Assembly (NCBI RefSeq): GCF_003330725.1
Contig: NZ_CP030840.1
Location: 744,001 to 808,000 of the forward strand
Length of the DNA stretch: 64,000 nucleotides
Direction of reading: 5' to 3'
Origin: Acidisarcina polymorpha
Lineage (GTDB): Bacteria > Acidobacteriota > Terriglobia > Terriglobales > Acidobacteriaceae
The notes under the pieces are model-generated. The model did not search any database and had not been told where the DNA came from. It saw only the letters and a program-made list of their open reading frames with translations. Below are positions 1-64,000 of this stretch, in pieces; position 1 is the stretch's first letter, and each line of letters opens with the position of its first letter. A program made the position numbers and the translations under genes.

Positions 1-29
1 GCTGCTTCTCTTTCAGAAGCAAAGAGTAT

Positions 30-106
30 GGCCGTGGATCAGCCGTATCAAGGCGACCCTGACGAGCTCCGCTTCGCTCCGGCCTTGACACGGCTGCCCC
101 ACGGCC
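30..106. repeat. Imperfect 25-nt inverted repeat (hairpin)
   Basis: Arms at 30-54 and 82-106 are inverted copies that differ at 3 of 25 positions and are separated by a 27-nt GC-rich spacer. No coding frame is visible here. It resembles the stem-loop of an intergenic repetitive element (REP/MITE-like), but only one copy lies in this window, so this classification is inference. Confidence 0.5.
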
Positions 107-220
107 AAGAGATCTCTACCTAAGAAAGAAAAGCAGAAAAATTGAGTTATGATTTCATACACCGAACTGGACGAAGAATGGGGTCAGGCCAAGCGCATAA
201 GGTCGTTGCATCTGAAGCAA

Positions 221-250
221 CGCAGCGCGCCGAGATCCCGGCGCACTGCG
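221..250 (-). terminator. Hairpin downstream of the S53 protease gene
   Basis: Arms 221-232 and 239-250 pair at 11 of 12 positions around a 6-nt loop. The hairpin begins 18 nt past the stop codon of the minus-strand protease gene. There is no clear U-tract, so it is a candidate transcript-end hairpin rather than a textbook intrinsic terminator. Confidence 0.4.
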
Positions 251-267
251 TTGGTCCTACAGTCTCA

Positions 268-2358
268 CTATTTGTCTAAGGGCGCACCCGCTGTTTTACC
301 GGTAACACCCTGGATAAACGGCAGGCCGTTCGGCTCGCCGTAGCCAGTCACATTGTCCCAGCCCGGACCGACTGTTAGCGACGTATCCGTACCGAAAGTG
401 ATCGCATAAGCTGTATCGTCTGCCGGTGCGCTGAACAACGCACTCAGGAACTCAGGTTGTATCGCGGCTGAGTTCGCATTCTCAAACAACCCATCGGCCG
501 AGTAGTACGTTGCACCCTGCGCGTCATACACGGTGCCGGTAACATCCGAAATTTCGATCGGATTGGTCGCCAAAACATCCGTGATGTCACTCGGTTTAAG
601 TTTGGCAACCAGCGGCGCGGCAAAACCAAGCGGCTTGCCGTTGTACTGGTCAGCAATCGCCCAGGTTGCTGTGAAAATTGGGCTGGCGAGGCTCGTCCCA
701 CCATACACTGCAGCGAACTGTCCAAGCGATTCGCCGAAGGGGCTATCGAAGGCTGTGTAAATAATCGGGAAGCCGGTACTCGGATCAGCCAGGGCCGAAA
801 CGTCAGGTAGCTCGCGACCGCTTCCGGGCAAGTCTTTCTGCCAAGACGGCTTCGCGAAAAAGACGCTCTCGCCGCCCCCTGCGCCGCCGCCAGGGAAGAC
901 AGTCGAATTCGGAGGGTCGACGGCCCCATAGTCGTTTACATAGGTATAAAGGTTACCCCAGCCCGCCACGACATCAGCCCCGCCATTCGGATTGTTCAGG
1001 ACACTGGTGCCGCCAACTGCCGTTGCGTATGGAGCATCTGCAGGAATGGCCACATCGCCAACCGGGCTTCCTAGACCATTGTCACCACTATCGCCTGTGG
1101 AGAACTGGAACGAGATGCCCACCGCCGCACCGTGCTGAAGTACGGTGTTGAAGGCCTGCGCTTCTGGGGGACCGCCAAGAAATTCTTCATCCACTCCCCA
1201 ACTGCTCGACACAGTGTGGGCAAGCTTGTGGTTGATTATGTAGTTCAGCGCATAGATGAAGTCCTCATCATCCTGCCCGTCTGCGGCAACTTCGATGATC
1301 TTCGCTCCCGGGGCGATTGCGTGGGCCGACTGTATGTCGAGTGCTATCTCGATGTTCCAACCTTCGGTGATTCCTATATTTTCGATAGGAGGCACGCCGT
1401 CCGGATAGATTTCTTCGAAGTTAGCGGACGTCAGCGGTGGGAGTCCAAAGGTCTTCGCAGCAAGATTCGCATCAGACTCAGCCTGTGCATAACCAAAGCC
1501 TTCCACTAATGCTATGGTCTGACCGGTGCCGTCGTATCCCTGCTTGATCATCGACGTCAACCCATAGTGCGCCTGCAGCTGCTTCGGTGTATAAGCAACT
1601 GCTTGTGAATCTTTCTTTGAATATGCTGCGTCGTAGTTCAATCCGTAGTACACACCTATTGGCAGTGCTGATCCCTGTGTGCCGTATACGCTCACCGTGG
1701 GCGCTGTCAGTGCCACGTTCGTGATACTGCTCGCGAGAGTTTGTCCAATCGTCGACGCTGTTACACGCTTGAGAAATAGCGGCTTACCTGTCTTCGGATT
1801 CTTCGCGTACATCAACTGCGGTACCGCCTTGTGCCGGTCAAGACCCGCGACGGTATCCACCAGAGCTCCGGCATCTCCTATCAGTCGCGCGTCCGTCACA
1901 TGCGCCTGGAAGGTTGTGTTCTTGTAAGTAAAAGTGTGCAGTTGGGTCTGGAATGCCTCTTCGATCTTTTCCGCCGCGCCATGCACGCGGATCGAGAGGT
2001 TCTGCGGATCGACCGAAAGCACGGTCAGCCCATGCTTCGACAATTCATCTTTTACTGTCTTTAGCTCAGCAGCCGTTGGCGCGTACTTTGTAAAGTCCGC
2101 ATCCGTAAACCATTTGTGATACGTCGGCGATGCAGGATCATAGAGCGCTTCGACTGCCTTGTCATACTCCTCCTGATTGTGCATCTTCAAGAAAACCGTG
2201 AGCTTCTCATCCTTGCCGCGCTCGACCTGCCCTTGATCCTGGGCTATTTGAACACCCTTAGGGACATTGTGAACATCGAGCGCACGGGCGCTCAAAGGTC
2301 CAAGCGGTGATAGTGCAAGCAGTACTGCGGCACGGACGGATATATTCTGCAGGTTCAT
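268..2358 (-). CDS. Secreted S53 (sedolisin/kumamolisin-like) serine-carboxyl peptidase
   Basis: 696 aa, predicted exported acid protease. I use the internal ATG at 2358 because AAAGGAG lies just upstream and a signal peptide (residues 1 to about 26) follows directly; the longer frame, up to 2511, begins with unrelated residues. Order: signal peptide, pro-kumamolisin activation domain (about 30-190) and catalytic domain (about 240-690). Visible catalytic features are an ExxxD pair in EIALD near residue 336 and GTSLASP near 556 (nucleophile Ser), with a C-terminal DNVTGYG segment typical of the S53 calcium site. Family knowledge: self-activating endopeptidases that work at low pH outside the cell. 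It is monocistronic as far as can be seen. Family assignment is strong; substrate unknown. Confidence 0.93.
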   Translation of the reverse strand: MNLQNISVRAAVLLALSPLGPLSARALDVHNVPKGVQIAQDQGQVERGKDEKLTVFLKMHNQEEYDKAVEALYDPASPTYHKWFTDADFTKYAPTAAELKTVKDELSKHGLTVLSVDPQNLSIRVHGAAEKIEEAFQTQLHTFTYKNTTFQAHVTDARLIGDAGALVDTVAGLDRHKAVPQLMYAKNPKTGKPLFLKRVTASTIGQTLASSITNVALTAPTVSVYGTQGSALPIGVYYGLNYDAAYSKKDSQAVAYTPKQLQAHYGLTSMIKQGYDGTGQTIALVEGFGYAQAESDANLAAKTFGLPPLTSANFEEIYPDGVPPIENIGITEGWNIEIALDIQSAHAIAPGAKIIEVAADGQDDEDFIYALNYIINHKLAHTVSSSWGVDEEFLGGPPEAQAFNTVLQHGAAVGISFQFSTGDSGDNGLGSPVGDVAIPADAPYATAVGGTSVLNNPNGGADVVAGWGNLYTYVNDYGAVDPPNSTVFPGGGAGGGESVFFAKPSWQKDLPGSGRELPDVSALADPSTGFPIIYTAFDSPFGESLGQFAAVYGGTSLASPIFTATWAIADQYNGKPLGFAAPLVAKLKPSDITDVLATNPIEISDVTGTVYDAQGATYYSADGLFENANSAAIQPEFLSALFSAPADDTAYAITFGTDTSLTVGPGWDNVTGYGEPNGLPFIQGVTGKTAGAPLDK

Positions 2359-2980
2359 CAATTCTCCTTTTAGTTGATAGTGCTTGTGCGGCTCGCGCGA
2401 GTGAGTGGATACATGGCTGTCTCCGTCGACTGACTCGCACCAATAAGAAGTTGCCTCCCCATTTTGCATTTCGAGACACTGCTCAGGTAAGCCTCGAAGG
2501 AGGGTAGTCAATACCCCTCTTTAGCAGGTAGTCGATGCAATAAACAATCGCCCGCGGCGGGTCTAATCGCCGATCCGTTGAACTAGTGGACTGTAACGAC
2601 CGCCGCGGGTGCTACCGTCTATTTTCGTACCGAAGCAGTGGAGTCTTGTGCTGAATCGCGCGCTTCTGTGTCTGTTCGTTCGGTTTCTCCAGCAGGCAGC
2701 AAAAGCTACGAGCCTAAGTCCGCTCGACAGTCTCTGCTACATCGGTAAGAATCGGAAAGCGAGCAACTTGATCTCTCGTGCAGCAGCGACGCCTCATTCA
2801 GTGAGGCATTGCTCGATGATCCATGAACCTATTGCATGACGTTCAGATCCCTTGCAATGTCCTCTTGCGGCGCGAGTACTCTGCGCACTGCGGGAAGAGG
2901 TGCTAAGCAAAGCGTGTGCGCATCTGGCCTTTTGGCGATTCACCAGAGTTGGACAACACGTACGACACGTAGAATTGGGT
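2359..2980. other. Intergenic stretch, nothing recognised
   Basis: About 620 nt between two minus-strand genes. It must hold the promoter of the S53 protease gene. The open frames here are short and have neither ribosome sites nor recognisable products. I see no RNA gene or repeat. Confidence 0.5.
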
Positions 2981-4102
2981 TCAGTGACACGGGTTGTAGT
3001 TGGCCGGGGGCAGCGTCGACCCTTCAAGGGTGACCGCAATCCATGCCACATTTTGCAGGTCTACTGCAACTTCTGGCGCAATGCCTAGGAGTGCCGCAGC
3101 CTGTTCAGCGCCGCCCAAAGTCCGTACGTCGGTGTCGGAAATTCGCTGAAACAGCACGAGCGCGTTCAGATAGGCTCCATAGATGCTGGGGTGGTGAAAG
3201 CCCGCATCGGTCGGCGTGTTGCGCGTGGATGGTGAACTCCCGCTCTGATAGTTGAAGGTGAGCGAGACTCCTGAAGCATTGCCGCCATAGGGATCAGGAT
3301 TAGCGACACCGAGCGACCAAGCTAACGACCACGCGTCGCCTGTTGGCGCTATCCCTGCGATTCTCTGATTCTGTGATGCAGCGCTGACGTAGGCGTCGTG
3401 GTACGCGGAGGTTAGGGTTCCCAGGGAAAGAAGATAAGCAGAGTCGGAAAACGGCGCCGCTGCAGTGCTCAGACGATAAGCGGTATCGGCAGGGGCTCCG
3501 GTTTCATACAAAAAGATCCTTGCATTGGGTGCGGTCGTGTGCACGGCTGCTTCTATGGCGTTGACTGCTGTGCAGAATGATGCAGGATTGCTTTTACTGT
3601 CTAGCGAAATGCTCGACGGGATCGGTTGGAATGTAGCCTCCTGTAATACTACGGTGTCCCAATTGGGTCGCGTGATGACGTCGCTCGCTGCTGAGTAGTT
3701 CTGCGCGAGTGATGTTGCCGATATCGCCTCGATATGAACATCGTAGGGTAGCCCTGTCTCGTTTGCGAACTCGGCAAAGATCCCAGGAATGCCGCCCCAT
3801 GGGCCCGTCTCTCCAGCGCCCGTCTCTTGTCGAGCGGCGATTGTCGTGTTGAAGTTCTCATCCACAACTTCCGCGGAGGCGACGGTCGAACCAATGCCGC
3901 CCGTTCCGGGTGTGTTGTTGTACGTGCGTACCGGCAGGTAACGGCCGTGAGTAAAACTGTCGCCCACAAAGAGGACATGCCGAAGAGCGGGCGGCCTCGT
4001 CGTTTGATTTGGAGGAGTTGTGGTGGACGTCGAGCAGCCGATTAGACCAGACAGCAAAGCTGCAGAAGAGATGTATCGCGTAATGTTCACTACCTTCATC
4101 AT
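2981..4102 (-). CDS. SGNH/GDSL-like hydrolase lipoprotein
   Basis: 373 aa. The start is an ATG at 4102 (a second ATG follows at 4099); AAGGA lies 4-7 nt upstream. A lipoprotein signal ends in LSGLIGC (Cys23), so the protein is probably lipid-anchored outside the cytoplasm. A low-complexity Thr/Pro linker follows, then FVGDSFTHGR (Ser49), the block I motif of SGNH hydrolases. Near the C-terminus, DAGFHHPS (about 299-306) fits block V with the catalytic Asp/His. The family contains esterases and lipases acting on acylated sugars or lipids; the substrate cannot be read from the sequence. It stands alone between the protease and a decayed kinase. Confidence 0.8.
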   Translation of the reverse strand: MMKVVNITRYISSAALLSGLIGCSTSTTTPPNQTTRPPALRHVLFVGDSFTHGRYLPVRTYNNTPGTGGIGSTVASAEVVDENFNTTIAARQETGAGETGPWGGIPGIFAEFANETGLPYDVHIEAISATSLAQNYSAASDVITRPNWDTVVLQEATFQPIPSSISLDSKSNPASFCTAVNAIEAAVHTTAPNARIFLYETGAPADTAYRLSTAAAPFSDSAYLLSLGTLTSAYHDAYVSAASQNQRIAGIAPTGDAWSLAWSLGVANPDPYGGNASGVSLTFNYQSGSSPSTRNTPTDAGFHHPSIYGAYLNALVLFQRISDTDVRTLGGAEQAAALLGIAPEVAVDLQNVAWIAVTLEGSTLPPANYNPCH

Positions 4103-4269
4103 CGTGTCCTTCAACCCAGATCATGGGCCGTATTGCGATCGTTCACCAAGGCAAAGATGCTCCGGCTCACCGAAACTCGCGGCGTGCGAGCATAACCTGC
4201 CTCTTTCCGCGCATCGAGGAACGCGCGGATCTGACCTGCCTGCTGCACGTGAAACGGCCCTCCCGCGTT

Positions 4270-4790
4270 TTATCGAACTTCTGTGTCGAGCTTTGCAAGT
4301 TCATTCCGAGTTGTGCGGCCCATGATTCTGGCATTCTGATTTGGCCCACTCTGGCGGTTTAAGTTGGCCCACCCTTTGGGCAGAGCGGACCCTACCCGGA
4401 CCGTGCGGCCTGGTTCAAACAGCGCCGCGGCAAGCGGCAGAGCGTCAAGTATGGTCTTGTATTGCCGATTCAGATGGCTCGATTGCGCAGTTCGTTCCCG
4501 CACTTGACCCACAAGCCGACCTCGCGATTCCGCCAACGACAGCTCGACTCGCCGACGCATGCGGCTGAATTGGCGGATTAGAAGCGCTAAAACAAAGAAG
4601 AGTAAATAGACGGGGAAATCATAGCTCGAAAAATGCAGCCAGCCGTTCGGCGAATGCAGAAATGTGGTAAACCCCAGGGTCCCTAAGGCAAGCCCTAGAT
4701 TGCCTGGACCCGATACGTGACCGCAATGAGGTGGGAGTCCAAAGCGATTGAGAAAATCCTCCAAATCCCTAACATGCCACTGTGCCACGA
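4270..4790 (-). pseudogene. Remnant of a DUF4118-type sensor kinase
   Basis: An open minus-strand frame retains a recognisable stretch: GPGNLGLALGTLGF, a following hydrophobic helix (YLLFFVLALLI), then a basic linker and QVRERTAQ. This matches the C-terminal end of the DUF4118 membrane domain plus the linker seen in acidobacterial sensor kinases, followed by a PAS-like start (YKTILDALPLAAALFEPGR). Before and after it the reading frame turns to nonsense, and no HisKA or HATPase domain follows. I read it as a gene fragment, not an expressed protein. Confidence 0.6.
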
Positions 4791-4848
4791 AAGAAAATCC
4801 ATTGTCGCGCAGAAGTCACGTGCGTATGCTGCATCGACTATCATCACG

Positions 4849-6294
4849 TCAGGAGTCGATCAGGTTGTACCAAGCCAAGCCGGCTCGAACTGCGAACCAG
4901 CGGATAGGTTCGTTTGGAATGTAGTCCAGATTCGCATTAACGAACGGATATTCCTTCCATCGGTCGCCACGTCCGGCATCGAGATCAGCGATGATTCTTC
5001 CAAATACCGAAGCGAGATTCACCCCATGGCCGCTGTAGCCAAGCCCATGAAAGATATTTCGATATTTGCCGGAACATCCTACGGAAGGAGACTCATTCAG
5101 AGACCAATCGACGACACCATCCCAAGTTGCTTCGAATCCGATACCGGAGAGCTTGGGATAGATACGAACCAGTTCACGCTGAAGTCGCGCCGAGTGGGAG
5201 CCAACAGCAGCAGGATCCAAATGCCCATTGTTGAAAGAATATCCGGGGCTTCCGCCGCCGATATGAATGCGATTGTCTTGCGTTACCCCGAGGTAGAACA
5301 CCTCCGTCCTGCTGTCGTTGAACGGAACGCGCAGTCTCCATCCAATATCAATCAATTCCTGATCCGTGAAGCGCCTCGTCATGGCCACGTATTCACGGAT
5401 TGGCGCAACGGCATTTCGAAAGAAACCCAACCTTGAAGTGAAGGCGTTGGTCGCGAGCACCAGCGCCTTTGCTCTAACTGTGTGTCCGGCAGTTGTATAA
5501 ATCAGATGTTCTGACCCCTCTTCAATCTTTCCCACCATCGTGTTCTCAAAGATCTTTGCGCCGGCCGACTCCGCTGCAACCTTAAAGACATGGACTAACT
5601 TCATAGGATTGACTTGACCACCGCCTGGATCGAAAAATCCACCTTCATAAACATCAGTACCAAGGGCATCGACGATCTTCTGTTTGTCCCACAATTCAAC
5701 TGGCATTCCCAGTGATTGTGCTCGTTGCACGTAGTCTTTGGCTTCTCTCACATCTTGAGAACTGAGGAGGACCTGGAGTGCTCCCTTCGTTTCCAGCTCG
5801 CAATCTATCCCTGTCTCCACACTAAGTTTTGACAGTGTCTGTAGATTCTGAGCGGTCAGATCGTATATCTTCTTGTCCATCGCCGGATCTGAACTAAAAT
5901 TGAGGTAGCGATCCTCGGTCATTGTGAGCACCATCGCACCGTTACGCCCCGAGGCTCCATTGCCGCACCCTCTGCCTTCCAGAACGACAACCTCCTTGTG
6001 GGGTGAAACACTACGGATAAAATAGGCTGTGGAAAGCCCTGTAAGGCCGCCTCCGATGACTGCCACATCCACCGTGAGGTTTACAGAGAGGGGAGGATTT
6101 TGCGGCGGCTGGCTTCCCATCCAGTAGCTATGATTAAGCTCGAGTTCAGTCGGTTCCCTCCAGATCACCGGTGAGACCTCATTGAGGCCTGCAGCACCCA
6201 TCAGGGCAGCGCCGCCAGCCGTAACGGCCCTCTTGAGGAATCGCCGTCGGCTTGAGAGCCCCTGCCTCGGCTCGTGTGGAACCTGAGAGAACAC
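4849..6294 (-). CDS. Tat-exported FAD-dependent oxidoreductase (DAO family)
   Basis: 481 aa, GTG start at 6294 with AAAGGAG 10 nt upstream. A twin-arginine signal, SSRRRFLK (about 14-21), followed by an Ala/Gly-rich helix, indicates folded export. The FAD-binding Rossmann motif VIGGGLTGLS (about 79-88) opens a DAO-type fold, and the C-terminal GLGYSGHGVNLA is the second FAD-binding segment of this family. The overall layout resembles gamma-glutamylputrescine oxidase/glycine oxidase-type amine oxidases, but an N-terminal Tat signal is unusual for those mostly cytoplasmic enzymes. Role: oxidation of an amine or amino-acid-like substrate, probably in the periplasm; the exact substrate is unknown. 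No operon partner. Confidence 0.85.
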   Translation of the reverse strand: MFSQVPHEPRQGLSSRRRFLKRAVTAGGAALMGAAGLNEVSPVIWREPTELELNHSYWMGSQPPQNPPLSVNLTVDVAVIGGGLTGLSTAYFIRSVSPHKEVVVLEGRGCGNGASGRNGAMVLTMTEDRYLNFSSDPAMDKKIYDLTAQNLQTLSKLSVETGIDCELETKGALQVLLSSQDVREAKDYVQRAQSLGMPVELWDKQKIVDALGTDVYEGGFFDPGGGQVNPMKLVHVFKVAAESAGAKIFENTMVGKIEEGSEHLIYTTAGHTVRAKALVLATNAFTSRLGFFRNAVAPIREYVAMTRRFTDQELIDIGWRLRVPFNDSRTEVFYLGVTQDNRIHIGGGSPGYSFNNGHLDPAAVGSHSARLQRELVRIYPKLSGIGFEATWDGVVDWSLNESPSVGCSGKYRNIFHGLGYSGHGVNLASVFGRIIADLDAGRGDRWKEYPFVNANLDYIPNEPIRWFAVRAGLAWYNLIDS

Positions 6295-6921
6295 CTGTAG
6301 TCAACTCCTTTTTCGACACCATAAACTATATCGTCGAACGCTGGTGGCACTGCAAGTCCACTTCACACATGGAGATACTCATCATGCGATGCCTTGTTTC
6401 TGTGAACAGCAAAGAGTTCCCATCGCTTTGGCACCACAACTTCTAGCAACTAACTGTCGAGACTACTCACTAACATGGAATCATCAGAGAGACGCGCACA
6501 TTGGTCCACAACTGCTAGACTTGTATCCACTACATCTGTAAAAGTACGGGACTTCCGTTGGCGCCGCGCTTTAAGATAAATAGCGCCCTTCAGAAGGCAT
6601 CTGAATCCACCCAGATGGGGTCTGCTGCTGGTGCCCGAGGTTCAACATTTGGTGGGAGTAACCGACGATTAGACACGAAGAGACCTGATTCGACAAGGGT
6701 ATCCGCTCTGTAGGGGCGACAATGATCGCAGAGTCCGCGATGCCAGTTCTGAAATTACACGATCTTTCGTTTAGTGCGACAGGCAGAACGGCCCAGGGAG
6801 AGCCGCAATCTAGCTCAAAGCTGAGCCACGGCTTCTACATTCTGCACGAACATCGCTACGGACAACAACATCTATACCTTGCTCTTGCAGCCAGCTACTA
6901 GGGTGCTTCTTTAGAGGAAGG
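6295..6921. other. Non-coding stretch with no recognisable gene
   Basis: About 630 nt upstream of the oxidoreductase gene. It must carry that gene's promoter. I find no coherent protein frame on either strand and no RNA signature. Confidence 0.45.
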
Positions 6922-7158
6922 ATAACGGATATCGCCGGGTTATGTGGTGTTCTTGTCCCATTATTCTTTGTCTTACTTCTCGGCTACCTCGCCGGTAAGG
7001 CCCACTCCTTCAGTGGAGATCAGGTGTCCGGGCTTAGCAAGTTGGCGCCCGGCTTTGCTCTTCCTGCGTCGCTCTTCACTCCTGACACCCTGTTGCTGAG
7101 ATTGGGGCCACAACTCCAAGGCCTCGACAGGCAAGTAGGCTTGCGTTGTTTCGCCTAG
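6922..7158 (+). pseudogene. N-terminal fragment of an AEC (auxin efflux carrier) family transporter
   Basis: A plus-strand frame without a usable ATG encodes VLVPLFFVLLLGYLAGKAHS followed by FSGDQVSGLSKLAPGFALPA and SLF, ending at a TAG at 7156-7158. It matches the first membrane helices of AEC-family transporters (LGYLAG...FALPASLF). Only about 79 of the usual 300 or more codons remain, and the sequence after ALPASLF no longer fits the family. Its stop lies against the end of the convergent alcohol dehydrogenase gene, as expected if an older gene was cut by rearrangement. Confidence 0.7.
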
Positions 7159-8229
7159 TTGCTGGAAGTCACGACGGTCAATTCCAAGCTGCCTGCTTTG
7201 CCTGCGTACTCCATTGCGGGTTCCAGGTCGGGCAACGAGAAGACTTTTGGTTGGATCGGCTTCAGGTCTAGTTGGCCGGATCGAACCAACGACAGAAGGG
7301 GCAGGTACGCCCCTTGGGGGTGCATGAAGTTTCCGATGATCTCCCAGTTGTTAAACATCATCCGGAGATAGTTGATCGGAATAGGAACGGCGCTGCTGCC
7401 CATGAGGACGATGCGCCCCCAGCGATAAAGTGAACCAAGGGCCGCTAGCGTTGAATTAGGGTCCTTGGCGTTTCCTACTTGATCGAAAGCTAAATGGGCG
7501 CCGCCGTTGGCAGCGCTTCGCAAAGCCTCGGTGTCCTTCGTCACATCGCCAGTGAGGACAACGGGAATCACTCGTTCACCTCCAGCCTTGGCTAGCTTAT
7601 CGAGCGTTTCCTTGCTGCGGCCAGCCGCGACCACGCGACTCGCCCCCATTGCAAGGGCGACGAGAGTTGCCGCGCTCCCGTAAGCACCACTGGCACCGTT
7701 CACCACCCGTCTCTCCCGCTTGGAGTCTTCCCCGTGTCAATCCTCCGAACGGAACGATGCAGCGGGTGATGGCAGTCAGTTGCGGGAAGTCATAGTGGTC
7801 GAGCCCCTCGATTGGCGTGACGACCTGAGCGGGCAAGAGAACGTACTCCGCAAGAGTCCCGTCCTTCCAAGAGCCTTGGAGGGCATCTCCGATACCTCCC
7901 GGAGAAGTTACTCCGATCAAAATTTGCCCTGGCTCGGGTACATTCTCCCGTGCGACAAGGTGACTCGACGTCACTACTTTCTGGCCCTTCTTGAGGTGCC
8001 AGACATCCGCACCGACACCCTCGACCGTTCCGATCGCGTTACCACCCGGGGTGAAATCTTCAGGCGCGCGGTAGGCCGGCAGCTTGCCCTCCACGTATGG
8101 CTTCAGATAGGACATGAGAGCTTGCGACTGAACACGAACCAGCACACTTCCAGGACGAACTTCCGGAATAGGAACGTCAACGAAACTGAGTTTGCCGCCC
8201 AAGCGGTCAATCTTCCACGACTTCATCAT
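7155..8229 (-). pseudogene. Zinc-independent medium-chain alcohol dehydrogenase/quinone-oxidoreductase-like gene with a frameshift
   Basis: Two minus-strand frames together form one MDR-family protein of about 357 aa. The first half begins at the ATGATG at 8224-8229 (AAGGAG upstream) with MKSWKIDRLGGKLSFVDVP and runs to GLTRGRLQAGET. The second half continues in another frame with VVNGASGAYGSAATLVALAM, the NAD(P)-binding GxGxxG-like segment. The junction is a run of G residues near 7706-7715, where one extra base explains the shift. Its start overlaps the VOC gene stop by 4 nt (ATGA), so it was the last gene of the AraC-SDR-VOC group. Either a recent inactivation or a sequencing error in a G run. 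Confidence 0.8.
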
Positions 8230-8603
8230 GCGTTCTCCTTTTTCTTGGCAGGTTCGAAATATTCGACAACCAGCCCGTCCGGGTGGCGGGCCGTCAGGTT
8301 TCTTCCGCCAGTGACGGTCTGCGGTTCGTGAAGAATCTCCGCCCCCTTCGTTTTGAGCCAACTAAAGCTTTCATCGAGCGAATCGACGTAGTAGACAGCG
8401 TTCACAAGGCGTAGCTCGTCGAGAATCTCTTGATCGGCAGCAAGGATAAGGACGCCCCCTACCTTTGCCGCCTCTACGTTCGTCTCGGCGATGTGCACTC
8501 GTCGTTCGCATTGAACTCCTAGAAGGACTTCATAAAACTGAATCGCTGTCTCCCACTGGTTTCGCTCGGTGTAGATACGTATCGCTTGCTGCAGAACCCG
8601 CAT
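8226..8603 (-). CDS. VOC (glyoxalase/bleomycin-resistance fold) family protein
   Basis: 125 aa, ATG at 8603 with AGGAG 6 nt upstream. The single vicinal-oxygen-chelate domain shows the usual alternation IQFYEVLLGVQ ... VYYVDSLDESFSWLKTKGAE ... TARHPDGLVVEYFEP, the last ending in the metal-ligand-type Glu (VEYFEP). Such proteins act as small dioxygenases, isomerases or binding proteins in detoxification. The 4-nt overlap with the dehydrogenase downstream and the SDR about 100 nt upstream suggest co-transcription and a shared reactive-carbonyl or xenobiotic role. That role is inference. Confidence 0.8.
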   Translation of the reverse strand: MRVLQQAIRIYTERNQWETAIQFYEVLLGVQCERRVHIAETNVEAAKVGGVLILAADQEILDELRLVNAVYYVDSLDESFSWLKTKGAEILHEPQTVTGGRNLTARHPDGLVVEYFEPAKKKENA

Positions 8604-8706
8604 TACATGCTCCTATGCTGATGACCGGTCTAGAGTGGCTGCGTCTCATTGAGACCACTTCGTTGATAATGGTGCCCAGCAACGAGGCACCGTTCAGAAC
8701 GCTTCA

Positions 8707-9456
8707 CTAGACCAGCGAGAAACCGCCGTCGACAGTGAGGTTCTCTGCGTTCACAAAACTGCTATCGTCGGATGCCAAGAACAGCACGGCTTTGGCGATC
8801 TCCTCGGGCTGTCCTGTACGTCCTGCCGGCGTATTCGCGGAGGATTGCGCGGCATACTCTTTGATCTGATCGTCGTTCATGCCCAGTCCGTTGTAACCAG
8901 GGGTGATCACGACACCCGGGCTGATCGCGTTGACCCGTATCTTTCGGGGCTTGAGATCGTTAGCCCATCCTCGAGCAAAATTCCGCACAGCGGCCTTCGA
9001 TGCGGAATACATGCTGAAGGCTTCCATGCCTTTGCTCTCGGTAATGGATGAGTTGAGGATGATCGAACCGCCGTCGTTCATGGTCGGCAACAACTTTTGA
9101 ACTGTGAAGACGACTCCCTTCACGTTTGTGTCGAAGATCTGGTAGTAGTGCTCTTCTGTTACATCTGCAATGGGAAGCACTGTTCCTGCACCCGCATTCG
9201 CAAAGAGAATGTCCAGCTTTACCTTCTGTGCCGTCAGTTCAGCAGCGAGGCGGGTGAGGTCGGCAACCTTAGATACGTCCCCTTGGATTCCAACACCAAG
9301 TGGGCCGATCTCATTCAGAGCACTGGTGAGAGCTTCTTGCCGGCGTCCCGTAATAAAGACCTTCGCACCCTCCTGCGCCATCAGCTTGGCCGTTGCGAGT
9401 CCGATTCCGCTATTGCCGCCTGTAATCAAAGCCGTTTTACCACTGAGTCGTCTCAT
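8707..9456 (-). CDS. SDR family NAD(P)-dependent oxidoreductase
   Basis: About 249 aa. ATGs occur at 9462 and 9456; the second has AAAGGA at a workable distance (6 nt) and is preferred. It is a classical short-chain dehydrogenase: cofactor motif TGGNSGIG (about 12-19), LFANAG, then active-site NSS and YSASK (Tyr150, Lys154). The C-terminal NAENLTVDGGFSLV is the usual SDR end. Probably the second gene of a minus-strand operon behind the AraC regulator. It is clearly paralogous to the SDR at 11666-12397, which has an altered cofactor motif. Confidence 0.9.
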   Translation of the reverse strand: MRRLSGKTALITGGNSGIGLATAKLMAQEGAKVFITGRRQEALTSALNEIGPLGVGIQGDVSKVADLTRLAAELTAQKVKLDILFANAGAGTVLPIADVTEEHYYQIFDTNVKGVVFTVQKLLPTMNDGGSIILNSSITESKGMEAFSMYSASKAAVRNFARGWANDLKPRKIRVNAISPGVVITPGYNGLGMNDDQIKEYAAQSSANTPAGRTGQPEEIAKAVLFLASDDSSFVNAENLTVDGGFSLV

Positions 9457-9497
9457 GTTCATTCCTTTCGATCGTCCGAAGTCCTAACCGTGCCTCT

Positions 9498-10247
9498 CTA
9501 TGGATGGACGGCGCTTCCCGGTAGCGTGTCCAAACTTCCGCTTTTCAGCAGCCCGCTTCCAACAGGCGGTCGATAGTTTTGGGAAAGGATGTGGCGGCGA
9601 TCAAGCAAGGAAGGAGCCACCGAAGCGTAGTCAGACCGCTGGCGCTGACGCCGGTATTCGGTAGGGGTGGTGCGCATGAGCCGCCTGAAGATCCTGGCGA
9701 AGTGTTGCTGCGTTTGAAATCCGCATTCGGCAGCGATATCGATAATGGGAGACTCTGATTCTTCGAGGAGAGTCTTCGCCTTGCAGATTCGGAGCCGCAA
9801 CAAGTACTGGTGAGGTGACGTACCGGTCGAACATTTGAATCTCTGCGAGAAGTACGCGGCACTCAAGCCTGCCTCGCGGGCTAATTCGGACAGTGTGAGG
9901 TTGCGGCTCAGGCGATCGCCGATGAAGGCGAGTACACGGCGAAATTGCGATGGAGAGAGGCCGTCTTCTGCTAGCTGAGCAGGAGGAACGCAAGCTGGAG
10001 CGACCGTTGCTTCTTCACTGGTCTCGTCGGTAATGAATGATTCGGCGCCGGGGTCGAGAAGGCGAATGCGTACACGTTTTCCATCCTGCTCGACCCAAGC
10101 CGGTCCTGGAAGCAAAGCGTTCGCGCCGGCGCGATGCACCATCGCAAGCCGCGACGGTCTGCGCGAGGCGTCGTGTATCAGGAAGAGCTTTCTCTTCTGG
10201 GCCGGCACAATGGAATTGGCGACCTGGTGATGTCTGCATTCGGCCAT
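9498..10247 (-). CDS. AraC-family transcriptional regulator
   Basis: 250 aa from the ATG at 10247, which has GAGG 6 nt upstream; an upstream TTG at 10289 in the same frame is less likely. The C-terminal AraC/XylS DNA-binding domain (about 104-202) carries both helix-turn-helix units: LTLSELAREAGLSAAYFSQRF and IIDIAAECGFQTQQHFARIF followed by TTPTEYRR. The N-terminal 100 residues do not show an obvious cupin. It lies 41 nt upstream of the SDR, on the same strand, so it probably controls the SDR-VOC-dehydrogenase group. Confidence 0.88.
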   Translation of the reverse strand: MAECRHHQVANSIVPAQKRKLFLIHDASRRPSRLAMVHRAGANALLPGPAWVEQDGKRVRIRLLDPGAESFITDETSEEATVAPACVPPAQLAEDGLSPSQFRRVLAFIGDRLSRNLTLSELAREAGLSAAYFSQRFKCSTGTSPHQYLLRLRICKAKTLLEESESPIIDIAAECGFQTQQHFARIFRRLMRTTPTEYRRQRQRSDYASVAPSLLDRRHILSQNYRPPVGSGLLKSGSLDTLPGSAVHP

Positions 10248-10386
10248 GCCTACCTCACTTCTGAGCTCACCGTTCCCCGTGGGAATCAATGGCTCTTATG
10301 TGAAGGTAGGCTTCACGCGGTTTGTCTAAAACCACACAAACTTGAGGTTTTGCCTATAGATTTCTATAGGTTTGACCAGGTCAGTC

Positions 10387-10823
10387 TCACTCTGCGCGGA
10401 TGAGTCGAGCGAAACGGACCCAGATCGAAGGTCGTGCATTCTCCAAGAGACTCGAACGGGGCACGCGAAGCAGCACTTCAGTGCCATTTCCAGGTGAAGC
10501 CGTGAATGCCAGATCAGCATTCAGGAAACGCGTTCGTTCTCGCATTCCAGCTAAACCATAGTGTCCGAGACGCCCCTCTCTGACGAACTCTGAGTTCATG
10601 CCGGTGCCATCATCCTTCACTTGGACACTTGGAGTCCAAATGCTTCCCCATATGTCAGAACGACGTCGAGGCGTGTCCCCTCGGAATGTAAGCAAGCGTT
10701 GGTAATGGCCTCGTCCCTACATCTTCGGACACGCGAGGTGCGTAGACTGCGCCATCTCATAGGGCACTCATGGGTTCTTGTCTCGCAAAGGACTTTGTCG
10801 AGCATCTTCAGTAAGCCAAGCAC
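10387..10823 (-). pseudogene. HATPase_c fragment of a NarL-linked type histidine kinase, frameshifted
   Basis: Two overlapping minus-strand frames reconstruct one ATP-binding domain. The upstream frame gives the N box (RDEAITNACLHSEGTRLDV), and the downstream frame gives G1 (VKDDGTGM), G2 (GHYGLAGMRERTRFL) and GTEVLL. The frame change lies near 10620-10695. The dimerisation and sensor parts are missing. This is the conserved C-terminus of acidobacterial sensor kinases of the HisKA_3 class; here it is only a remnant. Confidence 0.7.
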
Positions 10824-10836
10824 AGCGAGGAGTTGA

Positions 10837-11184
10837 TCATGCCGGATAGACTATAGTGCCGCAGGCGGAACGAAGGGTTCCTACCATGACCTCGCCAAGT
10901 GGATACGCGGAGACGGGACAATACCTAGCAGCATGAGCGGATTTTCGAATTGGCAACATATGTTGAGACTGCCAATCGTGACTCTCACAGGGGATCCCGC
11001 GAGGGCGCGGACCGACTTTTTTGCGACGCACCGCGGCAAGAAGGAGAACGATTTTAACGTTCACTACAACGCCTCCGGCGCCTTCCACGACCAACTCATT
11101 CGCACTTCAGAAGGCTGGCGCATCCAGGTCCGCCGCCTTCAAATCTACTTCGGCGATCCTTTGCAGATTGCAAAGATTGGCTAG
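10837..11184 (+). pseudogene. NTF2/SnoaL-like protein, N-terminally truncated remnant
   Basis: The plus-strand frame, opening just after a TGA at 10834-10836, encodes DYSAAGGTKGSYHDLAKWI, then LRLPIVTLTGDPARARTDFF and AFHDQLIRTSEGWRIQVRRL. This is the order of conserved segments in SnoaL-like nuclear transport factor 2 family proteins. About 35 N-terminal residues expected for the family are missing and no ribosome site precedes the frame. A start at the internal ATG 10933 is possible but would remove half of the fold. Confidence 0.6.
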
Positions 11185-11665
11185 TGTCACAATTTGGTGC
11201 TCCGGCTCCTCAACAAGAGGGGCCGAAGTACTCCCTGATGGCTGCGAGTGCCTTGAATACTCGGAAGGTTCGTCCTATGAGGGCGGAGAGCGGCATCCTG
11301 CCGACCGCACAGAGCGAATGCTGAATCCCGGGATTCTTGCAGACCTATGGACACGGGACAGCCGCATTGAGCACGCGGTCTGCTTCGTGCGGCGTTCAAA
11401 TGAACGGTAGCAGCAGATGATCTGAAGGCAGACAGATTTGTGTTGGCTGGCTTACAGGACCATAGGATCTGCGAATGTGTGAGATCGTCGTCATCGCCGT
11501 GGCAGTGGCTAATATGCTGCCAGGTGAAGCACAAGATCGCTGGCTCGGTATAGGGCCTGCCCGAAAGAAGTATGGGAACTCGCGGAAGCCGATGCCTGCC
11601 CTCGCAGATCTTATCGATACGGTTTTGACGGGGTCATTTACAGAAGGAACGGTGCGTAACAAGGT
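11185..11665. other. Intergenic stretch upstream of the second SDR
   Basis: About 480 nt with only short, low-quality frames on both strands. It must hold the promoter for the SDR at 11666. No repeat or RNA recognised. Confidence 0.4.
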
Positions 11666-12397
11666 ATGGGAAAACTTGAAGGAAAAGTGGCAGTCATCAC
11701 TGCAGCGACTTCCGGTATGGCACTCGCTACGGCGAAGCTCTTCGTCGAGGAGGGAGCTTACGTCTTCGTGACAGGTCGGCGGCAGGCGAAGCTAGATGAG
11801 GCCGTACAGGAAATTGGAAAGAACGTCACGGGCGTACAAGGTGATGCCGCCAATCTGAGCGACCTTGATCGGCTCTACACGACTGTAGCGCGAGAGAAGG
11901 GGAAGATCGATATTCTCTTCGCCAGCGCCGGTGTAGGCGAGTTAGCGAAACTGGAGGATGTGACCGAGGAACATTTTGATAAAACGTTCAATCTGAATGT
12001 GCGAGGAACTCTTTTCACGGTTCAAAAGGCCCTACCGCTATTCAACGACAAGGGATCAGTCATTATGAATGGATCGATCGCCAGCATCAAGAGTTCGCCC
12101 GCCCTCGGTACGTACGGTGCCAGCAAGGCGGCCATTCGCGCGTTTGCCCGTACTTGGCTAGTCGAGCTAAAAGACCGGGGTATTCGAGTAAATGTTCTCA
12201 GCCCCGGCACCATCGACACTCCTGTGCTCGATCCTTTCGGGCCGGACGTCAAAGAGCGTTTCAGATCAAGGGTGCCGCGCGGTGAACTGGGGCGCCCGGA
12301 AGAGATTGCGTCCGTCGCACTCTTTCTGGCGTCTGCCGACTCGAGCTTTGTCAACGGCGTCGAACTATTTGTGGATGGTGGAGCCGCGCAGATTTAA
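11666..12397 (+). CDS. SDR-family oxidoreductase with atypical cofactor motif
   Basis: 243 aa, complete SDR fold. The glycine-rich cofactor loop reads TAATSGMA (12-19), where the family has TGxxxGIG, so two glycines are replaced by alanine and Ile by Met. The N-N-A-G motif is SAG, while the active-site Ser137 (NGS), Tyr150 and Lys154 (YGASK) are kept, as is the C-terminal NGVELFVDGGAAQI. The ATG at 11666 has only AAGG one base upstream, and an in-frame stop at 11657 excludes a longer form. Related to the SDR at 8707-9456. Cofactor binding may be weakened or altered. Confidence 0.85.
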   Translation: MGKLEGKVAVITAATSGMALATAKLFVEEGAYVFVTGRRQAKLDEAVQEIGKNVTGVQGDAANLSDLDRLYTTVAREKGKIDILFASAGVGELAKLEDVTEEHFDKTFNLNVRGTLFTVQKALPLFNDKGSVIMNGSIASIKSSPALGTYGASKAAIRAFARTWLVELKDRGIRVNVLSPGTIDTPVLDPFGPDVKERFRSRVPRGELGRPEEIASVALFLASADSSFVNGVELFVDGGAAQI

Positions 12398-12400
12398 GCC

Positions 12401-12539
12401 CCTCCATGCAAGTGGAGTTGCTTGGTGACTAGCAGGCTCTGACTAGACGCAGGAAATAAAGGCGTCAGTGCCGGTTTTGCCAGTTTCTAACTGATTTCCC
12501 GTCAATAACTTAGGTTTTGGCAGTTCCATTGCATGGAGG
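12401..12539. repeat. Inverted repeat bracketing the convergent gene junction
   Basis: CCTCCATGCAA at 12401-12411 recurs as its exact reverse complement at 12529-12539. The 117-nt interior holds two near-identical direct copies of GGTTTTGCCAGTTT (second copy GGTTTTGGCAGTTC). It lies between two convergent genes and could be a bidirectional termination region or a small inserted element. Confidence 0.4.
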
Positions 12540-12541
12540 CG

Positions 12542-13783
12542 TCAAACCCACAGGCAAGATATAGGAGCGGCGAATAGGCGATCCCCGAAAGGGACCACCT
12601 TCGTTCCGTCGTACATTACGATTCCAAGTTTCAGGTCATCACCACAAATGTCCAACAGCTTTTTGATCCCTTTGAAGTCGCTCGCGTGGACGGTTGCGCT
12701 TGCTTTGACCTCAACACCGACTAGTGCGCCGTGTTCATCCTCTACGACGATGTCAATCTCATCCTGATCCTTATCCCGATAGTGATGGAGCGTATAGCCT
12801 TCGTCGGACCATGTGATCTGCTTCATGACTTCGGCAAATACAAATGTTTCCAGCAACGCACCAAACGTTGAGCGGTCCTTTGCTATCTGCTCAGTAGTCA
12901 ATGCCAGCAAGGTGGCAAGCAACCCAGAGTCGACAAAATGCAATTTTGGGGTCTTGATCAGTCTCTTCAGTTCATTGCGGAACCACGGGGAGACCCGCTG
13001 CACGAGAAAGAGCTGTTCAAGGATGCCGGTGTATTTTCTCGTCGTCTTGTCGTCCATCCCGATCTGTCCGCCGATTTGAGTGAAGTTGGTAAGCTGCCCG
13101 GACTGGTGGGCAAGTACCTGGAGCAGGCGCGGCAACTGATCCAGCTTCTCTACTTCCGCAATATCCCGCACATCCCTCTGTACGATCGCCTTCACATAGT
13201 CGCGAGCCCAAGCCTGACGTCGCCGAAAGTCTTCTCTTCGCAGCATCTCCGGGTAGCCGCCTACTAGCACCGCATGGACAAGCTGATCGCCTTCGATATC
13301 CGGCCCTGGCTTCACCAACTTGCCATTGAATGCCATCTTCAGGAAGCTGGGCTCTTTGCCGAGTGTTTCGGCTCTGGAAATCGGCATCAGGTTTACGATT
13401 TCCATGCGGCCTGCAAGGCTCTCGGACACTTGAGGAAGAGTGAGAATGTTGGCAGATCCCGTCAGCAGGAAACGGCCTGCTCTGCGGTCGTTATCAACGG
13501 ATCTCTTGATGGCTCTCAGAAGTTCCGGGGCTCTTTGCACTTCGTCGATGGTGACCAGATCGAATCCACGGACAAAGCCAGCGGGATCGTTGCGAGCGGC
13601 TTCAAGCACCGTGTCGTCATCCAAGGTCACATACTCGCGGTCCTTATCGGCGAACTGTTGGACAAGCGTCGTCTTGCCGCACTGTCGTGGTCCTATCAGC
13701 ATAACCACGGGAGTGTCAGTGAGGGCAGTGGCCACACGGCGTGCTGCGAATCTCTGAACGAATTGGAAATTGGCGTCGACCAT
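12542..13783 (-). CDS. AAA-family ATPase with DUF4143 C-terminal domain
   Basis: 413 aa, the normal length. The N-terminal ATPase (AAA_14) has P-loop GPRQCGKTT (31-39), Walker B LVTIDEVQ and sensor LLTGSAN. The C-terminal DUF4143 domain has a PD-(D/E)xK-like layout, with YRDKDQDEIDIVVE and GVEVKAS. These proteins are widespread in bacteria and archaea, move horizontally, and have no settled function. ATG start at 13783. Its promoter region carries a 22-bp repeat array that begins 2 nt before the start codon. It sits beside a tRNA-Phe fragment and an integrase remnant, so it may be cargo of an old element. Confidence 0.9.
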   Translation of the reverse strand: MVDANFQFVQRFAARRVATALTDTPVVMLIGPRQCGKTTLVQQFADKDREYVTLDDDTVLEAARNDPAGFVRGFDLVTIDEVQRAPELLRAIKRSVDNDRRAGRFLLTGSANILTLPQVSESLAGRMEIVNLMPISRAETLGKEPSFLKMAFNGKLVKPGPDIEGDQLVHAVLVGGYPEMLRREDFRRRQAWARDYVKAIVQRDVRDIAEVEKLDQLPRLLQVLAHQSGQLTNFTQIGGQIGMDDKTTRKYTGILEQLFLVQRVSPWFRNELKRLIKTPKLHFVDSGLLATLLALTTEQIAKDRSTFGALLETFVFAEVMKQITWSDEGYTLHHYRDKDQDEIDIVVEDEHGALVGVEVKASATVHASDFKGIKKLLDICGDDLKLGIVMYDGTKVVPFGDRLFAAPISCLWV

Positions 13784-13785
13784 CT

Positions 13786-13855
13786 CGGATTATTGTAGCG
13801 TCTAATCCGGATTAGCAGTCCGTCCGATTCGGATTAGGAGCCCGGCCAAATCGGA
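13786..13855 (-). promoter_or_regulatory. 22-bp iterated repeat array upstream of the DUF4143 ATPase
   Basis: CGGATTA occurs at 13786, 13808 and 13830, with a partial CGGA at 13852, each exactly 22 bp after the last. The second lies inside a perfect 14-bp palindrome, CTAATCCGGATTAG (13802-13815). The spacers are also partly conserved. The array covers the presumed promoter and the bases just before the start codon. Two helical turns per unit would place bound protein copies on one face of the DNA, which suggests an operator for autoregulation. The binder is unknown. Confidence 0.65.
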
Positions 13856-14093
13856 GAGGTTGAAAGCCTATCGCCCCAGTCCCGGCAACCAATCACCACC
13901 GAAATCCAAGGGGGATTCGCCTTGGCCCAGAACTACGGAACGCCTCCTAAACACTGGGTCGACGTACAAATAGCGTACACAGAGGAAGCGAAATGAGCCC
14001 AAATGGTCCCATCCAGGCCCAAAACAATTTCCTGTAACACCCATCCCATCAACAACTTCCATTGATCCTAAACCGCTTAGCATACTTGGAAGG

Positions 14094-14143
14094 CAGCCCT
14101 GAAAAGGCCGGCGTCGGCGGTTCGATCCCGTCTCTGGCCACCA
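14094..14143 (+). tRNA. tRNA-Phe(GAA) 3' fragment (attachment-site remnant)
   Basis: The anticodon arm (stem 14094-14098 / 14106-14110, loop CTGAAAA with GAA anticodon), variable loop GCGTC, T-arm (14116-14132, loop TTCGATC), 3' acceptor strand TCTGGCC, discriminator A and encoded CCA (14141-14143) are all in place and match tRNA-Phe. The 5' acceptor strand GGCCAGA and a normal D-arm are not present upstream. A 3' half alone is what a tRNA-targeting integrative element leaves at its far end. Confidence 0.75.
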
Positions 14144-14245
14144 CATTGTAAAAGACTTACAGGCAACCAGATTTCGCTCAAAACAGCCGAGGACACAAAT
14201 AGGAGACATCCTGGAAACTACGTGGTACCTCTCGGTACTACAACA

Positions 14246-14430
14246 TCAGGCTCTCCGTTCTTCTTTGCCCGACACAGCCTCCTCTTTCCCCTCTCTTTCT
14301 GGCTTCGGTTCAAGCTTGCTCCATACCTCCCGCGAGACGCTTCCAGTCTTCATGATGTGCGCCTGAGCCAACTCGGCATAGCGTTCCGTCATCTTGATGT
14401 TGGAAAAATGCTGATCGCCGCGCTGAGCAT
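14246..14430 (-). pseudogene. C-terminal remnant of a tyrosine recombinase (integrase)
   Basis: A minus-strand frame with no start codon reads HFSNIKMTERYAELAQAHI, then a charged tail to a TGA at 14246-14248. It matches the end of phage-type integrases, where HSNIKMTERYAHL contains the nucleophilic tyrosine. The Arg-His-x-x-Arg part (HDLRHT) is no longer readable upstream. It lies about 100 nt from the tRNA-Phe 3' fragment, which makes an old integration event the simplest reading. Confidence 0.7.
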
Positions 14431-14838
14431 GCGAGAGTCGAAGCTAGGGGTGACTCGCGAGCCGAGCATCCGCGAAGCCATCGTGGATTTTGAAAGGCGA
14501 AAGACTCCCCCGGCTGCTCAGTTCGTGTACGTAACGAGCCGCTAGCCGGGATACCAGAATCAGCACGAGGGTTGAGACCGATCGAGCCGGATCGGCTCAA
14601 CCTTGGTGTTCCCGGGCGGCGGTCATTTGACCGAGAACTGAGTTCGTGGGATAGATGATGCCGAACATAGCGGAGTCAAGCGGGTTCGATCGAGGCTACC
14701 GAATTGGGCTCATCTTCCCGATGTGGATTTGCAACTCGCCTCCATTACGAGGTTGGGGCGGGTACTCTGTTTTCAGAGTGGAGGATGTGGTGAAATTTTT
14801 GGCGGCAGCAGTGTTTTATCCCATGCTCTGGCCGCGGC

Positions 14839-15051
14839 GTGGTGCTCGATGCAGGCCGCCTTGCGAGCGGATTCGCGATCATCGCAGCGGTCGTGATTGG
14901 CCTTGTGTCTCTCTTGACCCGGCATAGGTTCTGGCTACCAGCTGGGCTGTCTGTTCTCGCAGGATTCATCATCTTTCTGCTAATGCGGCTGTATGACGCT
15001 GTTCTCTGCCGGTTGAATCCGAGTAGCCGGACGTTGACTCTGTACCAATAA
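14839..15051 (+). CDS. Possible small two-helix membrane protein
   Basis: 70 aa from a GTG. Two hydrophobic stretches (GFAIIAAVVIGLVSLLT and LPAGLSVLAGFIIFLLM) are separated by a short basic turn (RHRF), which looks like a membrane hairpin. No clear ribosome site and no recognised family; it may be a fragment of a larger protein. Confidence 0.3.
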   Translation: MVLDAGRLASGFAIIAAVVIGLVSLLTRHRFWLPAGLSVLAGFIIFLLMRLYDAVLCRLNPSSRTLTLYQ

Positions 15052-15183
15052 CAATCCAATCAAGTGGTGCGAGAAGCGGCAGATGTGCATTTCCGATAAG
15101 CTACGGGTTCAATGCGGTGAAATCTGCACATGGTGACCGGTCGGCTCACTATATGCATGTTCGAGTCTGCCGCGACATATGCC

Positions 15184-15223
15184 GAGCAGGTTCCTAGGCT
15201 TGGGACACACATGGAACCTGCTC
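15184..15223 (-). terminator. Hairpin downstream of the SDR gene
   Basis: GAGCAGGTTCC at 15184-15194 and its exact reverse complement at 15213-15223 form an 11-bp stem with an 18-nt loop. It lies 15 nt past the minus-strand SDR stop. There is no U-run, so it is a candidate terminator or mRNA 3' hairpin. Confidence 0.4.
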
Positions 15224-15237
15224 ACTATAGGTGTAGG

Positions 15238-16047
15238 TTACTTCCGGATACCATAACGTGGGGCCGGTTGATCGTTCTGCGTCGCTGCGAGTAATGCAGA
15301 GGATGTCTTTTCAAATTCCTGCACCAAGCTGTTATCGTGCACTGATGGAGCGGTAATGAATTCGCCGTTATCCAGTCCCGTAAGAGCGGCATCGACGCAG
15401 TCTTCAGTGGTCATGACGACGCCCGCTCCGAGGCTGGACAGCGGAACTCCCATTGTGTCCCAGATCTCCGAAACAGTCGCTGCAGGTGCAACGAATTGCA
15501 AGCGGATGGCAGTTTCTGCGAGCTGCTGTTTCAGTCCTTGTGTGAAGTTGAGCACGTAGGCCTTGGTCGCACCATAAATCGGTACCCAAGGATACCCAGA
15601 AAAGCCGACAACAGAGCCAATGTTAACGATCGTCCCGGAGTTACGTTCGAGAAAGTGAGGTAGAACTGCTCTGGTGAGAGCGGTGAGCGCGGTGACGTTC
15701 AGGGCGACGAGGTTGGTGATGGTATCCAGAGAGACCTGAGACACGGGCACGACGCTAGAGGTTCCTGCGTTGTTTACGAGAAGTGTGATTGCAGGATCAC
15801 TGCTCAACTTCTGCATGGTCTCAGAGAGGCCGGACGGTTGAGCCAAGTCTGCGACCAGAACACCGACCTTGACGGAGAAGCGCGCCTGAAGATCATCAGC
15901 AATTGCCTGCAAGCGGTCACGACGACGTGCAACAAGAAGAAGATCGTAACCGCGGGCGGCAAGACGATCGGCATATACCTTGCCGATACCGGAAGAGGCC
16001 CCAGTGATAACGGCTGTACCAAGGGTGCTAGGCTTCGCCTGGCTCAT
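15238..16047 (-). CDS. SDR-family oxidoreductase (DltE/YqjQ-type)
   Basis: 269 aa, ATG at 16047 with AAGGAG 7 nt upstream. The cofactor motif TGASSGIG (about 15-22), LLVNNAG and an active-site pair in NIGS / YGATK are intact. The C-terminal part (VSEIWDTMG, a helical tail) fits the SDR subgroup often annotated as DltE or YqjQ rather than the classical FabG type. It is divergent from the TetR regulator, with a palindromic site in the shared 185-nt gap. The expected role is NAD(P)H-dependent reduction of a carbonyl compound induced by a small-molecule signal. Confidence 0.88.
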   Translation of the reverse strand: MSQAKPSTLGTAVITGASSGIGKVYADRLAARGYDLLLVARRRDRLQAIADDLQARFSVKVGVLVADLAQPSGLSETMQKLSSDPAITLLVNNAGTSSVVPVSQVSLDTITNLVALNVTALTALTRAVLPHFLERNSGTIVNIGSVVGFSGYPWVPIYGATKAYVLNFTQGLKQQLAETAIRLQFVAPAATVSEIWDTMGVPLSSLGAGVVMTTEDCVDAALTGLDNGEFITAPSVHDNSLVQEFEKTSSALLAATQNDQPAPRYGIRK

Positions 16048-16117
16048 GGAAAAGCTCCTTCAAGGAGTAATTTGCGGGGATATCCTGGCACCCGTCAATT
16101 GTGTCCGCTGGATTTCC

Positions 16118-16129
16118 TACCGTACGGTA
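16118..16129. promoter_or_regulatory. Palindromic operator between the SDR and TetR genes
   Basis: TACCGTACGGTA is a perfect 12-bp palindrome, with partly symmetric flanks (TCC ... AAGGA). TetR-type repressors bind sites of this kind, and it sits midway between the divergent TetR and SDR genes, so it probably controls both. Confidence 0.65.
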
Positions 16130-16232
16130 AAGGATGTGCGGCAGGTGTGATCGATCCAAATTGTTTTACTATTTGGTAGGAATTTGAAGATCGGCGTCTG
16201 TTTGAAACATCAAGAACTGGTTAGGGGAACGT

Positions 16233-16847
16233 ATGCCAGGACAGACCGAATCGAAGCGACGTCCGGGGCGACCGCGGGGCTTTGACCGAGACGCAGCTTT
16301 ACATGCTGCGATGCTCCTGTTTTGGAAGCAGGGCTTCGATGCAACGTCCTACACTGACCTGACGAAGGCGACCGGCATGAGTAAGCCCACGATTTATGCC
16401 GCCTTTGGAGACAAAGTCGATCTGTTCAGGAAGGCTATGGTGGTCTACGCGGAGGAGGCCACGAGGGTCTATGAGGAAGCCTTGAATCAGCCAACTGCGC
16501 GTGAAGCTGTGGAGACCTGCCTGCGGCTCGCACGCGGGCTAAATTCTCCGCCGGACGAGCCGCGGGTCTGCTTCCTTGTGCAGGGTGCACTGACAGGGAG
16601 TGCAGACACGCAGACGCTTCGCGACGAACTCGCCGGCTTCCAGCGACAGGCTACACGAAAACTGCGGAAACGATTGGACGAGGGGAAACGAAAGGGCGAG
16701 TTACCAGCGACTGCGAATACCGCGGCGATGGCAGAGTATTTTACTTCCGTCGTGACGGGACTTTCAGTGCAAGCTGCCAACGGGGCCGCAGCGAAAGACT
16801 TGAATGCAGTGCTGAAGATGGCAATGGCGTCCTGGCCTAGCAAGTAG
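16233..16847 (+). CDS. TetR/AcrR-family transcriptional regulator
   Basis: 204 aa, ATG at 16233. An Arg/Pro-rich start (RRPGRPRGFD) is followed by the TetR_N helix-turn-helix (about 15-62), with ALHAAMLLFWKQGFDATSYT and MSKPTIYAAFGDKVDLF. The C-terminal ligand domain resembles the AcrR/YcnC group with LVQGALTGSADTQTL. It is transcribed away from the SDR at 15238-16047, the usual arrangement of a repressor and its target, and the 12-bp palindrome lies between them. Confidence 0.9.
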   Translation: MPGQTESKRRPGRPRGFDRDAALHAAMLLFWKQGFDATSYTDLTKATGMSKPTIYAAFGDKVDLFRKAMVVYAEEATRVYEEALNQPTAREAVETCLRLARGLNSPPDEPRVCFLVQGALTGSADTQTLRDELAGFQRQATRKLRKRLDEGKRKGELPATANTAAMAEYFTSVVTGLSVQAANGAAAKDLNAVLKMAMASWPSK

Positions 16848-16954
16848 GGCATCGCCTTTAGGGCCTTCACGCACTGCATGAACGGTGATTGACATCAATG
16901 CTGCTCGGCGGCAAGTGCAGCTTTTGTGCGCCTAGAGGCGGATCTGGACCCGAG

Positions 16955-19675
16955 TCATTCCTGCCGTAACGCGATTGTCGGGTCCACGCCGCTCGCGCGC
17001 ACAGCAGGAATAAAACCTGCAAATCCCGCAGCTAGAGCAAGAATGATTGCGGAGCTAATGAACGTCAAAGGATCGCGTGCATTCAATCCATAGAGTTGGC
17101 TGCGGATCAGATTGACGAGGACCAGTGCAAGCGTGACACCGGCTGCGAGGCCGGATCCGATAAGAAGAAGCACATCGCACATGATCATCGCGATTACATT
17201 GCTCCGAAGCGCCCCAAGCGCGATGCGAATGCCAATTTCACGCGTCCTTCGCAACACGGTGTAGGCCATAACGCCATACAGCCCGATCACAGCGAGCACC
17301 ATGGCGAAGCAACCGAAAACCGCGGAAAGACTGGCGACAAGACGCTCAGTCCTGAGCGAGAATCCTATCTGCTCGTTCACAGTCTGGAGATCAACCGCCG
17401 GGACATGCGGGTCGAACCGGTGCATGCGTTCGCGCAGTGCATCCTCAAATTGGCGCGGATCACCCTGCGTGCGCACATATACAGTCATGCCGCGGACGTT
17501 GGATACTGCGAGATAGGGAAAATAGGCTTGCGGCGGGGGCGTCTCCTTTAGATCCCGGTATTTCCTGTCTGGAATTACACCGATCACTTCCGTCTTCGGT
17601 GGGACCGACTCCGAGTCGCTCACCAACCCGAATCGCTGCCCAAGGGGATTGCGGCCGGGGAAATATTCCCTGGCAAAGCTCTCATTCACCACAGCGTAAT
17701 CGGTCGGCGCAACGTCTTGAGCGCTGAATGCACGGCCCGCAATAACAGGAATACCGAGCGTCGCGAAGTAGTTCGGGTCGACTTGGCTAAGAACCGGCTG
17801 TTGTTCAATCGGAGTACCCTCAAAGTCCTTACCCACAATCGCATTCTGCCACGCATAACCCCTCAGAACCGGCATCGTGGAGAATGCAATCGAAGTAACT
17901 CCGGGCATCGCTTCGAGATCGACTTTGAGGCGGTCGTAGTATGACTTCGTATCTGCGAAGGAGTATCCGCTGAGCGTAGGTGCAGTTGTGAATGTAAGCA
18001 GATGATCGGTTGGGAACCCAGGCCCCACGTCCTCGAGATTGCGCAGGGTACGTACGAACAGTCCCGCGCCAACAAGCAGCAGTAGAGAAAGAGCCATCTG
18101 AATCGAGACCAGTAACCTGCGAAGAGACATGCCGCCAGTTGAGGCTGCCCCTGATCTGTCTTTGAGCGCGAGTGTGATCTCAGTGCGCGAGGCGCGCATG
18201 GCGGGCAAAAGTCCGAAGACGAGTGAGGTCAGGAGCATAGCTCCCAGAGTAAACGCGAGCATACGCCCATCCGGAATGGGCGAGACCGCAAACTCCGATG
18301 CCGCATCCGCAGGCAGATAGATCCGTAGAAGAATGCGATCCGCCGCGTAGGCTAGCATCAGTCCCACCACGGCGCCAGAGCCTGAGAGAAGTAGGCTTTC
18401 GACCAGAAGTTGGCGCACGATGCGGGCGCGTCCCGCGCCGATGGCCAGCCGCACGGCAAATTCCTTTTCTCGTGTTGTGGCGCGCGCCAGCAACAAATTT
18501 GCCAGGTTAGCACAGGCAAGAAGCAGAACAGCCGCGGTGAGCGCGAGCAAGACCCATAGCGGTCTGCTCATATATTCACGGAGATCGTTGTCGGAGCCCG
18601 GCAGCAGTTCAATGCGATTACGGAGGAATGGCTCCCGATCCGCAGCTGTCGCAGATCTGATGAACTCGGGTTGCTGAACTTCCATTTCAAGGATGCTGTG
18701 CAGAAGTGGCTGCAGCGAGGCCTGCGCCTGCTCTGTATTCATACCGGGCCTGAGGCGGCCGTAGGTGGTCACCCAACTCAGCCGGCGGCGCCGGTCTTTG
18801 AGTCCGTCCGAGTGCGGCGTCATCTCGGTCTTCATCATGATGGGAACGAAGATCTTGGCGGGTTCTCCCATCTCCACGCCGTCGAAGCCTGGCTGCGCAA
18901 CTCCGATAACGGTCATCGCCTGACCATTCAAGGCTATGGTCCGCCCAATCATGTTGCGGTCCCCGTTGAAGTAGCTCTGCCAGAAGCTGTAGCTGAGCAC
19001 GACAACCGGCGCGCTATCGGGAATGGAGTCGTCGTCGTGGCTTATCGTGCGCCCCAGGACTGCTTCAACGCCCAATGTCTGAAAGTAGGTGCTGGAGACC
19101 AGTTCTGCAGAGATCTGCACTGTCTGATCGCTGTATCCGATCGTCACATGCGTCGGAAAGCGGCAGAACATCGCCGAGAAGACATTATTGTTGTCTCGCA
19201 AATCTTCAAACATCGGCCAGGACATCGTGTTTGGGCCATAGCTGTTGCCGTAATGATTGCCTGCCTCTTTCACAATCACCAGTTGCTTTGGATCTCTGAC
19301 CGGCAAGAGCCGCAGAACCACCTGGTCAAGCAGGCTGAACATCGCGGTGTTTGCACCGATCCCAAGAGCGAGAGTTCCTACGGCGACCAGGGAGAAAGTC
19401 GGATTGTTCGCGAGCGACCGAATGCCATATCGCACATCCTGTACAAACCTCTCTATCCATGCGCCTGTCCGAACATCGCGGACATTCTGTACTACGTGAT
19501 CTGTTCCTCCTGTCTGGCGACGAGCATAGGCGTACGCCTCTTCAGGAGCCATGCCTTCCTGCAATTTCTCTGCCTCTACGAGCTTCATGTAGGCCTCGAG
19601 TTCCTCATCGAGGTCGCGATCAAGCTGTTTTCTGCGGAACGCGTTCTTCCAAAGCGCGCGAACTCGGCTGATCAT
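16955..19675 (-). CDS. ADOP-type ABC transporter permease (MacB-like, duplicated)
   Basis: 906 aa. After an N-terminal cytoplasmic segment (RKQLDRDLDEELEAYMKLVEAEK), the protein has two MacB_PCD-FtsX units. The first runs from about residue 80 (RYGIRSLANNPTFSLVAVGT), with FtsX helices around 370-500 (LLALTAAVLLLACANLANLL). The second is a repeat with FtsX helices from about 770 (VASLSAVFGCFAMVLAVIGL). This is the acidobacterial duplicated orphan permease layout, which has no ATPase of its own in the locus. The start ATG overlaps the PadR stop (ATGA). Probably exports or senses a toxic compound or lipid-linked substrate; substrate unknown. Confidence 0.92.
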   Translation of the reverse strand: MISRVRALWKNAFRRKQLDRDLDEELEAYMKLVEAEKLQEGMAPEEAYAYARRQTGGTDHVVQNVRDVRTGAWIERFVQDVRYGIRSLANNPTFSLVAVGTLALGIGANTAMFSLLDQVVLRLLPVRDPKQLVIVKEAGNHYGNSYGPNTMSWPMFEDLRDNNNVFSAMFCRFPTHVTIGYSDQTVQISAELVSSTYFQTLGVEAVLGRTISHDDDSIPDSAPVVVLSYSFWQSYFNGDRNMIGRTIALNGQAMTVIGVAQPGFDGVEMGEPAKIFVPIMMKTEMTPHSDGLKDRRRRLSWVTTYGRLRPGMNTEQAQASLQPLLHSILEMEVQQPEFIRSATAADREPFLRNRIELLPGSDNDLREYMSRPLWVLLALTAAVLLLACANLANLLLARATTREKEFAVRLAIGAGRARIVRQLLVESLLLSGSGAVVGLMLAYAADRILLRIYLPADAASEFAVSPIPDGRMLAFTLGAMLLTSLVFGLLPAMRASRTEITLALKDRSGAASTGGMSLRRLLVSIQMALSLLLLVGAGLFVRTLRNLEDVGPGFPTDHLLTFTTAPTLSGYSFADTKSYYDRLKVDLEAMPGVTSIAFSTMPVLRGYAWQNAIVGKDFEGTPIEQQPVLSQVDPNYFATLGIPVIAGRAFSAQDVAPTDYAVVNESFAREYFPGRNPLGQRFGLVSDSESVPPKTEVIGVIPDRKYRDLKETPPPQAYFPYLAVSNVRGMTVYVRTQGDPRQFEDALRERMHRFDPHVPAVDLQTVNEQIGFSLRTERLVASLSAVFGCFAMVLAVIGLYGVMAYTVLRRTREIGIRIALGALRSNVIAMIMCDVLLLIGSGLAAGVTLALVLVNLIRSQLYGLNARDPLTFISSAIILALAAGFAGFIPAVRASGVDPTIALRQE

Positions 19676-20016
19676 AACGCCTCCTGGCCGATCCCGAGCG
19701 CTGCCCCCATGGCGAAAGAGATGCGAGCCCAGCGTTCGGTTTCAGTACGAAGTTGCTTCCTTCCAGTCTTGGTTAACGCATAGAACTTTGCACGTCGATT
19801 CGTTTCCGCCTGGCCCCAATTGGATGTGAGCCAGCCCGCCTCCTCCATTCGGTGAAGTGCGGGAAACAACGAGCCCGGCTTCACGTCGAACGCTCCGTTC
19901 GTCATTTGCCCGATTCGGCGGGAGATTCCCATGCCATGCAGTTCCTGAAGTGCGAGGGCCTTCAGAATCAAAACATCGAGTGTGCCTTGCACCAGATCGG
20001 ATTCGTTGGTCGCCAT
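19672..20016 (-). CDS. PadR-family transcriptional regulator
   Basis: 114 aa, ATG at 20016 with AGGAG 6 nt upstream. The winged-helix domain shows the family pattern LVQGTLDVLILKALALQELHG, KPGSLFPALHRMEEAGWL and the winged strand AKFYALTKTGRKQL. Acidobacterial PadR proteins of this length typically precede an ADOP permease, as here (4-nt overlap), and repress the pair. The operator at 20027-20072 overlaps its promoter, so autorepression is expected. Confidence 0.93.
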   Translation of the reverse strand: MATNESDLVQGTLDVLILKALALQELHGMGISRRIGQMTNGAFDVKPGSLFPALHRMEEAGWLTSNWGQAETNRRAKFYALTKTGRKQLRTETERWARISFAMGAALGIGQEAL

Positions 20017-20026
20017 GAAATCTCCT

Positions 20027-20072
20027 ATTGACTGCCTATAAGACAGTACATCGACTCTTATAGGCAGTCAAT
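20027..20072 (-). promoter_or_regulatory. PadR promoter with perfect 17-bp operator palindrome
   Basis: Arms 20027-20043 and 20056-20072 are perfect inverted copies of ATTGACTGCCTATAAGA with a 12-nt spacer. On the minus strand, TTGACT at 20066-20071 (-35) and TACTGT at 20043-20048 (-10) are separated by exactly 17 nt, so each arm covers part of one promoter element. The PadR ribosome site overlaps the left end. This geometry fits repression by a PadR dimer. Confidence 0.75.
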
Positions 20073-20487
20073 AAGAGTATGAGCTCATACTTGCCAACAC
20101 CTGATTAATGCACGCCCTTTGCTCCGCGTCAGACCTAGTGGAAAACGCAGTTGCCAACACTTCGAGGTTGGAGGGCGATCCATATGAGACCTCACGGTTG
20201 TTACGGACATGTTGTTTTGAAAGCCTCTTGAGAACACTGACCACTCGATAAAAGAGTTGTGTATGAGTTCGTTCATGGCGGAAGCGCTCGTCATAGCTCT
20301 CTGCGTTGCAGACCGCGGCATCCATCAGATCGTAAGCTGCGTGAACATCGTGCAGATAGCTAGTAGCACAGTAATCCGCGTACGGCCACGCGAGGGTGCA
20401 AACTCGCCGAAACAAATTATCCACAGCCGGGTCACGCGAGCCCAAATACCAGTAGTTACTGGATGGTAGAAGTGGCCCCGAATCCAT
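20068..20487 (-). CDS. Truncated sigma-70-like protein
   Basis: 139 aa, ATG at 20487 with AAGGG 6 nt upstream. Its pattern (LFRRVCTLAWPYADYCA, YDLMDAAVCNAESYDERFRHER, LFYRVVSVLKRLSKQ) resembles a group of sigma-70-region-like proteins of Acidobacteria, which normally continue into a region-4-like HTH. This one stops shortly after ACINQVLASMSSY, in the middle of that domain, and its end runs into the PadR promoter palindrome. The family call is inference from pattern; the loss of the C-terminal third suggests a broken gene. Confidence 0.5.
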   Translation of the reverse strand: MDSGPLLPSSNYWYLGSRDPAVDNLFRRVCTLAWPYADYCATSYLHDVHAAYDLMDAAVCNAESYDERFRHERTHTQLFYRVVSVLKRLSKQHVRNNREVSYGSPSNLEVLATAFSTRSDAEQRACINQVLASMSSYSY

Positions 20488-20938
20488 GCAGAGCCCTTGT
20501 TAGTCCAAAGCAGCGCCGCGCAGCAGTGACATCGGAGATTGCGTTGCAAACATCCCTCCGCTTCTCTGCCAACGGCACAGTGTTCCAAAGGAGTAGACGC
20601 TTCCTAAAATGCCCGTGGACTCACCTGGGGATAATTGATTCAAAGCGCGATGAGGTGTCAGGCACGTTCAATGAGTTCCATCATCCTCATCCATCTCCAT
20701 TGACACAAAGGACGTTCAGCGTGCACCAAAAGTGTCGCAATTGTCAGCGAAACCGGCAATGGAAAGCGGTACGCACCTTGCGACAAAAACGCTGCGCTCA
20801 CAACATTCCGCAACTCCACGGGCTGCCGATCGAGATATCAGGCCGCTACAAGTTATAGCTCGATTCAATGATCACGAGGTCGCACTGCCGTGCGGAAAAA
20901 ATGTGGAGAGGCCGACCCAAACATCCTCGTGAAATGCC
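20488..20938. other. Intergenic stretch, nothing recognised
   Basis: About 450 nt; it includes the promoter of the sigma-like gene and the downstream end of the Cas4-like pair. The open frames here look like chance. Confidence 0.4.
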
Positions 20939-21475
20939 TTATATGAGTACGGGGCGAAAGTGGCCAAGACCGCATCCGACGAAACGCCCAAGCTGGTGGT
21001 GATTCCGCTTCGCCGTCTTGGCGAGCCTTGCCGCCTTCACTTCGTCGATCGTACGCATCAGCCATTCACGATTCGGCTCAGTCAGTTCGACACGCCGAAC
21101 GCGCTGGCCTCCGTAGATGACCAAGCCATATGGAACCTTTGCCTCCAGTTGTTCCTCTACGAGGACGCAATAGGCGAGGTTTTGGATCATGTGATTCGGA
21201 AAGACACCACCGCGGGCCGGCGGTCTGTTCGAATGTTTCAGCTCTATGGGAACAATTCCATCAGACGTTCTGATCAGGCAATCCGGTTCTCCCGAGATGC
21301 CAAGCCGGAGCGACCTGAGATCTCGTGCCGCGTAGGGCTGTTCGAGAAGATCCTGATAGAAGACTTCGCCTGGTGGGAGGCCAGAAGTTCTCCGCACTCG
21401 GGCGCTCAACCGAATGAGGACGAACGACAGCACGATCGCCGTGATGCCCATCAGGAGAACTGTCACTTCGCCCAT
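20939..21475 (-). CDS. Membrane-anchored Cas4/Dna2-like PD-(D/E)xK nuclease subunit
   Basis: 178 aa. A single N-terminal helix (VLLMGITAIVLSFVLI) is followed by a nuclease core: GEPDCLIRTSDGIVPIELKH carries the Asp and the Glu-x-Lys of the PD-(D/E)xK active site, and FPNHMIQNLAYCVLVEE fits the Cas4/DUF83 QLxxY helix region. The C-terminal segment expected to carry the iron-sulfur cysteines reads GRFVGCGLGHFRPVLI: one Cys remains and the other positions are Phe and Arg. The start overlaps the upstream partner by 13 nt. No CRISPR array is present. It may be an active nuclease without the cluster, or a decaying gene. Confidence 0.7.
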   Translation of the reverse strand: MGEVTVLLMGITAIVLSFVLIRLSARVRRTSGLPPGEVFYQDLLEQPYAARDLRSLRLGISGEPDCLIRTSDGIVPIELKHSNRPPARGGVFPNHMIQNLAYCVLVEEQLEAKVPYGLVIYGGQRVRRVELTEPNREWLMRTIDEVKAARLAKTAKRNHHQLGRFVGCGLGHFRPVLI

Positions 21476-21750
21476 CCCAGCCAGCAGAAGATGAAGAGGA
21501 CTGCCCCCGAGAGCAACGCCGCAAACGCGGCCAGCCTGTAGCTGTCCCGGCGCGCGAGGGATCGGCCTCTCTCGATATGCCAGGCATCGGCCGCAGCTTG
21601 TAGTTCGCGGGCTTCCGGCGAAACTTCAACGCCATTCATGTACTTCAGTTCCCAGGCCTTCGAGCAATAGACGAACTCTGCCAGTTTGGTCGTACGAATG
21701 AGCTTCGCTTTGATCGGGATCGCCTCGCTCCGAGGAAATGACACCAGCAT
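21463..21750 (-). CDS. Small membrane protein carrying the Cas4-like N-terminal cysteine segment
   Basis: 95 aa. KLAEFVYCSKAWELKYMNGV (22-41) matches the N-terminal part of Cas4/DUF83 nucleases, which holds the first cluster cysteine (here Cys29). After a helical linker, a C-terminal membrane segment follows (LAAFAALLSGAVLFIFCWLG). It overlaps the nuclease ORF by 13 nt. Together the two ORFs supply the parts of one Cas4-like protein, split by two membrane helices that face each other in sequence. No clear ribosome site; I chose the ATG at 21750. Confidence 0.6.
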   Translation of the reverse strand: MLVSFPRSEAIPIKAKLIRTTKLAEFVYCSKAWELKYMNGVEVSPEARELQAAADAWHIERGRSLARRDSYRLAAFAALLSGAVLFIFCWLGWAK

Positions 21751-22252
21751 TTTGCCGTTGGCGCCAACGGACGGTCTGACCCCGGCACGTCACCAGGAGC
21801 TCGCGCGGTGTCATATCAGCAACGCCGCGCGTTCGAGAGAGGGGGAAGACCCACAGTTGGTAACAAGAGAAAAATCGTGTACCTCGCTTTTGTGAGCGAA
21901 CCAAGTGACTATCGAGGTAAGGAGCAAGAGACATCGATAGGACGCCCTGTTACATGAGCAGAAGCGAGTACTTCGCTTTTGTGATCGTGGTTGCGAGGAT
22001 TGTGGCCGGATCTCTAAATAGTCAGCGACGAAGGCGTCGACCACCTTCACCCCTTTCACCGTCTACCCCACTGCTCAGGCGCTCATCGTGAGTTTCGCCT
22101 CGCTTCCAACTTAGCTGTCGCCGGCAATAGGCCTCTGGACTCAGCACGAATGATAATCTTTCTGGACTCTGCTGGTGACCTTGCGCGACAGGGCCATGAC
22201 AGTCTAGAACTGCTGAGACGGATTTTTTGATCGCGAACAGGATCGAGAGCAC
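21751..22252. other. Intergenic region with a 20-nt near-identical direct repeat
   Basis: About 500 nt between the divergent Cas4-like pair and the fucosidase operon. Copies at 21879-21898 and 21968-21987 (GTACCTCGCTTTTGTGAGCG and a version with two changes) are 89 nt apart. They may be regulator sites for either transcript. Nothing else recognised. Confidence 0.45.
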
Positions 22253-23833
22253 ATGGCTGATATGAACAGGATTTCCCGGCGACACGCGCTGCAGATGCTC
22301 AGCGCAGCGGCTGCCGCGGCTATTGCCCCGCGCATCATGAGGGCACAGACGATTACACCCGGCCGCTTCACGGACGAACGTGCCTCGCTTGAGGCGTATA
22401 CAATCCCCGACTGGTTTACCGATGCGAAGTTCGGCATCTGGTCGCACTGGGGACCGCAATCTGCCGTGGGTGATGGCGACTGGTACGCGCGCAACATGTA
22501 CATGGAAGGCTCCGCGCAGTATGCCTATCACGTCAAGCGTTTTGGTCCGCAATCCAAGGTCGGATACAAGGACCTCATTCCTCTGTACACCGCCGATCGT
22601 TGGGATCCAGAGCATCTGATGGACCTCTATCAGAAAGCTGGCGCCAAGTACTTCTTTTCGATGGGCGTACACCACGACAACTTCGATCTATGGAACTCGA
22701 AGTACCAGCCGCGCTGGAACGCCGTGACGATGGGACCGAAGAAGGACGTTGTCGGTATGTGGGCAGCTGCGGCGCGCAAACGAGGTTTACGATTCGGTGT
22801 CAGCGAGCACCTTTCGAACAGCTTCGACTGGCTTGCTCCGTCCCACCTCGCCGACACCAAAGGCCCTTACGCCGGTGTTCCCTACGATGGCCAGAATCCC
22901 GCCTATGCTGATCTCTATCACGATTACAGCAGCATGCCCGCGGACTTCGCGAAGACGGCGGAGGCCATGGGCCGTATCGCGCCGGACTGGTGGAAGCTCC
23001 AGTACTTCAATCGCGTCAAGGATCTCGTGGACCAGCATCAGCCTGACCTGCTCTATACCGATGGCGGCATCCCCTTCGAACAGTATGGAGTCGGCACCGT
23101 GGCGGAGCTGTACAACGTTGGTCCACTCACCCCGCATGGCGCTCCGGGCACGGTTTACTTTAGCAAGACGAAGACGGATTGCGTCGACGGTCACTCCTGC
23201 GTGGTGGATCATGAGCGGAATGTGCTGGGCTCGATCGACCCCGTTCCGTGGCAGACAGATACATGCATCGGTGAATGGCATTACAAAGTCGGCGCGAAGT
23301 ACAAAACGCCCAAGAAGGTCATCGACATGCTGGTCGATATCGTCAGCAAGAACGGCAACTTGCTGCTTAACTTCCCGCTGCCCGCGAACGGCGAACTCGA
23401 TCCGGAAGAGATGCAGGTGCTCGAAGGCATCACCGCCTGGATGCAGGTGAACGGTGAAGGCATCTACGCCACGCGGCCGTGGAGGATCTATGGCGAAGGC
23501 CCGTCAACGAAGGTCGTCGTCAAGCCCAGTGGCAAGGAGTTCGATCCCAATGAAGGCAAGAAGCCGGACCTCGTCGCAGAGGACATCCGTTTCACCACCA
23601 AGGGCGAGACGCTGTATGCCTTCATCATGGGCTGGCCGGCAGCGGAGTGCAACATCGCCTCACTCGCGCTCGGTGGTCCGCAGCAACCCCGGAAGGCTGT
23701 CGACGTGCGGCTGATCGGTACGGAAGAACCCCTGAAGTTCGTCCATGACGCGACCGGCCTGCGCGTCAGCTTTCCGCAGAACAAACCCGCCACTGCCGAC
23801 ATCGGCGTCACGCTGCGCGTGCGCTTCGTCTAG
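22253..23833 (+). CDS. Tat-exported alpha-L-fucosidase (GH29)
   Basis: 526 aa. A twin-arginine signal, ISRRHALQML, with an Ala-rich helix covers residues 1 to about 35. The GH29 catalytic barrel starts at WFTDAKFGIWSHWGPQS and includes YFFSMGVHHDNFDLWNS and the nucleophile Asp in DLLYTDGG (about 270). A C-terminal beta-rich domain follows. It releases terminal alpha-L-fucose (or related deoxysugars) from plant or microbial polysaccharides in the periplasm. First gene of a three-gene operon; a second ATG at 22262 is possible. High confidence in family, less in exact linkage. Confidence 0.92.
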   Translation: MADMNRISRRHALQMLSAAAAAAIAPRIMRAQTITPGRFTDERASLEAYTIPDWFTDAKFGIWSHWGPQSAVGDGDWYARNMYMEGSAQYAYHVKRFGPQSKVGYKDLIPLYTADRWDPEHLMDLYQKAGAKYFFSMGVHHDNFDLWNSKYQPRWNAVTMGPKKDVVGMWAAAARKRGLRFGVSEHLSNSFDWLAPSHLADTKGPYAGVPYDGQNPAYADLYHDYSSMPADFAKTAEAMGRIAPDWWKLQYFNRVKDLVDQHQPDLLYTDGGIPFEQYGVGTVAELYNVGPLTPHGAPGTVYFSKTKTDCVDGHSCVVDHERNVLGSIDPVPWQTDTCIGEWHYKVGAKYKTPKKVIDMLVDIVSKNGNLLLNFPLPANGELDPEEMQVLEGITAWMQVNGEGIYATRPWRIYGEGPSTKVVVKPSGKEFDPNEGKKPDLVAEDIRFTTKGETLYAFIMGWPAAECNIASLALGGPQQPRKAVDVRLIGTEEPLKFVHDATGLRVSFPQNKPATADIGVTLRVRFV

Positions 23834-23871
23834 AGCACGCTCCTTGAGCTCACCAGGGTGGAGCAAATGGA

Positions 23872-26142
23872 ATGAGGAAACATCGGAACAGCCTTGTGAT
23901 CTCTTGCGCCTTCCTGCTTGCCGCAACGGGGGCCCAGAGGAGCTTGGCCGCTGCCCGTGCGGATCGCCTGGAGCTGGGGCGGGTGCCGGCGGGCGCTGCT
24001 GTGGTGTTCACACGCTCCTCCGCCGGTTGGGGATTGACCGTAGGAGGTTCCGGCGGACCGGAGCTGTCGCAGCCTGAACCCGCCCGCATCCAGGTGTCGG
24101 ACGGACCAGGCGAGATCCGCGAGCTGGCCGCGGCGTATAAGACGGCCACGCGCACCGGCGATGCCTTGGACGCGTCCGCTGATCTCAAGGATGTGCAGGG
24201 TGTCTCGTTCCAGGTGCATGACGAGTGGAGGCTGAAGGGCGACGTCCTTTCCGTCCAACGCACGGTTTCGGTGCATGGAACGGCCCCGGGCGGCTTTGAT
24301 TCTGCTGTCCTCTTCGATATTCAGAGGTCAACGACCTGGGATGATGTGAACTATCTCGCGCCGGGCGTGCTCTACGCAGATCCGACATACGACGGCGTGC
24401 ACTCTCCTGGAGGAACGCTCAATTTCGCCGCCCACCACCTGATGGTGCGCGAAGATATCCTGCCCGCGCCCATGTTCGGGATGTACTTCAAAGACGGTGC
24501 CTCTGTGACCATGCTGGATCCCATGCCACGTGGCGATACCACGGAGGATGAGAGTAAGCTCACGCAGCCCGAGATGACCGACAGTCGCTTTCAATTCGGT
24601 TCGCTGGGCGTGTGGCAGCAGCAGTCCGGCGTCCAGTTCGGCTTCCGTTACCCCGCCTCGGTGGACGACTTCTCACGCAGCCACGGCGACGGGCCGCCCC
24701 AGTGGGTACGTCGGTTTCATCCGATACAGGCAGGCTTCTCCCAGAGTTACCAGGTCGATTTCCGTTTAGCGCATGCACCGAACTTCCGCGAGTTCAGCAG
24801 GGAGTCCTGGCGATGGTCCTGGGACACCCTGCGGCCCGCGGTAAACCAAATAGACGTGCTCATGGTGCGACGTGTGCTGATGGATCACCTGGCCGCACAG
24901 GTGACGCAGATCGATGGCCACACGGGAGTTCCTTTTGTCCTTTCCACCATGAACGACGTCCACAACTGGAATTGGACGATGGTGGCGATGGGATTTGTAG
25001 GCAAGGATCTCGACTGCGCGGATGCGCTGTTGCAGGAAGGTGACCGCGATCCCGGACCGCGCGGACAGCATATGCGGAAGCTTGGGCTGGCGATGATCTC
25101 TACGATGATCCAGGCGCTCCCCACGGTTCCTCTGCCGGCTACCGGAATCGATCTGACGACGGGACAACCGTGGGACCACATCTGGCTTTCTCCATGGCTC
25201 CGCAACGCGACCGAGGATATGCGGGTGCTGATGCTGGCCTACCGGCGCGAAAAGAAGCTCGGCCGCGATCATCCTGAGTGGATCGCGTGGGTCCGTCAGT
25301 ATGCGGACTGGCTGATCCAACAGCAGAGGCCTGACGGGTCTTTCCCGCGGCGCTGGAAGCCTTCGAGCAACGAGGCCGTTGAACCCTCCGGCACGGCCAG
25401 CTACAACGCCGTTCCGGTCCTGGTCCTGATGTCCGAGGAGACGGGAGACCCGAAGTACAGGCAATCCGCGCTTCGCGCCGCCGAGTACACGTGGACGAAC
25501 TATGGAAGCAGGGGGCTGTTCATCGGCGGCGCGAGCGACAATCCAAACATTACGGATAAAGAAGCCGGCATGCTGAGCCTGGACGCGTTCCTCAGCCTCT
25601 ATGAAGACGACAAGGATCCCAAATGGCTGGATCGCGCAAAGGCGGCGGGAGACTTCGCGGAAAGCTGGATATGGATATGGAACCTACCCATGCCGGCAGA
25701 TGCGGACAATGCGCAACTGCATTGGAAAAAGGGTGTGCCCACCGTCGGTCTCCAAGGAATCACGGCGCTGCACGCGGGTGGGGCGGATGAGTATCTCGAC
25801 TGCGCTGTCGGTTTGTATGCGCGGCTTTACAACTACACACGCGATCCTCACTACCTGGAGGTCACCCGCGTTCTTCTGGACGACACGAAATCCATGGTCG
25901 CACTGCCCGGACGCCTTTACGACATGAAGGGCCCTGGCTGGCAACAGGAGAACTTCGGCCTGGGGCCCGGCCCAAGAGGGCGTGGTGTAGGCTCGCACCG
26001 TCTTTGGCTACCCTGGATCTCAGCGAATCACCTCCACGGAATCAATAGTCTGGAAGAGTACGACCCTGCGCTTTTTCGGAGTCTCACATCAGGCACGCAC
26101 ACGCAGAGCAGTCCATCGACCGGAGACCAAAGTCAATGGTGA
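23872..26142 (+). CDS. Large secreted protein of unknown family in a carbohydrate operon
   Basis: 756 aa with an N-terminal signal peptide (about 1-26, ending near SLAAARA). No family is recognised with certainty. The first 300 residues are beta-rich. The C-terminal half has repeated helical pairs with Trp-rich loops (WIAWVRQYADWLIQQQRPDG, SFPRRW, WLDRAKAAGDFAESWIWIW), which suggest an (alpha/alpha)6 toroid of the kind found in several glycoside hydrolase and lyase families. It starts 38 nt after the fucosidase stop and is followed 19 nt later by an acetylesterase. Role as a polysaccharide-degrading enzyme is inferred from fold impression and context. Confidence 0.7.
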   Translation: MRKHRNSLVISCAFLLAATGAQRSLAAARADRLELGRVPAGAAVVFTRSSAGWGLTVGGSGGPELSQPEPARIQVSDGPGEIRELAAAYKTATRTGDALDASADLKDVQGVSFQVHDEWRLKGDVLSVQRTVSVHGTAPGGFDSAVLFDIQRSTTWDDVNYLAPGVLYADPTYDGVHSPGGTLNFAAHHLMVREDILPAPMFGMYFKDGASVTMLDPMPRGDTTEDESKLTQPEMTDSRFQFGSLGVWQQQSGVQFGFRYPASVDDFSRSHGDGPPQWVRRFHPIQAGFSQSYQVDFRLAHAPNFREFSRESWRWSWDTLRPAVNQIDVLMVRRVLMDHLAAQVTQIDGHTGVPFVLSTMNDVHNWNWTMVAMGFVGKDLDCADALLQEGDRDPGPRGQHMRKLGLAMISTMIQALPTVPLPATGIDLTTGQPWDHIWLSPWLRNATEDMRVLMLAYRREKKLGRDHPEWIAWVRQYADWLIQQQRPDGSFPRRWKPSSNEAVEPSGTASYNAVPVLVLMSEETGDPKYRQSALRAAEYTWTNYGSRGLFIGGASDNPNITDKEAGMLSLDAFLSLYEDDKDPKWLDRAKAAGDFAESWIWIWNLPMPADADNAQLHWKKGVPTVGLQGITALHAGGADEYLDCAVGLYARLYNYTRDPHYLEVTRVLLDDTKSMVALPGRLYDMKGPGWQQENFGLGPGPRGRGVGSHRLWLPWISANHLHGINSLEEYDPALFRSLTSGTHTQSSPSTGDQSQW

Positions 26143-26161
26143 GCATACGAAAGGAGGTCGC

Positions 26162-28210
26162 ATGAATTTGCTGCGCCCAGGATCGGCACAGGCCAGCACG
26201 CGACGGCCATTCGGCCAAATGCCGCGAATCCGTTCACGATTTGTCGTGCTCGCATGCGGTATCGGTCTCATGGGGACCCACCTTTCACTTGCTGCGCAAG
26301 ACAACGCCCGCAAGTCCGCCGACCGGTTGCCGCTCATCAGTCCTATCTTCGGCGACAACATGGTGGTGCAGCGCAACAAGCCCGAGACGCTCTGGGGCTG
26401 GTCCGATCCCGGAGACACAATCCGCATCTCGTTTGCGGGAAAGACGGCCACCGCGACAGCAGCAGAGGACGGCCGCTGGACCACGACGGTCGAGCCCCCA
26501 TCCGCGGGCGGCCCGTACACGATGGAGATTGCAGGGCACCGCACAACTGAGCTGCACAACGTCCTCGTCGGAGACGTGTGGCTCTGCGCGGGACAGTCAA
26601 ACATGGAGTTCGCCCTGCGTGGATTAAAGGACGCGCAAACCGTCATCGCGGCTGCAAACAATCCTGAGATACGCTACTTCACTGTGGCTCAGCGGTCGGC
26701 GTACCATCCCGCCACCGTTCCGGAAGGCAGTTGGAAAGTGGTCTCCCCGCAGACGGCAGACCGCCTCTCCGCCGTGGCCTACCTCTTTGCCGCCCGCCTG
26801 CAGGCACAGATCCACGTACCCATAGGCCTGGTCGTCGATGCGGTAGGAGGCACGCCGGCCGAGACCTGGATGAGTGAGAGTGCGCTTCACCAACTAGCCG
26901 GCTTCGATCCCGTACTCGCGACTCTGCACGCTCTCCAGGCGAGCGGTACGCCGGAGTATGGCAACTACGTCATGCCTTGGTACGACCAGTACGACATAGG
27001 AATGAAGGACGGGTGGTCACAGCCCTCCTTCGACGATGCTACCTGGAAGAGAGTTACACTCCCCGGCGGCTTCGCCCAACTTGGCACAGGGAATTTCCCC
27101 GCCCTGGCCTACTTCCGGCGCAACATCACGCTTCCCGCGACGATAGCACCAGGCCACGCGATGCTCCTGCTGGGTATCGTCGAACGCATGGACACGGTCT
27201 ACGTGAATGGCAAGCAGATCGGCGGCAGCGCGTGGGTCGAAAATCCTCGGGCCTACCCTGTCCCGCCCGGCCTTCTGAAACCAGGCGAAAACTCCGTCGC
27301 GGTCCGCGTCCTGAGAACCAAGCCGGACGGCGGCTTCCAGAGCAAAGCGGATGACCTGCGCCTCGTTCTTGGCGACGGCACGAAGATTCCGTTGGCAGGC
27401 GAGTGGAAGGCGCGGGTCAGTGTTGATGCGAAGCCGCCGCAACCTCTGCCGGTACGCTTCGAGAACTGGCCCGTTGTTCCGACCGTGCTCTACCAGGGCA
27501 TGGTGGCTCCGCTGGCACCCCTGTCGATCACTGGAGCGATCTGGTACCAGGGCGAGGCCAACTCCGAGGAGGGCTATGAGTATCGCAAGGTGCTCCCCGC
27601 CTTGATCGCTGACTGGCGCCGGACCTTTGCGCAGGGCGACTTCCCTTTCTACATCGCCGGGCTTCCCGCCTATCGGCCACCCAGTGCAACACCAACGGAT
27701 GACACCTGGGCCGAGACCCGCGAATCGCACGCGCTGGCGGCAGCCACCGTGCCCCACACCTGTCTCGCGGTCACGATCGATACGGGCGACCCGGATACCA
27801 TTCATCCCAAAGATAAAGCCCCGGTCGCCGACCGGCTGGCGCGGTGCGCCCTCGCGGAGCACTATGGCAAGCCCATTCCAGACCAGGGGCCTACGCTGGT
27901 CTCCTCAGAGATCGCGACATCAGCAATCCTGCTGCGGTTCTCTCATGCGGACGGCGGCCTCGTGATACGGGGAAACGCTCCCGGAGCCTTTCAGATCGCC
28001 GGTGCAGACCGTAAGTGGATATGGGCAGACGCACACATCGTTGATGGCGTGGTCGTCGTTTCGTCGTCCCTGGTGCAATTTCCAACGCAGGTCCGGTACG
28101 CGTGGCAGTCCAATCCCAATGCTACCCTCTTCAACGGCATAGGCCTCCCAGCGTCGCCGTTCCGCACCGATGACTGGCCGTTGATGACCCAGGACCGCCC
28201 CGTCTACTGA
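26162..28210 (+). CDS. Sialate O-acetylesterase (SASA family), secreted
   Basis: 682 aa, ATG at 26162 with AAGGAGG 4 nt upstream. The N-terminal signal/anchor region (to about 45) precedes ISPIFGDNMVVQRNKPETLW, the typical first strand of bacterial sialate 9-O-acetylesterases. Block I is CAGQSNMEF (Ser about 146). An inserted jelly-roll-like domain (about 275-420) lies between the two SGNH halves, and the second half has AIWYQGEANS. These enzymes remove acetyl groups from sialic acids or, in plant-degrading bacteria, from hemicellulose or pectin. The fucosidase partner makes an acetylated fucosylated glycan a plausible target. Confidence 0.88.
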   Translation: MNLLRPGSAQASTRRPFGQMPRIRSRFVVLACGIGLMGTHLSLAAQDNARKSADRLPLISPIFGDNMVVQRNKPETLWGWSDPGDTIRISFAGKTATATAAEDGRWTTTVEPPSAGGPYTMEIAGHRTTELHNVLVGDVWLCAGQSNMEFALRGLKDAQTVIAAANNPEIRYFTVAQRSAYHPATVPEGSWKVVSPQTADRLSAVAYLFAARLQAQIHVPIGLVVDAVGGTPAETWMSESALHQLAGFDPVLATLHALQASGTPEYGNYVMPWYDQYDIGMKDGWSQPSFDDATWKRVTLPGGFAQLGTGNFPALAYFRRNITLPATIAPGHAMLLLGIVERMDTVYVNGKQIGGSAWVENPRAYPVPPGLLKPGENSVAVRVLRTKPDGGFQSKADDLRLVLGDGTKIPLAGEWKARVSVDAKPPQPLPVRFENWPVVPTVLYQGMVAPLAPLSITGAIWYQGEANSEEGYEYRKVLPALIADWRRTFAQGDFPFYIAGLPAYRPPSATPTDDTWAETRESHALAAATVPHTCLAVTIDTGDPDTIHPKDKAPVADRLARCALAEHYGKPIPDQGPTLVSSEIATSAILLRFSHADGGLVIRGNAPGAFQIAGADRKWIWADAHIVDGVVVVSSSLVQFPTQVRYAWQSNPNATLFNGIGLPASPFRTDDWPLMTQDRPVY

Positions 28211-28381
28211 TCTCAGCCCATTGGGCAATCGGCCCGCTTTCTGGCGGTCGCGGTCGAGTCCAAAATCGGCAGCCCACCATCCGCACCATCACACGCGCTC
28301 AACGCTCTTACTTGCGGGGGGCTTTGCCTAAACGCGCGGAGCGGGGACAGTCGTACTCGCTTCCCTGGCAGCAATCGAGTT

Positions 28382-28594
28382 ATGTTTGAGCGGCAGAATG
28401 ATCAGGAGCAGGAAATAGCGTTTGCACAGCCGGGATCGTACCTGGCGATCTGGTGGACATGGCGAGCGGGAGACAAGATTCAATTGAGCCTGCCGATGCG
28501 GTTGAACGAGGAGAGCCTGCCGGGAGATCCAAACCCCGTCGCGACGCTTTACGGTCTGCTGATGCTGGCCACCACAATGGGGATTGCTATGTAG
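28382..28594 (+). pseudogene. C-terminal fragment of a GH127/DUF1680 beta-L-arabinofuranosidase
   Basis: A 70-codon frame keeps PGSYLAIWWTWRAGDKIQLS, LPMRLNEESLPGDPN and VATLYGLLML, which matches the GH127 C-terminal region (PGSY-x-TW-x-xGD-x-LPM ... YGPLVLA). The remaining roughly 550 residues of that enzyme are absent upstream, and the frame ends early. A gene remnant directly behind the fucosidase operon. Confidence 0.7.
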
Positions 28595-28642
28595 AGCTCC
28601 TAGCCTCCTCGCAGCGCAACTAGCGCTGCGAAGGAGATTCCA

Positions 28643-28848
28643 GTGTCAAAGAAAATTGCCCGCTACCTTGTCCTTGCGACTATTCTGGCTAACTTGTGCG
28701 GAGGAGTTGCGCATGCTGCTGTCAGCAGCCCACCGCCTACGGCATCCGCAGAGAGTGTCACCGGAACAGATCGGTTCCGACTTCACCCACTCAGAAGCCA
28801 TCCTGCGTCATCACTATTCTTCTCATTGTGATTGGCTCGATTTTGTAG
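28643..28848 (+). pseudogene. Small exported membrane protein with a one-base deletion
   Basis: A GTG at 28643, with GAAGGAG 6 nt upstream, starts MSKKIARYLVLATILANLCG, a good signal peptide. At about 28770 the frame leaves TGTD; with one extra base the sequence would continue as PVPTSPTQKPSCVITILLIV and end IGSIL at the TAG at 28846-28848, giving a C-terminal membrane helix. The unshifted frame instead ends in a meaningless tail at 28831. Original protein about 68 aa; function unknown. Confidence 0.55.
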
Positions 28849-28888
28849 CATATCTTTGATCCTCATCCCCCCTCGCCCGGAGGAGATC

Positions 28889-29420
28889 ATGCTGAGCATT
28901 TCGATGACCGACCTCCTCTGGGCGACTGGAGTAATCGGAGATTGTGTCCTCCTATTTATCCTCACCTATCGACGTCGCGCCAGAGGCTTTCCTTTCTTCA
29001 CGAGACTGATTCTTTTCAATCTGACGCGCACGATAGCTTTGTGTTGATCCTACGTCTGGGAACTGCCGCGCAGTATTTCTATGCCTATTGGAGTTTGGCG
29101 CTTCTGGACACGGCACTGCAGTTTGCGATCGGGTATGAAGTGGCCCCATTGTTTTCCGGCCGATGCGCGAATGGGCGCCCGATATTCGGAACCGGCTTCT
29201 GATCTGGGTTTTGGGCAGTTTCTCCGTGGCCGGCGTGCTCACCGAACTTCAACGAACACCACACCAGTATTGGTTCGAGAGCCCCATTCTGAAAGGCAGC
29301 TTTTTTTCGCAGTGCTGTTAACGGAGCTCTTCGTGGGGGTGGTCGCTTTATCTGCAATCGCCGGACTGAACTGGGAGAGTCAGATTCCGCGCGGTATTTT
29401 CAGGCCGCCGTTCGAGGCAT
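28889..29420 (+). pseudogene. Multi-pass membrane protein broken by several frameshifts
   Basis: The ATG at 28889 has GGAGG upstream and starts MLSISMTDLLWATGVIGDCV, a membrane helix, reaching a TGA at 29045-29047. The protein continues in other frames: GTAAQYFYAYWSLALLDTAL and QFAIGYEVAP before 29200, then LFFAVLLTELFVGVVALSAI and GLNWESQ near 29300-29390. At least two shifts are needed to join these. It looks like an acidobacterial integral membrane protein of unknown function, now inactive. Confidence 0.55.
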
Positions 29421-30297
29421 AAGGCCCAACCTTTCGATTCACCTCCTTAACAAGTACAGCGAAGCCTAACTGGTCGCCGCTCGCGTCGGCGCCGCCAAGG
29501 ACGGGCTTCTTCGATTCCGCCACCGATAACGCCCAATACACAGGTGAACGCGACGACGAGTTGCTCATCAAGATGAACGCCGAGGCCGGCACCATCGAGC
29601 AGTTGCCCACCGGCCTAATCTTCAAGGTCAAAAACTTCTTCAATTCAGGACTGCTGTCGGGTTGTCTGCGCCGGAACGCATAGAGACGCGGCTATGTCTA
29701 CCAAACATTTAGAGTACGTTATCGTAGCGATTGAACTGGGACTAAAGCATCGTATATTAAGTAGGACTAAGCAGTCGTAGTTATCGTTCAGGCGCTAATG
29801 AGATAGATCCCAGGTCCCGCCGCACAACTCTTGGCCGAGAAGCACGGAACCCGGGCCAACCCGAGGCTTTGGCAGCCGCGGATTGCCTTCATTATAGATA
29901 GGCTCCCGCTCCTGCCTTATCACTTGCGTCCGCTTCACGTTCCCGCGTGATGTCTCGGCGCCAGACTTCAGTAGGGGAGCATGACCCACATTCCATCAAC
30001 GCCAGAAACTCGTCGCTCCAAGGCACACCCGCGGAACCTTGCGGAAAAAGCATGGCTGACGCTCGGCACCATAGCTGCGGACGCCGCAGTGTCGATTTGG
30101 GCGTAGTAGTGAACCCTTCCAAGGCCGGCAATGGTTCTAATTAGTCACCCACTACATCACCGGAGCGGATTCCAGCTCGAATGCGTAAGCAGCTGCAGAG
30201 TTTTTTCCGTGGAAAAGATGTGAGAGTGCGCACTAAATGTTGCATGATCAAGAAGCCCGATCCATAAAATGCTCGATCGTGCGGCTATCTCACTTTA
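29421..30297. other. Gene-poor stretch upstream of the EPS region
   Basis: About 870 nt. One plus-strand frame without a start codon (about 29450-29683) reads coherently (FFDSATDNAQYTGERDDELL ... GLIFKVKNFFNSGLLSG), but I cannot assign it. The rest is AT-richer, with no RNA gene or repeat that I can support. Confidence 0.35.
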
Positions 30298-31263
30298 ATG
30301 ACAACTTACCCTCCCCAAAAACGCGAGCCGCGGAGAGTCTACATCGTGCTTTCTCCACGTTCGCTATCGTACGCCCGGCTTGGCCTGCAGAGTCTATTGC
30401 TACACTGTCTCGATCTCCTTGAAGTAACGCTGATCACCGATACTTTCGAGGATCAAGACTTGCTCGCGCATACCGTGAACGAGTTGAGCAATCCCCGAGC
30501 GCATCGAATCCGGATTGTGGCGAAGGATGAATTAGCCGATCTGGAATCCACTACTTTCGCGCGGTACGCCAACCTCCGCAGCTTTCGACAAGGCCATCCT
30601 TGTTGGCGCAAAATCACGGATCCTCTCTTGCTCAGTCAGCCGGGGGAGGAGATGATCATTCTGGATCCTGATCTTTTCTTTCCGAACCCATTTCGCTTCG
30701 AACCGGGCCGGGCTCAAGGTCTGTCCCTGATGTGGCAACAACCAAACTGCTTGCTACCGCCCGAAGTCGTTCAGTTAGCGATGCGCAGCGGTATTCGGCT
30801 GGCGCGGCATGTCGATATTGGCGTTGCGCACTGGCGAGCTTCCGCTGAACTTGATTGGGTCGACTGGATGCTGGGCAAGTTGGGCGGCCAAGGATTGCCC
30901 CAAGTCATGCATGTAGAGGCAATTGTGTGGGCGGCGATCGCAATGCGAGAGGGCGGCGGCTACCTCGATCCTCGCTACTGGAAATGCTGGCAGAGAACCT
31001 CTACGAAGCGGATTATGCTCAAGCTAGGATTCAGTGGAAAACGGTTGTTGGCTGCGGAGCCATGGACAAGTCTCAAATGCTTCCATGCTGGTGGTGAGGC
31101 AAAATGGTGGTTACCCGCCATGGAGCGCAACTCGTCGATGCCGGAGCAAACCGAAGTGGGCATGACTCGCCCGTTCATTGAGCTAACCGCCGAGCGGTAT
31201 GCTCGAGAGGAGGCGATCAAACGCTTTGTGCGCCGCGTCGATCGTTTTCAAATATTACGTTGA
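30298..31263 (+). CDS. Putative glycosyltransferase-like protein (DxD type)
   Basis: 321 aa. The motif EEMIILDPDLFFPNPF (about 118-133) supplies a DPD that resembles the DxD metal/nucleotide-sugar site of GT-A enzymes, and a conserved VDIGVAHWRAS segment follows. Otherwise no family is certain. Weak ribosome site at the ATG at 30298; the C-terminus overlaps the convergent hybrid kinase by 16 nt. Its place at the edge of the EPS locus supports a sugar-transfer role, which is inference. Confidence 0.6.
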   Translation: MTTYPPQKREPRRVYIVLSPRSLSYARLGLQSLLLHCLDLLEVTLITDTFEDQDLLAHTVNELSNPRAHRIRIVAKDELADLESTTFARYANLRSFRQGHPCWRKITDPLLLSQPGEEMIILDPDLFFPNPFRFEPGRAQGLSLMWQQPNCLLPPEVVQLAMRSGIRLARHVDIGVAHWRASAELDWVDWMLGKLGGQGLPQVMHVEAIVWAAIAMREGGGYLDPRYWKCWQRTSTKRIMLKLGFSGKRLLAAEPWTSLKCFHAGGEAKWWLPAMERNSSMPEQTEVGMTRPFIELTAERYAREEAIKRFVRRVDRFQILR

Positions 31264-34200
31264 AGTTCGGGAGAAGTGTCTGCGGCATCCGGATGTAATA
31301 GAAACGAAAGCTTCTCACCGAGCGCCTTCTGGTCGATTGGTTTCGTGAGGTAATCGTCCATCCCCGCATCGAGGCAGCGCTGCCGTTCACCTACCAGGGC
31401 ATTGGCCGTGATGGCAATGATAAAGACTTTTCGTTGGCCTCCCTCGATTTGACGAATAATCTTGGTTGCATCGAAGCCATCCATCTCCGGCATTTGGCAG
31501 TCTAGCAAGACTGCGTCGTAGGTAAATCTCCGAAACGCGTCCACTGCCTCTCGACCGTTTCCCGCGACATCTACCTGGTAGCCCAACCGGGTTAGCATCA
31601 AGACACCAACTTTTTGGTTCACTGGGTTGTCTTCGGCTAAAAGCACCCTGCACCCCGGGTCTGCCGGTGGGTGTACCACCGAAGTCGCCGCCTGGCGGGG
31701 AGAAGCCGGCTCTAGCTCCTTAGGCCTGGAATGAAGCAGTGAGCGGACTGTCCCCATAACTTGCGAGGTTCTAAGCGGCTTGACCAGATAACCTTGAATG
31801 TTAAGGTCCTTAGCCTTTTCCACATGATCGCGCTGAGTAACAGACGTGAGCAACACGATAGGTAGATCCTTAAAACCTGGTTGTGCTCGTATCGCGCGGG
31901 TCAGCATGAGGCCGTCCATGCGAGGCATCTGGAAGTCTAGCAAAGCCAAATCAATTGGCTTTCCATTCGTCTCCGAATCGAGAAGAGCACTCAGGGCTTC
32001 GACTCCGTCCCGGGCATAGACGACGTCGACACCAACGGACTCCAACAAGTGCTGGATGATTCTCAAATTTGTGGCATTATCATCCGCTACCAAGATGCGA
32101 ATGCCGTCGAGCCGGTTGTTTTCAAACGAACAGGGAGGCTGCGCTGTCGGCTCGAGGGCAACCGTAAACCAAAACTTCGAGCCAACCCCTTCTTCGCTTT
32201 CCAGGCCGATCTGACCGCCCATCAACTCGACGAGTTGTTTCGAGATGGCCAGACCAAGTCCGGTACCGCCAAAACGGCGTGTCGTAGAAGCATCTGCCTG
32301 GCTGAATGCGGAGAACATTCGCGCGCATACTTCGGGAGTCATGCCGATCCCGGTGTCGACGACAGAAAAATGAACTACAGGCTTCGATGATGTGGAATTG
32401 AGCCTGTTCACTGACACTACGATTTCGCCTTGCTGGGTAAACTTGACGGCATTGCTGAGCAGGTTCAATAGGATCTGCCGCAGCCGCCCACTATCCCCGT
32501 GGACCCAGGTTGGTATGTGTTGATCAATACTCCACGCCAGCTCGACCCCTTTACGATCTGCTTTTTCTGCTAGAAGATCGAGTGATTCTTCGATCATCGA
32601 TGCAAGATCGAAATCGTTCTCGTCAAGCTCCATGTGGCCTGCCTCGATCTTTGAGAAGTCCAAAATGTCGTTGATGACCGCAAGCAGAGCATTACCGCTG
32701 GAGTGGATGGTTTGGAGATAGTCCCTCTGTTCCGTTGTCAGCTCGGTCTCAAAGAGAATGCTCGTCATTCCTATCACCCCGTTGAGAGGAGTTCGAATCT
32801 CATGGCTCATCGTAGCCAGAAAGCTGCTCTTGGCCTCGGCCGCAGACTCCGCTTTATCCCGGGCGTCGGCGAGCTCAAGCGTCTGCAACCGTAACGCCAG
32901 TTCTGCCTCTTTTCGTTCGGTAATGTCGGTGTGCGAACCGACCATACGCACCGGCTTACCCGCACTATCCCACTGCGCGACACCGCGGGCGAAGACCCAC
33001 CGGTAAGATCCATTCCTCGCGCACAGCCGATATTCCTGCCCGTAAGTGGGCCGCTTATGGCTCAGATAGTCGGCGAGGTGCTGCCGTACTCGAGCCGCAT
33101 CGTCAGGGTGTAGAAGATGTTCCCAACTCGGAATCTCCCCAGTGTCGTCTTCACCGTACCCCAGAATTTCCCGCCAGCGTGGAGAATGAAAAGTGTCTCC
33201 GGTATGAGCATCCCAATCCCAGAGCCCGTCATTATTGGCAGCTAGGACAAGCTGCCAACGATCTTCATCGCGACGAAGACGTTCTTCCATCGCACGGTTC
33301 TTGGAGACATCGCGAATAATGCCTAAGAGCTCTTTGGCCGCGCCATGTTGATCTCGCGAGAAGATCGTCTCCCGGCAACTTAGGAGACGATAGCTGCCAT
33401 CTAGATCGCGGACGCGAAATTCGAGCTCCAGAAACTCGCTGTCTCGAGCACTCTCGAAACGATGGCGGTGATCGCGAAGGGACACGAGATCCTCCGGATG
33501 CACGATCTCCTCTACTGGATCGTTGAGCTGGCGCACGTAGTCAGGGTCCTGCCCAGTGACCTTCATGTAGGAACGATTTGCGAACACCGAACGTTCACTC
33601 TTGAGATCAAAGATATAGATCAGGTCGGGCACGGCCTCAATCAGCTTTCGGTTGAACGATCGCTCCCGCTCACGCTCAGCTTCGGCCGCTTTTCGAAGGG
33701 AGATATCCTCCGCCCAGCCTTCGTAGTACGCAACGGCACCGTCTTCCCGGCGTACCACTCGAGTAGTCTCACAAATCTGGACTGCACGGCCATTTTGCGC
33801 ATACCATACATTTTCATAGGTGGTGATATTAAGTTGCGACTCTAGATCGCCCCGCCAGCGATCCCGCCCTTCGACTAGTCCGTCTAGTTCAAGATTCACG
33901 GACTTCAGAGCATCCATTGACGAGTAATCGAGGATCTTGAGAATCGCCGGGTTCGCCATAAGGACCTCACCCGCTGGCGAGGTGCGATAGATGCCGATCG
34001 GGCAGTTCTCGAATAGATCGCGGTAATCGGCCTCGCTCGAGCGGAGCTGCATAGTTTTGCGACGCAGCTCAAGTTGATCGATGATCAGCCCGGCAAGATC
34101 CTGAAGGTGCTTTGCCTCTGCGCTGCTAAACGTGAATCGGGGGACGTGATCGATGATCGCCAGGACCCCAATGATCAATCCGTCTGGCGCGATAAGCGGC

Positions 34201-34556
34201 GCTCCGGCATAAAAGCAAAACTCTCCACTTTTCGTGAGTACATCAGAATCACGAAAACGTGGATCCGCCTTCGCATCCTCTACGATCAGTACCTCTTGAG
34301 AGAGGATCGCCCACGCCGAGAAGGATTCTTCGCGTGGAGTTTCGTCTGCTGAGCCTCCAACGCGCGATTTGAACCACACCCGATCGCCAGCCACAATGGA
34401 GATAAGCGCGATCGGCGCACAGAAAAGACTAGCCGCTAATCGGGTGATCCGATCGAACGATTCCTCCTCTGCAGTATCGAGGATGTTATAGCGTTCGACT
34501 GCCTCGAGTCGCTCAGCTTCGTTCGCGGGTGTAGGCGGGAGCATATGCATTCTCAT
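31248..34556 (-). CDS. Hybrid sensor histidine kinase with GAF, PAS repeats and two receiver domains
   Basis: 1102 aa from the ATG at 34556, whose ATGA overlaps the HPt stop; an upstream TTG at 34565 is less likely. Order: GAF (about 20-150, RYNILDTAEEESFDRITRLA), three PAS domains (about 175-560), HisKA with phospho-His in SHEIRTPLNG (about 585), HATPase (690-805; DTGIGM, FGGTGLGLAIS), and receivers with LLDFQMPRMDG (about 874) and LLDCQMPEMDG (about 1017). No membrane helix is visible, so it senses a cytoplasmic or diffusible signal. It is translationally coupled to the HPt and lies beside the EPS genes, so it probably controls them. Confidence 0.93.
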   Translation of the reverse strand: MRMHMLPPTPANEAERLEAVERYNILDTAEEESFDRITRLAASLFCAPIALISIVAGDRVWFKSRVGGSADETPREESFSAWAILSQEVLIVEDAKADPRFRDSDVLTKSGEFCFYAGAPLIAPDGLIIGVLAIIDHVPRFTFSSAEAKHLQDLAGLIIDQLELRRKTMQLRSSEADYRDLFENCPIGIYRTSPAGEVLMANPAILKILDYSSMDALKSVNLELDGLVEGRDRWRGDLESQLNITTYENVWYAQNGRAVQICETTRVVRREDGAVAYYEGWAEDISLRKAAEAERERERSFNRKLIEAVPDLIYIFDLKSERSVFANRSYMKVTGQDPDYVRQLNDPVEEIVHPEDLVSLRDHRHRFESARDSEFLELEFRVRDLDGSYRLLSCRETIFSRDQHGAAKELLGIIRDVSKNRAMEERLRRDEDRWQLVLAANNDGLWDWDAHTGDTFHSPRWREILGYGEDDTGEIPSWEHLLHPDDAARVRQHLADYLSHKRPTYGQEYRLCARNGSYRWVFARGVAQWDSAGKPVRMVGSHTDITERKEAELALRLQTLELADARDKAESAAEAKSSFLATMSHEIRTPLNGVIGMTSILFETELTTEQRDYLQTIHSSGNALLAVINDILDFSKIEAGHMELDENDFDLASMIEESLDLLAEKADRKGVELAWSIDQHIPTWVHGDSGRLRQILLNLLSNAVKFTQQGEIVVSVNRLNSTSSKPVVHFSVVDTGIGMTPEVCARMFSAFSQADASTTRRFGGTGLGLAISKQLVELMGGQIGLESEEGVGSKFWFTVALEPTAQPPCSFENNRLDGIRILVADDNATNLRIIQHLLESVGVDVVYARDGVEALSALLDSETNGKPIDLALLDFQMPRMDGLMLTRAIRAQPGFKDLPIVLLTSVTQRDHVEKAKDLNIQGYLVKPLRTSQVMGTVRSLLHSRPKELEPASPRQAATSVVHPPADPGCRVLLAEDNPVNQKVGVLMLTRLGYQVDVAGNGREAVDAFRRFTYDAVLLDCQMPEMDGFDATKIIRQIEGGQRKVFIIAITANALVGERQRCLDAGMDDYLTKPIDQKALGEKLSFLLHPDAADTSPELQRNI

Positions 34557-34951
34557 TCGGCGCAATGACGGTCTTCCAACGCGATTATCATGCTCTCCAT
34601 CTCCAGCCGGAGGGTCGTAAACGCGACTTCTAAGCCTGGAAAAGATTTGTCAACACCCGCCATGCCCCGGGCCCTAAAACATTCCTCCGCTGCCTCCAAC
34701 ATGTTCCCCAAAGTCAATCCACCTATTTGTCGGGAGCTTCCCTTGAGAGCGTGTAAGGCCATGCTAATCGTGTGCATATCATTTGATGCTGCTGCTTCCT
34801 TGAGCCGGTGGAGATTGACTGCGGTGTCTTCTAGATACATCTGAAGTAAACCCGATATCAGCCGTGGCTCGACAACGAAGAGATCTTGCAGGTAATCAGG
34901 GATGCACCATGCAATATTGGACCGAGAGAGATCACTCCCGCTATCGCTCAA
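34553..34951 (-). CDS. Histidine phosphotransfer (HPt) protein
   Basis: 132 aa. A four-helix HPt bundle with the phospho-accepting histidine in ALHALKGSSRQIGG (His67), the standard HxLKG motif. It overlaps the hybrid kinase start by 4 nt and the stop of the protein upstream by 11 nt. It should relay phosphate from the kinase's receiver to a response regulator. The best candidate partner in the window is the receiver protein at 38129, which opens the EPS operon. Confidence 0.88.
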   Translation of the reverse strand: MSDSGSDLSRSNIAWCIPDYLQDLFVVEPRLISGLLQMYLEDTAVNLHRLKEAAASNDMHTISMALHALKGSSRQIGGLTLGNMLEAAEECFRARGMAGVDKSFPGLEVAFTTLRLEMESMIIALEDRHCAE

Positions 34952-36446
34952 CGACGTTCTCCAAAGCAGATTCGTGGGTCAAAGAATTGACATCGTCAAC
35001 TTCGAGCTCGGAGACGCCAAACGCGAGTAACCTTCGCAGATAAAGGCGAAGTAACTTCAGATCGTGGCGTACGCTTCCGACCGCCGCGTAGTAGGCATCG
35101 GCCGAGTGGAGCTCATCTTCGGTTGGTGTTTTGCCGAACATTACGGATGCCTCAGTAATGAGGCCAGCTTTCGAATCCAGGTAAAGCGATCTCCAATCGC
35201 TCGGCAGTCTTTCCACTTCGCGGCGGGAGCGTGGCTTCAGGCCAACCAAAAAAAGGTCGCCCTTCACAACCGAGAGTAATCCTAACCATACCTCGGCAAC
35301 GAATTGGGTCCACCAGTCGGAGGCAGGATCGCACAGACGGATGCTGAGATATCGATACTCCTTCCACAGGCGCCGATCATCCTCGGCAGGAATTTTTATT
35401 GCGTGCTCTCGTACAAACTTGCCCCTGCCGCTTACTAGGAGAATAAGGAGCGTAACCACGGCAAGAGGAAAGAGCAAGATTAAGCAAGCCGCCGCTCCGG
35501 CCTTGGATAGGAGGTGGTGTAGCCACAGCTTCTTCTTCTTTTGCTTTAGCCCTGAGATCAGGAAGCTGTCGGATATAAGCAACGTGGTATCCAGCTTGGT
35601 ATTTACGAGTCGATTGCCATTGATGATCAGATGATCAAGCTCGAGTCCCTGGCCGATGTATGTGCCCGGGGCGACTAGAGTGTGGGAGACGGAGGAACGT
35701 TCGTCAACAATGCAGGCATCGCCGAGAACCGCGGAGGGACCGATATGGGCACCCATTCCGATCTTGCAGTTCGAGCCGACGTAGACGGGAGGTTCAAGGA
35801 TTGCTGAGGGATGAACGGAAGCATTACGAGCGATCCAGATGCCCGGTTTTGTTTGCGGGCTGTCGATCCCGGACGCACGAAATGCCCCGGTCAGGAGATC
35901 GTGCTGGCTTTCCAGCAATCGTGTCCCAGTACGAAAATCTAATTCTCGCGAGACGACAACCTCTTTGAAAGTGGCGCCAGGCCTCTTCGATTTATCTTCG
36001 GTCTGGGATACAAGTGCTGCGAACAAGCGCGAGGACTTCGGCAGAACGGCCCACCCTGTCCAGGCGCCGCCTTCCGTGAGGAAGATCGTGGGCGCCGCTG
36101 GAGACGGAAGTTGAATTTGGGGAAGCGTGTCTCCTCTTGCTAATATGATTTCATCGTCCAGACCTGAAGCAATTAATTCAACCAAGCTCATTGTCTTCGA
36201 CGTCGACGGGAGAAGATGAAATCCAAATGTGAGCCCCCAGCGGGTGCCGTCACCCAGGTAGGCTTCGATCTTCTCAGGTAAATGGCCGAGGACGAATTCA
36301 CAACGCCGAATGCCAAGGCTCTTAAGATAGTCGACTACGTGATGCAGGATGGGTCGATCACCCAGTAGGAATAATGGAAGAGGGATGTGGTCATCCAGGT
36401 GAGTAGTCTCTGCGCTGTGGTCCGCCGCGACGATAATAGCAATCAT
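34941..36446 (-). CDS. Nucleotidyltransferase-like / left-handed beta-helix / sugar-transferase-like fusion
   Basis: 501 aa from the ATG at 36446, overlapping the upstream stop (ATGA). The N-terminus (about 1-190) has the NTP-transferase layout (LGDRPILHHVVDYLKSLGIR), but the signature GGxGTRL is replaced by AADHSAETT. The centre (about 205-290) is a left-handed beta-helix (NASVHPSAILEPPVYVGSN). The C-terminus, after a membrane helix (about 320-342), resembles the bacterial sugar-transferase end (VVKGDLFLVGLKPRSRREVE), without the Asp-Glu dyad. Probably a non-catalytic or remodelled EPS protein, possibly a scaffold for the neighbouring GT26 fusion. Domain losses are seen; the role is inference. 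Confidence 0.7.
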   Translation of the reverse strand: MIAIIVAADHSAETTHLDDHIPLPLFLLGDRPILHHVVDYLKSLGIRRCEFVLGHLPEKIEAYLGDGTRWGLTFGFHLLPSTSKTMSLVELIASGLDDEIILARGDTLPQIQLPSPAAPTIFLTEGGAWTGWAVLPKSSRLFAALVSQTEDKSKRPGATFKEVVVSRELDFRTGTRLLESQHDLLTGAFRASGIDSPQTKPGIWIARNASVHPSAILEPPVYVGSNCKIGMGAHIGPSAVLGDACIVDERSSVSHTLVAPGTYIGQGLELDHLIINGNRLVNTKLDTTLLISDSFLISGLKQKKKKLWLHHLLSKAGAAACLILLFPLAVVTLLILLVSGRGKFVREHAIKIPAEDDRRLWKEYRYLSIRLCDPASDWWTQFVAEVWLGLLSVVKGDLFLVGLKPRSRREVERLPSDWRSLYLDSKAGLITEASVMFGKTPTEDELHSADAYYAAVGSVRHDLKLLRLYLRRLLAFGVSELEVDDVNSLTHESALENVVER

Positions 36447-37813
36447 GGCAGGTTGCCGGTCTCGCACCGCTCACGCACAACCCGGGCGAGGAAGACGACA
36501 TTGCCGACGAAATAGCGACGCCACATGCGGCGCGGCTCCTGTACAAAACGGTAGCACCATTCCATTCCGATCTCTCGTATCCATGCCGCCGCCCTTGGAA
36601 CGCGGCCGGAGTAGAAATCGAAGAGGCCACCAACACCCATCGACACCACAGCGCCGGTCTCTTCGAGATGCCTGCTGATCCATAGCTCCTGCCTCGGCAC
36701 GCCGAAGGCCACCAATAGGATTTTGGCGCCAGATCGCCTTACTTCGGCAAGAATCTCTGGCATCTCTTGCGCGAGAAAGTAGCCGTGGTGATGGCCACTT
36801 ACTGACAAGCCGGGGTAGTTGGTTGCCATCCATTGCGCAACGTCGGCGGCGATTCCAGGTCTACCTCCGAGCAGGTACACTCCTAACTGTTCGGCCCGGA
36901 GAACTTCGCAGAGCCGAGGCAACAGATCGGTGCCGTTGACATTTTGCCGGATATTTCGGTTTAGCAGCTTTCCCGCAAGTTTCATTCCAATTCCGTCTGC
37001 CAGCACTAGATCGGACTTCTTCAGCACCGCTCCGTACTCAGCATCATCCCAGGCTATATTCGCGCAGTCAGCATTCACGAAGCAGACCTGGGAGCAGACT
37101 GAACCGCGAGCTCTTATAACGATCTCTTCAATTGCCTCGTCCATCGTCACGTTATGTATGGTGATGCCGAGCAGGTCGACTCGATCCGGGGCCAGTGTAA
37201 CGCCTTGCCCATATAATGCGGCCGGGATCGCACGAAGGGCGATTCCGAGATCACCGAGGAAGCTTTGGCTGTCAACATATTCAGCGTCCGCATCTACTTC
37301 GCTGCCATACGCGATGTTGGCTCTTGACCGGATCCACCACAGGCACAAGAATCCCGGTCTTGTATTCAACCGCTTCCAAGCCAGCCGCTCGGCAGAGGAG
37401 ACATCGGTAGGGGCGACAGGACGCGGCCCCACCAAGGACATATCACCCTTCCACACGTTTACCAGCGTTGGAAGCTGCCGTAATACTCCTACGGAGAAGG
37501 AATACTCTTGGAAGACCGCACCCCAACGCCCGAGTCGCGGCGATCGCACCACGCCTCCCCTTCTTAGCAAATTGAAGCAATAAAGCGAGACAAAAAGAGG
37601 GGAGCACGCAAGCAGCAGCATACTCGAGATAGCAAAATCGAAGGATCTTTTTCCCCCATTGAGGATATTGACCCAAGCCAGCCAGAACAGTGATTGCGAG
37701 CGCCTGAAGCGGCGCTGGCGAAGGCCTGACGGGGAGAATTGCCGCTCCATCTCCTCAATGAGGACAGCCTTGTTGCGCAGGTCCTGTTCCGGGTCAGTCT
37801 TGATCGCCGGCAT
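36443..37813 (-). CDS. Degenerate sugar transferase fused to a GT26 (WecG/TagA) glycosyltransferase
   Basis: 456 aa, ATG at 37813, AAGGAG upstream. The N-terminal half (about 50-200) resembles PF02397 initiating sugar transferases: a membrane re-entrant helix (FDFAISSMLLLACSPLFVSL) and KGDMSLVGPRPV. The segment that should read SLDELPQLWNV is VLRQLPTLVNV, so the catalytic Asp-Glu pair is Arg-Gln, and the stretch before it is shortened. The C-terminal half (about 215-450) is a full GT26 domain: LGITIHNVTMDEAIEEI, VNADCANIAW, LVLADGIGM, VYLLGGRPG, FGVPRQELWI. Such enzymes add the second sugar to a lipid-linked primer. First gene of the divergent unit. Confidence 0.82.
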   Translation of the reverse strand: MPAIKTDPEQDLRNKAVLIEEMERQFSPSGLRQRRFRRSQSLFWLAWVNILNGGKRSFDFAISSMLLLACSPLFVSLYCFNLLRRGGVVRSPRLGRWGAVFQEYSFSVGVLRQLPTLVNVWKGDMSLVGPRPVAPTDVSSAERLAWKRLNTRPGFLCLWWIRSRANIAYGSEVDADAEYVDSQSFLGDLGIALRAIPAALYGQGVTLAPDRVDLLGITIHNVTMDEAIEEIVIRARGSVCSQVCFVNADCANIAWDDAEYGAVLKKSDLVLADGIGMKLAGKLLNRNIRQNVNGTDLLPRLCEVLRAEQLGVYLLGGRPGIAADVAQWMATNYPGLSVSGHHHGYFLAQEMPEILAEVRRSGAKILLVAFGVPRQELWISRHLEETGAVVSMGVGGLFDFYSGRVPRAAAWIREIGMEWCYRFVQEPRRMWRRYFVGNVVFLARVVRERCETGNLP

Positions 37814-38128
37814 TCGGCACTCAACTCCTTGGACATGGCAACAAGGACCGGCGGATAGCTACCGACTCTTATCCATAGGTTTGCCTGAGGAACAGCCTAT
37901 TTGTGCATTAGTGCAGACTTATTGAATATCATTTGTATGCTGCAGTCGATGTTATTTCCTTAATGATATTACCTAAGTAACGGCATACCCAATAAAGACA
38001 ACGAGGCCTCATTGCTATTGCTTCGTTCTCCTCTTTACAGTTCCGACATGCACCGCCAATAAAACCTTCCGGCTGGTGGTTAGCCACAAGCTGCAGCTAT
38101 CTAGGCGTTAGCCGTTATAAGCGGACTG
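37814..38128. promoter_or_regulatory. Divergent control region of the EPS locus
   Basis: About 315 nt between the two outward-reading EPS transcripts, richer in A/T than its surroundings (notably 37920-38000). It must hold the promoters for both units. I cannot point to one convincing -35/-10 pair or a clean palindrome, so only the location is claimed. Confidence 0.5.
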
Positions 38129-38647
38129 GTGGGATCTATCTTCCTGCTTGTTTTGCAGATTGGAAGGTTTCAGTTGCCAGCAATTCCGGAACCAGAGCGT
38201 TCCCAAGATCACCCGAGTGCTCTGGCTCCTCCCCCGATCGGGAGTGTGCCGTCGGTGCAGACCGCGAAAATCCTGGTGGTGGAAGATGAACGCCACATCG
38301 CTCGGTTGTTAGAGTTTGTACTGCAAAAAGCGGGCTACGATCTGTCCATTTGTCACTCGGCGGAACGAGCCCTGATCGAATTAGAGAAAGGCCATCCAGA
38401 CGCGATCGTGCTCGACCTGATTCTCCCCGGAATGTCGGGGCTTGAATTTTTAAGGTTGATCCGGGCCCCTCCTCGGTGTTGTGCCAGTGCCGTGATTGTG
38501 CTGAGTAGTCACTGGCTCGAACAGGGGGGCGCAAGTCTGGCAGAGTCCGGAGCAACTGCTCGATGTACCAAGCCGATTGCTCCCAGCAGCCTTTTAAGAA
38601 AGCTGAAAGAGTTGGGTATTCATCCATCGAAGCCTCTGGAAACGTGA
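38129..38647 (+). CDS. Single-domain response regulator (receiver) protein
   Basis: Up to 172 aa; the start is uncertain (GTG at 38129, or a TTG at about 38174 preceded by GGAAGG). The receiver domain begins at KILVVEDERHIARLLEFVLQ and has the phospho-acceptor Asp in IVLDLILPGMSG and the Lys in CTKPI. No output domain, so it works by protein contact, as expected at the end of a His-Asp relay. It ends in a TGATG overlap with the PP2C phosphatase, which suggests it controls that phosphatase. Confidence 0.85.
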   Translation: MGSIFLLVLQIGRFQLPAIPEPERSQDHPSALAPPPIGSVPSVQTAKILVVEDERHIARLLEFVLQKAGYDLSICHSAERALIELEKGHPDAIVLDLILPGMSGLEFLRLIRAPPRCCASAVIVLSSHWLEQGGASLAESGATARCTKPIAPSSLLRKLKELGIHPSKPLET

Positions 38648-40716
38648 TGATCACTGCCGGTGCTATACCTAGCCAGGCTGCCTGCCGCTCCAAAGAGAAG
38701 CTGGCTCGCCAGATTCGTCTCGCTGTCGCCTCGGTTGGTGTGCTCCGAGGGATCTACGTTTATATCCAGCTACCGGATGGCGGTCTGCCGTTTGTGGTCC
38801 TCGACGATGGCGATTATGAGTATGCCGATAACTTGCAATTGATGCCACGATCGGCTGAAGAAGGTAGCATGTCTTCGTTTGTCTCGGAGGACGGCATTCG
38901 GATCGTCGTGCGTAGCGAGAGGGGTGATCCCACCATCCTCAAGCTAGTTAGCGCTCTTTTGCAAGGGTCCATTCAGGCGCACGAGGCGCGGGCAAGGGAA
39001 GAGCTCTTATTAGAAGAGCTCGGCGCCAATTGGGAGAGTCTTGAAGCTCTTTATGAAATCAGCACTGATGCATTGCGTTTCGGCGACATCAACGAAGCCC
39101 TCAAGCGCCTGCTCGATCGATTTGCCGCGATTCAGAATGGTCTTCACTCCGCACTCTTCATTCAGCGAGAAGGTGTATTTCACCCTCTGGTCGGCACTGA
39201 CTCGGATTTAAATGTGTTGACCGCATCGCAGTTAGGCCCGATAGAGAACGCAATATGCACTATGAACATCGTTCTTCTTAATCATCTTACTCAACCTGTG
39301 GATGAGCAAGCCTGCTGGCGGAATGCAAACAGTCTGGCTGCTGCTCCCTTTTCCTGGCCCGGCAGCGTCGGCTTCGTCGTGGTGTGGAACGAAGAGCGGA
39401 ATGCAGTGTTTGACTCCTCCGTGTCACGCGTTCTCGAAGCGATCACCTACCAAGCGTCCGTGATGATGCAGAGCGACCGACTAAGTCGCAAACTGCGAGA
39501 TAGCGAACTGCTGGCACAAGAGATTGAGATCGCCTCTTCCATCCAACAAACACTACTCCTCGCCAATGCACCAAAGGATGTACCGGCTCTCGAGATTGCC
39601 GCCTGCAGCGTTCCATCACAACAGATCGACGGAGATTTTCACGATTTCTTCCAGCATCCAAATGGAACCATTGATGTGCTTGTCGGCGACGTGATGGGGA
39701 AGGGAGTAGCTGCAGCGCTGCTGGGAGCGGCTACGAAGAGCCAGTTCCTTCGTGCCACGGCGAATCTCGCCCTGCGCTTGAGCCACGGCGCCCCCAGTCC
39801 CGCAGATATTGTAAGCCGCGCGGCGTCACGTCTTTCCGACCGGTTGATTGCCCTTGAGCGATTCGTAACCCTCGTCTACGCTCGCTTCGATATGGAAACC
39901 CGTACTCTAATGTTCGTGGATTGTGGCCACACGAGCATCATTCGCGAGAGCAAGAGAGAGAACGAATGCGCCTTCCTCCGGGGAGATGACCTTCCTCTGG
40001 GCGTGCTTCCGAATCATCGATGTGAGCAGCAGACGGTTGGATTCCTGCCCGGGGAAACCTACCTATTTTATTCGGATGGGGTCACCGAAGGCCGCTCGCC
40101 GGAGGGAGAGATGTTTGGACCTGAACGACTCGCCGAATGTGTTCAGAACTGGAGTTCGCTCGGACCTGCTCTCTTAGTTGAACAGATTCGCAAGCAGGTC
40201 ACTCAGTTTACTCAGTCCGAAAAGCTTCTCGATGATTTTACGTGCATAGCTATCCGGGTCAAGCTTCTGGACCAGAAAGTTCAACCGATCGCATGTCGAT
40301 CTGCCGTTCTTGAGTGCGCGCCGCAATCACTTTCGACCGTTCGCGCATGGCTGAGTGAATGCGCTGATTCGGCGTACAGTGGGCTTCTGGAGGAGGACAT
40401 TGCGAGACTTCTGCTTGCCTGCTCGGAGGTCTTTGCGAATTGCATACTCCATGCTTCCAGTTCTCCTGGTACCAACCCGGTGTCTCTGCGAGCAATTATT
40501 TACGACAACCAGGTGTCAGTCGAGATAAGCCAAGACGGACCCATATTCAACCCTCTCACAGTCCCCCCACCTTCATTTGACGGTTCCAAGGAGAGTGGGT
40601 TCGGAGTCTACATCGTTCTCCGCTCCTCAGATGCCGCTTCTTTTACCCGGACCCTCGATAGAACAAACGTAATAACGCTATGCTTTCTCAGTAGCAGGAC
40701 GGAGCAGAGCTCATGA
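38647..40716 (+). CDS. PP2C (SpoIIE/RsbU-like) phosphatase with C-terminal RsbW-like ATPase domain
   Basis: About 689 aa from the ATG at 38647, which shares a base with the receiver gene's stop. Order: N-terminal segment, a GAF-like region (about 120-290), a linker helix (ELLAQEIEIASSIQQTLL), and a PP2C domain (about 310-540) with metal-binding VGDVMGKG, YSDGVTEG and DDFTCIAI. The usual GGDYYD is DGDFHD. The C-terminal HATPase (about 550-680) has an N box, EVFANCILHASS, and GFGVYIV. It thus carries both a phosphatase and an anti-sigma-type kinase fold in one chain, which should dephosphorylate and phosphorylate the STAS protein encoded next. Confidence 0.9.
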   Translation: MITAGAIPSQAACRSKEKLARQIRLAVASVGVLRGIYVYIQLPDGGLPFVVLDDGDYEYADNLQLMPRSAEEGSMSSFVSEDGIRIVVRSERGDPTILKLVSALLQGSIQAHEARAREELLLEELGANWESLEALYEISTDALRFGDINEALKRLLDRFAAIQNGLHSALFIQREGVFHPLVGTDSDLNVLTASQLGPIENAICTMNIVLLNHLTQPVDEQACWRNANSLAAAPFSWPGSVGFVVVWNEERNAVFDSSVSRVLEAITYQASVMMQSDRLSRKLRDSELLAQEIEIASSIQQTLLLANAPKDVPALEIAACSVPSQQIDGDFHDFFQHPNGTIDVLVGDVMGKGVAAALLGAATKSQFLRATANLALRLSHGAPSPADIVSRAASRLSDRLIALERFVTLVYARFDMETRTLMFVDCGHTSIIRESKRENECAFLRGDDLPLGVLPNHRCEQQTVGFLPGETYLFYSDGVTEGRSPEGEMFGPERLAECVQNWSSLGPALLVEQIRKQVTQFTQSEKLLDDFTCIAIRVKLLDQKVQPIACRSAVLECAPQSLSTVRAWLSECADSAYSGLLEEDIARLLLACSEVFANCILHASSSPGTNPVSLRAIIYDNQVSVEISQDGPIFNPLTVPPPSFDGSKESGFGVYIVLRSSDAASFTRTLDRTNVITLCFLSSRTEQSS

Positions 40717-41072
40717 ATATCGATATTGAGAACTTAGACGGCATAATCATCGCTCACCTGCGAGCCGAAGCTCTCGACGCCAGCAACGCAAAAGAGTTTA
40801 AGACGAAGGCAGCAGCCTTAATCATTCCGGGCACGACACTGATCTTCAACCTGGGCAGCTTACAGTTCGTTGATAGCTCGGGACTGGGAGCCCTCCTATC
40901 TTGTCTTCGCCAGCTGAACGCCTCAGGCGGAGCCTTGAAATTATGTGGATTGGTAAAGCCCGTCAGAGCGCTCTTCGAATTAGTGCGCATGCATCGGGTC
41001 TTCGAGATATTCAACACCCAGGAAGAGGCGATTCGTTCCTACCGTAAGGATGTCGTGACCTTAGTCGATTAG
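40713..41072 (+). CDS. STAS-domain anti-sigma-factor antagonist
   Basis: 119 aa, start overlapping the phosphatase stop (ATGA). The STAS signature FVDSSGLGALLS (residues 52-63) contains the serine that RsbW/SpoIIAB-type kinases phosphorylate. The likely output of the relay: kinase, HPt, receiver, phosphatase/kinase, STAS. No sigma factor is encoded nearby, so the final target may be a sigma factor elsewhere or an EPS enzyme. It is followed after 21 nt by the first glycosyltransferase gene. Confidence 0.9.
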   Translation: MNIDIENLDGIIIAHLRAEALDASNAKEFKTKAAALIIPGTTLIFNLGSLQFVDSSGLGALLSCLRQLNASGGALKLCGLVKPVRALFELVRMHRVFEIFNTQEEAIRSYRKDVVTLVD

Positions 41073-41093
41073 ATTTGGAGCCAGGCCAAGTAG

Positions 41094-42356
41094 ATGAGGG
41101 GAAAGCTGGGTTATCTGATCAGCCGTTATCCTGCGATCTCTCACACGTTCATCTTGCGGGAGGTGCTGGAACTGCGTCGTCTGGGCTACCACATCGAGGT
41201 TGCCTCTATCAACCAACCTGACCAGCCTAGAAGCGGGCTCACGCTTGAAGAACGAGCGGAGGCTGATTCGACGTTCTACGTGAAGTCCAGTGGAGCCCGG
41301 GGAGCGTTGCAGGCCCAGGCTTCGGAGCTGGCGCACAATCCCTTAGCCTATATGAGGGGTTTCATTTTCGCAGCAGCCCTTGGCGGAACTGACCCGCGCA
41401 GGGCGATCATGAGTATCCTGTATTTCGTTGAAGCAGTTTTAATTGTTCAATGGATGAGGGCTCGCGGCCTCAAACATTTGCACGTACACTTCGCCACGCC
41501 CGCCGCGACCGTCGGCTTAATCGTGGCAAAGGTCTCTCGTTTTACATTTTCACTGACGATCCATGGTCCCGATGAGTTCTACGACACTCCCGGATATCTC
41601 CTGCCAGAGAAGATTGCTACGGCTAACCTGCTTTGTGTCATTGGAATGTTCGCGCGAAGTCAGGTGATGAGGCTTTGTGAATCCTCGCTATGGGACAAGA
41701 TAGAACTAACACCGCTAGGCGTGGATGCCAGGCTCTTTCGGCCGACGGGCTTGGCGAAAACTGCCAAGATCTTCGAGATACTTTGCGTGGGGAGGCTGGT
41801 TCCAGCGAAGGGACAGCATGTGCTGCTGGCGGCTGTTGCGCGACTGCGCTCGAGCGGGCGCGCGGTCCTGCTGCGCCTGGTTGGCGATGGGCCGGACCGT
41901 AGTTCGCTCGAAGCATCCACGCGACTTCTTCGGATCGAAGATTCCGTCATCTTTGAGGGACCGGTGAACCAGGATCGGATTCGCGACCTCTATGCAACAG
42001 CAGATGTGTTTGTTCTAGCGAGCTTTGCCGAAGGCATCCCAGTGGTCCTGATGGAAGCGATGGCCATGGAAATTCCTTGCGTCTCGACCTGGGTGAATGG
42101 CATTCCGGAACTGATACGCGATTCGATCGATGGACTACTGGTCTCTCCTTCCGACGCTGATGCTCTGGCTGCGGCCATCGCCCGGCTGATGGACGATGGT
42201 GATTTGCGCAACCAGCTTGCGAAGGCGGGGCGTTTGCGTGTCATCGACAAGTACGACCTAACCGAAAATGTTGCTCACCTGGCAGAAGTCTTCGACGCTT
42301 ACCTTTGTGAAGAGGCAACGTCAGCACCCGACCACGCAAGATCGGTGCTCGCATGA
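41094..42356 (+). CDS. GT4-family glycosyltransferase
   Basis: 420 aa. GT-B fold: the N-terminal domain contains GYLISRYPAISHTFILREVL, which recalls colanic-acid type GT4 enzymes (WcaL-like), and the C-terminal domain has ILCVGRLVPAKGQHVLLAAV and the E-x7-E motif in FAEGIPVVLMEAMAMEIPCV. It transfers a sugar to the growing repeat unit on the cytoplasmic face. The stop overlaps the next start by 4 nt. Confidence 0.9.
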   Translation: MRGKLGYLISRYPAISHTFILREVLELRRLGYHIEVASINQPDQPRSGLTLEERAEADSTFYVKSSGARGALQAQASELAHNPLAYMRGFIFAAALGGTDPRRAIMSILYFVEAVLIVQWMRARGLKHLHVHFATPAATVGLIVAKVSRFTFSLTIHGPDEFYDTPGYLLPEKIATANLLCVIGMFARSQVMRLCESSLWDKIELTPLGVDARLFRPTGLAKTAKIFEILCVGRLVPAKGQHVLLAAVARLRSSGRAVLLRLVGDGPDRSSLEASTRLLRIEDSVIFEGPVNQDRIRDLYATADVFVLASFAEGIPVVLMEAMAMEIPCVSTWVNGIPELIRDSIDGLLVSPSDADALAAAIARLMDDGDLRNQLAKAGRLRVIDKYDLTENVAHLAEVFDAYLCEEATSAPDHARSVLA

Positions 42357-43537
42357 TTCGCTACCTATTCCTCCTTGTCGGGAGCTGCTGTGCCCTGATC
42401 ACTCTTCCAGGAACCATCGAGCTGTTTGTTTTGACGATCGCAGGCATGCTTCCGCGACGACGCACAATCCTTGTGCCCGGCAGTAACTACCGGTTGGCGG
42501 TGATAGTGCCGGCTCATAATGAGGAGCTGCACATCGCTCGCTGCATTGAGAGTCTGACTCGAGCAGATCGGAGCGGCATTGACGCGTCGTTCACCGTAAT
42601 TGCGGATAACTGCGACGACAGCACGGCCGCGACAGCGAGCCGCTCCGGTGCTCGCGTGATCGTCCGTGAGAATCCCCTCGATCGGGGCAAGGGCTATGCG
42701 CTCGATTATGCTTTTCGAACCATGGCGTCGGAGGGATGGAATGCCTTTGCAGTCGTTGATGCCGACAGCGAAGTCGCTCCTAACTTCATGACCGTCTTAG
42801 TCTCGGCCTTACGGACTGGAGCGTCCGCCGTACAGTGCAGATATGTCGTGCGGAACGCACACGAGTCAAGCCGGGTTCGGCTGATGAAGGTTGCCAATGC
42901 GGCCTTCAACGTTCTCCGACCGAGAGGCAGAGAGAGATGCGGCCTCTCTGCAGGCATCTATGGAAACGGCTTCGCGCTCTCGGCAGACACCTTGAGCGCC
43001 GTTCCTTACCTTGCTAGCTCCTTGGTGGAAGACCTCGAATACCACCTGGCTCTCGTCGACGCCGGGAAACGCGTACGCTTTTTAGATACTACTTCGGTAT
43101 ACGGCGATATGCCGGCCGCTGGCGCCGGCGTGAAGACCCAACGGACTAGATGGGAAGGCGGCCGTTTCCGAATGATCCGGGAAAAAACTCCACGCCTCAT
43201 CCGGCGAATCTTCCGCGGGCGATTTGACGTTCTCGAACCTTGCCTGGATCTGCTCCTTTTCCCTCTTGCCTTTCATGTCGCGCTGTTATTGATCGCAGCT
43301 GCGACCCCGTTCTGGCCGATGAGAGCGCTCGCTCTTGCCGGCTTAGCGACCGTCGTCATGCACTTAGCTGCGGCCATCGCCGTTACTGGAGGAGGCTGGC
43401 AGGACGTCGCTGCTCTTCTCGGCGCGCCGTTTTACATTGTATGGAAGATACTGCTGATTCCACGGCTGGCAAGGTCTGCCAATGCCAAGAGCGCATGGAC
43501 GCGAACCGAGCGGACTGCAGAGAGGAAGATTCTGTGA
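42353..43537 (+). CDS. Membrane-anchored GT2 glycosyltransferase
   Basis: 394 aa. N-terminal membrane helix, then a GT-A domain (VIVPAHNEELHIARCIESLT, VVDADSEV with the DxD, and a QTQRTRWEGGR-like segment: TQRTRWEGGRFR), and two or three C-terminal helices (from about 290). This resembles processive or membrane GT2 enzymes. Part of the EPS operon, with 4-nt overlaps at both ends. Confidence 0.88.
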   Translation: MIRYLFLLVGSCCALITLPGTIELFVLTIAGMLPRRRTILVPGSNYRLAVIVPAHNEELHIARCIESLTRADRSGIDASFTVIADNCDDSTAATASRSGARVIVRENPLDRGKGYALDYAFRTMASEGWNAFAVVDADSEVAPNFMTVLVSALRTGASAVQCRYVVRNAHESSRVRLMKVANAAFNVLRPRGRERCGLSAGIYGNGFALSADTLSAVPYLASSLVEDLEYHLALVDAGKRVRFLDTTSVYGDMPAAGAGVKTQRTRWEGGRFRMIREKTPRLIRRIFRGRFDVLEPCLDLLLFPLAFHVALLLIAAATPFWPMRALALAGLATVVMHLAAAIAVTGGGWQDVAALLGAPFYIVWKILLIPRLARSANAKSAWTRTERTAERKIL

Positions 43538-44514
43538 TCCCGGATATCTCCGTCGTCGTGGTTTCTTTCAATACCCGCGAGCTGCTGCGCGATTGTTTAC
43601 TCACGCTGCGGAAGGAAGTCGAAGGGCTTGCCAATGAGGTGTTCGTCGTCGATAACGTCTCCCGGGACGGCTCGGCTGAGATGGTCGCGGCGGAGTTTCC
43701 CGAGGCCCGCTTGATTCGTAGCAACGTCAATCTAGGGTTCGCTGCCGCTAACAACAAGGCCTTCAGCTTGGCCACAGGACGCTACATCGTTCTGCTCAAT
43801 TCGGATGCCTTTCTCCGGCCGATGGCGCTCCAAAGATCGATCGAATACATGGATGCGCAGCCGCGCATCGGTCTTGGCGGCGCTCGATTGGTTGGCGCGG
43901 ATGGCTCGTGGCAGCCATCGAGACGCTTGTTCCCGTCGCCCTTGAACGATTTCCTCTCGCTCTCCGGACTGGCGGCCAAGTTCCCGCGCTCGCGTTTCTT
44001 CGGCCGCCAGGACCATACCTGGGCGGACCAGGACCAACCGGGAGACGCCGACTGGGTTCCAGGGGCCTATTCCATCATTCGGCGAACCGTTCTTGACCAG
44101 GTTGGTCACTTTGATGAACAGTTTTTCCTCTATTACGAAGAAGTGGACTTATGCCGCCGAATCAAGCAGGCCGGCTTTTTGATTCGCTACTGGCCGGATG
44201 TCGTCGTAGTTCATCTGGGCGGCGAGTCTTCAAAGACTTTGACGAATCTAAGTATGTCGAAATCAGGCGCCCAGCTTGAGCTTTGGCGAATGCGCAGTGC
44301 GTTTCTCTACTACCGGAAACACCATGGCCCGGTTGCATGGTTGTCAAAGACGATTGAAGCCCAATGGCACGGTCTTCGCTCCTGGAAAAATTCGCTGACT
44401 CCGGGTTCTGTGCACAAGACCAAGGCAGAAGAGTCAAGGCTTGTCATCCAGCTCCTACGCCGCGCCTGGCAAGAGACCGCCGGTGGCGCGGTATCTCCCA
44501 CGAGGCCTTGGTAA
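43534..44514 (+). CDS. GT2 glycosyltransferase (rhamnosyltransferase-like)
   Basis: 326 aa. I use the GTG at 43534, which overlaps the preceding stop and has AGGAAG upstream; the open frame extends further upstream through the preceding gene but is not coding there. ISVVVVSFNTRELLRDCLLT, LLNSDAFL (metal site), and GAYSIIRRTVLDQVGHFDEQ with YYEEVDLCRRIKQAG are the hallmarks of WbbL-type rhamnosyltransferases. Adds a sugar to the EPS repeat unit; donor not provable. Confidence 0.88.
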   Translation: MIPDISVVVVSFNTRELLRDCLLTLRKEVEGLANEVFVVDNVSRDGSAEMVAAEFPEARLIRSNVNLGFAAANNKAFSLATGRYIVLLNSDAFLRPMALQRSIEYMDAQPRIGLGGARLVGADGSWQPSRRLFPSPLNDFLSLSGLAAKFPRSRFFGRQDHTWADQDQPGDADWVPGAYSIIRRTVLDQVGHFDEQFFLYYEEVDLCRRIKQAGFLIRYWPDVVVVHLGGESSKTLTNLSMSKSGAQLELWRMRSAFLYYRKHHGPVAWLSKTIEAQWHGLRSWKNSLTPGSVHKTKAEESRLVIQLLRRAWQETAGGAVSPTRPW

Positions 44515-44520
44515 ACGGAT

Positions 44521-45522
44521 ATGCCACGAAAGCTCAGCCTCGCTGCCAAGATCGGATTGCTATCCATCGCCAGTTGCCGCATAACCATGTTAGCCATGGC
44601 ACAAGAGGGGAGCGCCGGCTTTACCGTCCGCGCAGACCAAAAGATCGTCACTGCCGACGAGATCGTGCGGCAATTCGAAGCGCCGCTGCTAACCTCTTAC
44701 ATCCTCGGCGATGGTGATGAAATCTCCGTGGATGTCTGGAACCACCCGGAGCTTTCTGGAAAACATGTGATCGGTCCGGACGGCAAGATTACGGTACCGA
44801 TCGCAGGAATAGTCAAGGTTTCAGAGCTTAGCCGGGAAGATGCGCAGGCGGCTATTGCAAACTCCCTCATCCACTACTACTCCGACCTTTCTATTACCTT
44901 GCGAGTGGACCGCTATACCTCCTATCGCATTTACATCCTGGGGCGGGCAGGTGTACCTGGAATCGTGCAGTTTGATTCTCAGCCGACGCTTCTGGATGTC
45001 GTCACCCGGGCGTCGGCGATCACCTCGGGAGGTGTAGGACCCGACAGCGCCGGGCTGGGACGATGCGCCATCTTGCGCGGCCGCGATCAGGTGATTTGGG
45101 TTGATCTGAAAAGCCTATTAAGCCAGGGTAGCTTGGCGTTGAACATCCGCCTGGCCCGAAATGACATGGTTTATCTTCCCGACGCCGGAGAGCGAGAGGT
45201 CTATGTTCTTGGCGAGGTCAAACATCCAGGCGCATTCCGCCTGACCCCGACTATGTCCTTCCTGGACGCCTTCAGTCAGGCGGGCGGGGCCACCGAGGAC
45301 GCGTCGGAGAACAAGATCGAAATTGTGCGGAGTGCGTCCGGCACACAGCGCGAGTTTCGCATGAGCGACCTGCTGAGCGGCCCCGAGCACTTGAATTTCG
45401 CGCTCGAAGAGGGCGACATCATTTACGTTCCCCGGCGCAACCTTGCCAAATTCGGATATGTTCTCCAGAAAACCAGCTCTCTTGCTGCATTTGCCGTACT
45501 CGGAACACTGGGGGCGAAATAG
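44521..45522 (+). CDS. Outer-membrane polysaccharide export protein (Wza-like)
   Basis: 333 aa. An N-terminal signal (about 1-27, ending AMAQ), then the Poly_export domain (YILGDGDEISVDVWNHPELS; GPDGKITVPIAGIVKV) and SLBB repeats (YRIYILGRAGVPGIVQF; VYVLGEVKHPGAFRL). No lipobox cysteine is seen. It would form the outer-membrane channel for the EPS, paired with the Wzc-like protein encoded 2 nt downstream. Confidence 0.92.
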   Translation: MPRKLSLAAKIGLLSIASCRITMLAMAQEGSAGFTVRADQKIVTADEIVRQFEAPLLTSYILGDGDEISVDVWNHPELSGKHVIGPDGKITVPIAGIVKVSELSREDAQAAIANSLIHYYSDLSITLRVDRYTSYRIYILGRAGVPGIVQFDSQPTLLDVVTRASAITSGGVGPDSAGLGRCAILRGRDQVIWVDLKSLLSQGSLALNIRLARNDMVYLPDAGEREVYVLGEVKHPGAFRLTPTMSFLDAFSQAGGATEDASENKIEIVRSASGTQREFRMSDLLSGPEHLNFALEEGDIIYVPRRNLAKFGYVLQKTSSLAAFAVLGTLGAK

Positions 45523-45524
45523 CC

Positions 45525-47690
45525 GTGGCCCCCGTATCCAGCGGTTCTGAAGAGGTGGTATTGGCCCACGCCAATCTCGCAGATCCGCAACTCGGCGCAA
45601 GCCCGCCTTTGTTCGCTAGCGTCCACGTGCTTGCCAGCCTCCGCAAACACCAGCGGGTGGCACTGCTTACCGCCTTTGTCATTCTGCTCATCGGCCTGCC
45701 GGCCGCCTGGTTCAAGGGCGACCCCAAGTACTCTGCTACGGCGGTGATTTATGTTTCTCCGCGCTTCATCGCGAACCTCGCCGACAGTAGCTCGCAGAAA
45801 TTTGACTCCACCGAGCAATACCGGGAATACGTACAACAGAACGTCAAAACCATTAACCGATTCGATATCGTTCTGGAAGCGTTGAATAGACTAGGCCCGC
45901 TGCAATCCGTTTGGACCAGGCCAGGCGAGCTGCCTGAACGCGCGGCGAGCCGGCTGCAGGGCGCTTTGGTTATCGAAGAGGTCCCAAACACTTATCAAGT
46001 CACGATCTCCCTGGAATCAAACCGCAAAGCGGGCCTTGCTGAATTAGTCAACTCGGTCGCCGAGACATATCTCGACAAAGCCAAGGCGGAAGAGTTCTAT
46101 GGCAGCGACCAGCGCATACAGAGTCTCATTGCAGACAGGACACGACTAGAAAAGGAAACCGCCGAGAAGCAGGGCCGCCGGATGGCGCTTGCTCAGGAGT
46201 TAGGAGTCAGCAGCTTCACTGACAACGACCTCAACCCATATGACCGCCTGCTGGTGACCGCAAAAGAAGCGCAGTCCGAGGCCCAAAAGAGCGCGATTCA
46301 GGCGGATACTGAGCTCGCAGTCTTTGACGAAAATGAACATCCTGGCGGCAAAGAAGCGCTGGATGCATTTGCATTGGAAGAGGCCAAGAAAGACCCTGTT
46401 CTCTCAAGCGTGATGACCGGCCTGAACGTGCGACGGGCCCAGGTCTTGACGAATCTGAGCGGACTTTCGGCAGACCATCCGGGGCGCCGCGCCGCAGAGC
46501 GCGAACTGGCCGACATCGAGAAAGAGAGACAAGCGGCGATCCAGTCGGAGGTAGTCTCGATCTCCAAGATGATCCTCAACCAGCGTACGGCGGAAGCTTA
46601 CCAGGCGCGGCGTGTAGAACGGCAGCTTACCGCGGAGGTACAACGACAGGCGTCCCAAGCATCCTGGTTCACTCACGGCTACCAGGAGGGAATCCAGCTC
46701 GGCCTCGATGTGGATCAGGCGCGAAAAGCACAAGACAACCTGCAGCAGCGAATTGACTATTTCCTGCTGGAGAAAAGCGCGCCTGGATTTGTGCGCCTCT
46801 TCTCATCTGCCCGTCCTCCTGACCAGCCTGTCAAGCGTGGACGAAAACTCCTGCTAGGTCTCTGCATGGCTTTGGCATTGGCGTTTGCCGTTGCTGTTCC
46901 TGTTGGCATTGATTTTCTCGATCCAAGGCTACGATCTCCGGCCCAGGTGGAACGCTTGCTCGGGTTTCCTTTGACCGCGTGGATTATGGAAAAACAGGAA
47001 GCCGGAGCGAGTTTCGAAAAAGAGCAAATCTTGCGCTTCGCCAACCGAATGGTTCAGGAAAATCAGAGGAATCGCAGCCGCATCTTTGCCTTCACGTCGG
47101 TGAAGGCGCATGGTGGAACCACGACGATTGTGCTCGAAACTGCCCACGCCCTCAGCTCGCTCGGCGTTTCGGCTCTTGCGATAGAAGCGAATGCCTACCG
47201 AAGTGACTCCCGCTTTCTGAAACCTAACGCTCGCGGACTGGTCGCAGCCCTCACCGGCGCCCGGCTTCTGCAATCCGAAGTCATCCCTGGAAATGAAGAG
47301 CTTCCCGATCGCATCCCGGTTGGTGAAGCAGCAGAGGGAGCGAGCTTGCCGAATATCAGACATCTTGAAGAGATGTTGCGTCGCTCGGTTCACGAATACG
47401 ACTTCATCCTAATTGACGCGCCACCAGTTCTCGCCTCGGTCGATGCCGAAATAATGGCGAGCTCAGCCGATGTTCTCGTTCTCGTAATTGAGGCAGACTC
47501 GGTCACCAAGCAAGAACTGCAACGTGCCGCAAAGAGCCTGGAACGGCTGAATTTAAGGGCAATCTCAGCAGTGTTCAACAGGGTCAGGCGGGACGAGGCA
47601 ACTGGCTTCGCAGCAACGGCGCTCGACGAATTCCTCAATGGCTCAGCTGCTCCTGCAAGACGCCTCTTTAGCCCTTGGTTGTGGAGATGA
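45525..47690 (+). CDS. Wzc-like polysaccharide co-polymerase with altered P-loop
   Basis: 721 aa, GTG start. Two membrane helices (about 45-65 and 446-465) flank a long periplasmic coiled-coil region, the Wzz/PCP layout. The C-terminal AAA domain is of the BY-kinase/ParA type, but the Walker A segment is TSVKAHGGTTTIVLE (about 524-538), without the usual GKT/S lysine. YDFILIDAPPVLASVDAEIM is the Walker A'/B region. The C-terminal tail (AAPARRLFSPWLWR) has no tyrosine cluster. Chain-length control and export are expected; tyrosine-kinase activity is doubtful. Confidence 0.88.
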   Translation: MAPVSSGSEEVVLAHANLADPQLGASPPLFASVHVLASLRKHQRVALLTAFVILLIGLPAAWFKGDPKYSATAVIYVSPRFIANLADSSSQKFDSTEQYREYVQQNVKTINRFDIVLEALNRLGPLQSVWTRPGELPERAASRLQGALVIEEVPNTYQVTISLESNRKAGLAELVNSVAETYLDKAKAEEFYGSDQRIQSLIADRTRLEKETAEKQGRRMALAQELGVSSFTDNDLNPYDRLLVTAKEAQSEAQKSAIQADTELAVFDENEHPGGKEALDAFALEEAKKDPVLSSVMTGLNVRRAQVLTNLSGLSADHPGRRAAERELADIEKERQAAIQSEVVSISKMILNQRTAEAYQARRVERQLTAEVQRQASQASWFTHGYQEGIQLGLDVDQARKAQDNLQQRIDYFLLEKSAPGFVRLFSSARPPDQPVKRGRKLLLGLCMALALAFAVAVPVGIDFLDPRLRSPAQVERLLGFPLTAWIMEKQEAGASFEKEQILRFANRMVQENQRNRSRIFAFTSVKAHGGTTTIVLETAHALSSLGVSALAIEANAYRSDSRFLKPNARGLVAALTGARLLQSEVIPGNEELPDRIPVGEAAEGASLPNIRHLEEMLRRSVHEYDFILIDAPPVLASVDAEIMASSADVLVLVIEADSVTKQELQRAAKSLERLNLRAISAVFNRVRRDEATGFAATALDEFLNGSAAPARRLFSPWLWR

Positions 47691-47693
47691 TCA

Positions 47694-48713
47694 GTGAAGA
47701 ATGATTCCGTCATCCCGATAGTCTCGGTTGTCGTAATCGGACGCAATGAAGGCCCGCGGTTGCAGCGCTGTCTCGAGTCGGTTCGAGATATGGAGAAACC
47801 GGGCGGCGATTTCGAGATCATCTACGTGGATTCATCTTCTACCGACAATAGCCCTGACCTCGCCCGGCGACTTGGGGCTCTCGTGATCTCTATCGACTCG
47901 TCACGTCCGACCGCCGCGCTGGGCCGGAACGTTGGGTGGCGGGCATCCTCTGGTTCCTTCGTCCTCTTTCTCGACGGCGATACCATCCTGCATCCGGAAT
48001 TTGTCGTGCAATCGTTACAGCAGTTTGGGAGTGACACCGCGATTGTCTTTGGCAACAGGCGTGAGATTCATCCTGAGGCCTCGGTCTATAACCGTGTTCT
48101 CGATCTGGAATGGATTTCTGCTTCGGGATTTGTCGACTCGTGCGGCGGCGACGCGCTGATGAGACGGGCAGCACTCGAAGCGGTTCAGGGCTATGACGAA
48201 AACCTGATCGCCGGCGAGGAGCCGGAGATGTGCCGGAGGCTGCGTGAACTGGGCTGGAAGATTCTCCACGTCGATGGTCCGATGACCGGCCATGATTTAG
48301 CCATCTCCCAGTGGTCACAATACTGTCGGCGCGCGATGAGGACCGGCTATGCTTATGCGCAAGTCTCGGAGCGTTTCCGAGGGTCGTCCCTGCCTTTCTG
48401 GAAAGTGGAAGCGAGACACAATCGCAATGTCGCTTTCGCACACGCGTCGATCATCACCTTGTCCGTGCTGGCTTCATTGATATGGCGTACAGCCTGGCCC
48501 ATAGGTTTGGTCCTTGCATTTTTCCTTCTACTCGCTCTCCGGACCGCAGGAAGAGTTACCTGGAAATCGAACAACTTGGCGACCCGGCTGCTCTATGGCA
48601 TTCATTCACACTTACAACAGATTCCTATTTACCTGGGACAGCTCCAGTATTGGAGCGACCGCCGCAAGGGTCTGGCGCGCGGTCTGATCGAGTATAAAGG
48701 GACGTCCCAGTGA
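47694..48713 (+). CDS. GT2-family glycosyltransferase with C-terminal membrane segment
   Basis: 339 aa. GT-A start VSVVVIGRNEGPRLQRCLES, YVDSSSTDNSPDLARRLG, LFLDGDTI as DxD, and GEEPEMCRRLRELGWKI as acceptor-side motif. The C-terminus holds hydrophobic segments (AHASIITLSVLASLIWRTAW). Stop overlaps the next start by 4 nt. Inverting sugar transfer in EPS assembly. Confidence 0.9.
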   Translation: MKNDSVIPIVSVVVIGRNEGPRLQRCLESVRDMEKPGGDFEIIYVDSSSTDNSPDLARRLGALVISIDSSRPTAALGRNVGWRASSGSFVLFLDGDTILHPEFVVQSLQQFGSDTAIVFGNRREIHPEASVYNRVLDLEWISASGFVDSCGGDALMRRAALEAVQGYDENLIAGEEPEMCRRLRELGWKILHVDGPMTGHDLAISQWSQYCRRAMRTGYAYAQVSERFRGSSLPFWKVEARHNRNVAFAHASIITLSVLASLIWRTAWPIGLVLAFFLLLALRTAGRVTWKSNNLATRLLYGIHSHLQQIPIYLGQLQYWSDRRKGLARGLIEYKGTSQ

Positions 48714-49972
48714 AGCCTCGTACACTGCGGGTATTGCTGTCGGCCTATCAATGCGGGCCGGGCATGGGGTCGGTCTCCCAGATCGGTTGGGAATGGTATT
48801 CCCGTTTATCTGAGTCAGCCTCTGTGACCCTGGTTACCCACATCCGCAATCGCGAGTGTTTACAAGCTGCGGGCGCGCCTTTGCCGGGCACAGAAATCAT
48901 CTACATTGACACAGAATGGTTCGCCGGATTCCTCTATCGTCTGGCATCCCGCCTATTTCCTCGCAGCGAACATGCGGTCTTCCTCCTATCCTCGGCTGAT
49001 TTCTACTTGTTCGATGCGGTGGCATTGAGGACCTTGCGCAAGCGAGATCTCAATTGGGACCTCATTCATGCGGTCACGCCTGTCTCTCCTGTTGCGGCCA
49101 CCCGCCTCTACCGCCTTGGAATCCCTCTGATCGTCGGGCCGTGGAACGGCGGACTGGCATCGCCCAGCGCTTTCCCCGAATTAATGAGACAAGATTCCGC
49201 ATGGATCTACCAAGCTAGACATATCGGCAAGTTAGTCGGCCGGCTCTTTGGGTGTACCCGCAAAGCCTCTCTGATTCTCAGCGCCACTAGATCGACGGAC
49301 CGCAGTCTGCCAAAGAATGTCCCAACCGTTCGCATGCTCGAGAACGGCGTCGACCTGAAACGCTTCCATTCCTCCACCTGGGACGTGATTCCCTCAAAGA
49401 CTACCCCGCTCAAAGTGCTTTTCGTTGGACGCTTACTCCCCTTCAAGGGCGTGTCGTTACTGCTGGAGGCAGTCTCTCGAGTCTGGCAGGAAATCCCTAT
49501 TACCTTAACGATTGTCGGGGATGGCTCGATGAGAGAAGACCTTAAACGCCGGGCCCACGAACTCCACCTTGACGACCACGTGACGTTCCTCGGAAATCTG
49601 CCGTCAGGCCAAGTAGCCGAGCAGATGAGAAATGCTCATGTCTTCTGCCTCCCCTCCATTCGTGAGTCGGGTGGCGGCGTGCTACTCGAAGCCGCAGCCT
49701 CGGGTCTCCCGGTAGTGGCAGTCAACTATGGCGGCCCAGCAGAGATTGTCGACGAAGAGGTAGGACACCTGGTCTCGGCCGATGGTCCGGAACAATTGAT
49801 TGCCGGGCTGGTAGAGACCTTCGGCGACATTTGGAAGAACCCCGCGCAGTGGCAGCAACGCGGGAAGAGGGGACGGCAGAAGGCTGAAAAGGAATATGGG
49901 TGGGAAGTCCGGATGAGAAACGCCATAGCCATCTACTGGCGGATCTTGGGAGAAGACACAGCTCATGCTTGA
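48710..49972 (+). CDS. GT4-family glycosyltransferase
   Basis: 420 aa, GTG start overlapping the previous stop. The N-terminus LLSAYQCGPGMGSVSQIGWE binds the acceptor in this GT4 group. The C-terminal domain has KVLFVGRLLPFKGVSLLLEA and RESGGGVLLEAAASGLPVVA, the conserved nucleotide-sugar motif. EPS repeat-unit assembly. Confidence 0.9.
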   Translation: MKPRTLRVLLSAYQCGPGMGSVSQIGWEWYSRLSESASVTLVTHIRNRECLQAAGAPLPGTEIIYIDTEWFAGFLYRLASRLFPRSEHAVFLLSSADFYLFDAVALRTLRKRDLNWDLIHAVTPVSPVAATRLYRLGIPLIVGPWNGGLASPSAFPELMRQDSAWIYQARHIGKLVGRLFGCTRKASLILSATRSTDRSLPKNVPTVRMLENGVDLKRFHSSTWDVIPSKTTPLKVLFVGRLLPFKGVSLLLEAVSRVWQEIPITLTIVGDGSMREDLKRRAHELHLDDHVTFLGNLPSGQVAEQMRNAHVFCLPSIRESGGGVLLEAAASGLPVVAVNYGGPAEIVDEEVGHLVSADGPEQLIAGLVETFGDIWKNPAQWQQRGKRGRQKAEKEYGWEVRMRNAIAIYWRILGEDTAHA

Positions 49973-51608
49973 CACTCTCTTGCCCGATCCCGAGGGACCA
50001 ATTCTCGAAGACCACGCGGCCACGATCCGCGAATCGTTGTCTCGCAATGTGTCTGTCGACGTGGTCGCCCGCATTGGCTACCTGGTCTCGCGCTTCTTCA
50101 TCCCTCCTTTTGTTCTGGCTCATGTGAGCTTGGAGGCTTATGGGCTCTGGTCCACTGCCTTCATCATGGTCTCTTATGTCGGTCTCTCAACCATGGGGAT
50201 CTCTACCGTCTACATCAAATTCGTAGCCGAATACTGTGCGCGCCGAGATTATCTGAAAGCCAATCAACTGCTCTCGACCGGCTTGTGTCTGACCGTGCCT
50301 TTCTGTGGCGTGGTCTTCGCAATCTTCTATCTGCTCTGGCCGCGCCTGGTGGTTTGGCTCCATATCGCCCCATCCCTGCGCGGGGATGCGCGCGAGGTCG
50401 TCTTGTCGGTAGTCGCCATCTTCCTCGCTTCACTGAGTCTTGGCGCCTTTCACGATGCCGTGGTAGGCGCCCAAAAGACTGATATGGTGCAGCGCCGATG
50501 GATGGTTTGCTACATCGTAGAAACCATTTTGATCTTTATCCTGGTCGGCATGGGAAGGGGCATCCGTGGCTTGTCGGAGGCATTCCTGGTCAGGACGATC
50601 ATCGACGTCGTGCTCTGTCTGATCATGGCGGTTCGCCTGCTTCCCTGGCTGCGCATATCACCGCGACTGATCACCCGCGAAGCCTTCAGAACCCTGTTCG
50701 CCTTTGGGGCTATCGTTCAGATTCAAGGCCTGCTCTCGATTACTTTGGATTCGATCGAGCGCGCCGTTGCCGCTCCGCTGGTCGGCCTCGCCGGCACTGG
50801 TCTTTTGGAGGTCGGCAAGAAACTTCCATCCATGGCAGGATCGGTCCCCATCGCTTTCACCTCCTCCTTCACGCCCGCGGCGTCGTATGTTCATGGGGGA
50901 TTAGAATCCTCGCCACAGCAGCGAGACACAGTCCGCCGGCTCTATCTCCGTGGTGCTCGTTACATGAATCTCGCGGCTGCTTACTTCTGCGGCTTCCTCG
51001 TCGCGATTCCCGGGCCGATTCTGGATGTCTGGATGGGCAAGCACTTCGCGGGCGCAGCTTACTTGGTGGTGATTTTTTCTATCTCCACTCAGGTGCACTT
51101 GATGACTGGCCCCGGCACCTCGATCTTGCGAGGAATCGGCCAAGTGAGAGAAGAGTTTCATTATGCGCTTCCGAATGTTGCCGCCTTGCTCGTCGCCATT
51201 CCCATCTCGAGACTTGTGCTGGGTCGATGGACAGCCCTTGGCATAGCGACAGCCGTCGCCGTCTCCACGCTGATATCCGCTATCTACTTCCTGGCGCACG
51301 CCAACCACATCTTGAAGGTCTCCGCCCTTGAGTACTGGAAGAACGTGGCTGGACCCGGCCTGGTTCCCTACCTGGTGGCTGCCCCGTTTATCCTGCCTGC
51401 GCACTTTGTGGTGACTCACAATGGGCGCTGGATCGCTGCAGCGTGGCTCGCCGGCATGGGCCTGATATACACGCTGGTTTTGCTCGCGGTCGTGGACACC
51501 CTGGTTTGGAGCCCCTCCGAACGCCAATGGTTCCATGGCATGGCGTCCGCGAGGTTGACCAAGATCTTACCGTTCAAGAGTCGTTTCGCGGAAAGCCACA
51601 ACATCTGA
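49965..51608 (+). CDS. Polysaccharide flippase (Wzx-like)
   Basis: 547 aa, ATG at 49965, overlapping the GT4 gene by 8 nt. About 12-14 hydrophobic helices from residue 45 onward (GYLVSRFFIPPFVLAHVSLE, AFIMVSYVGLSTMGISTVYI and others), characteristic of the MOP/Wzx superfamily. It would flip the lipid-linked repeat unit to the periplasmic side for polymerisation by the Wzy-like protein encoded at 52341. Confidence 0.88.
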   Translation: MLDTLLPDPEGPILEDHAATIRESLSRNVSVDVVARIGYLVSRFFIPPFVLAHVSLEAYGLWSTAFIMVSYVGLSTMGISTVYIKFVAEYCARRDYLKANQLLSTGLCLTVPFCGVVFAIFYLLWPRLVVWLHIAPSLRGDAREVVLSVVAIFLASLSLGAFHDAVVGAQKTDMVQRRWMVCYIVETILIFILVGMGRGIRGLSEAFLVRTIIDVVLCLIMAVRLLPWLRISPRLITREAFRTLFAFGAIVQIQGLLSITLDSIERAVAAPLVGLAGTGLLEVGKKLPSMAGSVPIAFTSSFTPAASYVHGGLESSPQQRDTVRRLYLRGARYMNLAAAYFCGFLVAIPGPILDVWMGKHFAGAAYLVVIFSISTQVHLMTGPGTSILRGIGQVREEFHYALPNVAALLVAIPISRLVLGRWTALGIATAVAVSTLISAIYFLAHANHILKVSALEYWKNVAGPGLVPYLVAAPFILPAHFVVTHNGRWIAAAWLAGMGLIYTLVLLAVVDTLVWSPSERQWFHGMASARLTKILPFKSRFAESHNI

Positions 51609-51624
51609 AGACAGGAGGCCGGTC

Positions 51625-52341
51625 ATTCGAGCAAATAACTTGTCAGATTATTTCGCTTGCACTTACATCATTAACTTACCCGAGCGCAAGGACCGGAGGA
51701 AGGCCATCCTCGGCGAATTACACCGAGTGGGCATGCCATTATCGCCTGGTAGGGTCGAGTTGTTTCCGGCGGTCAAGCCGAAGGAGCGGTTGGGCTTTCC
51801 TAACATAGGGGCGCGCGGCTGCTTTCTAAGTCATTATCGAATCCTGGTCGATGCCTCACAAAAGAAGCTATCCAATGTGCTCATCGTGGAGGACGATCTG
51901 ATGGTTTCTCCTGATCTTCAACGGTATTGGACGACGATCCTTGGCGCTCTGGAATCTCAAGATTGGGGCATTGTGTACCTTGGGCACATCGAAAAGGTGC
52001 CCGAGGATTGTAAACCTCAGCTGATGCCGTTTTACCAGCCTGTGATCACCTCCCACTTCTATGCAGTCAACGGACATGTCATTCCCAGGCTGGTCGAGTA
52101 CCTCGAGCAGGTGCAACATAGAAACCCAGGCGATCCGCTCGGCGGCCCGATGCATCTCGATGGAGCGTTGACGATGTTTCGTCAGGCGAATCCTGACATC
52201 CTTGCCATGATTGCTTACCCGAACCTTGGCAAGCAGCGCCCATCGCGCAGTAACATCAACTGCCGCTGGTACGAGCGGCTACCGGTGATACAGCAGGCAG
52301 CCGATCTCGGCCGGATGCTCCGGGATCGTCTGCGGGCATAA
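51625..52341 (+). CDS. GT25-like glycosyltransferase (LPS-biosynthesis type)
   Basis: About 233-238 aa. ACTYIINLPERKDRRKAILG at the N-terminus, GARGCFLSHYRILVDA, VLIVEDDLMV (EDD motif) and MHLDGAL are the family's signature blocks. No ATG, and no GTG with a ribosome site. An ATT at 51625 lies 6 nt after GGAGG, while the TTG at 51640 is about 20 nt from it, so the start is unclear. The stop overlaps the polymerase start (TAATG). Role: transfer of a hexose onto the EPS repeat. Confidence 0.78.
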   Translation: MRANNLSDYFACTYIINLPERKDRRKAILGELHRVGMPLSPGRVELFPAVKPKERLGFPNIGARGCFLSHYRILVDASQKKLSNVLIVEDDLMVSPDLQRYWTTILGALESQDWGIVYLGHIEKVPEDCKPQLMPFYQPVITSHFYAVNGHVIPRLVEYLEQVQHRNPGDPLGGPMHLDGALTMFRQANPDILAMIAYPNLGKQRPSRSNINCRWYERLPVIQQAADLGRMLRDRLRA

Positions 52342-53702
52342 TGGGTTTCCTGCCGATCGTTCCGATGCTGATTGCGGCCTACGTCGCTCTCCGGTATTCA
52401 CCTGCACGGGCCTTTCTGCAGGTGTATGTCCCCGTTTTACTTCTGCTTCCAATGTACTATCGCTGGGTCATTCCATTACTGCCCGACCCGACCTTCGAAC
52501 AAGCCACGATTCTGCCCATCGCCGCCGTCTTTCTGGTGCGGTCCGGGGGGCGCTGGAAGTTCAGCTTTGCCGATCTTTTGATCCTCTGCTTTGCTGGCTG
52601 CATCGGCACATCTGAATATTTGAACACTGGCTACAACGAAGCGCAAAACCTTATGTTCGACATGGTCGCGTCGGTGGTTTTTCCCTACATGCTCGCAAAA
52701 GGACTGATCGAGCCTCAGGGATTGAGCGTCGCGTTCGCTAAAAAGATCGTGCTCATGTTCTCGATTGTTTCGGTCCTCTCGATCTACGAATTCCGCATGG
52801 GGCTCACCCCTTGGATCCTCATGCGGCGCTTTTATCCTGGTCAGGGATTGGAGTGGGTAACATCCTTCCGATATGGATTTGCGCGAATCGGCGGACCCTA
52901 TGGACACGCGATTCTAGCGGGGCTCGTCTTGGCTGTTGGGTTCAGAGTGCAGCGATGGCTTGAGTGGAGCGCCCAGTGGGAATCCCACTTTCATGGCTTG
53001 AAGTGGTTGCGGGTCTCTAAGGCGCGCTTGATCACCATCGCCCTTGTCGGCGGCATTATCATGACCATGGTTCGAGGTCCATGGCTAGGCGGGGCCATCG
53101 GTGCATGCCTCACCGCCGTGGGACGGACAAGGCATAGACGAAGAGCGCTGATGGCGATCGCAGGAGCGATCATTATCATCGGAATTCCTGCGGCCTCTTC
53201 GTTCTACTCCTATGCCTCGGTCGGCAGGGCGCATGCCAAGACCGCTTCCCAGGAGACCGCCGCCTACAGGGTTGAGCTTATGGATAAGTATTTAACGACT
53301 GCGCTGAAACGTCCCGCTTGGGGATACGGACGTAACACCTGGCCCAAGAATCCGACCGCGCCTTCGATCGATAATTACTACCTTCTACTCTGTTTAATGC
53401 ATGGCATGGTCGCCGTTGGTCTGCTGGTAACTATCATGGTTACCATGACGGTGCGTTTGGTGAGATCAGAGATGCGGTCGCCCGTATCTTATCCATTGGG
53501 AAGTTCGCTTGGCTTTACCCTGGCTGGAATCTTTGTCGTCTACGCCGTGACCATTGCAACGGTCTATATGGGTCTGCAGACCATCCCGCTCTTCGCCATC
53601 ATTACTGGATGGTCGGAGGGATACCTGCTGAAGAGATATTCAATGCAGCTAGCGCCCACCGTTGCACAGCCAGTCTTCCGCTTTCGCCGAGTTGTTTTAT
53701 AA
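52341..53702 (+). CDS. O-antigen polymerase/ligase-like protein (Wzy-like)
   Basis: 453 aa with about 10-12 hydrophobic helices and a large periplasmic loop around residues 300-340 (the Wzy_C-type region, ending near RPAWGYGRNTWPKNP). The segment TAAYRVELMDKYLTTALKRP with GYG fits the motif of Wzy/WaaL proteins. It would polymerise flipped repeat units. Its 3' end overlaps the open frame of the secreted protein that follows. Confidence 0.82.
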   Translation: MGFLPIVPMLIAAYVALRYSPARAFLQVYVPVLLLLPMYYRWVIPLLPDPTFEQATILPIAAVFLVRSGGRWKFSFADLLILCFAGCIGTSEYLNTGYNEAQNLMFDMVASVVFPYMLAKGLIEPQGLSVAFAKKIVLMFSIVSVLSIYEFRMGLTPWILMRRFYPGQGLEWVTSFRYGFARIGGPYGHAILAGLVLAVGFRVQRWLEWSAQWESHFHGLKWLRVSKARLITIALVGGIIMTMVRGPWLGGAIGACLTAVGRTRHRRRALMAIAGAIIIIGIPAASSFYSYASVGRAHAKTASQETAAYRVELMDKYLTTALKRPAWGYGRNTWPKNPTAPSIDNYYLLLCLMHGMVAVGLLVTIMVTMTVRLVRSEMRSPVSYPLGSSLGFTLAGIFVVYAVTIATVYMGLQTIPLFAIITGWSEGYLLKRYSMQLAPTVAQPVFRFRRVVL

Positions 53703-53839
53703 CGGCATCCAAGTGGTTGCCTGCCATGCAACTGCCCGCCGTAAAAGCCCGCCACCATCGCGGTACTAAAGATAGAATTACCTTCGCGCTGATCTCTGAA
53801 AGTCGGGCCAGAGTGTGTGGCCTCATGTACCTTGGACGC

Positions 53840-56428
53840 ATGTATGCAGGTCGCCATAGGCTGGTGAAGGGCTTTACCCTGGCGATCATCGTGAGTTCAT
53901 GCTTGTTGCTGCCTCAGCGATTTCTTGGCGGGAACGTCCTTGCGGTAGAGTCGTTCAACGGTTCGGCAGGACCTCTTCAGAATACAAACGGAGGGCTTGG
54001 TTGGGCTTCTCCGTGGCAGGTCCAGAACGGCAGCATCGACGTGCCGGGCTACGGCATCGCCACAATGATCCCGCTAAGTTACGCGGGCATCTCGACGAGC
54101 GGGTACGCCACGGGGGGAGACGCATGGCAATATGCCGGGCGTTTACTTGACACTAGTCCGGGAGGAAGTTTCTCTCCATATCTGAGCGGGCAGATGATCG
54201 GCGCGCCTTCCACCACCCTCCTTGTGGGCTTGCTGATGCGGAAAGACATCGATACCGATGAAGAGATGTCGGTGACGTTACACGCGGGAAACCCGCCCTG
54301 GTGGATCAGCGCCCCGGGAACGGCGATCGGTCATTTTGGGAGCAGTTCGAACACTGGCGGCGTGCGTTACTGGTCCCTGCGCTTGGATGGCATCGTTCAC
54401 CAAACAGGAATTCCGGTTGTGGTAGGGCAGCCGGCATTTCTAGTGCTGCAAATAAGCTTTGGCCCAAGCAGCACTGTAAACCTTTATGTAAACCCTCCAG
54501 CCGGATCCTTGCCCGCCACCCCGGACGCTCAGGCAGTAACTACCAATTCAATAGCCTTTCAGAGTGTCGCATTTTATGGCGGATCCGGATCCGGCCAAAG
54601 CTCGATCGGCGACCTGCGCTTCGCCTCGGCATATAGCTCAATCGTAGATAGCGCCCTACCAGTTCCCCCTGCCCCAGCGACGGTCTCCGCCCTCTCTGGC
54701 AATGGCAGCGTCAGCCTCTCCTGGTCTTCAGTCTCGGGAGCGAATGAATATCTCGTCTATCAACTTGTGAATGGTATGACCCAACTGGCGGCCACCGTCT
54801 CCGCTGGTAATTACGTGGATACCGGGCTTACCAATGGTACCGCCTATACGTTCTATGTCATCGCATCAAATAGCGCCGGCGCAGGCCCACCCTCCCCGCA
54901 AGTAACTGGGGTTCCTCATGGTGCTCCTCCGCCGCCCCACCCTGGCCTCGGCACCAATCTAACCCAGGTTGCCGACTACAACCGAGAGTGGCCTTTTGTC
55001 GACGCATTTAAAACGGCGCGGCCATGGATCCCGCAGCAACAGGGTGCGTCTTGGGGACAAGGGGCGCCCTTGGAGTTAAACAGCAAGGGGTGGATTACTT
55101 CCCTTCAACCTGGTCAGTATGCAGAAACCATCATGTTTGATAACGCGCAGGACGACCAGGCAAACTATCCTGCAGGACAATACACCCTTCTCTACGATGG
55201 CTCCGGCACGTTGAGTTTCGACCTGCAAAGCGGCACGATTGTCAGTCAAACACCGGGAAGGATGGTCGTGAATGTGCCCACAGGATTGAATGGCATCTTC
55301 CTGATCGAGTCCGCCACCGACCCTTCCAATCCGATTCGTAACATACGCTTCATCCTGCCTGGCTTCGAAAAGACCTATCGAACGCGGCCCTTTCATCCGC
55401 TCTTCCTGCAAAAGCTCCAGAGCTACCAGGTCCTGCGGTTTATGGAGTGGATGACAACCAATGGCTCAACCGTTCAGAACTGGTCCGATCGAGCCACGCC
55501 CGCGGACTACACCTATAGCTGGCGGGGAGTACCGTTAGAAGTCATGATTGAGCTTGCCAACACCCTGAACGCCAAGCCTTGGTTTAATATCCCGGCTCAG
55601 GCAAGCGATGCTTATGTCACCGCGTTCGCGAATCTCGTGCAGCAGCGACTGAAACCAAATCTGACCTTCTATCTCGAGTATTCCAACGAGACATGGAACA
55701 GATCCTTCTCGCAATCGGCGTATATCGAGGCACAAGGTCTAGCATTGGGCTTTAGCAATGACCCCACCTTGAATGGAGCGGATTACACGGCGTATCGGTC
55801 CGTCCAGATCTTCAATCTGTTTAAACCGGTAGTAGGTCCAGGACGAATGACGAGGGTCATTGCTTCGCAGGCGGGAAATTCCTGGCTTTCCGCGCAAACA
55901 CTTCAATTCCAGAATGCCTTCGCCAGCGCCGATGTCCTTGCTATTGCCCCCTACTTCAATTGCGACGACTCTGCGATTGGGGGATCCGGGGTCCTTGGTG
56001 ACCCTTCCACTGAAGACCAGGTCGCTTCTATGTCAATCGATCAGGTAGATGACATTCAACTCGCTCACATCAATAACTGCGCCTTGCAGCAAATGCAGTC
56101 GAATGCGGCGGTGGCGGCTTCTTATGGCTTGGCGATGGTTGGCTACGAGGGCGGCCAGTCGCTGGTCGGCTATAACGGAGCCGAGAATAACACCACAATG
56201 ACAGCGCTCTTCAAGGCCGTCAATCGTGGAGACCGGATGCAATCGCTCTATGCGCAATATCTGCAGAATTGGGTTGATGCTGGTGGCGACCTATTCGTCC
56301 ACTATAGCGACATGGGTGCATACGCGAAATTCGGCAACTTTGGAACCCTGGAATTCCAGGATCAGGATCCGGCTACTTCGCCCAAATACACCGCCCTGAT
56401 GAATTTTGCGCAACAGCATCCGCGCTGA
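53840..56428 (+). CDS. Large secreted FN3-domain protein of the EPS locus
   Basis: 862 aa from the ATG at 53840 (a second ATG is at 53825); the upstream open frame overlaps the polymerase gene and is not coding. Signal peptide: RLVKGFTLAIIVSSCLLLPQ. A beta-rich domain (about 40-265), then FN3 (about 275-363: SVSLSWSSVSGANEYLVYQL ... NGTAYTFYVIAS), a Pro-rich linker and a large domain with YLEYSNETWNRSF, ASYGLAMVGYEGGQ and FVHYSD, which looks like a TIM-barrel glycosidase-like fold. It may trim or bind the exopolysaccharide. Last gene of the operon; family not certain. Confidence 0.75.
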   Translation: MYAGRHRLVKGFTLAIIVSSCLLLPQRFLGGNVLAVESFNGSAGPLQNTNGGLGWASPWQVQNGSIDVPGYGIATMIPLSYAGISTSGYATGGDAWQYAGRLLDTSPGGSFSPYLSGQMIGAPSTTLLVGLLMRKDIDTDEEMSVTLHAGNPPWWISAPGTAIGHFGSSSNTGGVRYWSLRLDGIVHQTGIPVVVGQPAFLVLQISFGPSSTVNLYVNPPAGSLPATPDAQAVTTNSIAFQSVAFYGGSGSGQSSIGDLRFASAYSSIVDSALPVPPAPATVSALSGNGSVSLSWSSVSGANEYLVYQLVNGMTQLAATVSAGNYVDTGLTNGTAYTFYVIASNSAGAGPPSPQVTGVPHGAPPPPHPGLGTNLTQVADYNREWPFVDAFKTARPWIPQQQGASWGQGAPLELNSKGWITSLQPGQYAETIMFDNAQDDQANYPAGQYTLLYDGSGTLSFDLQSGTIVSQTPGRMVVNVPTGLNGIFLIESATDPSNPIRNIRFILPGFEKTYRTRPFHPLFLQKLQSYQVLRFMEWMTTNGSTVQNWSDRATPADYTYSWRGVPLEVMIELANTLNAKPWFNIPAQASDAYVTAFANLVQQRLKPNLTFYLEYSNETWNRSFSQSAYIEAQGLALGFSNDPTLNGADYTAYRSVQIFNLFKPVVGPGRMTRVIASQAGNSWLSAQTLQFQNAFASADVLAIAPYFNCDDSAIGGSGVLGDPSTEDQVASMSIDQVDDIQLAHINNCALQQMQSNAAVAASYGLAMVGYEGGQSLVGYNGAENNTTMTALFKAVNRGDRMQSLYAQYLQNWVDAGGDLFVHYSDMGAYAKFGNFGTLEFQDQDPATSPKYTALMNFAQQHPR

Positions 56429-56485
56429 CCTGCCGCGCAATCTTGATGTTGTAACTACCTGCTCGCAGACGATCTCAGAGCCTTA

Positions 56486-56523
56486 CAAGCTTTAATGAGC
56501 GTTGCAAGCTTTAATGAGCGTTG
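56486..56523. repeat. Perfect 19-bp tandem duplication
   Basis: CAAGCTTTAATGAGCGTTG occurs twice head-to-tail, at 56486-56504 and 56505-56523, with no mismatch. It stands directly before a long palindrome and after the end of the EPS operon. Confidence 0.9.
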
Positions 56524-56527
56524 CGCT

Positions 56528-56557
56528 CAATTGATCAATCACTTGATTGATCAATTG
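56528..56557. repeat. Perfect 14-bp-arm palindrome built from TTGATCAA
   Basis: Arms 56528-56541 and 56544-56557 pair perfectly (loop CT). The palindrome contains TTGATCAA at 56531-56538 and 56547-56554, 16 bp apart. It could be a terminator hairpin for the EPS operon, a regulator site or a recombination site; no U-tract follows. Confidence 0.75.
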
Positions 56558-56577
56558 GATGATGATGTTGTCTCCTC

Positions 56578-56831
56578 ATGAAGTCTGAAGCCGCCGAATA
56601 CATCATCCCCGCCATTACCGAACAGATCGATCGGCGCAAAAGCCTTACGTACACCGCATTTGGCCTGTTCGGGGCATGAACAACGAACGTGAGCTCATCG
56701 ACAAACTGGTCGAGGAATACCAGTGCTCCTCCAACCTCAGCGAAGGTTGGAACAAGACCATCATGATCTCACAACGAGTCGGGGCGCTGGTCGCCTCCTC
56801 AGGTTGCGAGCTTCTCCGGTCATTGGTTTGA
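56578..56831 (+). CDS. Two coupled mini-ORFs of unknown function
   Basis: A 33-codon ORF (ATG 56578, stop 56677-56679) encodes MKSEAAEYIIPAITEQIDRR and a short hydrophobic tail. Its stop overlaps the ATG at 56676 of a 51-codon ORF (stop 56829-56831), MNNERELIDKLVEEYQCSSN. The ATGA coupling and regular amphipathic sequence suggest coding, but the two could also be one gene split by a frameshift. No family recognised, and a minus-strand frame covers the same bases. Confidence 0.3.
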
Positions 56832-57165
56832 TCAGGATCCACTAATTGCCCCCACGCCCAACACTGCCATGGGAATGAGCCTAAACCTCGCGATGTGGAG
56901 GTGGTGTTAAACAACAGGATCAGAGACGATATGACCGTGCTTTGTCGATACACAACGAAGGACCTTGATGCGCTCTCCGCTATCTTGCATTGGCCACTGG
57001 AGTAGCTGCGGCGCATCGCATCACTATCCGGATTGAACATCGATCGGCATATCTACTCTGCTCCTTACGTAGTTATGGAGCAGAGTTGGCCATTGACGGC
57101 AAGTGTGGTCTCAATGATTACATTGCCTGATTTCGCCAATTGAGATTATAACTATTCGACGTGCG
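56832..57165. other. Gap between mini-ORFs and the MFS gene
   Basis: About 330 nt. No gene recognised. A 10-bp inverted repeat (57055-57064 / 57077-57086, ACTCTGCTCC) with a 12-nt loop lies about 80 nt past the MFS stop on the minus strand and may be its transcript end. Confidence 0.4.
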
Positions 57166-58410
57166 TTAGCGTGCAGTTTCGGCCGGACGCTGGAAGGTAG
57201 CGACACTCCGCATCAGAACCAAGAAAGAAAGGGTGACGGCTATCAACAATATCCCCGAGCCGCCAAGGGCCGCCGTTATGCCGAAGATCGGGATCAACTT
57301 TCCGAGTGCAAGGCTTCCCAGTGGAATGCCCGCTCGAAAGGCAAGACTGTAGACACTCATTACCCGGCCGCGCATCTGTTCGGAGACGATCAACTGGACC
57401 AGCGACAACATGAGCGATGCCGACGCCATGATCGCCGCACCGCTGATGAAGATTAGGACGCAGGACAGTGGAAGCCATCTACTAACGGCGAAGCCGGAGA
57501 TGGCAGTCCCCAATGCCAGCAGAGTCAATAAGGCGACATGTCCTTGCCCCTTCAACCGCTCTGAAGCGGCTACGATCAATGCGCCGACGATCGATCCCGC
57601 GCCCGAACACACTAATAGAAGCTGATACGTACGCGGCCCTCCATGGAAGACTGTACGAACGATCACCGGCAAGAATCCCGTCAGAGAAAAGCCGAGGAGC
57701 GTCGTGCTGAAGGCAAGAAAGACGAGCGCGGCCAATCCCTCGCGTTGGCGAATGAAGCCAATTCCCGCGCCCATGCTCTTCAGTATGGCCTCCTTTGATT
57801 TCGCCGGCACGAATGTTACCTGGATCATCATGAGGGAGAGGATGACGGCGAGGAAGGACACTCCATTCAAGGCAAAGCACCAGGTAGGCCCCAGGGTGGC
57901 ATATGCGAGACCGCCCAAAGTTGGGCCGAGCACGCGCGCCAGATTGAACTGAATTGAGTACATAGCGATCGCGTTGGACAGGTTTTCAGCGGGGACCAGA
58001 GTCGGCAGAAGTGCAGAATACGCTGGCCCTCCAAAGGACTGGCCCAGTCCGACGACGAAGGACAGAGATAGGATGTGCCAGACCTGTACCTTGTGAGCGA
58101 GGAACAGAGCCGTCAGAATAAAGGCGCAAGCCATCTGAATATACTGAGAGGACAACAGCATCTTTCTTCGGTCCATGCGGTCAGCAAAGACACCCCCAAC
58201 CAAGGAGAACAGGATGATTGGGAGTTGCCCCAGGAACAGATCTAATCCCAGGTAGAAGGGGTCTTTTGTGAGGTCGTAGACGAGCCAGCTCTGGGCGAAC
58301 TGCTGAACAAAGGTACCGATGGTGGAGGCGCATGCTCCGAGCCACATCAGACGAAAATCACGATATCGGAACGCCCTGAAGGTCCGGCTAAACGATGATG
58401 TCCAGGCCAC
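57166..58410 (-). CDS. MFS-family exporter (EntS/MFS_3-like)
   Basis: 414 aa, GTG start. Twelve hydrophobic helices. The N-terminus FSRTFRAFRYRDFRLMWLGA and the loop GGVFADRMDRRKMLL (between helices 2 and 3, the MFS motif A region) fit the MFS_3 / enterobactin-exporter-like group. Family members export siderophores or drugs; the substrate here is unknown. It stands alone next to decayed DNA and could be part of a lost cluster. Confidence 0.88.
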   Translation of the reverse strand: MAWTSSFSRTFRAFRYRDFRLMWLGACASTIGTFVQQFAQSWLVYDLTKDPFYLGLDLFLGQLPIILFSLVGGVFADRMDRRKMLLSSQYIQMACAFILTALFLAHKVQVWHILSLSFVVGLGQSFGGPAYSALLPTLVPAENLSNAIAMYSIQFNLARVLGPTLGGLAYATLGPTWCFALNGVSFLAVILSLMMIQVTFVPAKSKEAILKSMGAGIGFIRQREGLAALVFLAFSTTLLGFSLTGFLPVIVRTVFHGGPRTYQLLLVCSGAGSIVGALIVAASERLKGQGHVALLTLLALGTAISGFAVSRWLPLSCVLIFISGAAIMASASLMLSLVQLIVSEQMRGRVMSVYSLAFRAGIPLGSLALGKLIPIFGITAALGGSGILLIAVTLSFLVLMRSVATFQRPAETAR

Positions 58411-58605
58411 TAGTGATCCGCCTCTGCTTCATCACCTACGAGGTTTCTGGCTGCCCTTCGAAAAATAGGGCGACATCGAACGTCCTGCTCAGCAGCTGGA
58501 TCAAGGTTTGGCATGTAAATGGCGTGCATCAGTTCAGATGAAACTACTCACGTTCGGTCGCAAAATCGCGGAACGAAGAATTCATAAAGTAGAGACTGAG
58601 GTTGA

Positions 58606-58895
58606 GGAGTTCACACGGCCATCCGTAATATTATCAAGGACATTCTCCCAAGGCTTCGGAGATCTCCAATATCGGATCGGTACTTTATCAAAATTGGACG
58701 CAAGGTCCGCACCACGGCTGAGATGTACGCGCAACTATACTGCGATACGCACATGAAGCGGTTGTCCATCGTCTCGCCCAAATCAACGGGAGCTCAATCC
58801 CACCAGGGGTATTCAAGATCAGCGGCGTCTCGGAGTTCATCAAAGTTGTCGAAATCGCCAATAACGTCAAACTGGGTGTAAGGATTGTCTTCTAA
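58606..58895 (+). pseudogene. Decayed coding sequence of unknown family
   Basis: Opening just after a TGA, one frame reads TAIRNIIKDILPRLRRSPIS, then DRYFIKIGRKVRTTAEMYAQ and LYC. Near 58750 the sequence continues in the next frame as HEAVVHRLAQINGSSIPPGV and FKISGVSEFIKVVEIANNVK, ending at TAA 58893-58895. Each half looks like real protein, and together they make a fragment of about 96 aa with one shift. I do not recognise the family. Confidence 0.35.
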
Positions 58896-59299
58896 GTTTT
58901 CCGCCTAGGCTCCAGCCCCCAAAGGTGTTCGGTGTGCGATTCACGCACAAGACATTTTCCAGCTCTTCGATGCAAAAGTAATACACACAATAGTCTTCAA
59001 TGCAGGACACGGGGACGGTCCGAGCGCGCCATGTCCTTTGTTTATGACAATCTCAGCCTCTGGAATGCCTGCCGCGTAGCGAGCAGAGCGGATCGAGCTG
59101 TAAACCTTCTCCAGAAGAAGGGTACGGTCATTGGCGCTCGTTGGAACAGTCATTGCAAAAGGACGGTCTTTGAAGACCTTCCAAAAGTCCCGATTGAACC
59201 AACGATAGAAGTCTTCCGGCTTCATCAAGCACCACAAACTTTCGGCAGTTCACACATCTCGATCTCGGAATCGGCTTCAAAGGTGCCTTTGTTTGGTCG

Positions 59300-59578
59300 T
59301 AATCCTACTGTTCGCGAAATGCGTACTGACGGTCTGTTGCCGAAGAGCACGAAGCTACGCTCTTCCAAGTATCTGAACAACCTGATCGAGCAGGACCATC
59401 GCGGGATCAAATCCAGAACCAAGCCTATGCTCGGCTTCAAGAACTTCCGATCCGCCGCTAGTACGATCGCCGGCATCGACTGCTCCGCCGCATTCACAAA
59501 GATCAATTCCATCTCGGACGCCTACGCCTCAAAGACAGAGCTGTGCCTGCAATCTGGAGTGCAGTACTGGTTAAATAG
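59300..59578 (+). mobile_element. IS6-family transposase, C-terminal remnant
   Basis: One frame gives NPTVREMRTDGLLPKSTKLR followed by SSKYLNNLIEQDHRGIKSRT and KPMLGFKNFRSAASTIAGID. After a shift near 59475, the next frame gives RIHKDQFHLGRLRLKDRAVP and AIWSAVLVK, with a TAG at 59576-59578. This is the DDE-domain end of IS6-family (IS26/IS240-like) transposases, including the conserved NNxxEQDHR-x-K region. The N-terminal half is missing. Confidence 0.75.
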
Positions 59579-61388
59579 CAAACCACCTCGCACGGTGCTG
59601 CTTCCTGACTCATTCACTTGTTTGGCACCACAGCCATATTGGCCATCCTCTTCAGCCGGCGGCTTCGCCAAGCGCCATCGCATCGGCGGTTGCGACAACA
59701 TTCCCTCTCACATCTGCGTGAAAAAGGTGTTGCCCTGGCTGGTTAAGGCATGACAACCAAGAACCACTTAGCGGATCCCCGCCGTCGTAGAAGTGATGAC
59801 AAACCTCTGTTTTACAATTGCAGGGCTTTTGACAGGCTACGAAGACATGATCGGTGATGAATTTTGCCGCGCAAATGGTCGACGCCGCACGCAGTTTCCT
59901 CTTTCGACACAAGGCCTTACTCTTCATAGAATCAAAGTATGCCACAGTGGTGCTGCTGGGATCCCGTCAGAAAACAGACAATAGAGTACGGGGAGGAATC
60001 TGGTCGCCTGCGTAGACAGTTAATCGTCGGCTGCAACACGTCTCAGATATAGGATAGCGGCTCCGTGGATGACATCCGCCCCTTGACGGAAGCGTACCCA
60101 TGAGTCTCGAGAAGCAGGCGTTACGGCCCGCTATCTCGGCCTCTGCAACCTCGCCGTGCGATTTGGTCCGTGTTCTGAAGGTCCCCTTTTGTCACTCCGA
60201 CAAGCATTCGGTCGACATAGAGCCCTAGATTGATATGGGCGCTGTGTACCTTAATACAAATTTAGTTACTCAATGAACATGCTGTCATTCTGTCTTCATT
60301 TAGTCGTCATTGTGGGCGCCAGGGTTTCTCAGTCTATTCGGGATATCGAAAAGAATCGCGCATTTAGTACCGAAAGCTGTACGAACAGCAAGACTCAGCG
60401 ATCACGGGTCACATTCTCTGATAGAACACAGCAAGGGCTGCTTAGGGACAGCAATCTTAGCGCCTTGTGCTCCACATAAAAGGGTGCGCTACGGGGCGCC
60501 CCATTTTTGCTTGCTCAAACTCGAATGAACATTTTCCATGCAAGCTAACTCTGTGGCAGGGTGTACGTTTTGGCGCGGGCATAGGCCGCACCCATGACCG
60601 CAACGAAGGGTTCATTGGAAACGCCGTCAGCTTCCATTCCAAAGTTCATTAAGAACAGCGCGGCAAGCCAGCTTCATTCATAGCACTCCGCCATTGCTGC
60701 TCATCGTACGCCATACCTATAGTGATCTTTCCCGAGTCATCCGCACATAAATGGCGCGTGCCATCACCTTTGCCTGCGTCGAAAGTCGAGGTACCGTCGG
60801 CTCCTGCTGCTCTGAGCCAATGCGGTCACAATGAGCCAACGGCCGAGAAACTGCAGTCGGTCGATGTCGATCACGTCGTGGAGCACACTAGAGCCTTCGA
60901 GAGAGAGCCTGGGCGATGCGGCTGCTCGCCTCTACGTTCAAAGAACGTGGGAAGAACAACAGCGAGTAATGCAGCTGATCTCCTCCCTTGTTCCCTGATC
61001 TAGGGGCAAGAGCGGAGCCTGGTACCGGATCGATCGCTTCGTTCTCTCATGAACCGGCGACACTGGTCGCCTCGATTTCCCGCACAGACCTCGCGGCCCT
61101 CTTCTCCAACGATCAACCGAATGCTGGGTAGATCTCTCTCGCGAATATCCCGGTTGATTCTCCAAACTCATCCAAACGATCCATGCCCCATCGCGATCCC
61201 GAGGGGCAGCGAATTCTGACAAAAACTTCATTTGTCTTGTCCGGTTGAGTCGCATCAAAATTTAGCTGATTGTTATTGACTGCAATGCACCGGCTCATTG
61301 TTCTGAACAAACAGAACCTTGAAGCCACTTTGGTTGATGGGTGATTCCCTCGCCCATCTTTCCCTCACACACAACCACGGAGTCTACG
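59579..61388. other. 1.8 kb with no supportable gene
   Basis: Many short frames on both strands, none with a ribosome site plus recognisable content. Some short peptides look coherent (for example GKITIGMAYDEQQWRSAMNE on the minus strand near 60700) and could be further gene debris. No RNA gene, repeat array or CRISPR seen. Confidence 0.4.
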
Positions 61389-62996
61389 ATGCCGAATCGA
61401 AAGACGAATGCAATTTCCGCGCGGAGCGGTGTGATCGTCGCCCTTTGCGCTTGCGCAGGCCTTCTCTTGCTCGGTCGGTGGGTCTTGACCGCCGGAGCTC
61501 TCGGGGACGATCCTTCCCCGTATTGGGCCAGTGGTATCCATGCCGATTACGATCTTCCTCACGGAGCCCGGGAGCAGCTTGAGGAGGTCAATGAGCAGAT
61601 CGATGAAACGGAGCGCGACACCCTGCAGTTACTTAATACTGAGTTGGACCCGATCCATCAAATTCAGACGCTTGGCAAGCTGGAGCTTTTCGACAGAGCC
61701 CTCTCAGTAAAGAAGAACGAGGCCTGCAGCACCTGTCACATGCCTTACACCGGCGACACCGGTCCCAGCCCGGTGCTCAACTCCACCACCGCAGCGTATC
61801 CCGGATCGGTGAGAAGCCGCTTCAGCGCTCGCAAGCCGATGAGTTATACCTACGCGACATTGTCTCCGGTGCTGCACTACAACGCCACTCAGCATGATTT
61901 CTATGGAGGCAACTTCTGGGATATGCGGGCCACGGGATGGCGGCTGCAGAGCCCGGCCGCCGAGCAGGCCCAGGGACCGCCCACGAATCCAGTAGAGATG
62001 GGATTGCCCGACAGCGCTTGCGTCGCTCATCGGGTATCGGTCGGTCGTTATGAGTCCCTGTTCGTTAAGGTCTGGGGTCCCGCCATTCAATCGATCCATT
62101 GGCCGACGGACGTGGACAAGATCTGCGGTACACCCTCTGGGAAAGATGGGGCGGCCCCGCAGGTGAACCTCAGCTCGGAAGACCGGGCGAAGGTCAACAC
62201 CATCTACGATCAGTTCGCCCTGTCGATCGCCGCCTATGAGGCTTCTCCGGAGGTGAACGCGTTTTCATCGAAGTTCGATGCATACCTCGCGGGGTCGGCG
62301 ACATTGACTCCGAGCGAGAAACACGGCTATGAATTGTTTAACGGCCAGGCGAAATGCAATACCTGTCATCTTAGCGGCACCGCCAGCGGAGCGACCGGCG
62401 GCTCAGTCGCGGACGCCGCGCCGGTCTTCACCGACTTCACTTCTTCCAACCTCGGTGTACCGAAAAATCCTGATATTCCCTATTACTACGAAGATAAGCC
62501 CGACAAGTATGGCTTTGTCGCCAACCCGGTGGGAATCAAGTTTGTGGATCTAGGGGTGGGGGCTTTCCTGAGCGGCGCGCAGGGTACGCCCGTTCCGGAT
62601 AAATCATGGATGCAATACGCGCCCGCGTTCGATGGCAAGGTGCAGGTCCCGACACTGAGAAACGTTGACAAGCGGCCCTATCCGGGCTTCGTCAAAGCGT
62701 ATATGCACAACGGGTACTTGAAGAGCCTGAAAGAGGTTGTCCATTTCTATAACACCCGAGATAAGCAGTGTCCCACTCCGAACGATCCCAACGTGAAAAA
62801 GACTTGCTGGCCGGCCCCGGAGGTTTCCGCCAATGAGGACACCACGGTTGGAAATCTCGGACTATCCGATGCCGACGAAAACGACGTCGTAGCTTTCCTG
62901 AAGACCCTGACAGACGGCTATACATCGAAAAGTTCGGTTGACTTGAGCAGTGTGCAGGAGAACATTCGAGCGCGTCGCGAAAGCCAGCAAAACTAG
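61389..62996 (+). CDS. Di-heme cytochrome c peroxidase (MauG/CcpA-like), exported
   Basis: 535 aa, ATG at 61389 with GGAG 6 nt upstream. A signal/anchor helix (GVIVALCACAGLLLLGRWV) is followed by two heme sites: CSTCH (about 112-116) and CNTCH (about 322-326). The two halves correspond to the E-heme and P-heme domains of the bacterial CCP/MauG family, longer than the usual 330-350 residues because of insertions. It reduces peroxides, or oxidises a protein partner, in the periplasm. A 15-bp hairpin follows the gene. No partner gene is adjacent. Confidence 0.88.
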   Translation: MPNRKTNAISARSGVIVALCACAGLLLLGRWVLTAGALGDDPSPYWASGIHADYDLPHGAREQLEEVNEQIDETERDTLQLLNTELDPIHQIQTLGKLELFDRALSVKKNEACSTCHMPYTGDTGPSPVLNSTTAAYPGSVRSRFSARKPMSYTYATLSPVLHYNATQHDFYGGNFWDMRATGWRLQSPAAEQAQGPPTNPVEMGLPDSACVAHRVSVGRYESLFVKVWGPAIQSIHWPTDVDKICGTPSGKDGAAPQVNLSSEDRAKVNTIYDQFALSIAAYEASPEVNAFSSKFDAYLAGSATLTPSEKHGYELFNGQAKCNTCHLSGTASGATGGSVADAAPVFTDFTSSNLGVPKNPDIPYYYEDKPDKYGFVANPVGIKFVDLGVGAFLSGAQGTPVPDKSWMQYAPAFDGKVQVPTLRNVDKRPYPGFVKAYMHNGYLKSLKEVVHFYNTRDKQCPTPNDPNVKKTCWPAPEVSANEDTTVGNLGLSDADENDVVAFLKTLTDGYTSKSSVDLSSVQENIRARRESQQN

Positions 62997-63030
62997 GGCC
63001 TTCTCTGCGGGTGCACAACCCCAGGATCGA

Positions 63031-63068
63031 TGCTTGATTGCCCCTCTCTTGGGAGGGGCAATCAAGCA
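63031..63068. terminator. Strong hairpin after the cytochrome c peroxidase gene
   Basis: Arms 63031-63045 and 63054-63068 are a perfect 15-bp inverted repeat (TGCTTGATTGCCCCT) with an 8-nt loop that can extend by one more pair. It lies 34 nt past the stop codon. A short AT-rich segment, but no run of T, follows, so it may terminate either transcript (the kinase gene converges on it). Confidence 0.65.
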
Positions 63069-63239
63069 ATTACAGTATATAGATTGCCAGGATAGCCCCG
63101 ACTACCACGAGACCCTCGGCATCTGTAGCCAAGTTCAGATCTAGTCGTCGTCGATTTGCGGAGCCGAGCGCCCAGCGCGGCGCGCGCAACCAGCCAATGA
63201 TCGATCAGGGGAGTCGCCATCTTCGCTCTCTCCGAACTG

Positions 63240-64000
63240 CTATTTGGTCGCGCTCAATGAGAGGAGCGCCACCGAGCATGAGTTTTCTTTTCGCTGCCCG
63301 GAAAACAGCGGCAGGGTAACGATGAGACGAGCGCCGCCGTCAATTCGGTTGGCAGCCTCGGTGGAGCCGCCGTGGGCGCGCGCCACAGCCTCGACGAAAG
63401 CCAGGCCGAGCCCGTGGCCGTTCGATTGCGGCCCCTTCACGCGCCGCTCGAAGATATGGGCGGCGATCTCGGGCGCAAAGCCGGGGCCGTCGTCTTCGAC
63501 CAGGAGAATCGCTCGCCCCTCCTCCGCCCTCAAGGCGATCGCCACGGTCGAGGAGGGCGGCAAGTGCTTCAGCTCATTGTCGAAGAGGTTGGCAATCATG
63601 CGATGCAGCAGGCCGGAGTCTGCCCATATTTCGACCCGCTCCGCGCTGCGAAGTTGAATCCGGAGTCCTCGTTCGGACATGGACGGCTCATACAGGTCAA
63701 CCATCGATCGCAGCAATTGGTCTAGGTCGATCGCGACGCGGTCGAGCCGCAGCGCGTCCGCCTTGGCTTCGGCGACATCAAGCGACTTGTTCAGAAAATC
63801 GGTCACCCTATCGAGTTCCTCGATCGCCGTTACCACGCTTTCCGCTTCTTCGCCCGCTCCTCCGGTAAGGGCCATCTCCAGTTTGGCCCGCACCGCAGTC
63901 AACGGGCTGCGAAGGTCGTGGGCGAGCGAGTCGGTGATGGTATGCAGTTGATGGACGGAGTTCTCGATGCGGTCCAGCATGGTGTTGAGCGTGGAAGCCA
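63240..64000 (-). CDS. Sensor histidine kinase, 3' part (cut at window edge)
   Basis: The coding frame runs off the right edge (ASTLNTMLDRIENS continues before the first ATG at 63980), so only the HAMP end and catalytic part are seen. HisKA has SLAHDLRSPLTAVRAKLE (phospho-His), and HATPase has NLFDNELKH (N box), VEDDGPGFAPE (G1) and NGHGLGLAFVE (G2). Typical OmpR-linked kinase C-terminus. Stop at 63240. Its response regulator is presumably outside the window. Confidence 0.9.
   Translation of the reverse strand, partial: ASTLNTMLDRIENSVHQLHTITDSLAHDLRSPLTAVRAKLEMALTGGAGEEAESVVTAIEELDRVTDFLNKSLDVAEAKADALRLDRVAIDLDQLLRSMVDLYEPSMSERGLRIQLRSAERVEIWADSGLLHRMIANLFDNELKHLPPSSTVAIALRAEEGRAILLVEDDGPGFAPEIAAHIFERRVKGPQSNGHGLGLAFVEAVARAHGGSTEAANRIDGGARLIVTLPLFSGQRKENSCSVALLSLSATK

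Follow-up and report, generated by a model that had tools for sequence, protein, structure and literature searches.

Conserved phosphoglycosyl transferase-fold proteins without the catalytic dyad, usually beside an intact enzyme and often beside a partner switch, suggest a regulated initiation complex for exopolysaccharide

Introduction

The phosphoglycosyl transferases (PGTs) that initiate sugar polymers draw on limited undecaprenyl phosphate shared among pathways, and how cells gate them is a live question (PMC12802240). In Myxococcus xanthus the single-domain receiver EpsW acts post-translationally on EpsZ, the initiating PGT of an exopolysaccharide; EpsZ is a large PGT with an intact catalytic domain and a DUF, and receiver and PGT orthologs co-occur in 9 of 15 cases (PMC12802240). 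In WbaP and other large monotopic PGTs, a non-catalytic domain of the same chain senses nucleotides and helps hold the dimer (PMC10942596). In the partner switches SypE-SypA of Vibrio fischeri and HmpU/V/W of Nostoc, a STAS protein set by a phosphatase/kinase controls biofilm or polysaccharide (PMC8256260, PMC10120452). SypA is placed below transcription in PMC10120452, while PMC8256260 words its output as transcription of biofilm genes; both state its target as unknown. The GT26 enzymes TagA and WecG work at the membrane (PMC6493773), and GMPPA, which has a regulatory role, GMPPB and eIF2B epsilon combine a nucleotidyltransferase-like domain with a left-handed beta helix.

Here we examine a locus of the soil bacterium Acidisarcina polymorpha in which two adjacent genes encode PGT-fold proteins without the catalytic Asp-Glu dyad. 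An initial annotation, made from the sequence alone, had proposed that the two form a hetero-complex acting as a scaffold or allosteric subunit for exopolysaccharide initiation, tied to a phosphorelay. In literature searches confined to open-licence papers, where absence is weak evidence, PGTs paired with pseudoenzymes or with STAS domains returned nothing, while the related topics (PGT fusions, sequence similarity networks and inactive paralogs, SypA and HmpV STAS proteins, TagA/GT26, acidobacterial SpoIIE) did return papers.

Results

Organization of the locus

The window (the whole 64,000-nt stretch analysed, contig NZ_CP030840.1, positions 744,001 to 808,000) contains the following features, the two dyad-less proteins being termed B and C:

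31248..34565 (-), hybrid histidine kinase (GAF, PAS, HisKA, HATPase_c, two receivers), overlapping the HPt gene
34553..34951 (-), HPt domain protein (PF01627, 40.7 bits), overlapping the end of C
34941..36446 (-), C, 501 aa: nucleotidyltransferase-like domain without GGxGTRL, left-handed beta helix and dyad-less PGT end
36443..37813 (-), B, 456 aa: N-terminal helical extension, dyad-less PGT domain (residues ~50-206) and GT26 (WecG/TagA/CpsF) domain (~210-450)
37814..38128, intergenic stretch between B and the receiver gene
38129..38647 (+), single-domain response regulator (PF00072, 67.6 bits), divergent from B
38563..40716 (+), SpoIIE-type phosphatase (PF07228, 133.2 bits) with HATPase_c_2 (kinase-like) domain (PF13581, 57.2 bits)
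40713..41072 (+), single-domain STAS protein with the DSSG motif
41094..56428 (+), exopolysaccharide cluster: GT4, two GT2, Wza-like SLBB/Poly_export, Wzc-like (weak), GT2, GT4, unknown 547 aa, GT25-like, Wzy_C, fn3 protein

B and C overlap by ATGA (36443-36446), C and HPt by 11 bp, and HPt and the hybrid kinase by 13 bp, although the TTG starts of the latter two are uncertain; the mechanical ORF of C starts at a GTG 21 bases upstream of the ATG used here. A promoter and terminator scan of 37700-38700 gave no promoter-like site (0.7 expected) and two terminator-like sites (0.8 expected), and was not used further.

Domain make-up of B and C

The observation in the initial annotation, that both proteins resemble initiating sugar transferases yet lack the dyad, is confirmed. 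In profile searches B has a complete PF03808 (GT26) domain (1-168 of 168, 204.6 bits) and scores 81.2 bits against PF02397 over the whole protein, the best stretch covering only profile positions 89-177. Its AF2 model (mean pLDDT 86.9) matches TagA (TMt 0.96) and PglC (TMt 0.66). C matches Hexapep (40.2 bits), and PF02397 at 25.1 bits (cut-off 27; best stretch 94-172), or at 28.9 bits with its neighbours in the frame; its nucleotidyltransferase matches in NCBIfam are all far below their cut-offs, the best being 61.7 bits against 292. The GGxGTR signature of sugar-1-phosphate nucleotidyltransferases is absent in 28 of 28 C sequences, as read by eye from the alignment, and structural matches of C to GMPPA/GMPPB and eIF2B epsilon have modest TM-scores (about 0.5 by target length). 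Where active enzymes read D-E, B reads R112-Q113 and C reads E385-V386. As the annotation had also claimed, no intact PF02397 enzyme lies in the window, but the genome has two elsewhere, its only ones, at C1:6375915-6376478 (505 aa) and C1:1635930-1636502 (291 aa; C1 as in our coordinates, not protein C), both with SLDELPQL.

Conservation and a third gene

A search of 40 near relatives gave no full-length B or C, which would have suggested an orphan pair, but a wider phylum sample (297 genomes including the window's own, only the best five candidates per genome scored, cut-offs 1e-36 and 1e-11) found 7 further full-length B and 8 further full-length C. In total we compared the window with 30 further loci holding C (designated by L and a number), from Acidobacteriota and from MAGs labelled Deltaproteobacteria, Hydrogenedentes, Lentisphaerae, Planctomycetota and Ferrovum. 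Window included, 0 of 25 readable B and 0 of 30 readable C have the dyad; among the B sequences, L118 shows only one of the two sites and L134 aligns poorly. A third gene, A, which could not be seen from the window alone, encodes an intact small PGT, with the dyad in 27 of 27; it is present in 27 of the 30 other loci. The loss in B and C is not chance or local decay, since it extends over many lineages while A next to them keeps the dyad.

B is missing from 5 of the 30 other loci (L108, L122, L123, L126 and L136), and in L134 most of its PGT part is gone too, so the pair is not universal. L126 appeared to be a second locus without A, but its genome carries a true A elsewhere; L110 and L118 are cut inside B and cannot be judged for A. 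A 699-aa C ORF in L109 is inferred to be an over-long ORF running into B and not a fusion. No A was found in the window genome, whether at the locus or elsewhere; in L111-L113 and L115 the gene lies in the stretch corresponding to 37814..38128, where neither a match to A nor a decayed copy was found in the window.

Residues kept and lost

Of the PglC residues (PMC12802240), B keeps the equivalents of D11 (21 of 21 readable), P24 (23 of 23), R111 (22 of 23) and D168 (23 of 23), thus retaining the DX12P re-entrant helix, but not those of K59, D93 and E94. At the K59 site (the Lys of the KFRSM motif) K is found in 0 of 22 readable B (S in 11), against 25 of 25 and 27 of 27 A in two readings. B has invariants of its own, W160, R162 and E172 (23 of 23), where A has Q (25 of 27), S (24 of 27) and Q (27 of 27), indicating selection and not drift. 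C keeps the helix features only in part: P in 28 of 28 and the D168 equivalent in 25 of 28, but the first D is Ser in 18 of 28 and D in 2. The GT26 domain of B keeps the equivalents of TagA N39, D65 (the catalytic Asp; D273 is invariant in 23 sequences) and Q167 (PMC6493773), while F and N stand in the places of Thr37 and Arg83.

A, B and C are each one clan in a PGT-domain tree of 104 sequences (support 1.0, 0.998 and 0.999, respectively). The A profile starts at position 51-57 in 22 of 22 control PGTs, but at 26 or earlier in 20 of 26 B, two of the other six being cut by contig ends; A and most B share an N-terminal extension. Tree distances of A, B, C and STAS correlate (r 0.76-0.89 over 16-27 loci, 0 of 2000 permutations each), which shows co-inheritance, not contact.

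Linkage to signalling genes

STAS genes lie nearby in 20 of 31 loci and SpoIIE genes in 17 of 31, each against 0 of 22 control PGT loci (Fisher p for STAS 4e-7, or 2e-4 for the 21 loci not used to train the profile, neither corrected for relatedness). The DSSG motif is present in 20 of 20 STAS. Of the 11 loci where STAS was not found, five (L117, L119, L126, L128 and L135) have 10 kb upstream of C, and the rest are shorter. Hybrid-kinase matches are also more frequent, in 18 of 31 loci against 5 of 22 controls, but less specific. The gene set of a partner switch (STAS with the DSSG serine motif, SpoIIE phosphatase and HATPase kinase-like domain) is found in the window and in a relative. In L104 the order is A-C-SpoIIE-STAS-B on one strand. 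In L111, L112, L113 and L115 a receiver-size gene of one cluster (that of L113 confirmed as PF00072) lies between SpoIIE and A, and in L101, L111 and L113 kinases near C carry an HPt at their own C-terminus.

Discussion

The interpretation in the initial annotation is partly supported. Both proteins are dyad-less PGT-fold proteins, the pair is conserved, and in the window it is linked to a phosphorelay; neither of the outcomes named beforehand as contrary to that reading appeared, i.e. an intact Asp-Glu pair placed elsewhere in either domain or a pair not conserved in related genomes. However, the conserved unit is not a two-protein scaffold alone but a three-gene module whose catalytic member is missing from the window genome, and the strongest regulatory link that we found is to a STAS/SpoIIE partner switch, which the annotation did not mention.

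With moderate confidence, we favor the explanation that B and C are PGT-fold subunits without PGT activity that belong to a regulated exopolysaccharide initiation module, in which A, B and C would form a switchable membrane complex. In relatives, A would be the active small PGT that puts the first sugar-phosphate on undecaprenyl phosphate. B keeps the PGT membrane fold but not its catalysis, and its GT26 domain should add the second sugar, so the dead domain would dock GT26 on A or hold the lipid-linked product. C has no domain with a recognisable active site and would be an oligomeric scaffold or sensor (nucleotidyltransferase-like head, beta helix, PGT-fold membrane end), comparable to the nucleotide-sensing DUF of large PGTs, which A lacks. 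A hybrid kinase-HPt-receiver relay would feed a SpoIIE phosphatase/kinase that sets the phosphorylation of the STAS protein, and STAS (or the receiver) would switch the initiation complex post-translationally. In the window genome another PGT in trans must supply the first step, or the module is running down. Our analysis establishes the domain make-up, the loss of the dyad, the conservation, the gene linkage and the absence of A from the window genome, whereas the complex, including any binding of B and C to each other or to an active PGT, the second-sugar step, the order of signalling, the switching, and any binding of STAS or the receiver to a target are inferred. The absence of B from five loci means that it is not essential to the unit, and since STAS proteins classically control sigma factors, the link could be transcriptional. 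The departures from TagA at Thr37 and Arg83, the lack of A in the window itself and the 11 of 31 loci where STAS was not found also count against this explanation.

It remains possible, though less likely, that the dead PGT domain of B is just a membrane anchor for the GT26 enzyme and C a separate sugar-nucleotide sensor, with no heterocomplex. The helix residues are among those that B keeps, GT26 enzymes work at the membrane, and five of the 30 other loci do without B. But an anchor need not keep R111 (22 of 23) or PG, W159, W160, R162, R164, E172, D176 and Y179 (23 of 23 each), the N-terminal extension shared by A and most B is not matched in the 22 control PGTs, and C, with its own dead PGT end, is inherited with A and B. 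We consider it unlikely that in the window genome B and C are relics of a module that died when A was lost. The lack of A and the long branch of the window's C (1.14) would fit, but both ORFs are intact and overlap, the neighbouring signalling genes are open frames with full domains, the branch of B (0.60) is not longer than several others, and two intact PGTs exist in trans; the columns that we called invariant include the window, though by definition.

Least likely is that B or C is an active PGT using different catalytic residues. C has an acidic residue at the D93 site in 4 of 28 sequences, including E385 in the window, but no acid at the E94 site in 28 of 28; in B one sequence has D at the first site and another has D at the second, none both. 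Alternative catalytic acids were rejected on conservation, K stands at the K59 site in no readable B, and an intact A is present in 27 of 30 other loci.

A more speculative proposal, which we hold only tentatively, is that polysaccharide initiation in these bacteria is carried out by a hetero-oligomeric PGT machine, of one catalytic and two catalytically dead PGT subunits, switched directly by an unphosphorylated STAS protein. The PGT complex would then be the kind of non-transcriptional target that has been missing for SypA- and HmpV-type STAS regulators. A conserved module with one live and two dead PGT subunits plus a STAS/SpoIIE switch would add pseudo-PGTs as a regulatory device, and would give a concrete, testable target for STAS proteins that control polysaccharide below transcription.

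Comparison with known systems

Like EpsW-EpsZ, the module has a linked single-domain receiver gene and a PGT assigned to exopolysaccharide initiation, but for EpsZ, a large PGT, we found no description of dead PGT-fold subunits or of a STAS/SpoIIE switch (PMC12802240). With SypE-SypA and HmpU/V/W it shares a STAS protein and phosphatase/kinase genes, while no dead PGT module was found described for them (PMC8256260, PMC10120452). The GT26 domain of B shares with TagA/WecG the fold, the Asn39, Asp65 and Gln167 equivalents and a matching C-terminal stretch, but it is fused behind a dead PGT domain and differs at Thr37 and Arg83 (PMC6493773). C shares the nucleotidyltransferase-like domain and left-handed beta helix of GMPPA/GMPPB and eIF2B epsilon, but adds a dead PGT membrane end and is bacterial. 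In WbaP and other large monotopic PGTs the nucleotide sensor is part of the same chain as the enzyme (PMC10942596), while here A is small and the candidate sensor and scaffold are separate dead PGT-fold proteins.

Gene content of the locus

On the minus strand, in order of transcription, the locus comprises the two proteins with phosphoglycosyl transferase (PGT) domains lacking the Asp-Glu dyad, B and C, followed by two signalling genes, with successive overlaps of 4, 11 and 13 bp; a second group of genes lies divergently.

36443-37813, minus strand: B, 456 aa
34941-36446, minus strand: C, 501 aa
34553-34951, minus strand: HPt protein
31248-34565, minus strand: hybrid histidine kinase
38129-38647, divergent: single-domain receiver
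38563-40716, divergent: SpoIIE phosphatase with a HATPase_c_2 domain
40713-41072, divergent: STAS protein
to about 56.4 kb, divergent: exopolysaccharide cluster

Of two large proteins of the exopolysaccharide cluster, one of 547 aa (49965-51608) has no Pfam or NCBIfam match at the thresholds used, and the other, of 939 aa (53609-56428), has only an fn3 domain.

Catalytic residues and predicted folds

B has a complete GT26 domain, while its PF02397 match is confined in the main to the second half of that profile. Its AlphaFold2 model (mean pLDDT 86.9) matches TagA (TM 0.96 by target length), PglC (0.66) and WbaP (0.33). The model of C (mean pLDDT 78.2, with the beta-helix part and both linkers lower) matches tlr0611 (8x7s, TM about 0.5), MurU, RmlA and GMPPA/GMPPB by fold, and the C-terminal part of C matches PglC by sequence (E 1e-11). 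In PglC the active site is D93-E94 with K59, R88 and R111, whereas D11, P24 and D168 serve the re-entrant helix (PMC12802240).

By sequence, catalysis is lost while the fold is kept. Alignment of 23 B sequences shows that the D11, P24, R111 and D168 equivalents are kept but K59, D93 and E94 are not: D occurs at the D93 site in 1 of 22 readable sequences and E at the E94 site in 0 of 23, with D at the latter in one other sequence, and never both. A joint alignment of 27 sequences of A (the intact small PGT of related loci, described below) and 23 of B shows the same, and adds the B invariants W160, R162 and E172, where A has Q (25 of 27), S (24 of 27) and Q (27 of 27). In 28 aligned C sequences P24 is invariant and the D168 equivalent is D in 25; the D93 site is acidic in 4, the E94 site in none, the R111 site is R in 3, and the D11 site is mostly Ser. 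The nucleotidyltransferase signature is missing in 28 of 28 C, as read by eye. The GT26 domain of B keeps the equivalents of TagA N39, D65 and Q167 but not Thr37 or Arg83 (PMC6493773), so we infer from sequence that it is probably live, perhaps with another substrate.

An intact PGT in related loci

A phylum sample of 297 genomes, the window's own included, gave 7 further full-length B and 8 further C, and all 7 B genomes also have C on the same contig. A scan of the GTDB species collection with a C profile, by one peptide pattern, gave 28 loci, six of which repeat earlier ones (on contigs of equal size, in one case differing by 100 bases), leaving 30 distinct non-window loci (handles beginning with L; those beginning with G are genomes). 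In 27 of the 30 an intact small PGT, A, is present, with the dyad in 27 of 27; of the other three, two are contigs cut inside B, and the third (L126) has A elsewhere in its genome. B is present in 25 of 30. Because the loci were found through C (and eight through B and C), the presence of C is by design, but A was not used in any search that found them. Many of the loci come from metagenome-assembled genomes with short contigs, so absences are often uninformative. At L108, the locus of genome G074, no B was found, but a lone GT26-like ORF (11181-11957) lies between A and C on the opposite strand. In two closely related loci a 413-aa ORF of unknown kind sits between A and B (L119:7101-8342 and L131:4091-5332). 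Four of eight genomes carry, apart from the module, two weaker PGT-family frames of 433-515 aa close together on opposite strands (114-141 bits; contigs G335:C105, G336:C218, G337:C78 and G338:C1).

The window genome has no A: its two intact PGTs match only from position 54 or 55 of the A profile and sit in other loci, one beside a GT26 gene and epimerases, the other beside an SLBB export gene. The assembly is rated 96.4% complete, so absence is likely but not certain. Near the genome's 291-aa PGT lie HDOD, receiver-GGDEF and receiver-HPt genes (L143:16993-19893), hinting at separate signalling near that PGT locus. In the trees of B and C the window groups with loci L109-L115, in which A is present except where L110 is cut; thus A was most likely lost or moved on the window's lineage. 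The window genome is in one family with G208, G232 and G074, yet its B and C group with L109-L115, as against L105, L106 and L108; two of L109-L115 are labelled Bryobacterales (organism labels here are record titles), so the island may have moved horizontally.

A, B and C form three separate, well-supported clans of PGT domains, and dyad loss is therefore old in both B and C. The A profile also covers an N-terminal extension of about 50 residues in 20 of 26 B but in none of 22 control PGTs; we infer that this could be a pairing element.

Linkage to signalling genes

STAS lies in 20 of 31 loci (window included) and SpoIIE in 17 of 31, two of the latter weak (L106, L108), while in 22 control PGT loci both are 0. 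The controls come from the window genome (two) and its relatives (20), whereas the module loci span more phyla. Several module loci are moreover close relatives of each other (L110/L115, L119/L131, L122/L123 of one genome, L125/L128/L135, L106/L108), so Fisher values on these counts overstate independence. Of 21 loci not used to train the STAS profile, 10 have it, and five loci with 10 kb upstream of C lack STAS (L117, L119, L126, L128, L135). Receiver hits are 13 of 31 against 4 of 22, and hybrid kinase hits 18 of 31 against 5 of 22.

The order in L111, L113 and L115 is STAS, SpoIIE, receiver, then divergently A, B, C and a hybrid kinase, the kinase of L111 carrying an HPt. In L104 it is A, C, SpoIIE, STAS, B on one strand, and in L116, L123 and L136 STAS directly precedes A. 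In L103 (5140-7584) the STAS profile matches inside the SpoIIE open frame, a probable SpoIIE-STAS fusion. All 20 STAS proteins have the DSSG motif. Distances among the A, B, C and STAS trees correlate at r 0.76-0.89 (0 of 2000 permutations each), which shows co-inheritance only.

A possible mechanism

The sequence features, gene order and co-inheritance described here are results of the analysis, whereas interaction among the proteins, their activities and any switching are inferred. In this view A would start the lipid-linked repeat unit, and the GT26 domain of B would add the next sugar while its dead PGT domain docks to A or holds the product. The hybrid kinase, HPt and receiver would steer the SpoIIE protein, which would set STAS phosphorylation, and STAS would switch the complex; PMC8256260 words the output of the STAS protein SypA as gene expression. 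In the window another PGT must act in place of A, or the module is running down. C would be an oligomeric sensor and scaffold. The large PGT WbaP carries a nucleotide-sensing DUF (PMC10942596) that A lacks, and C could play that part.
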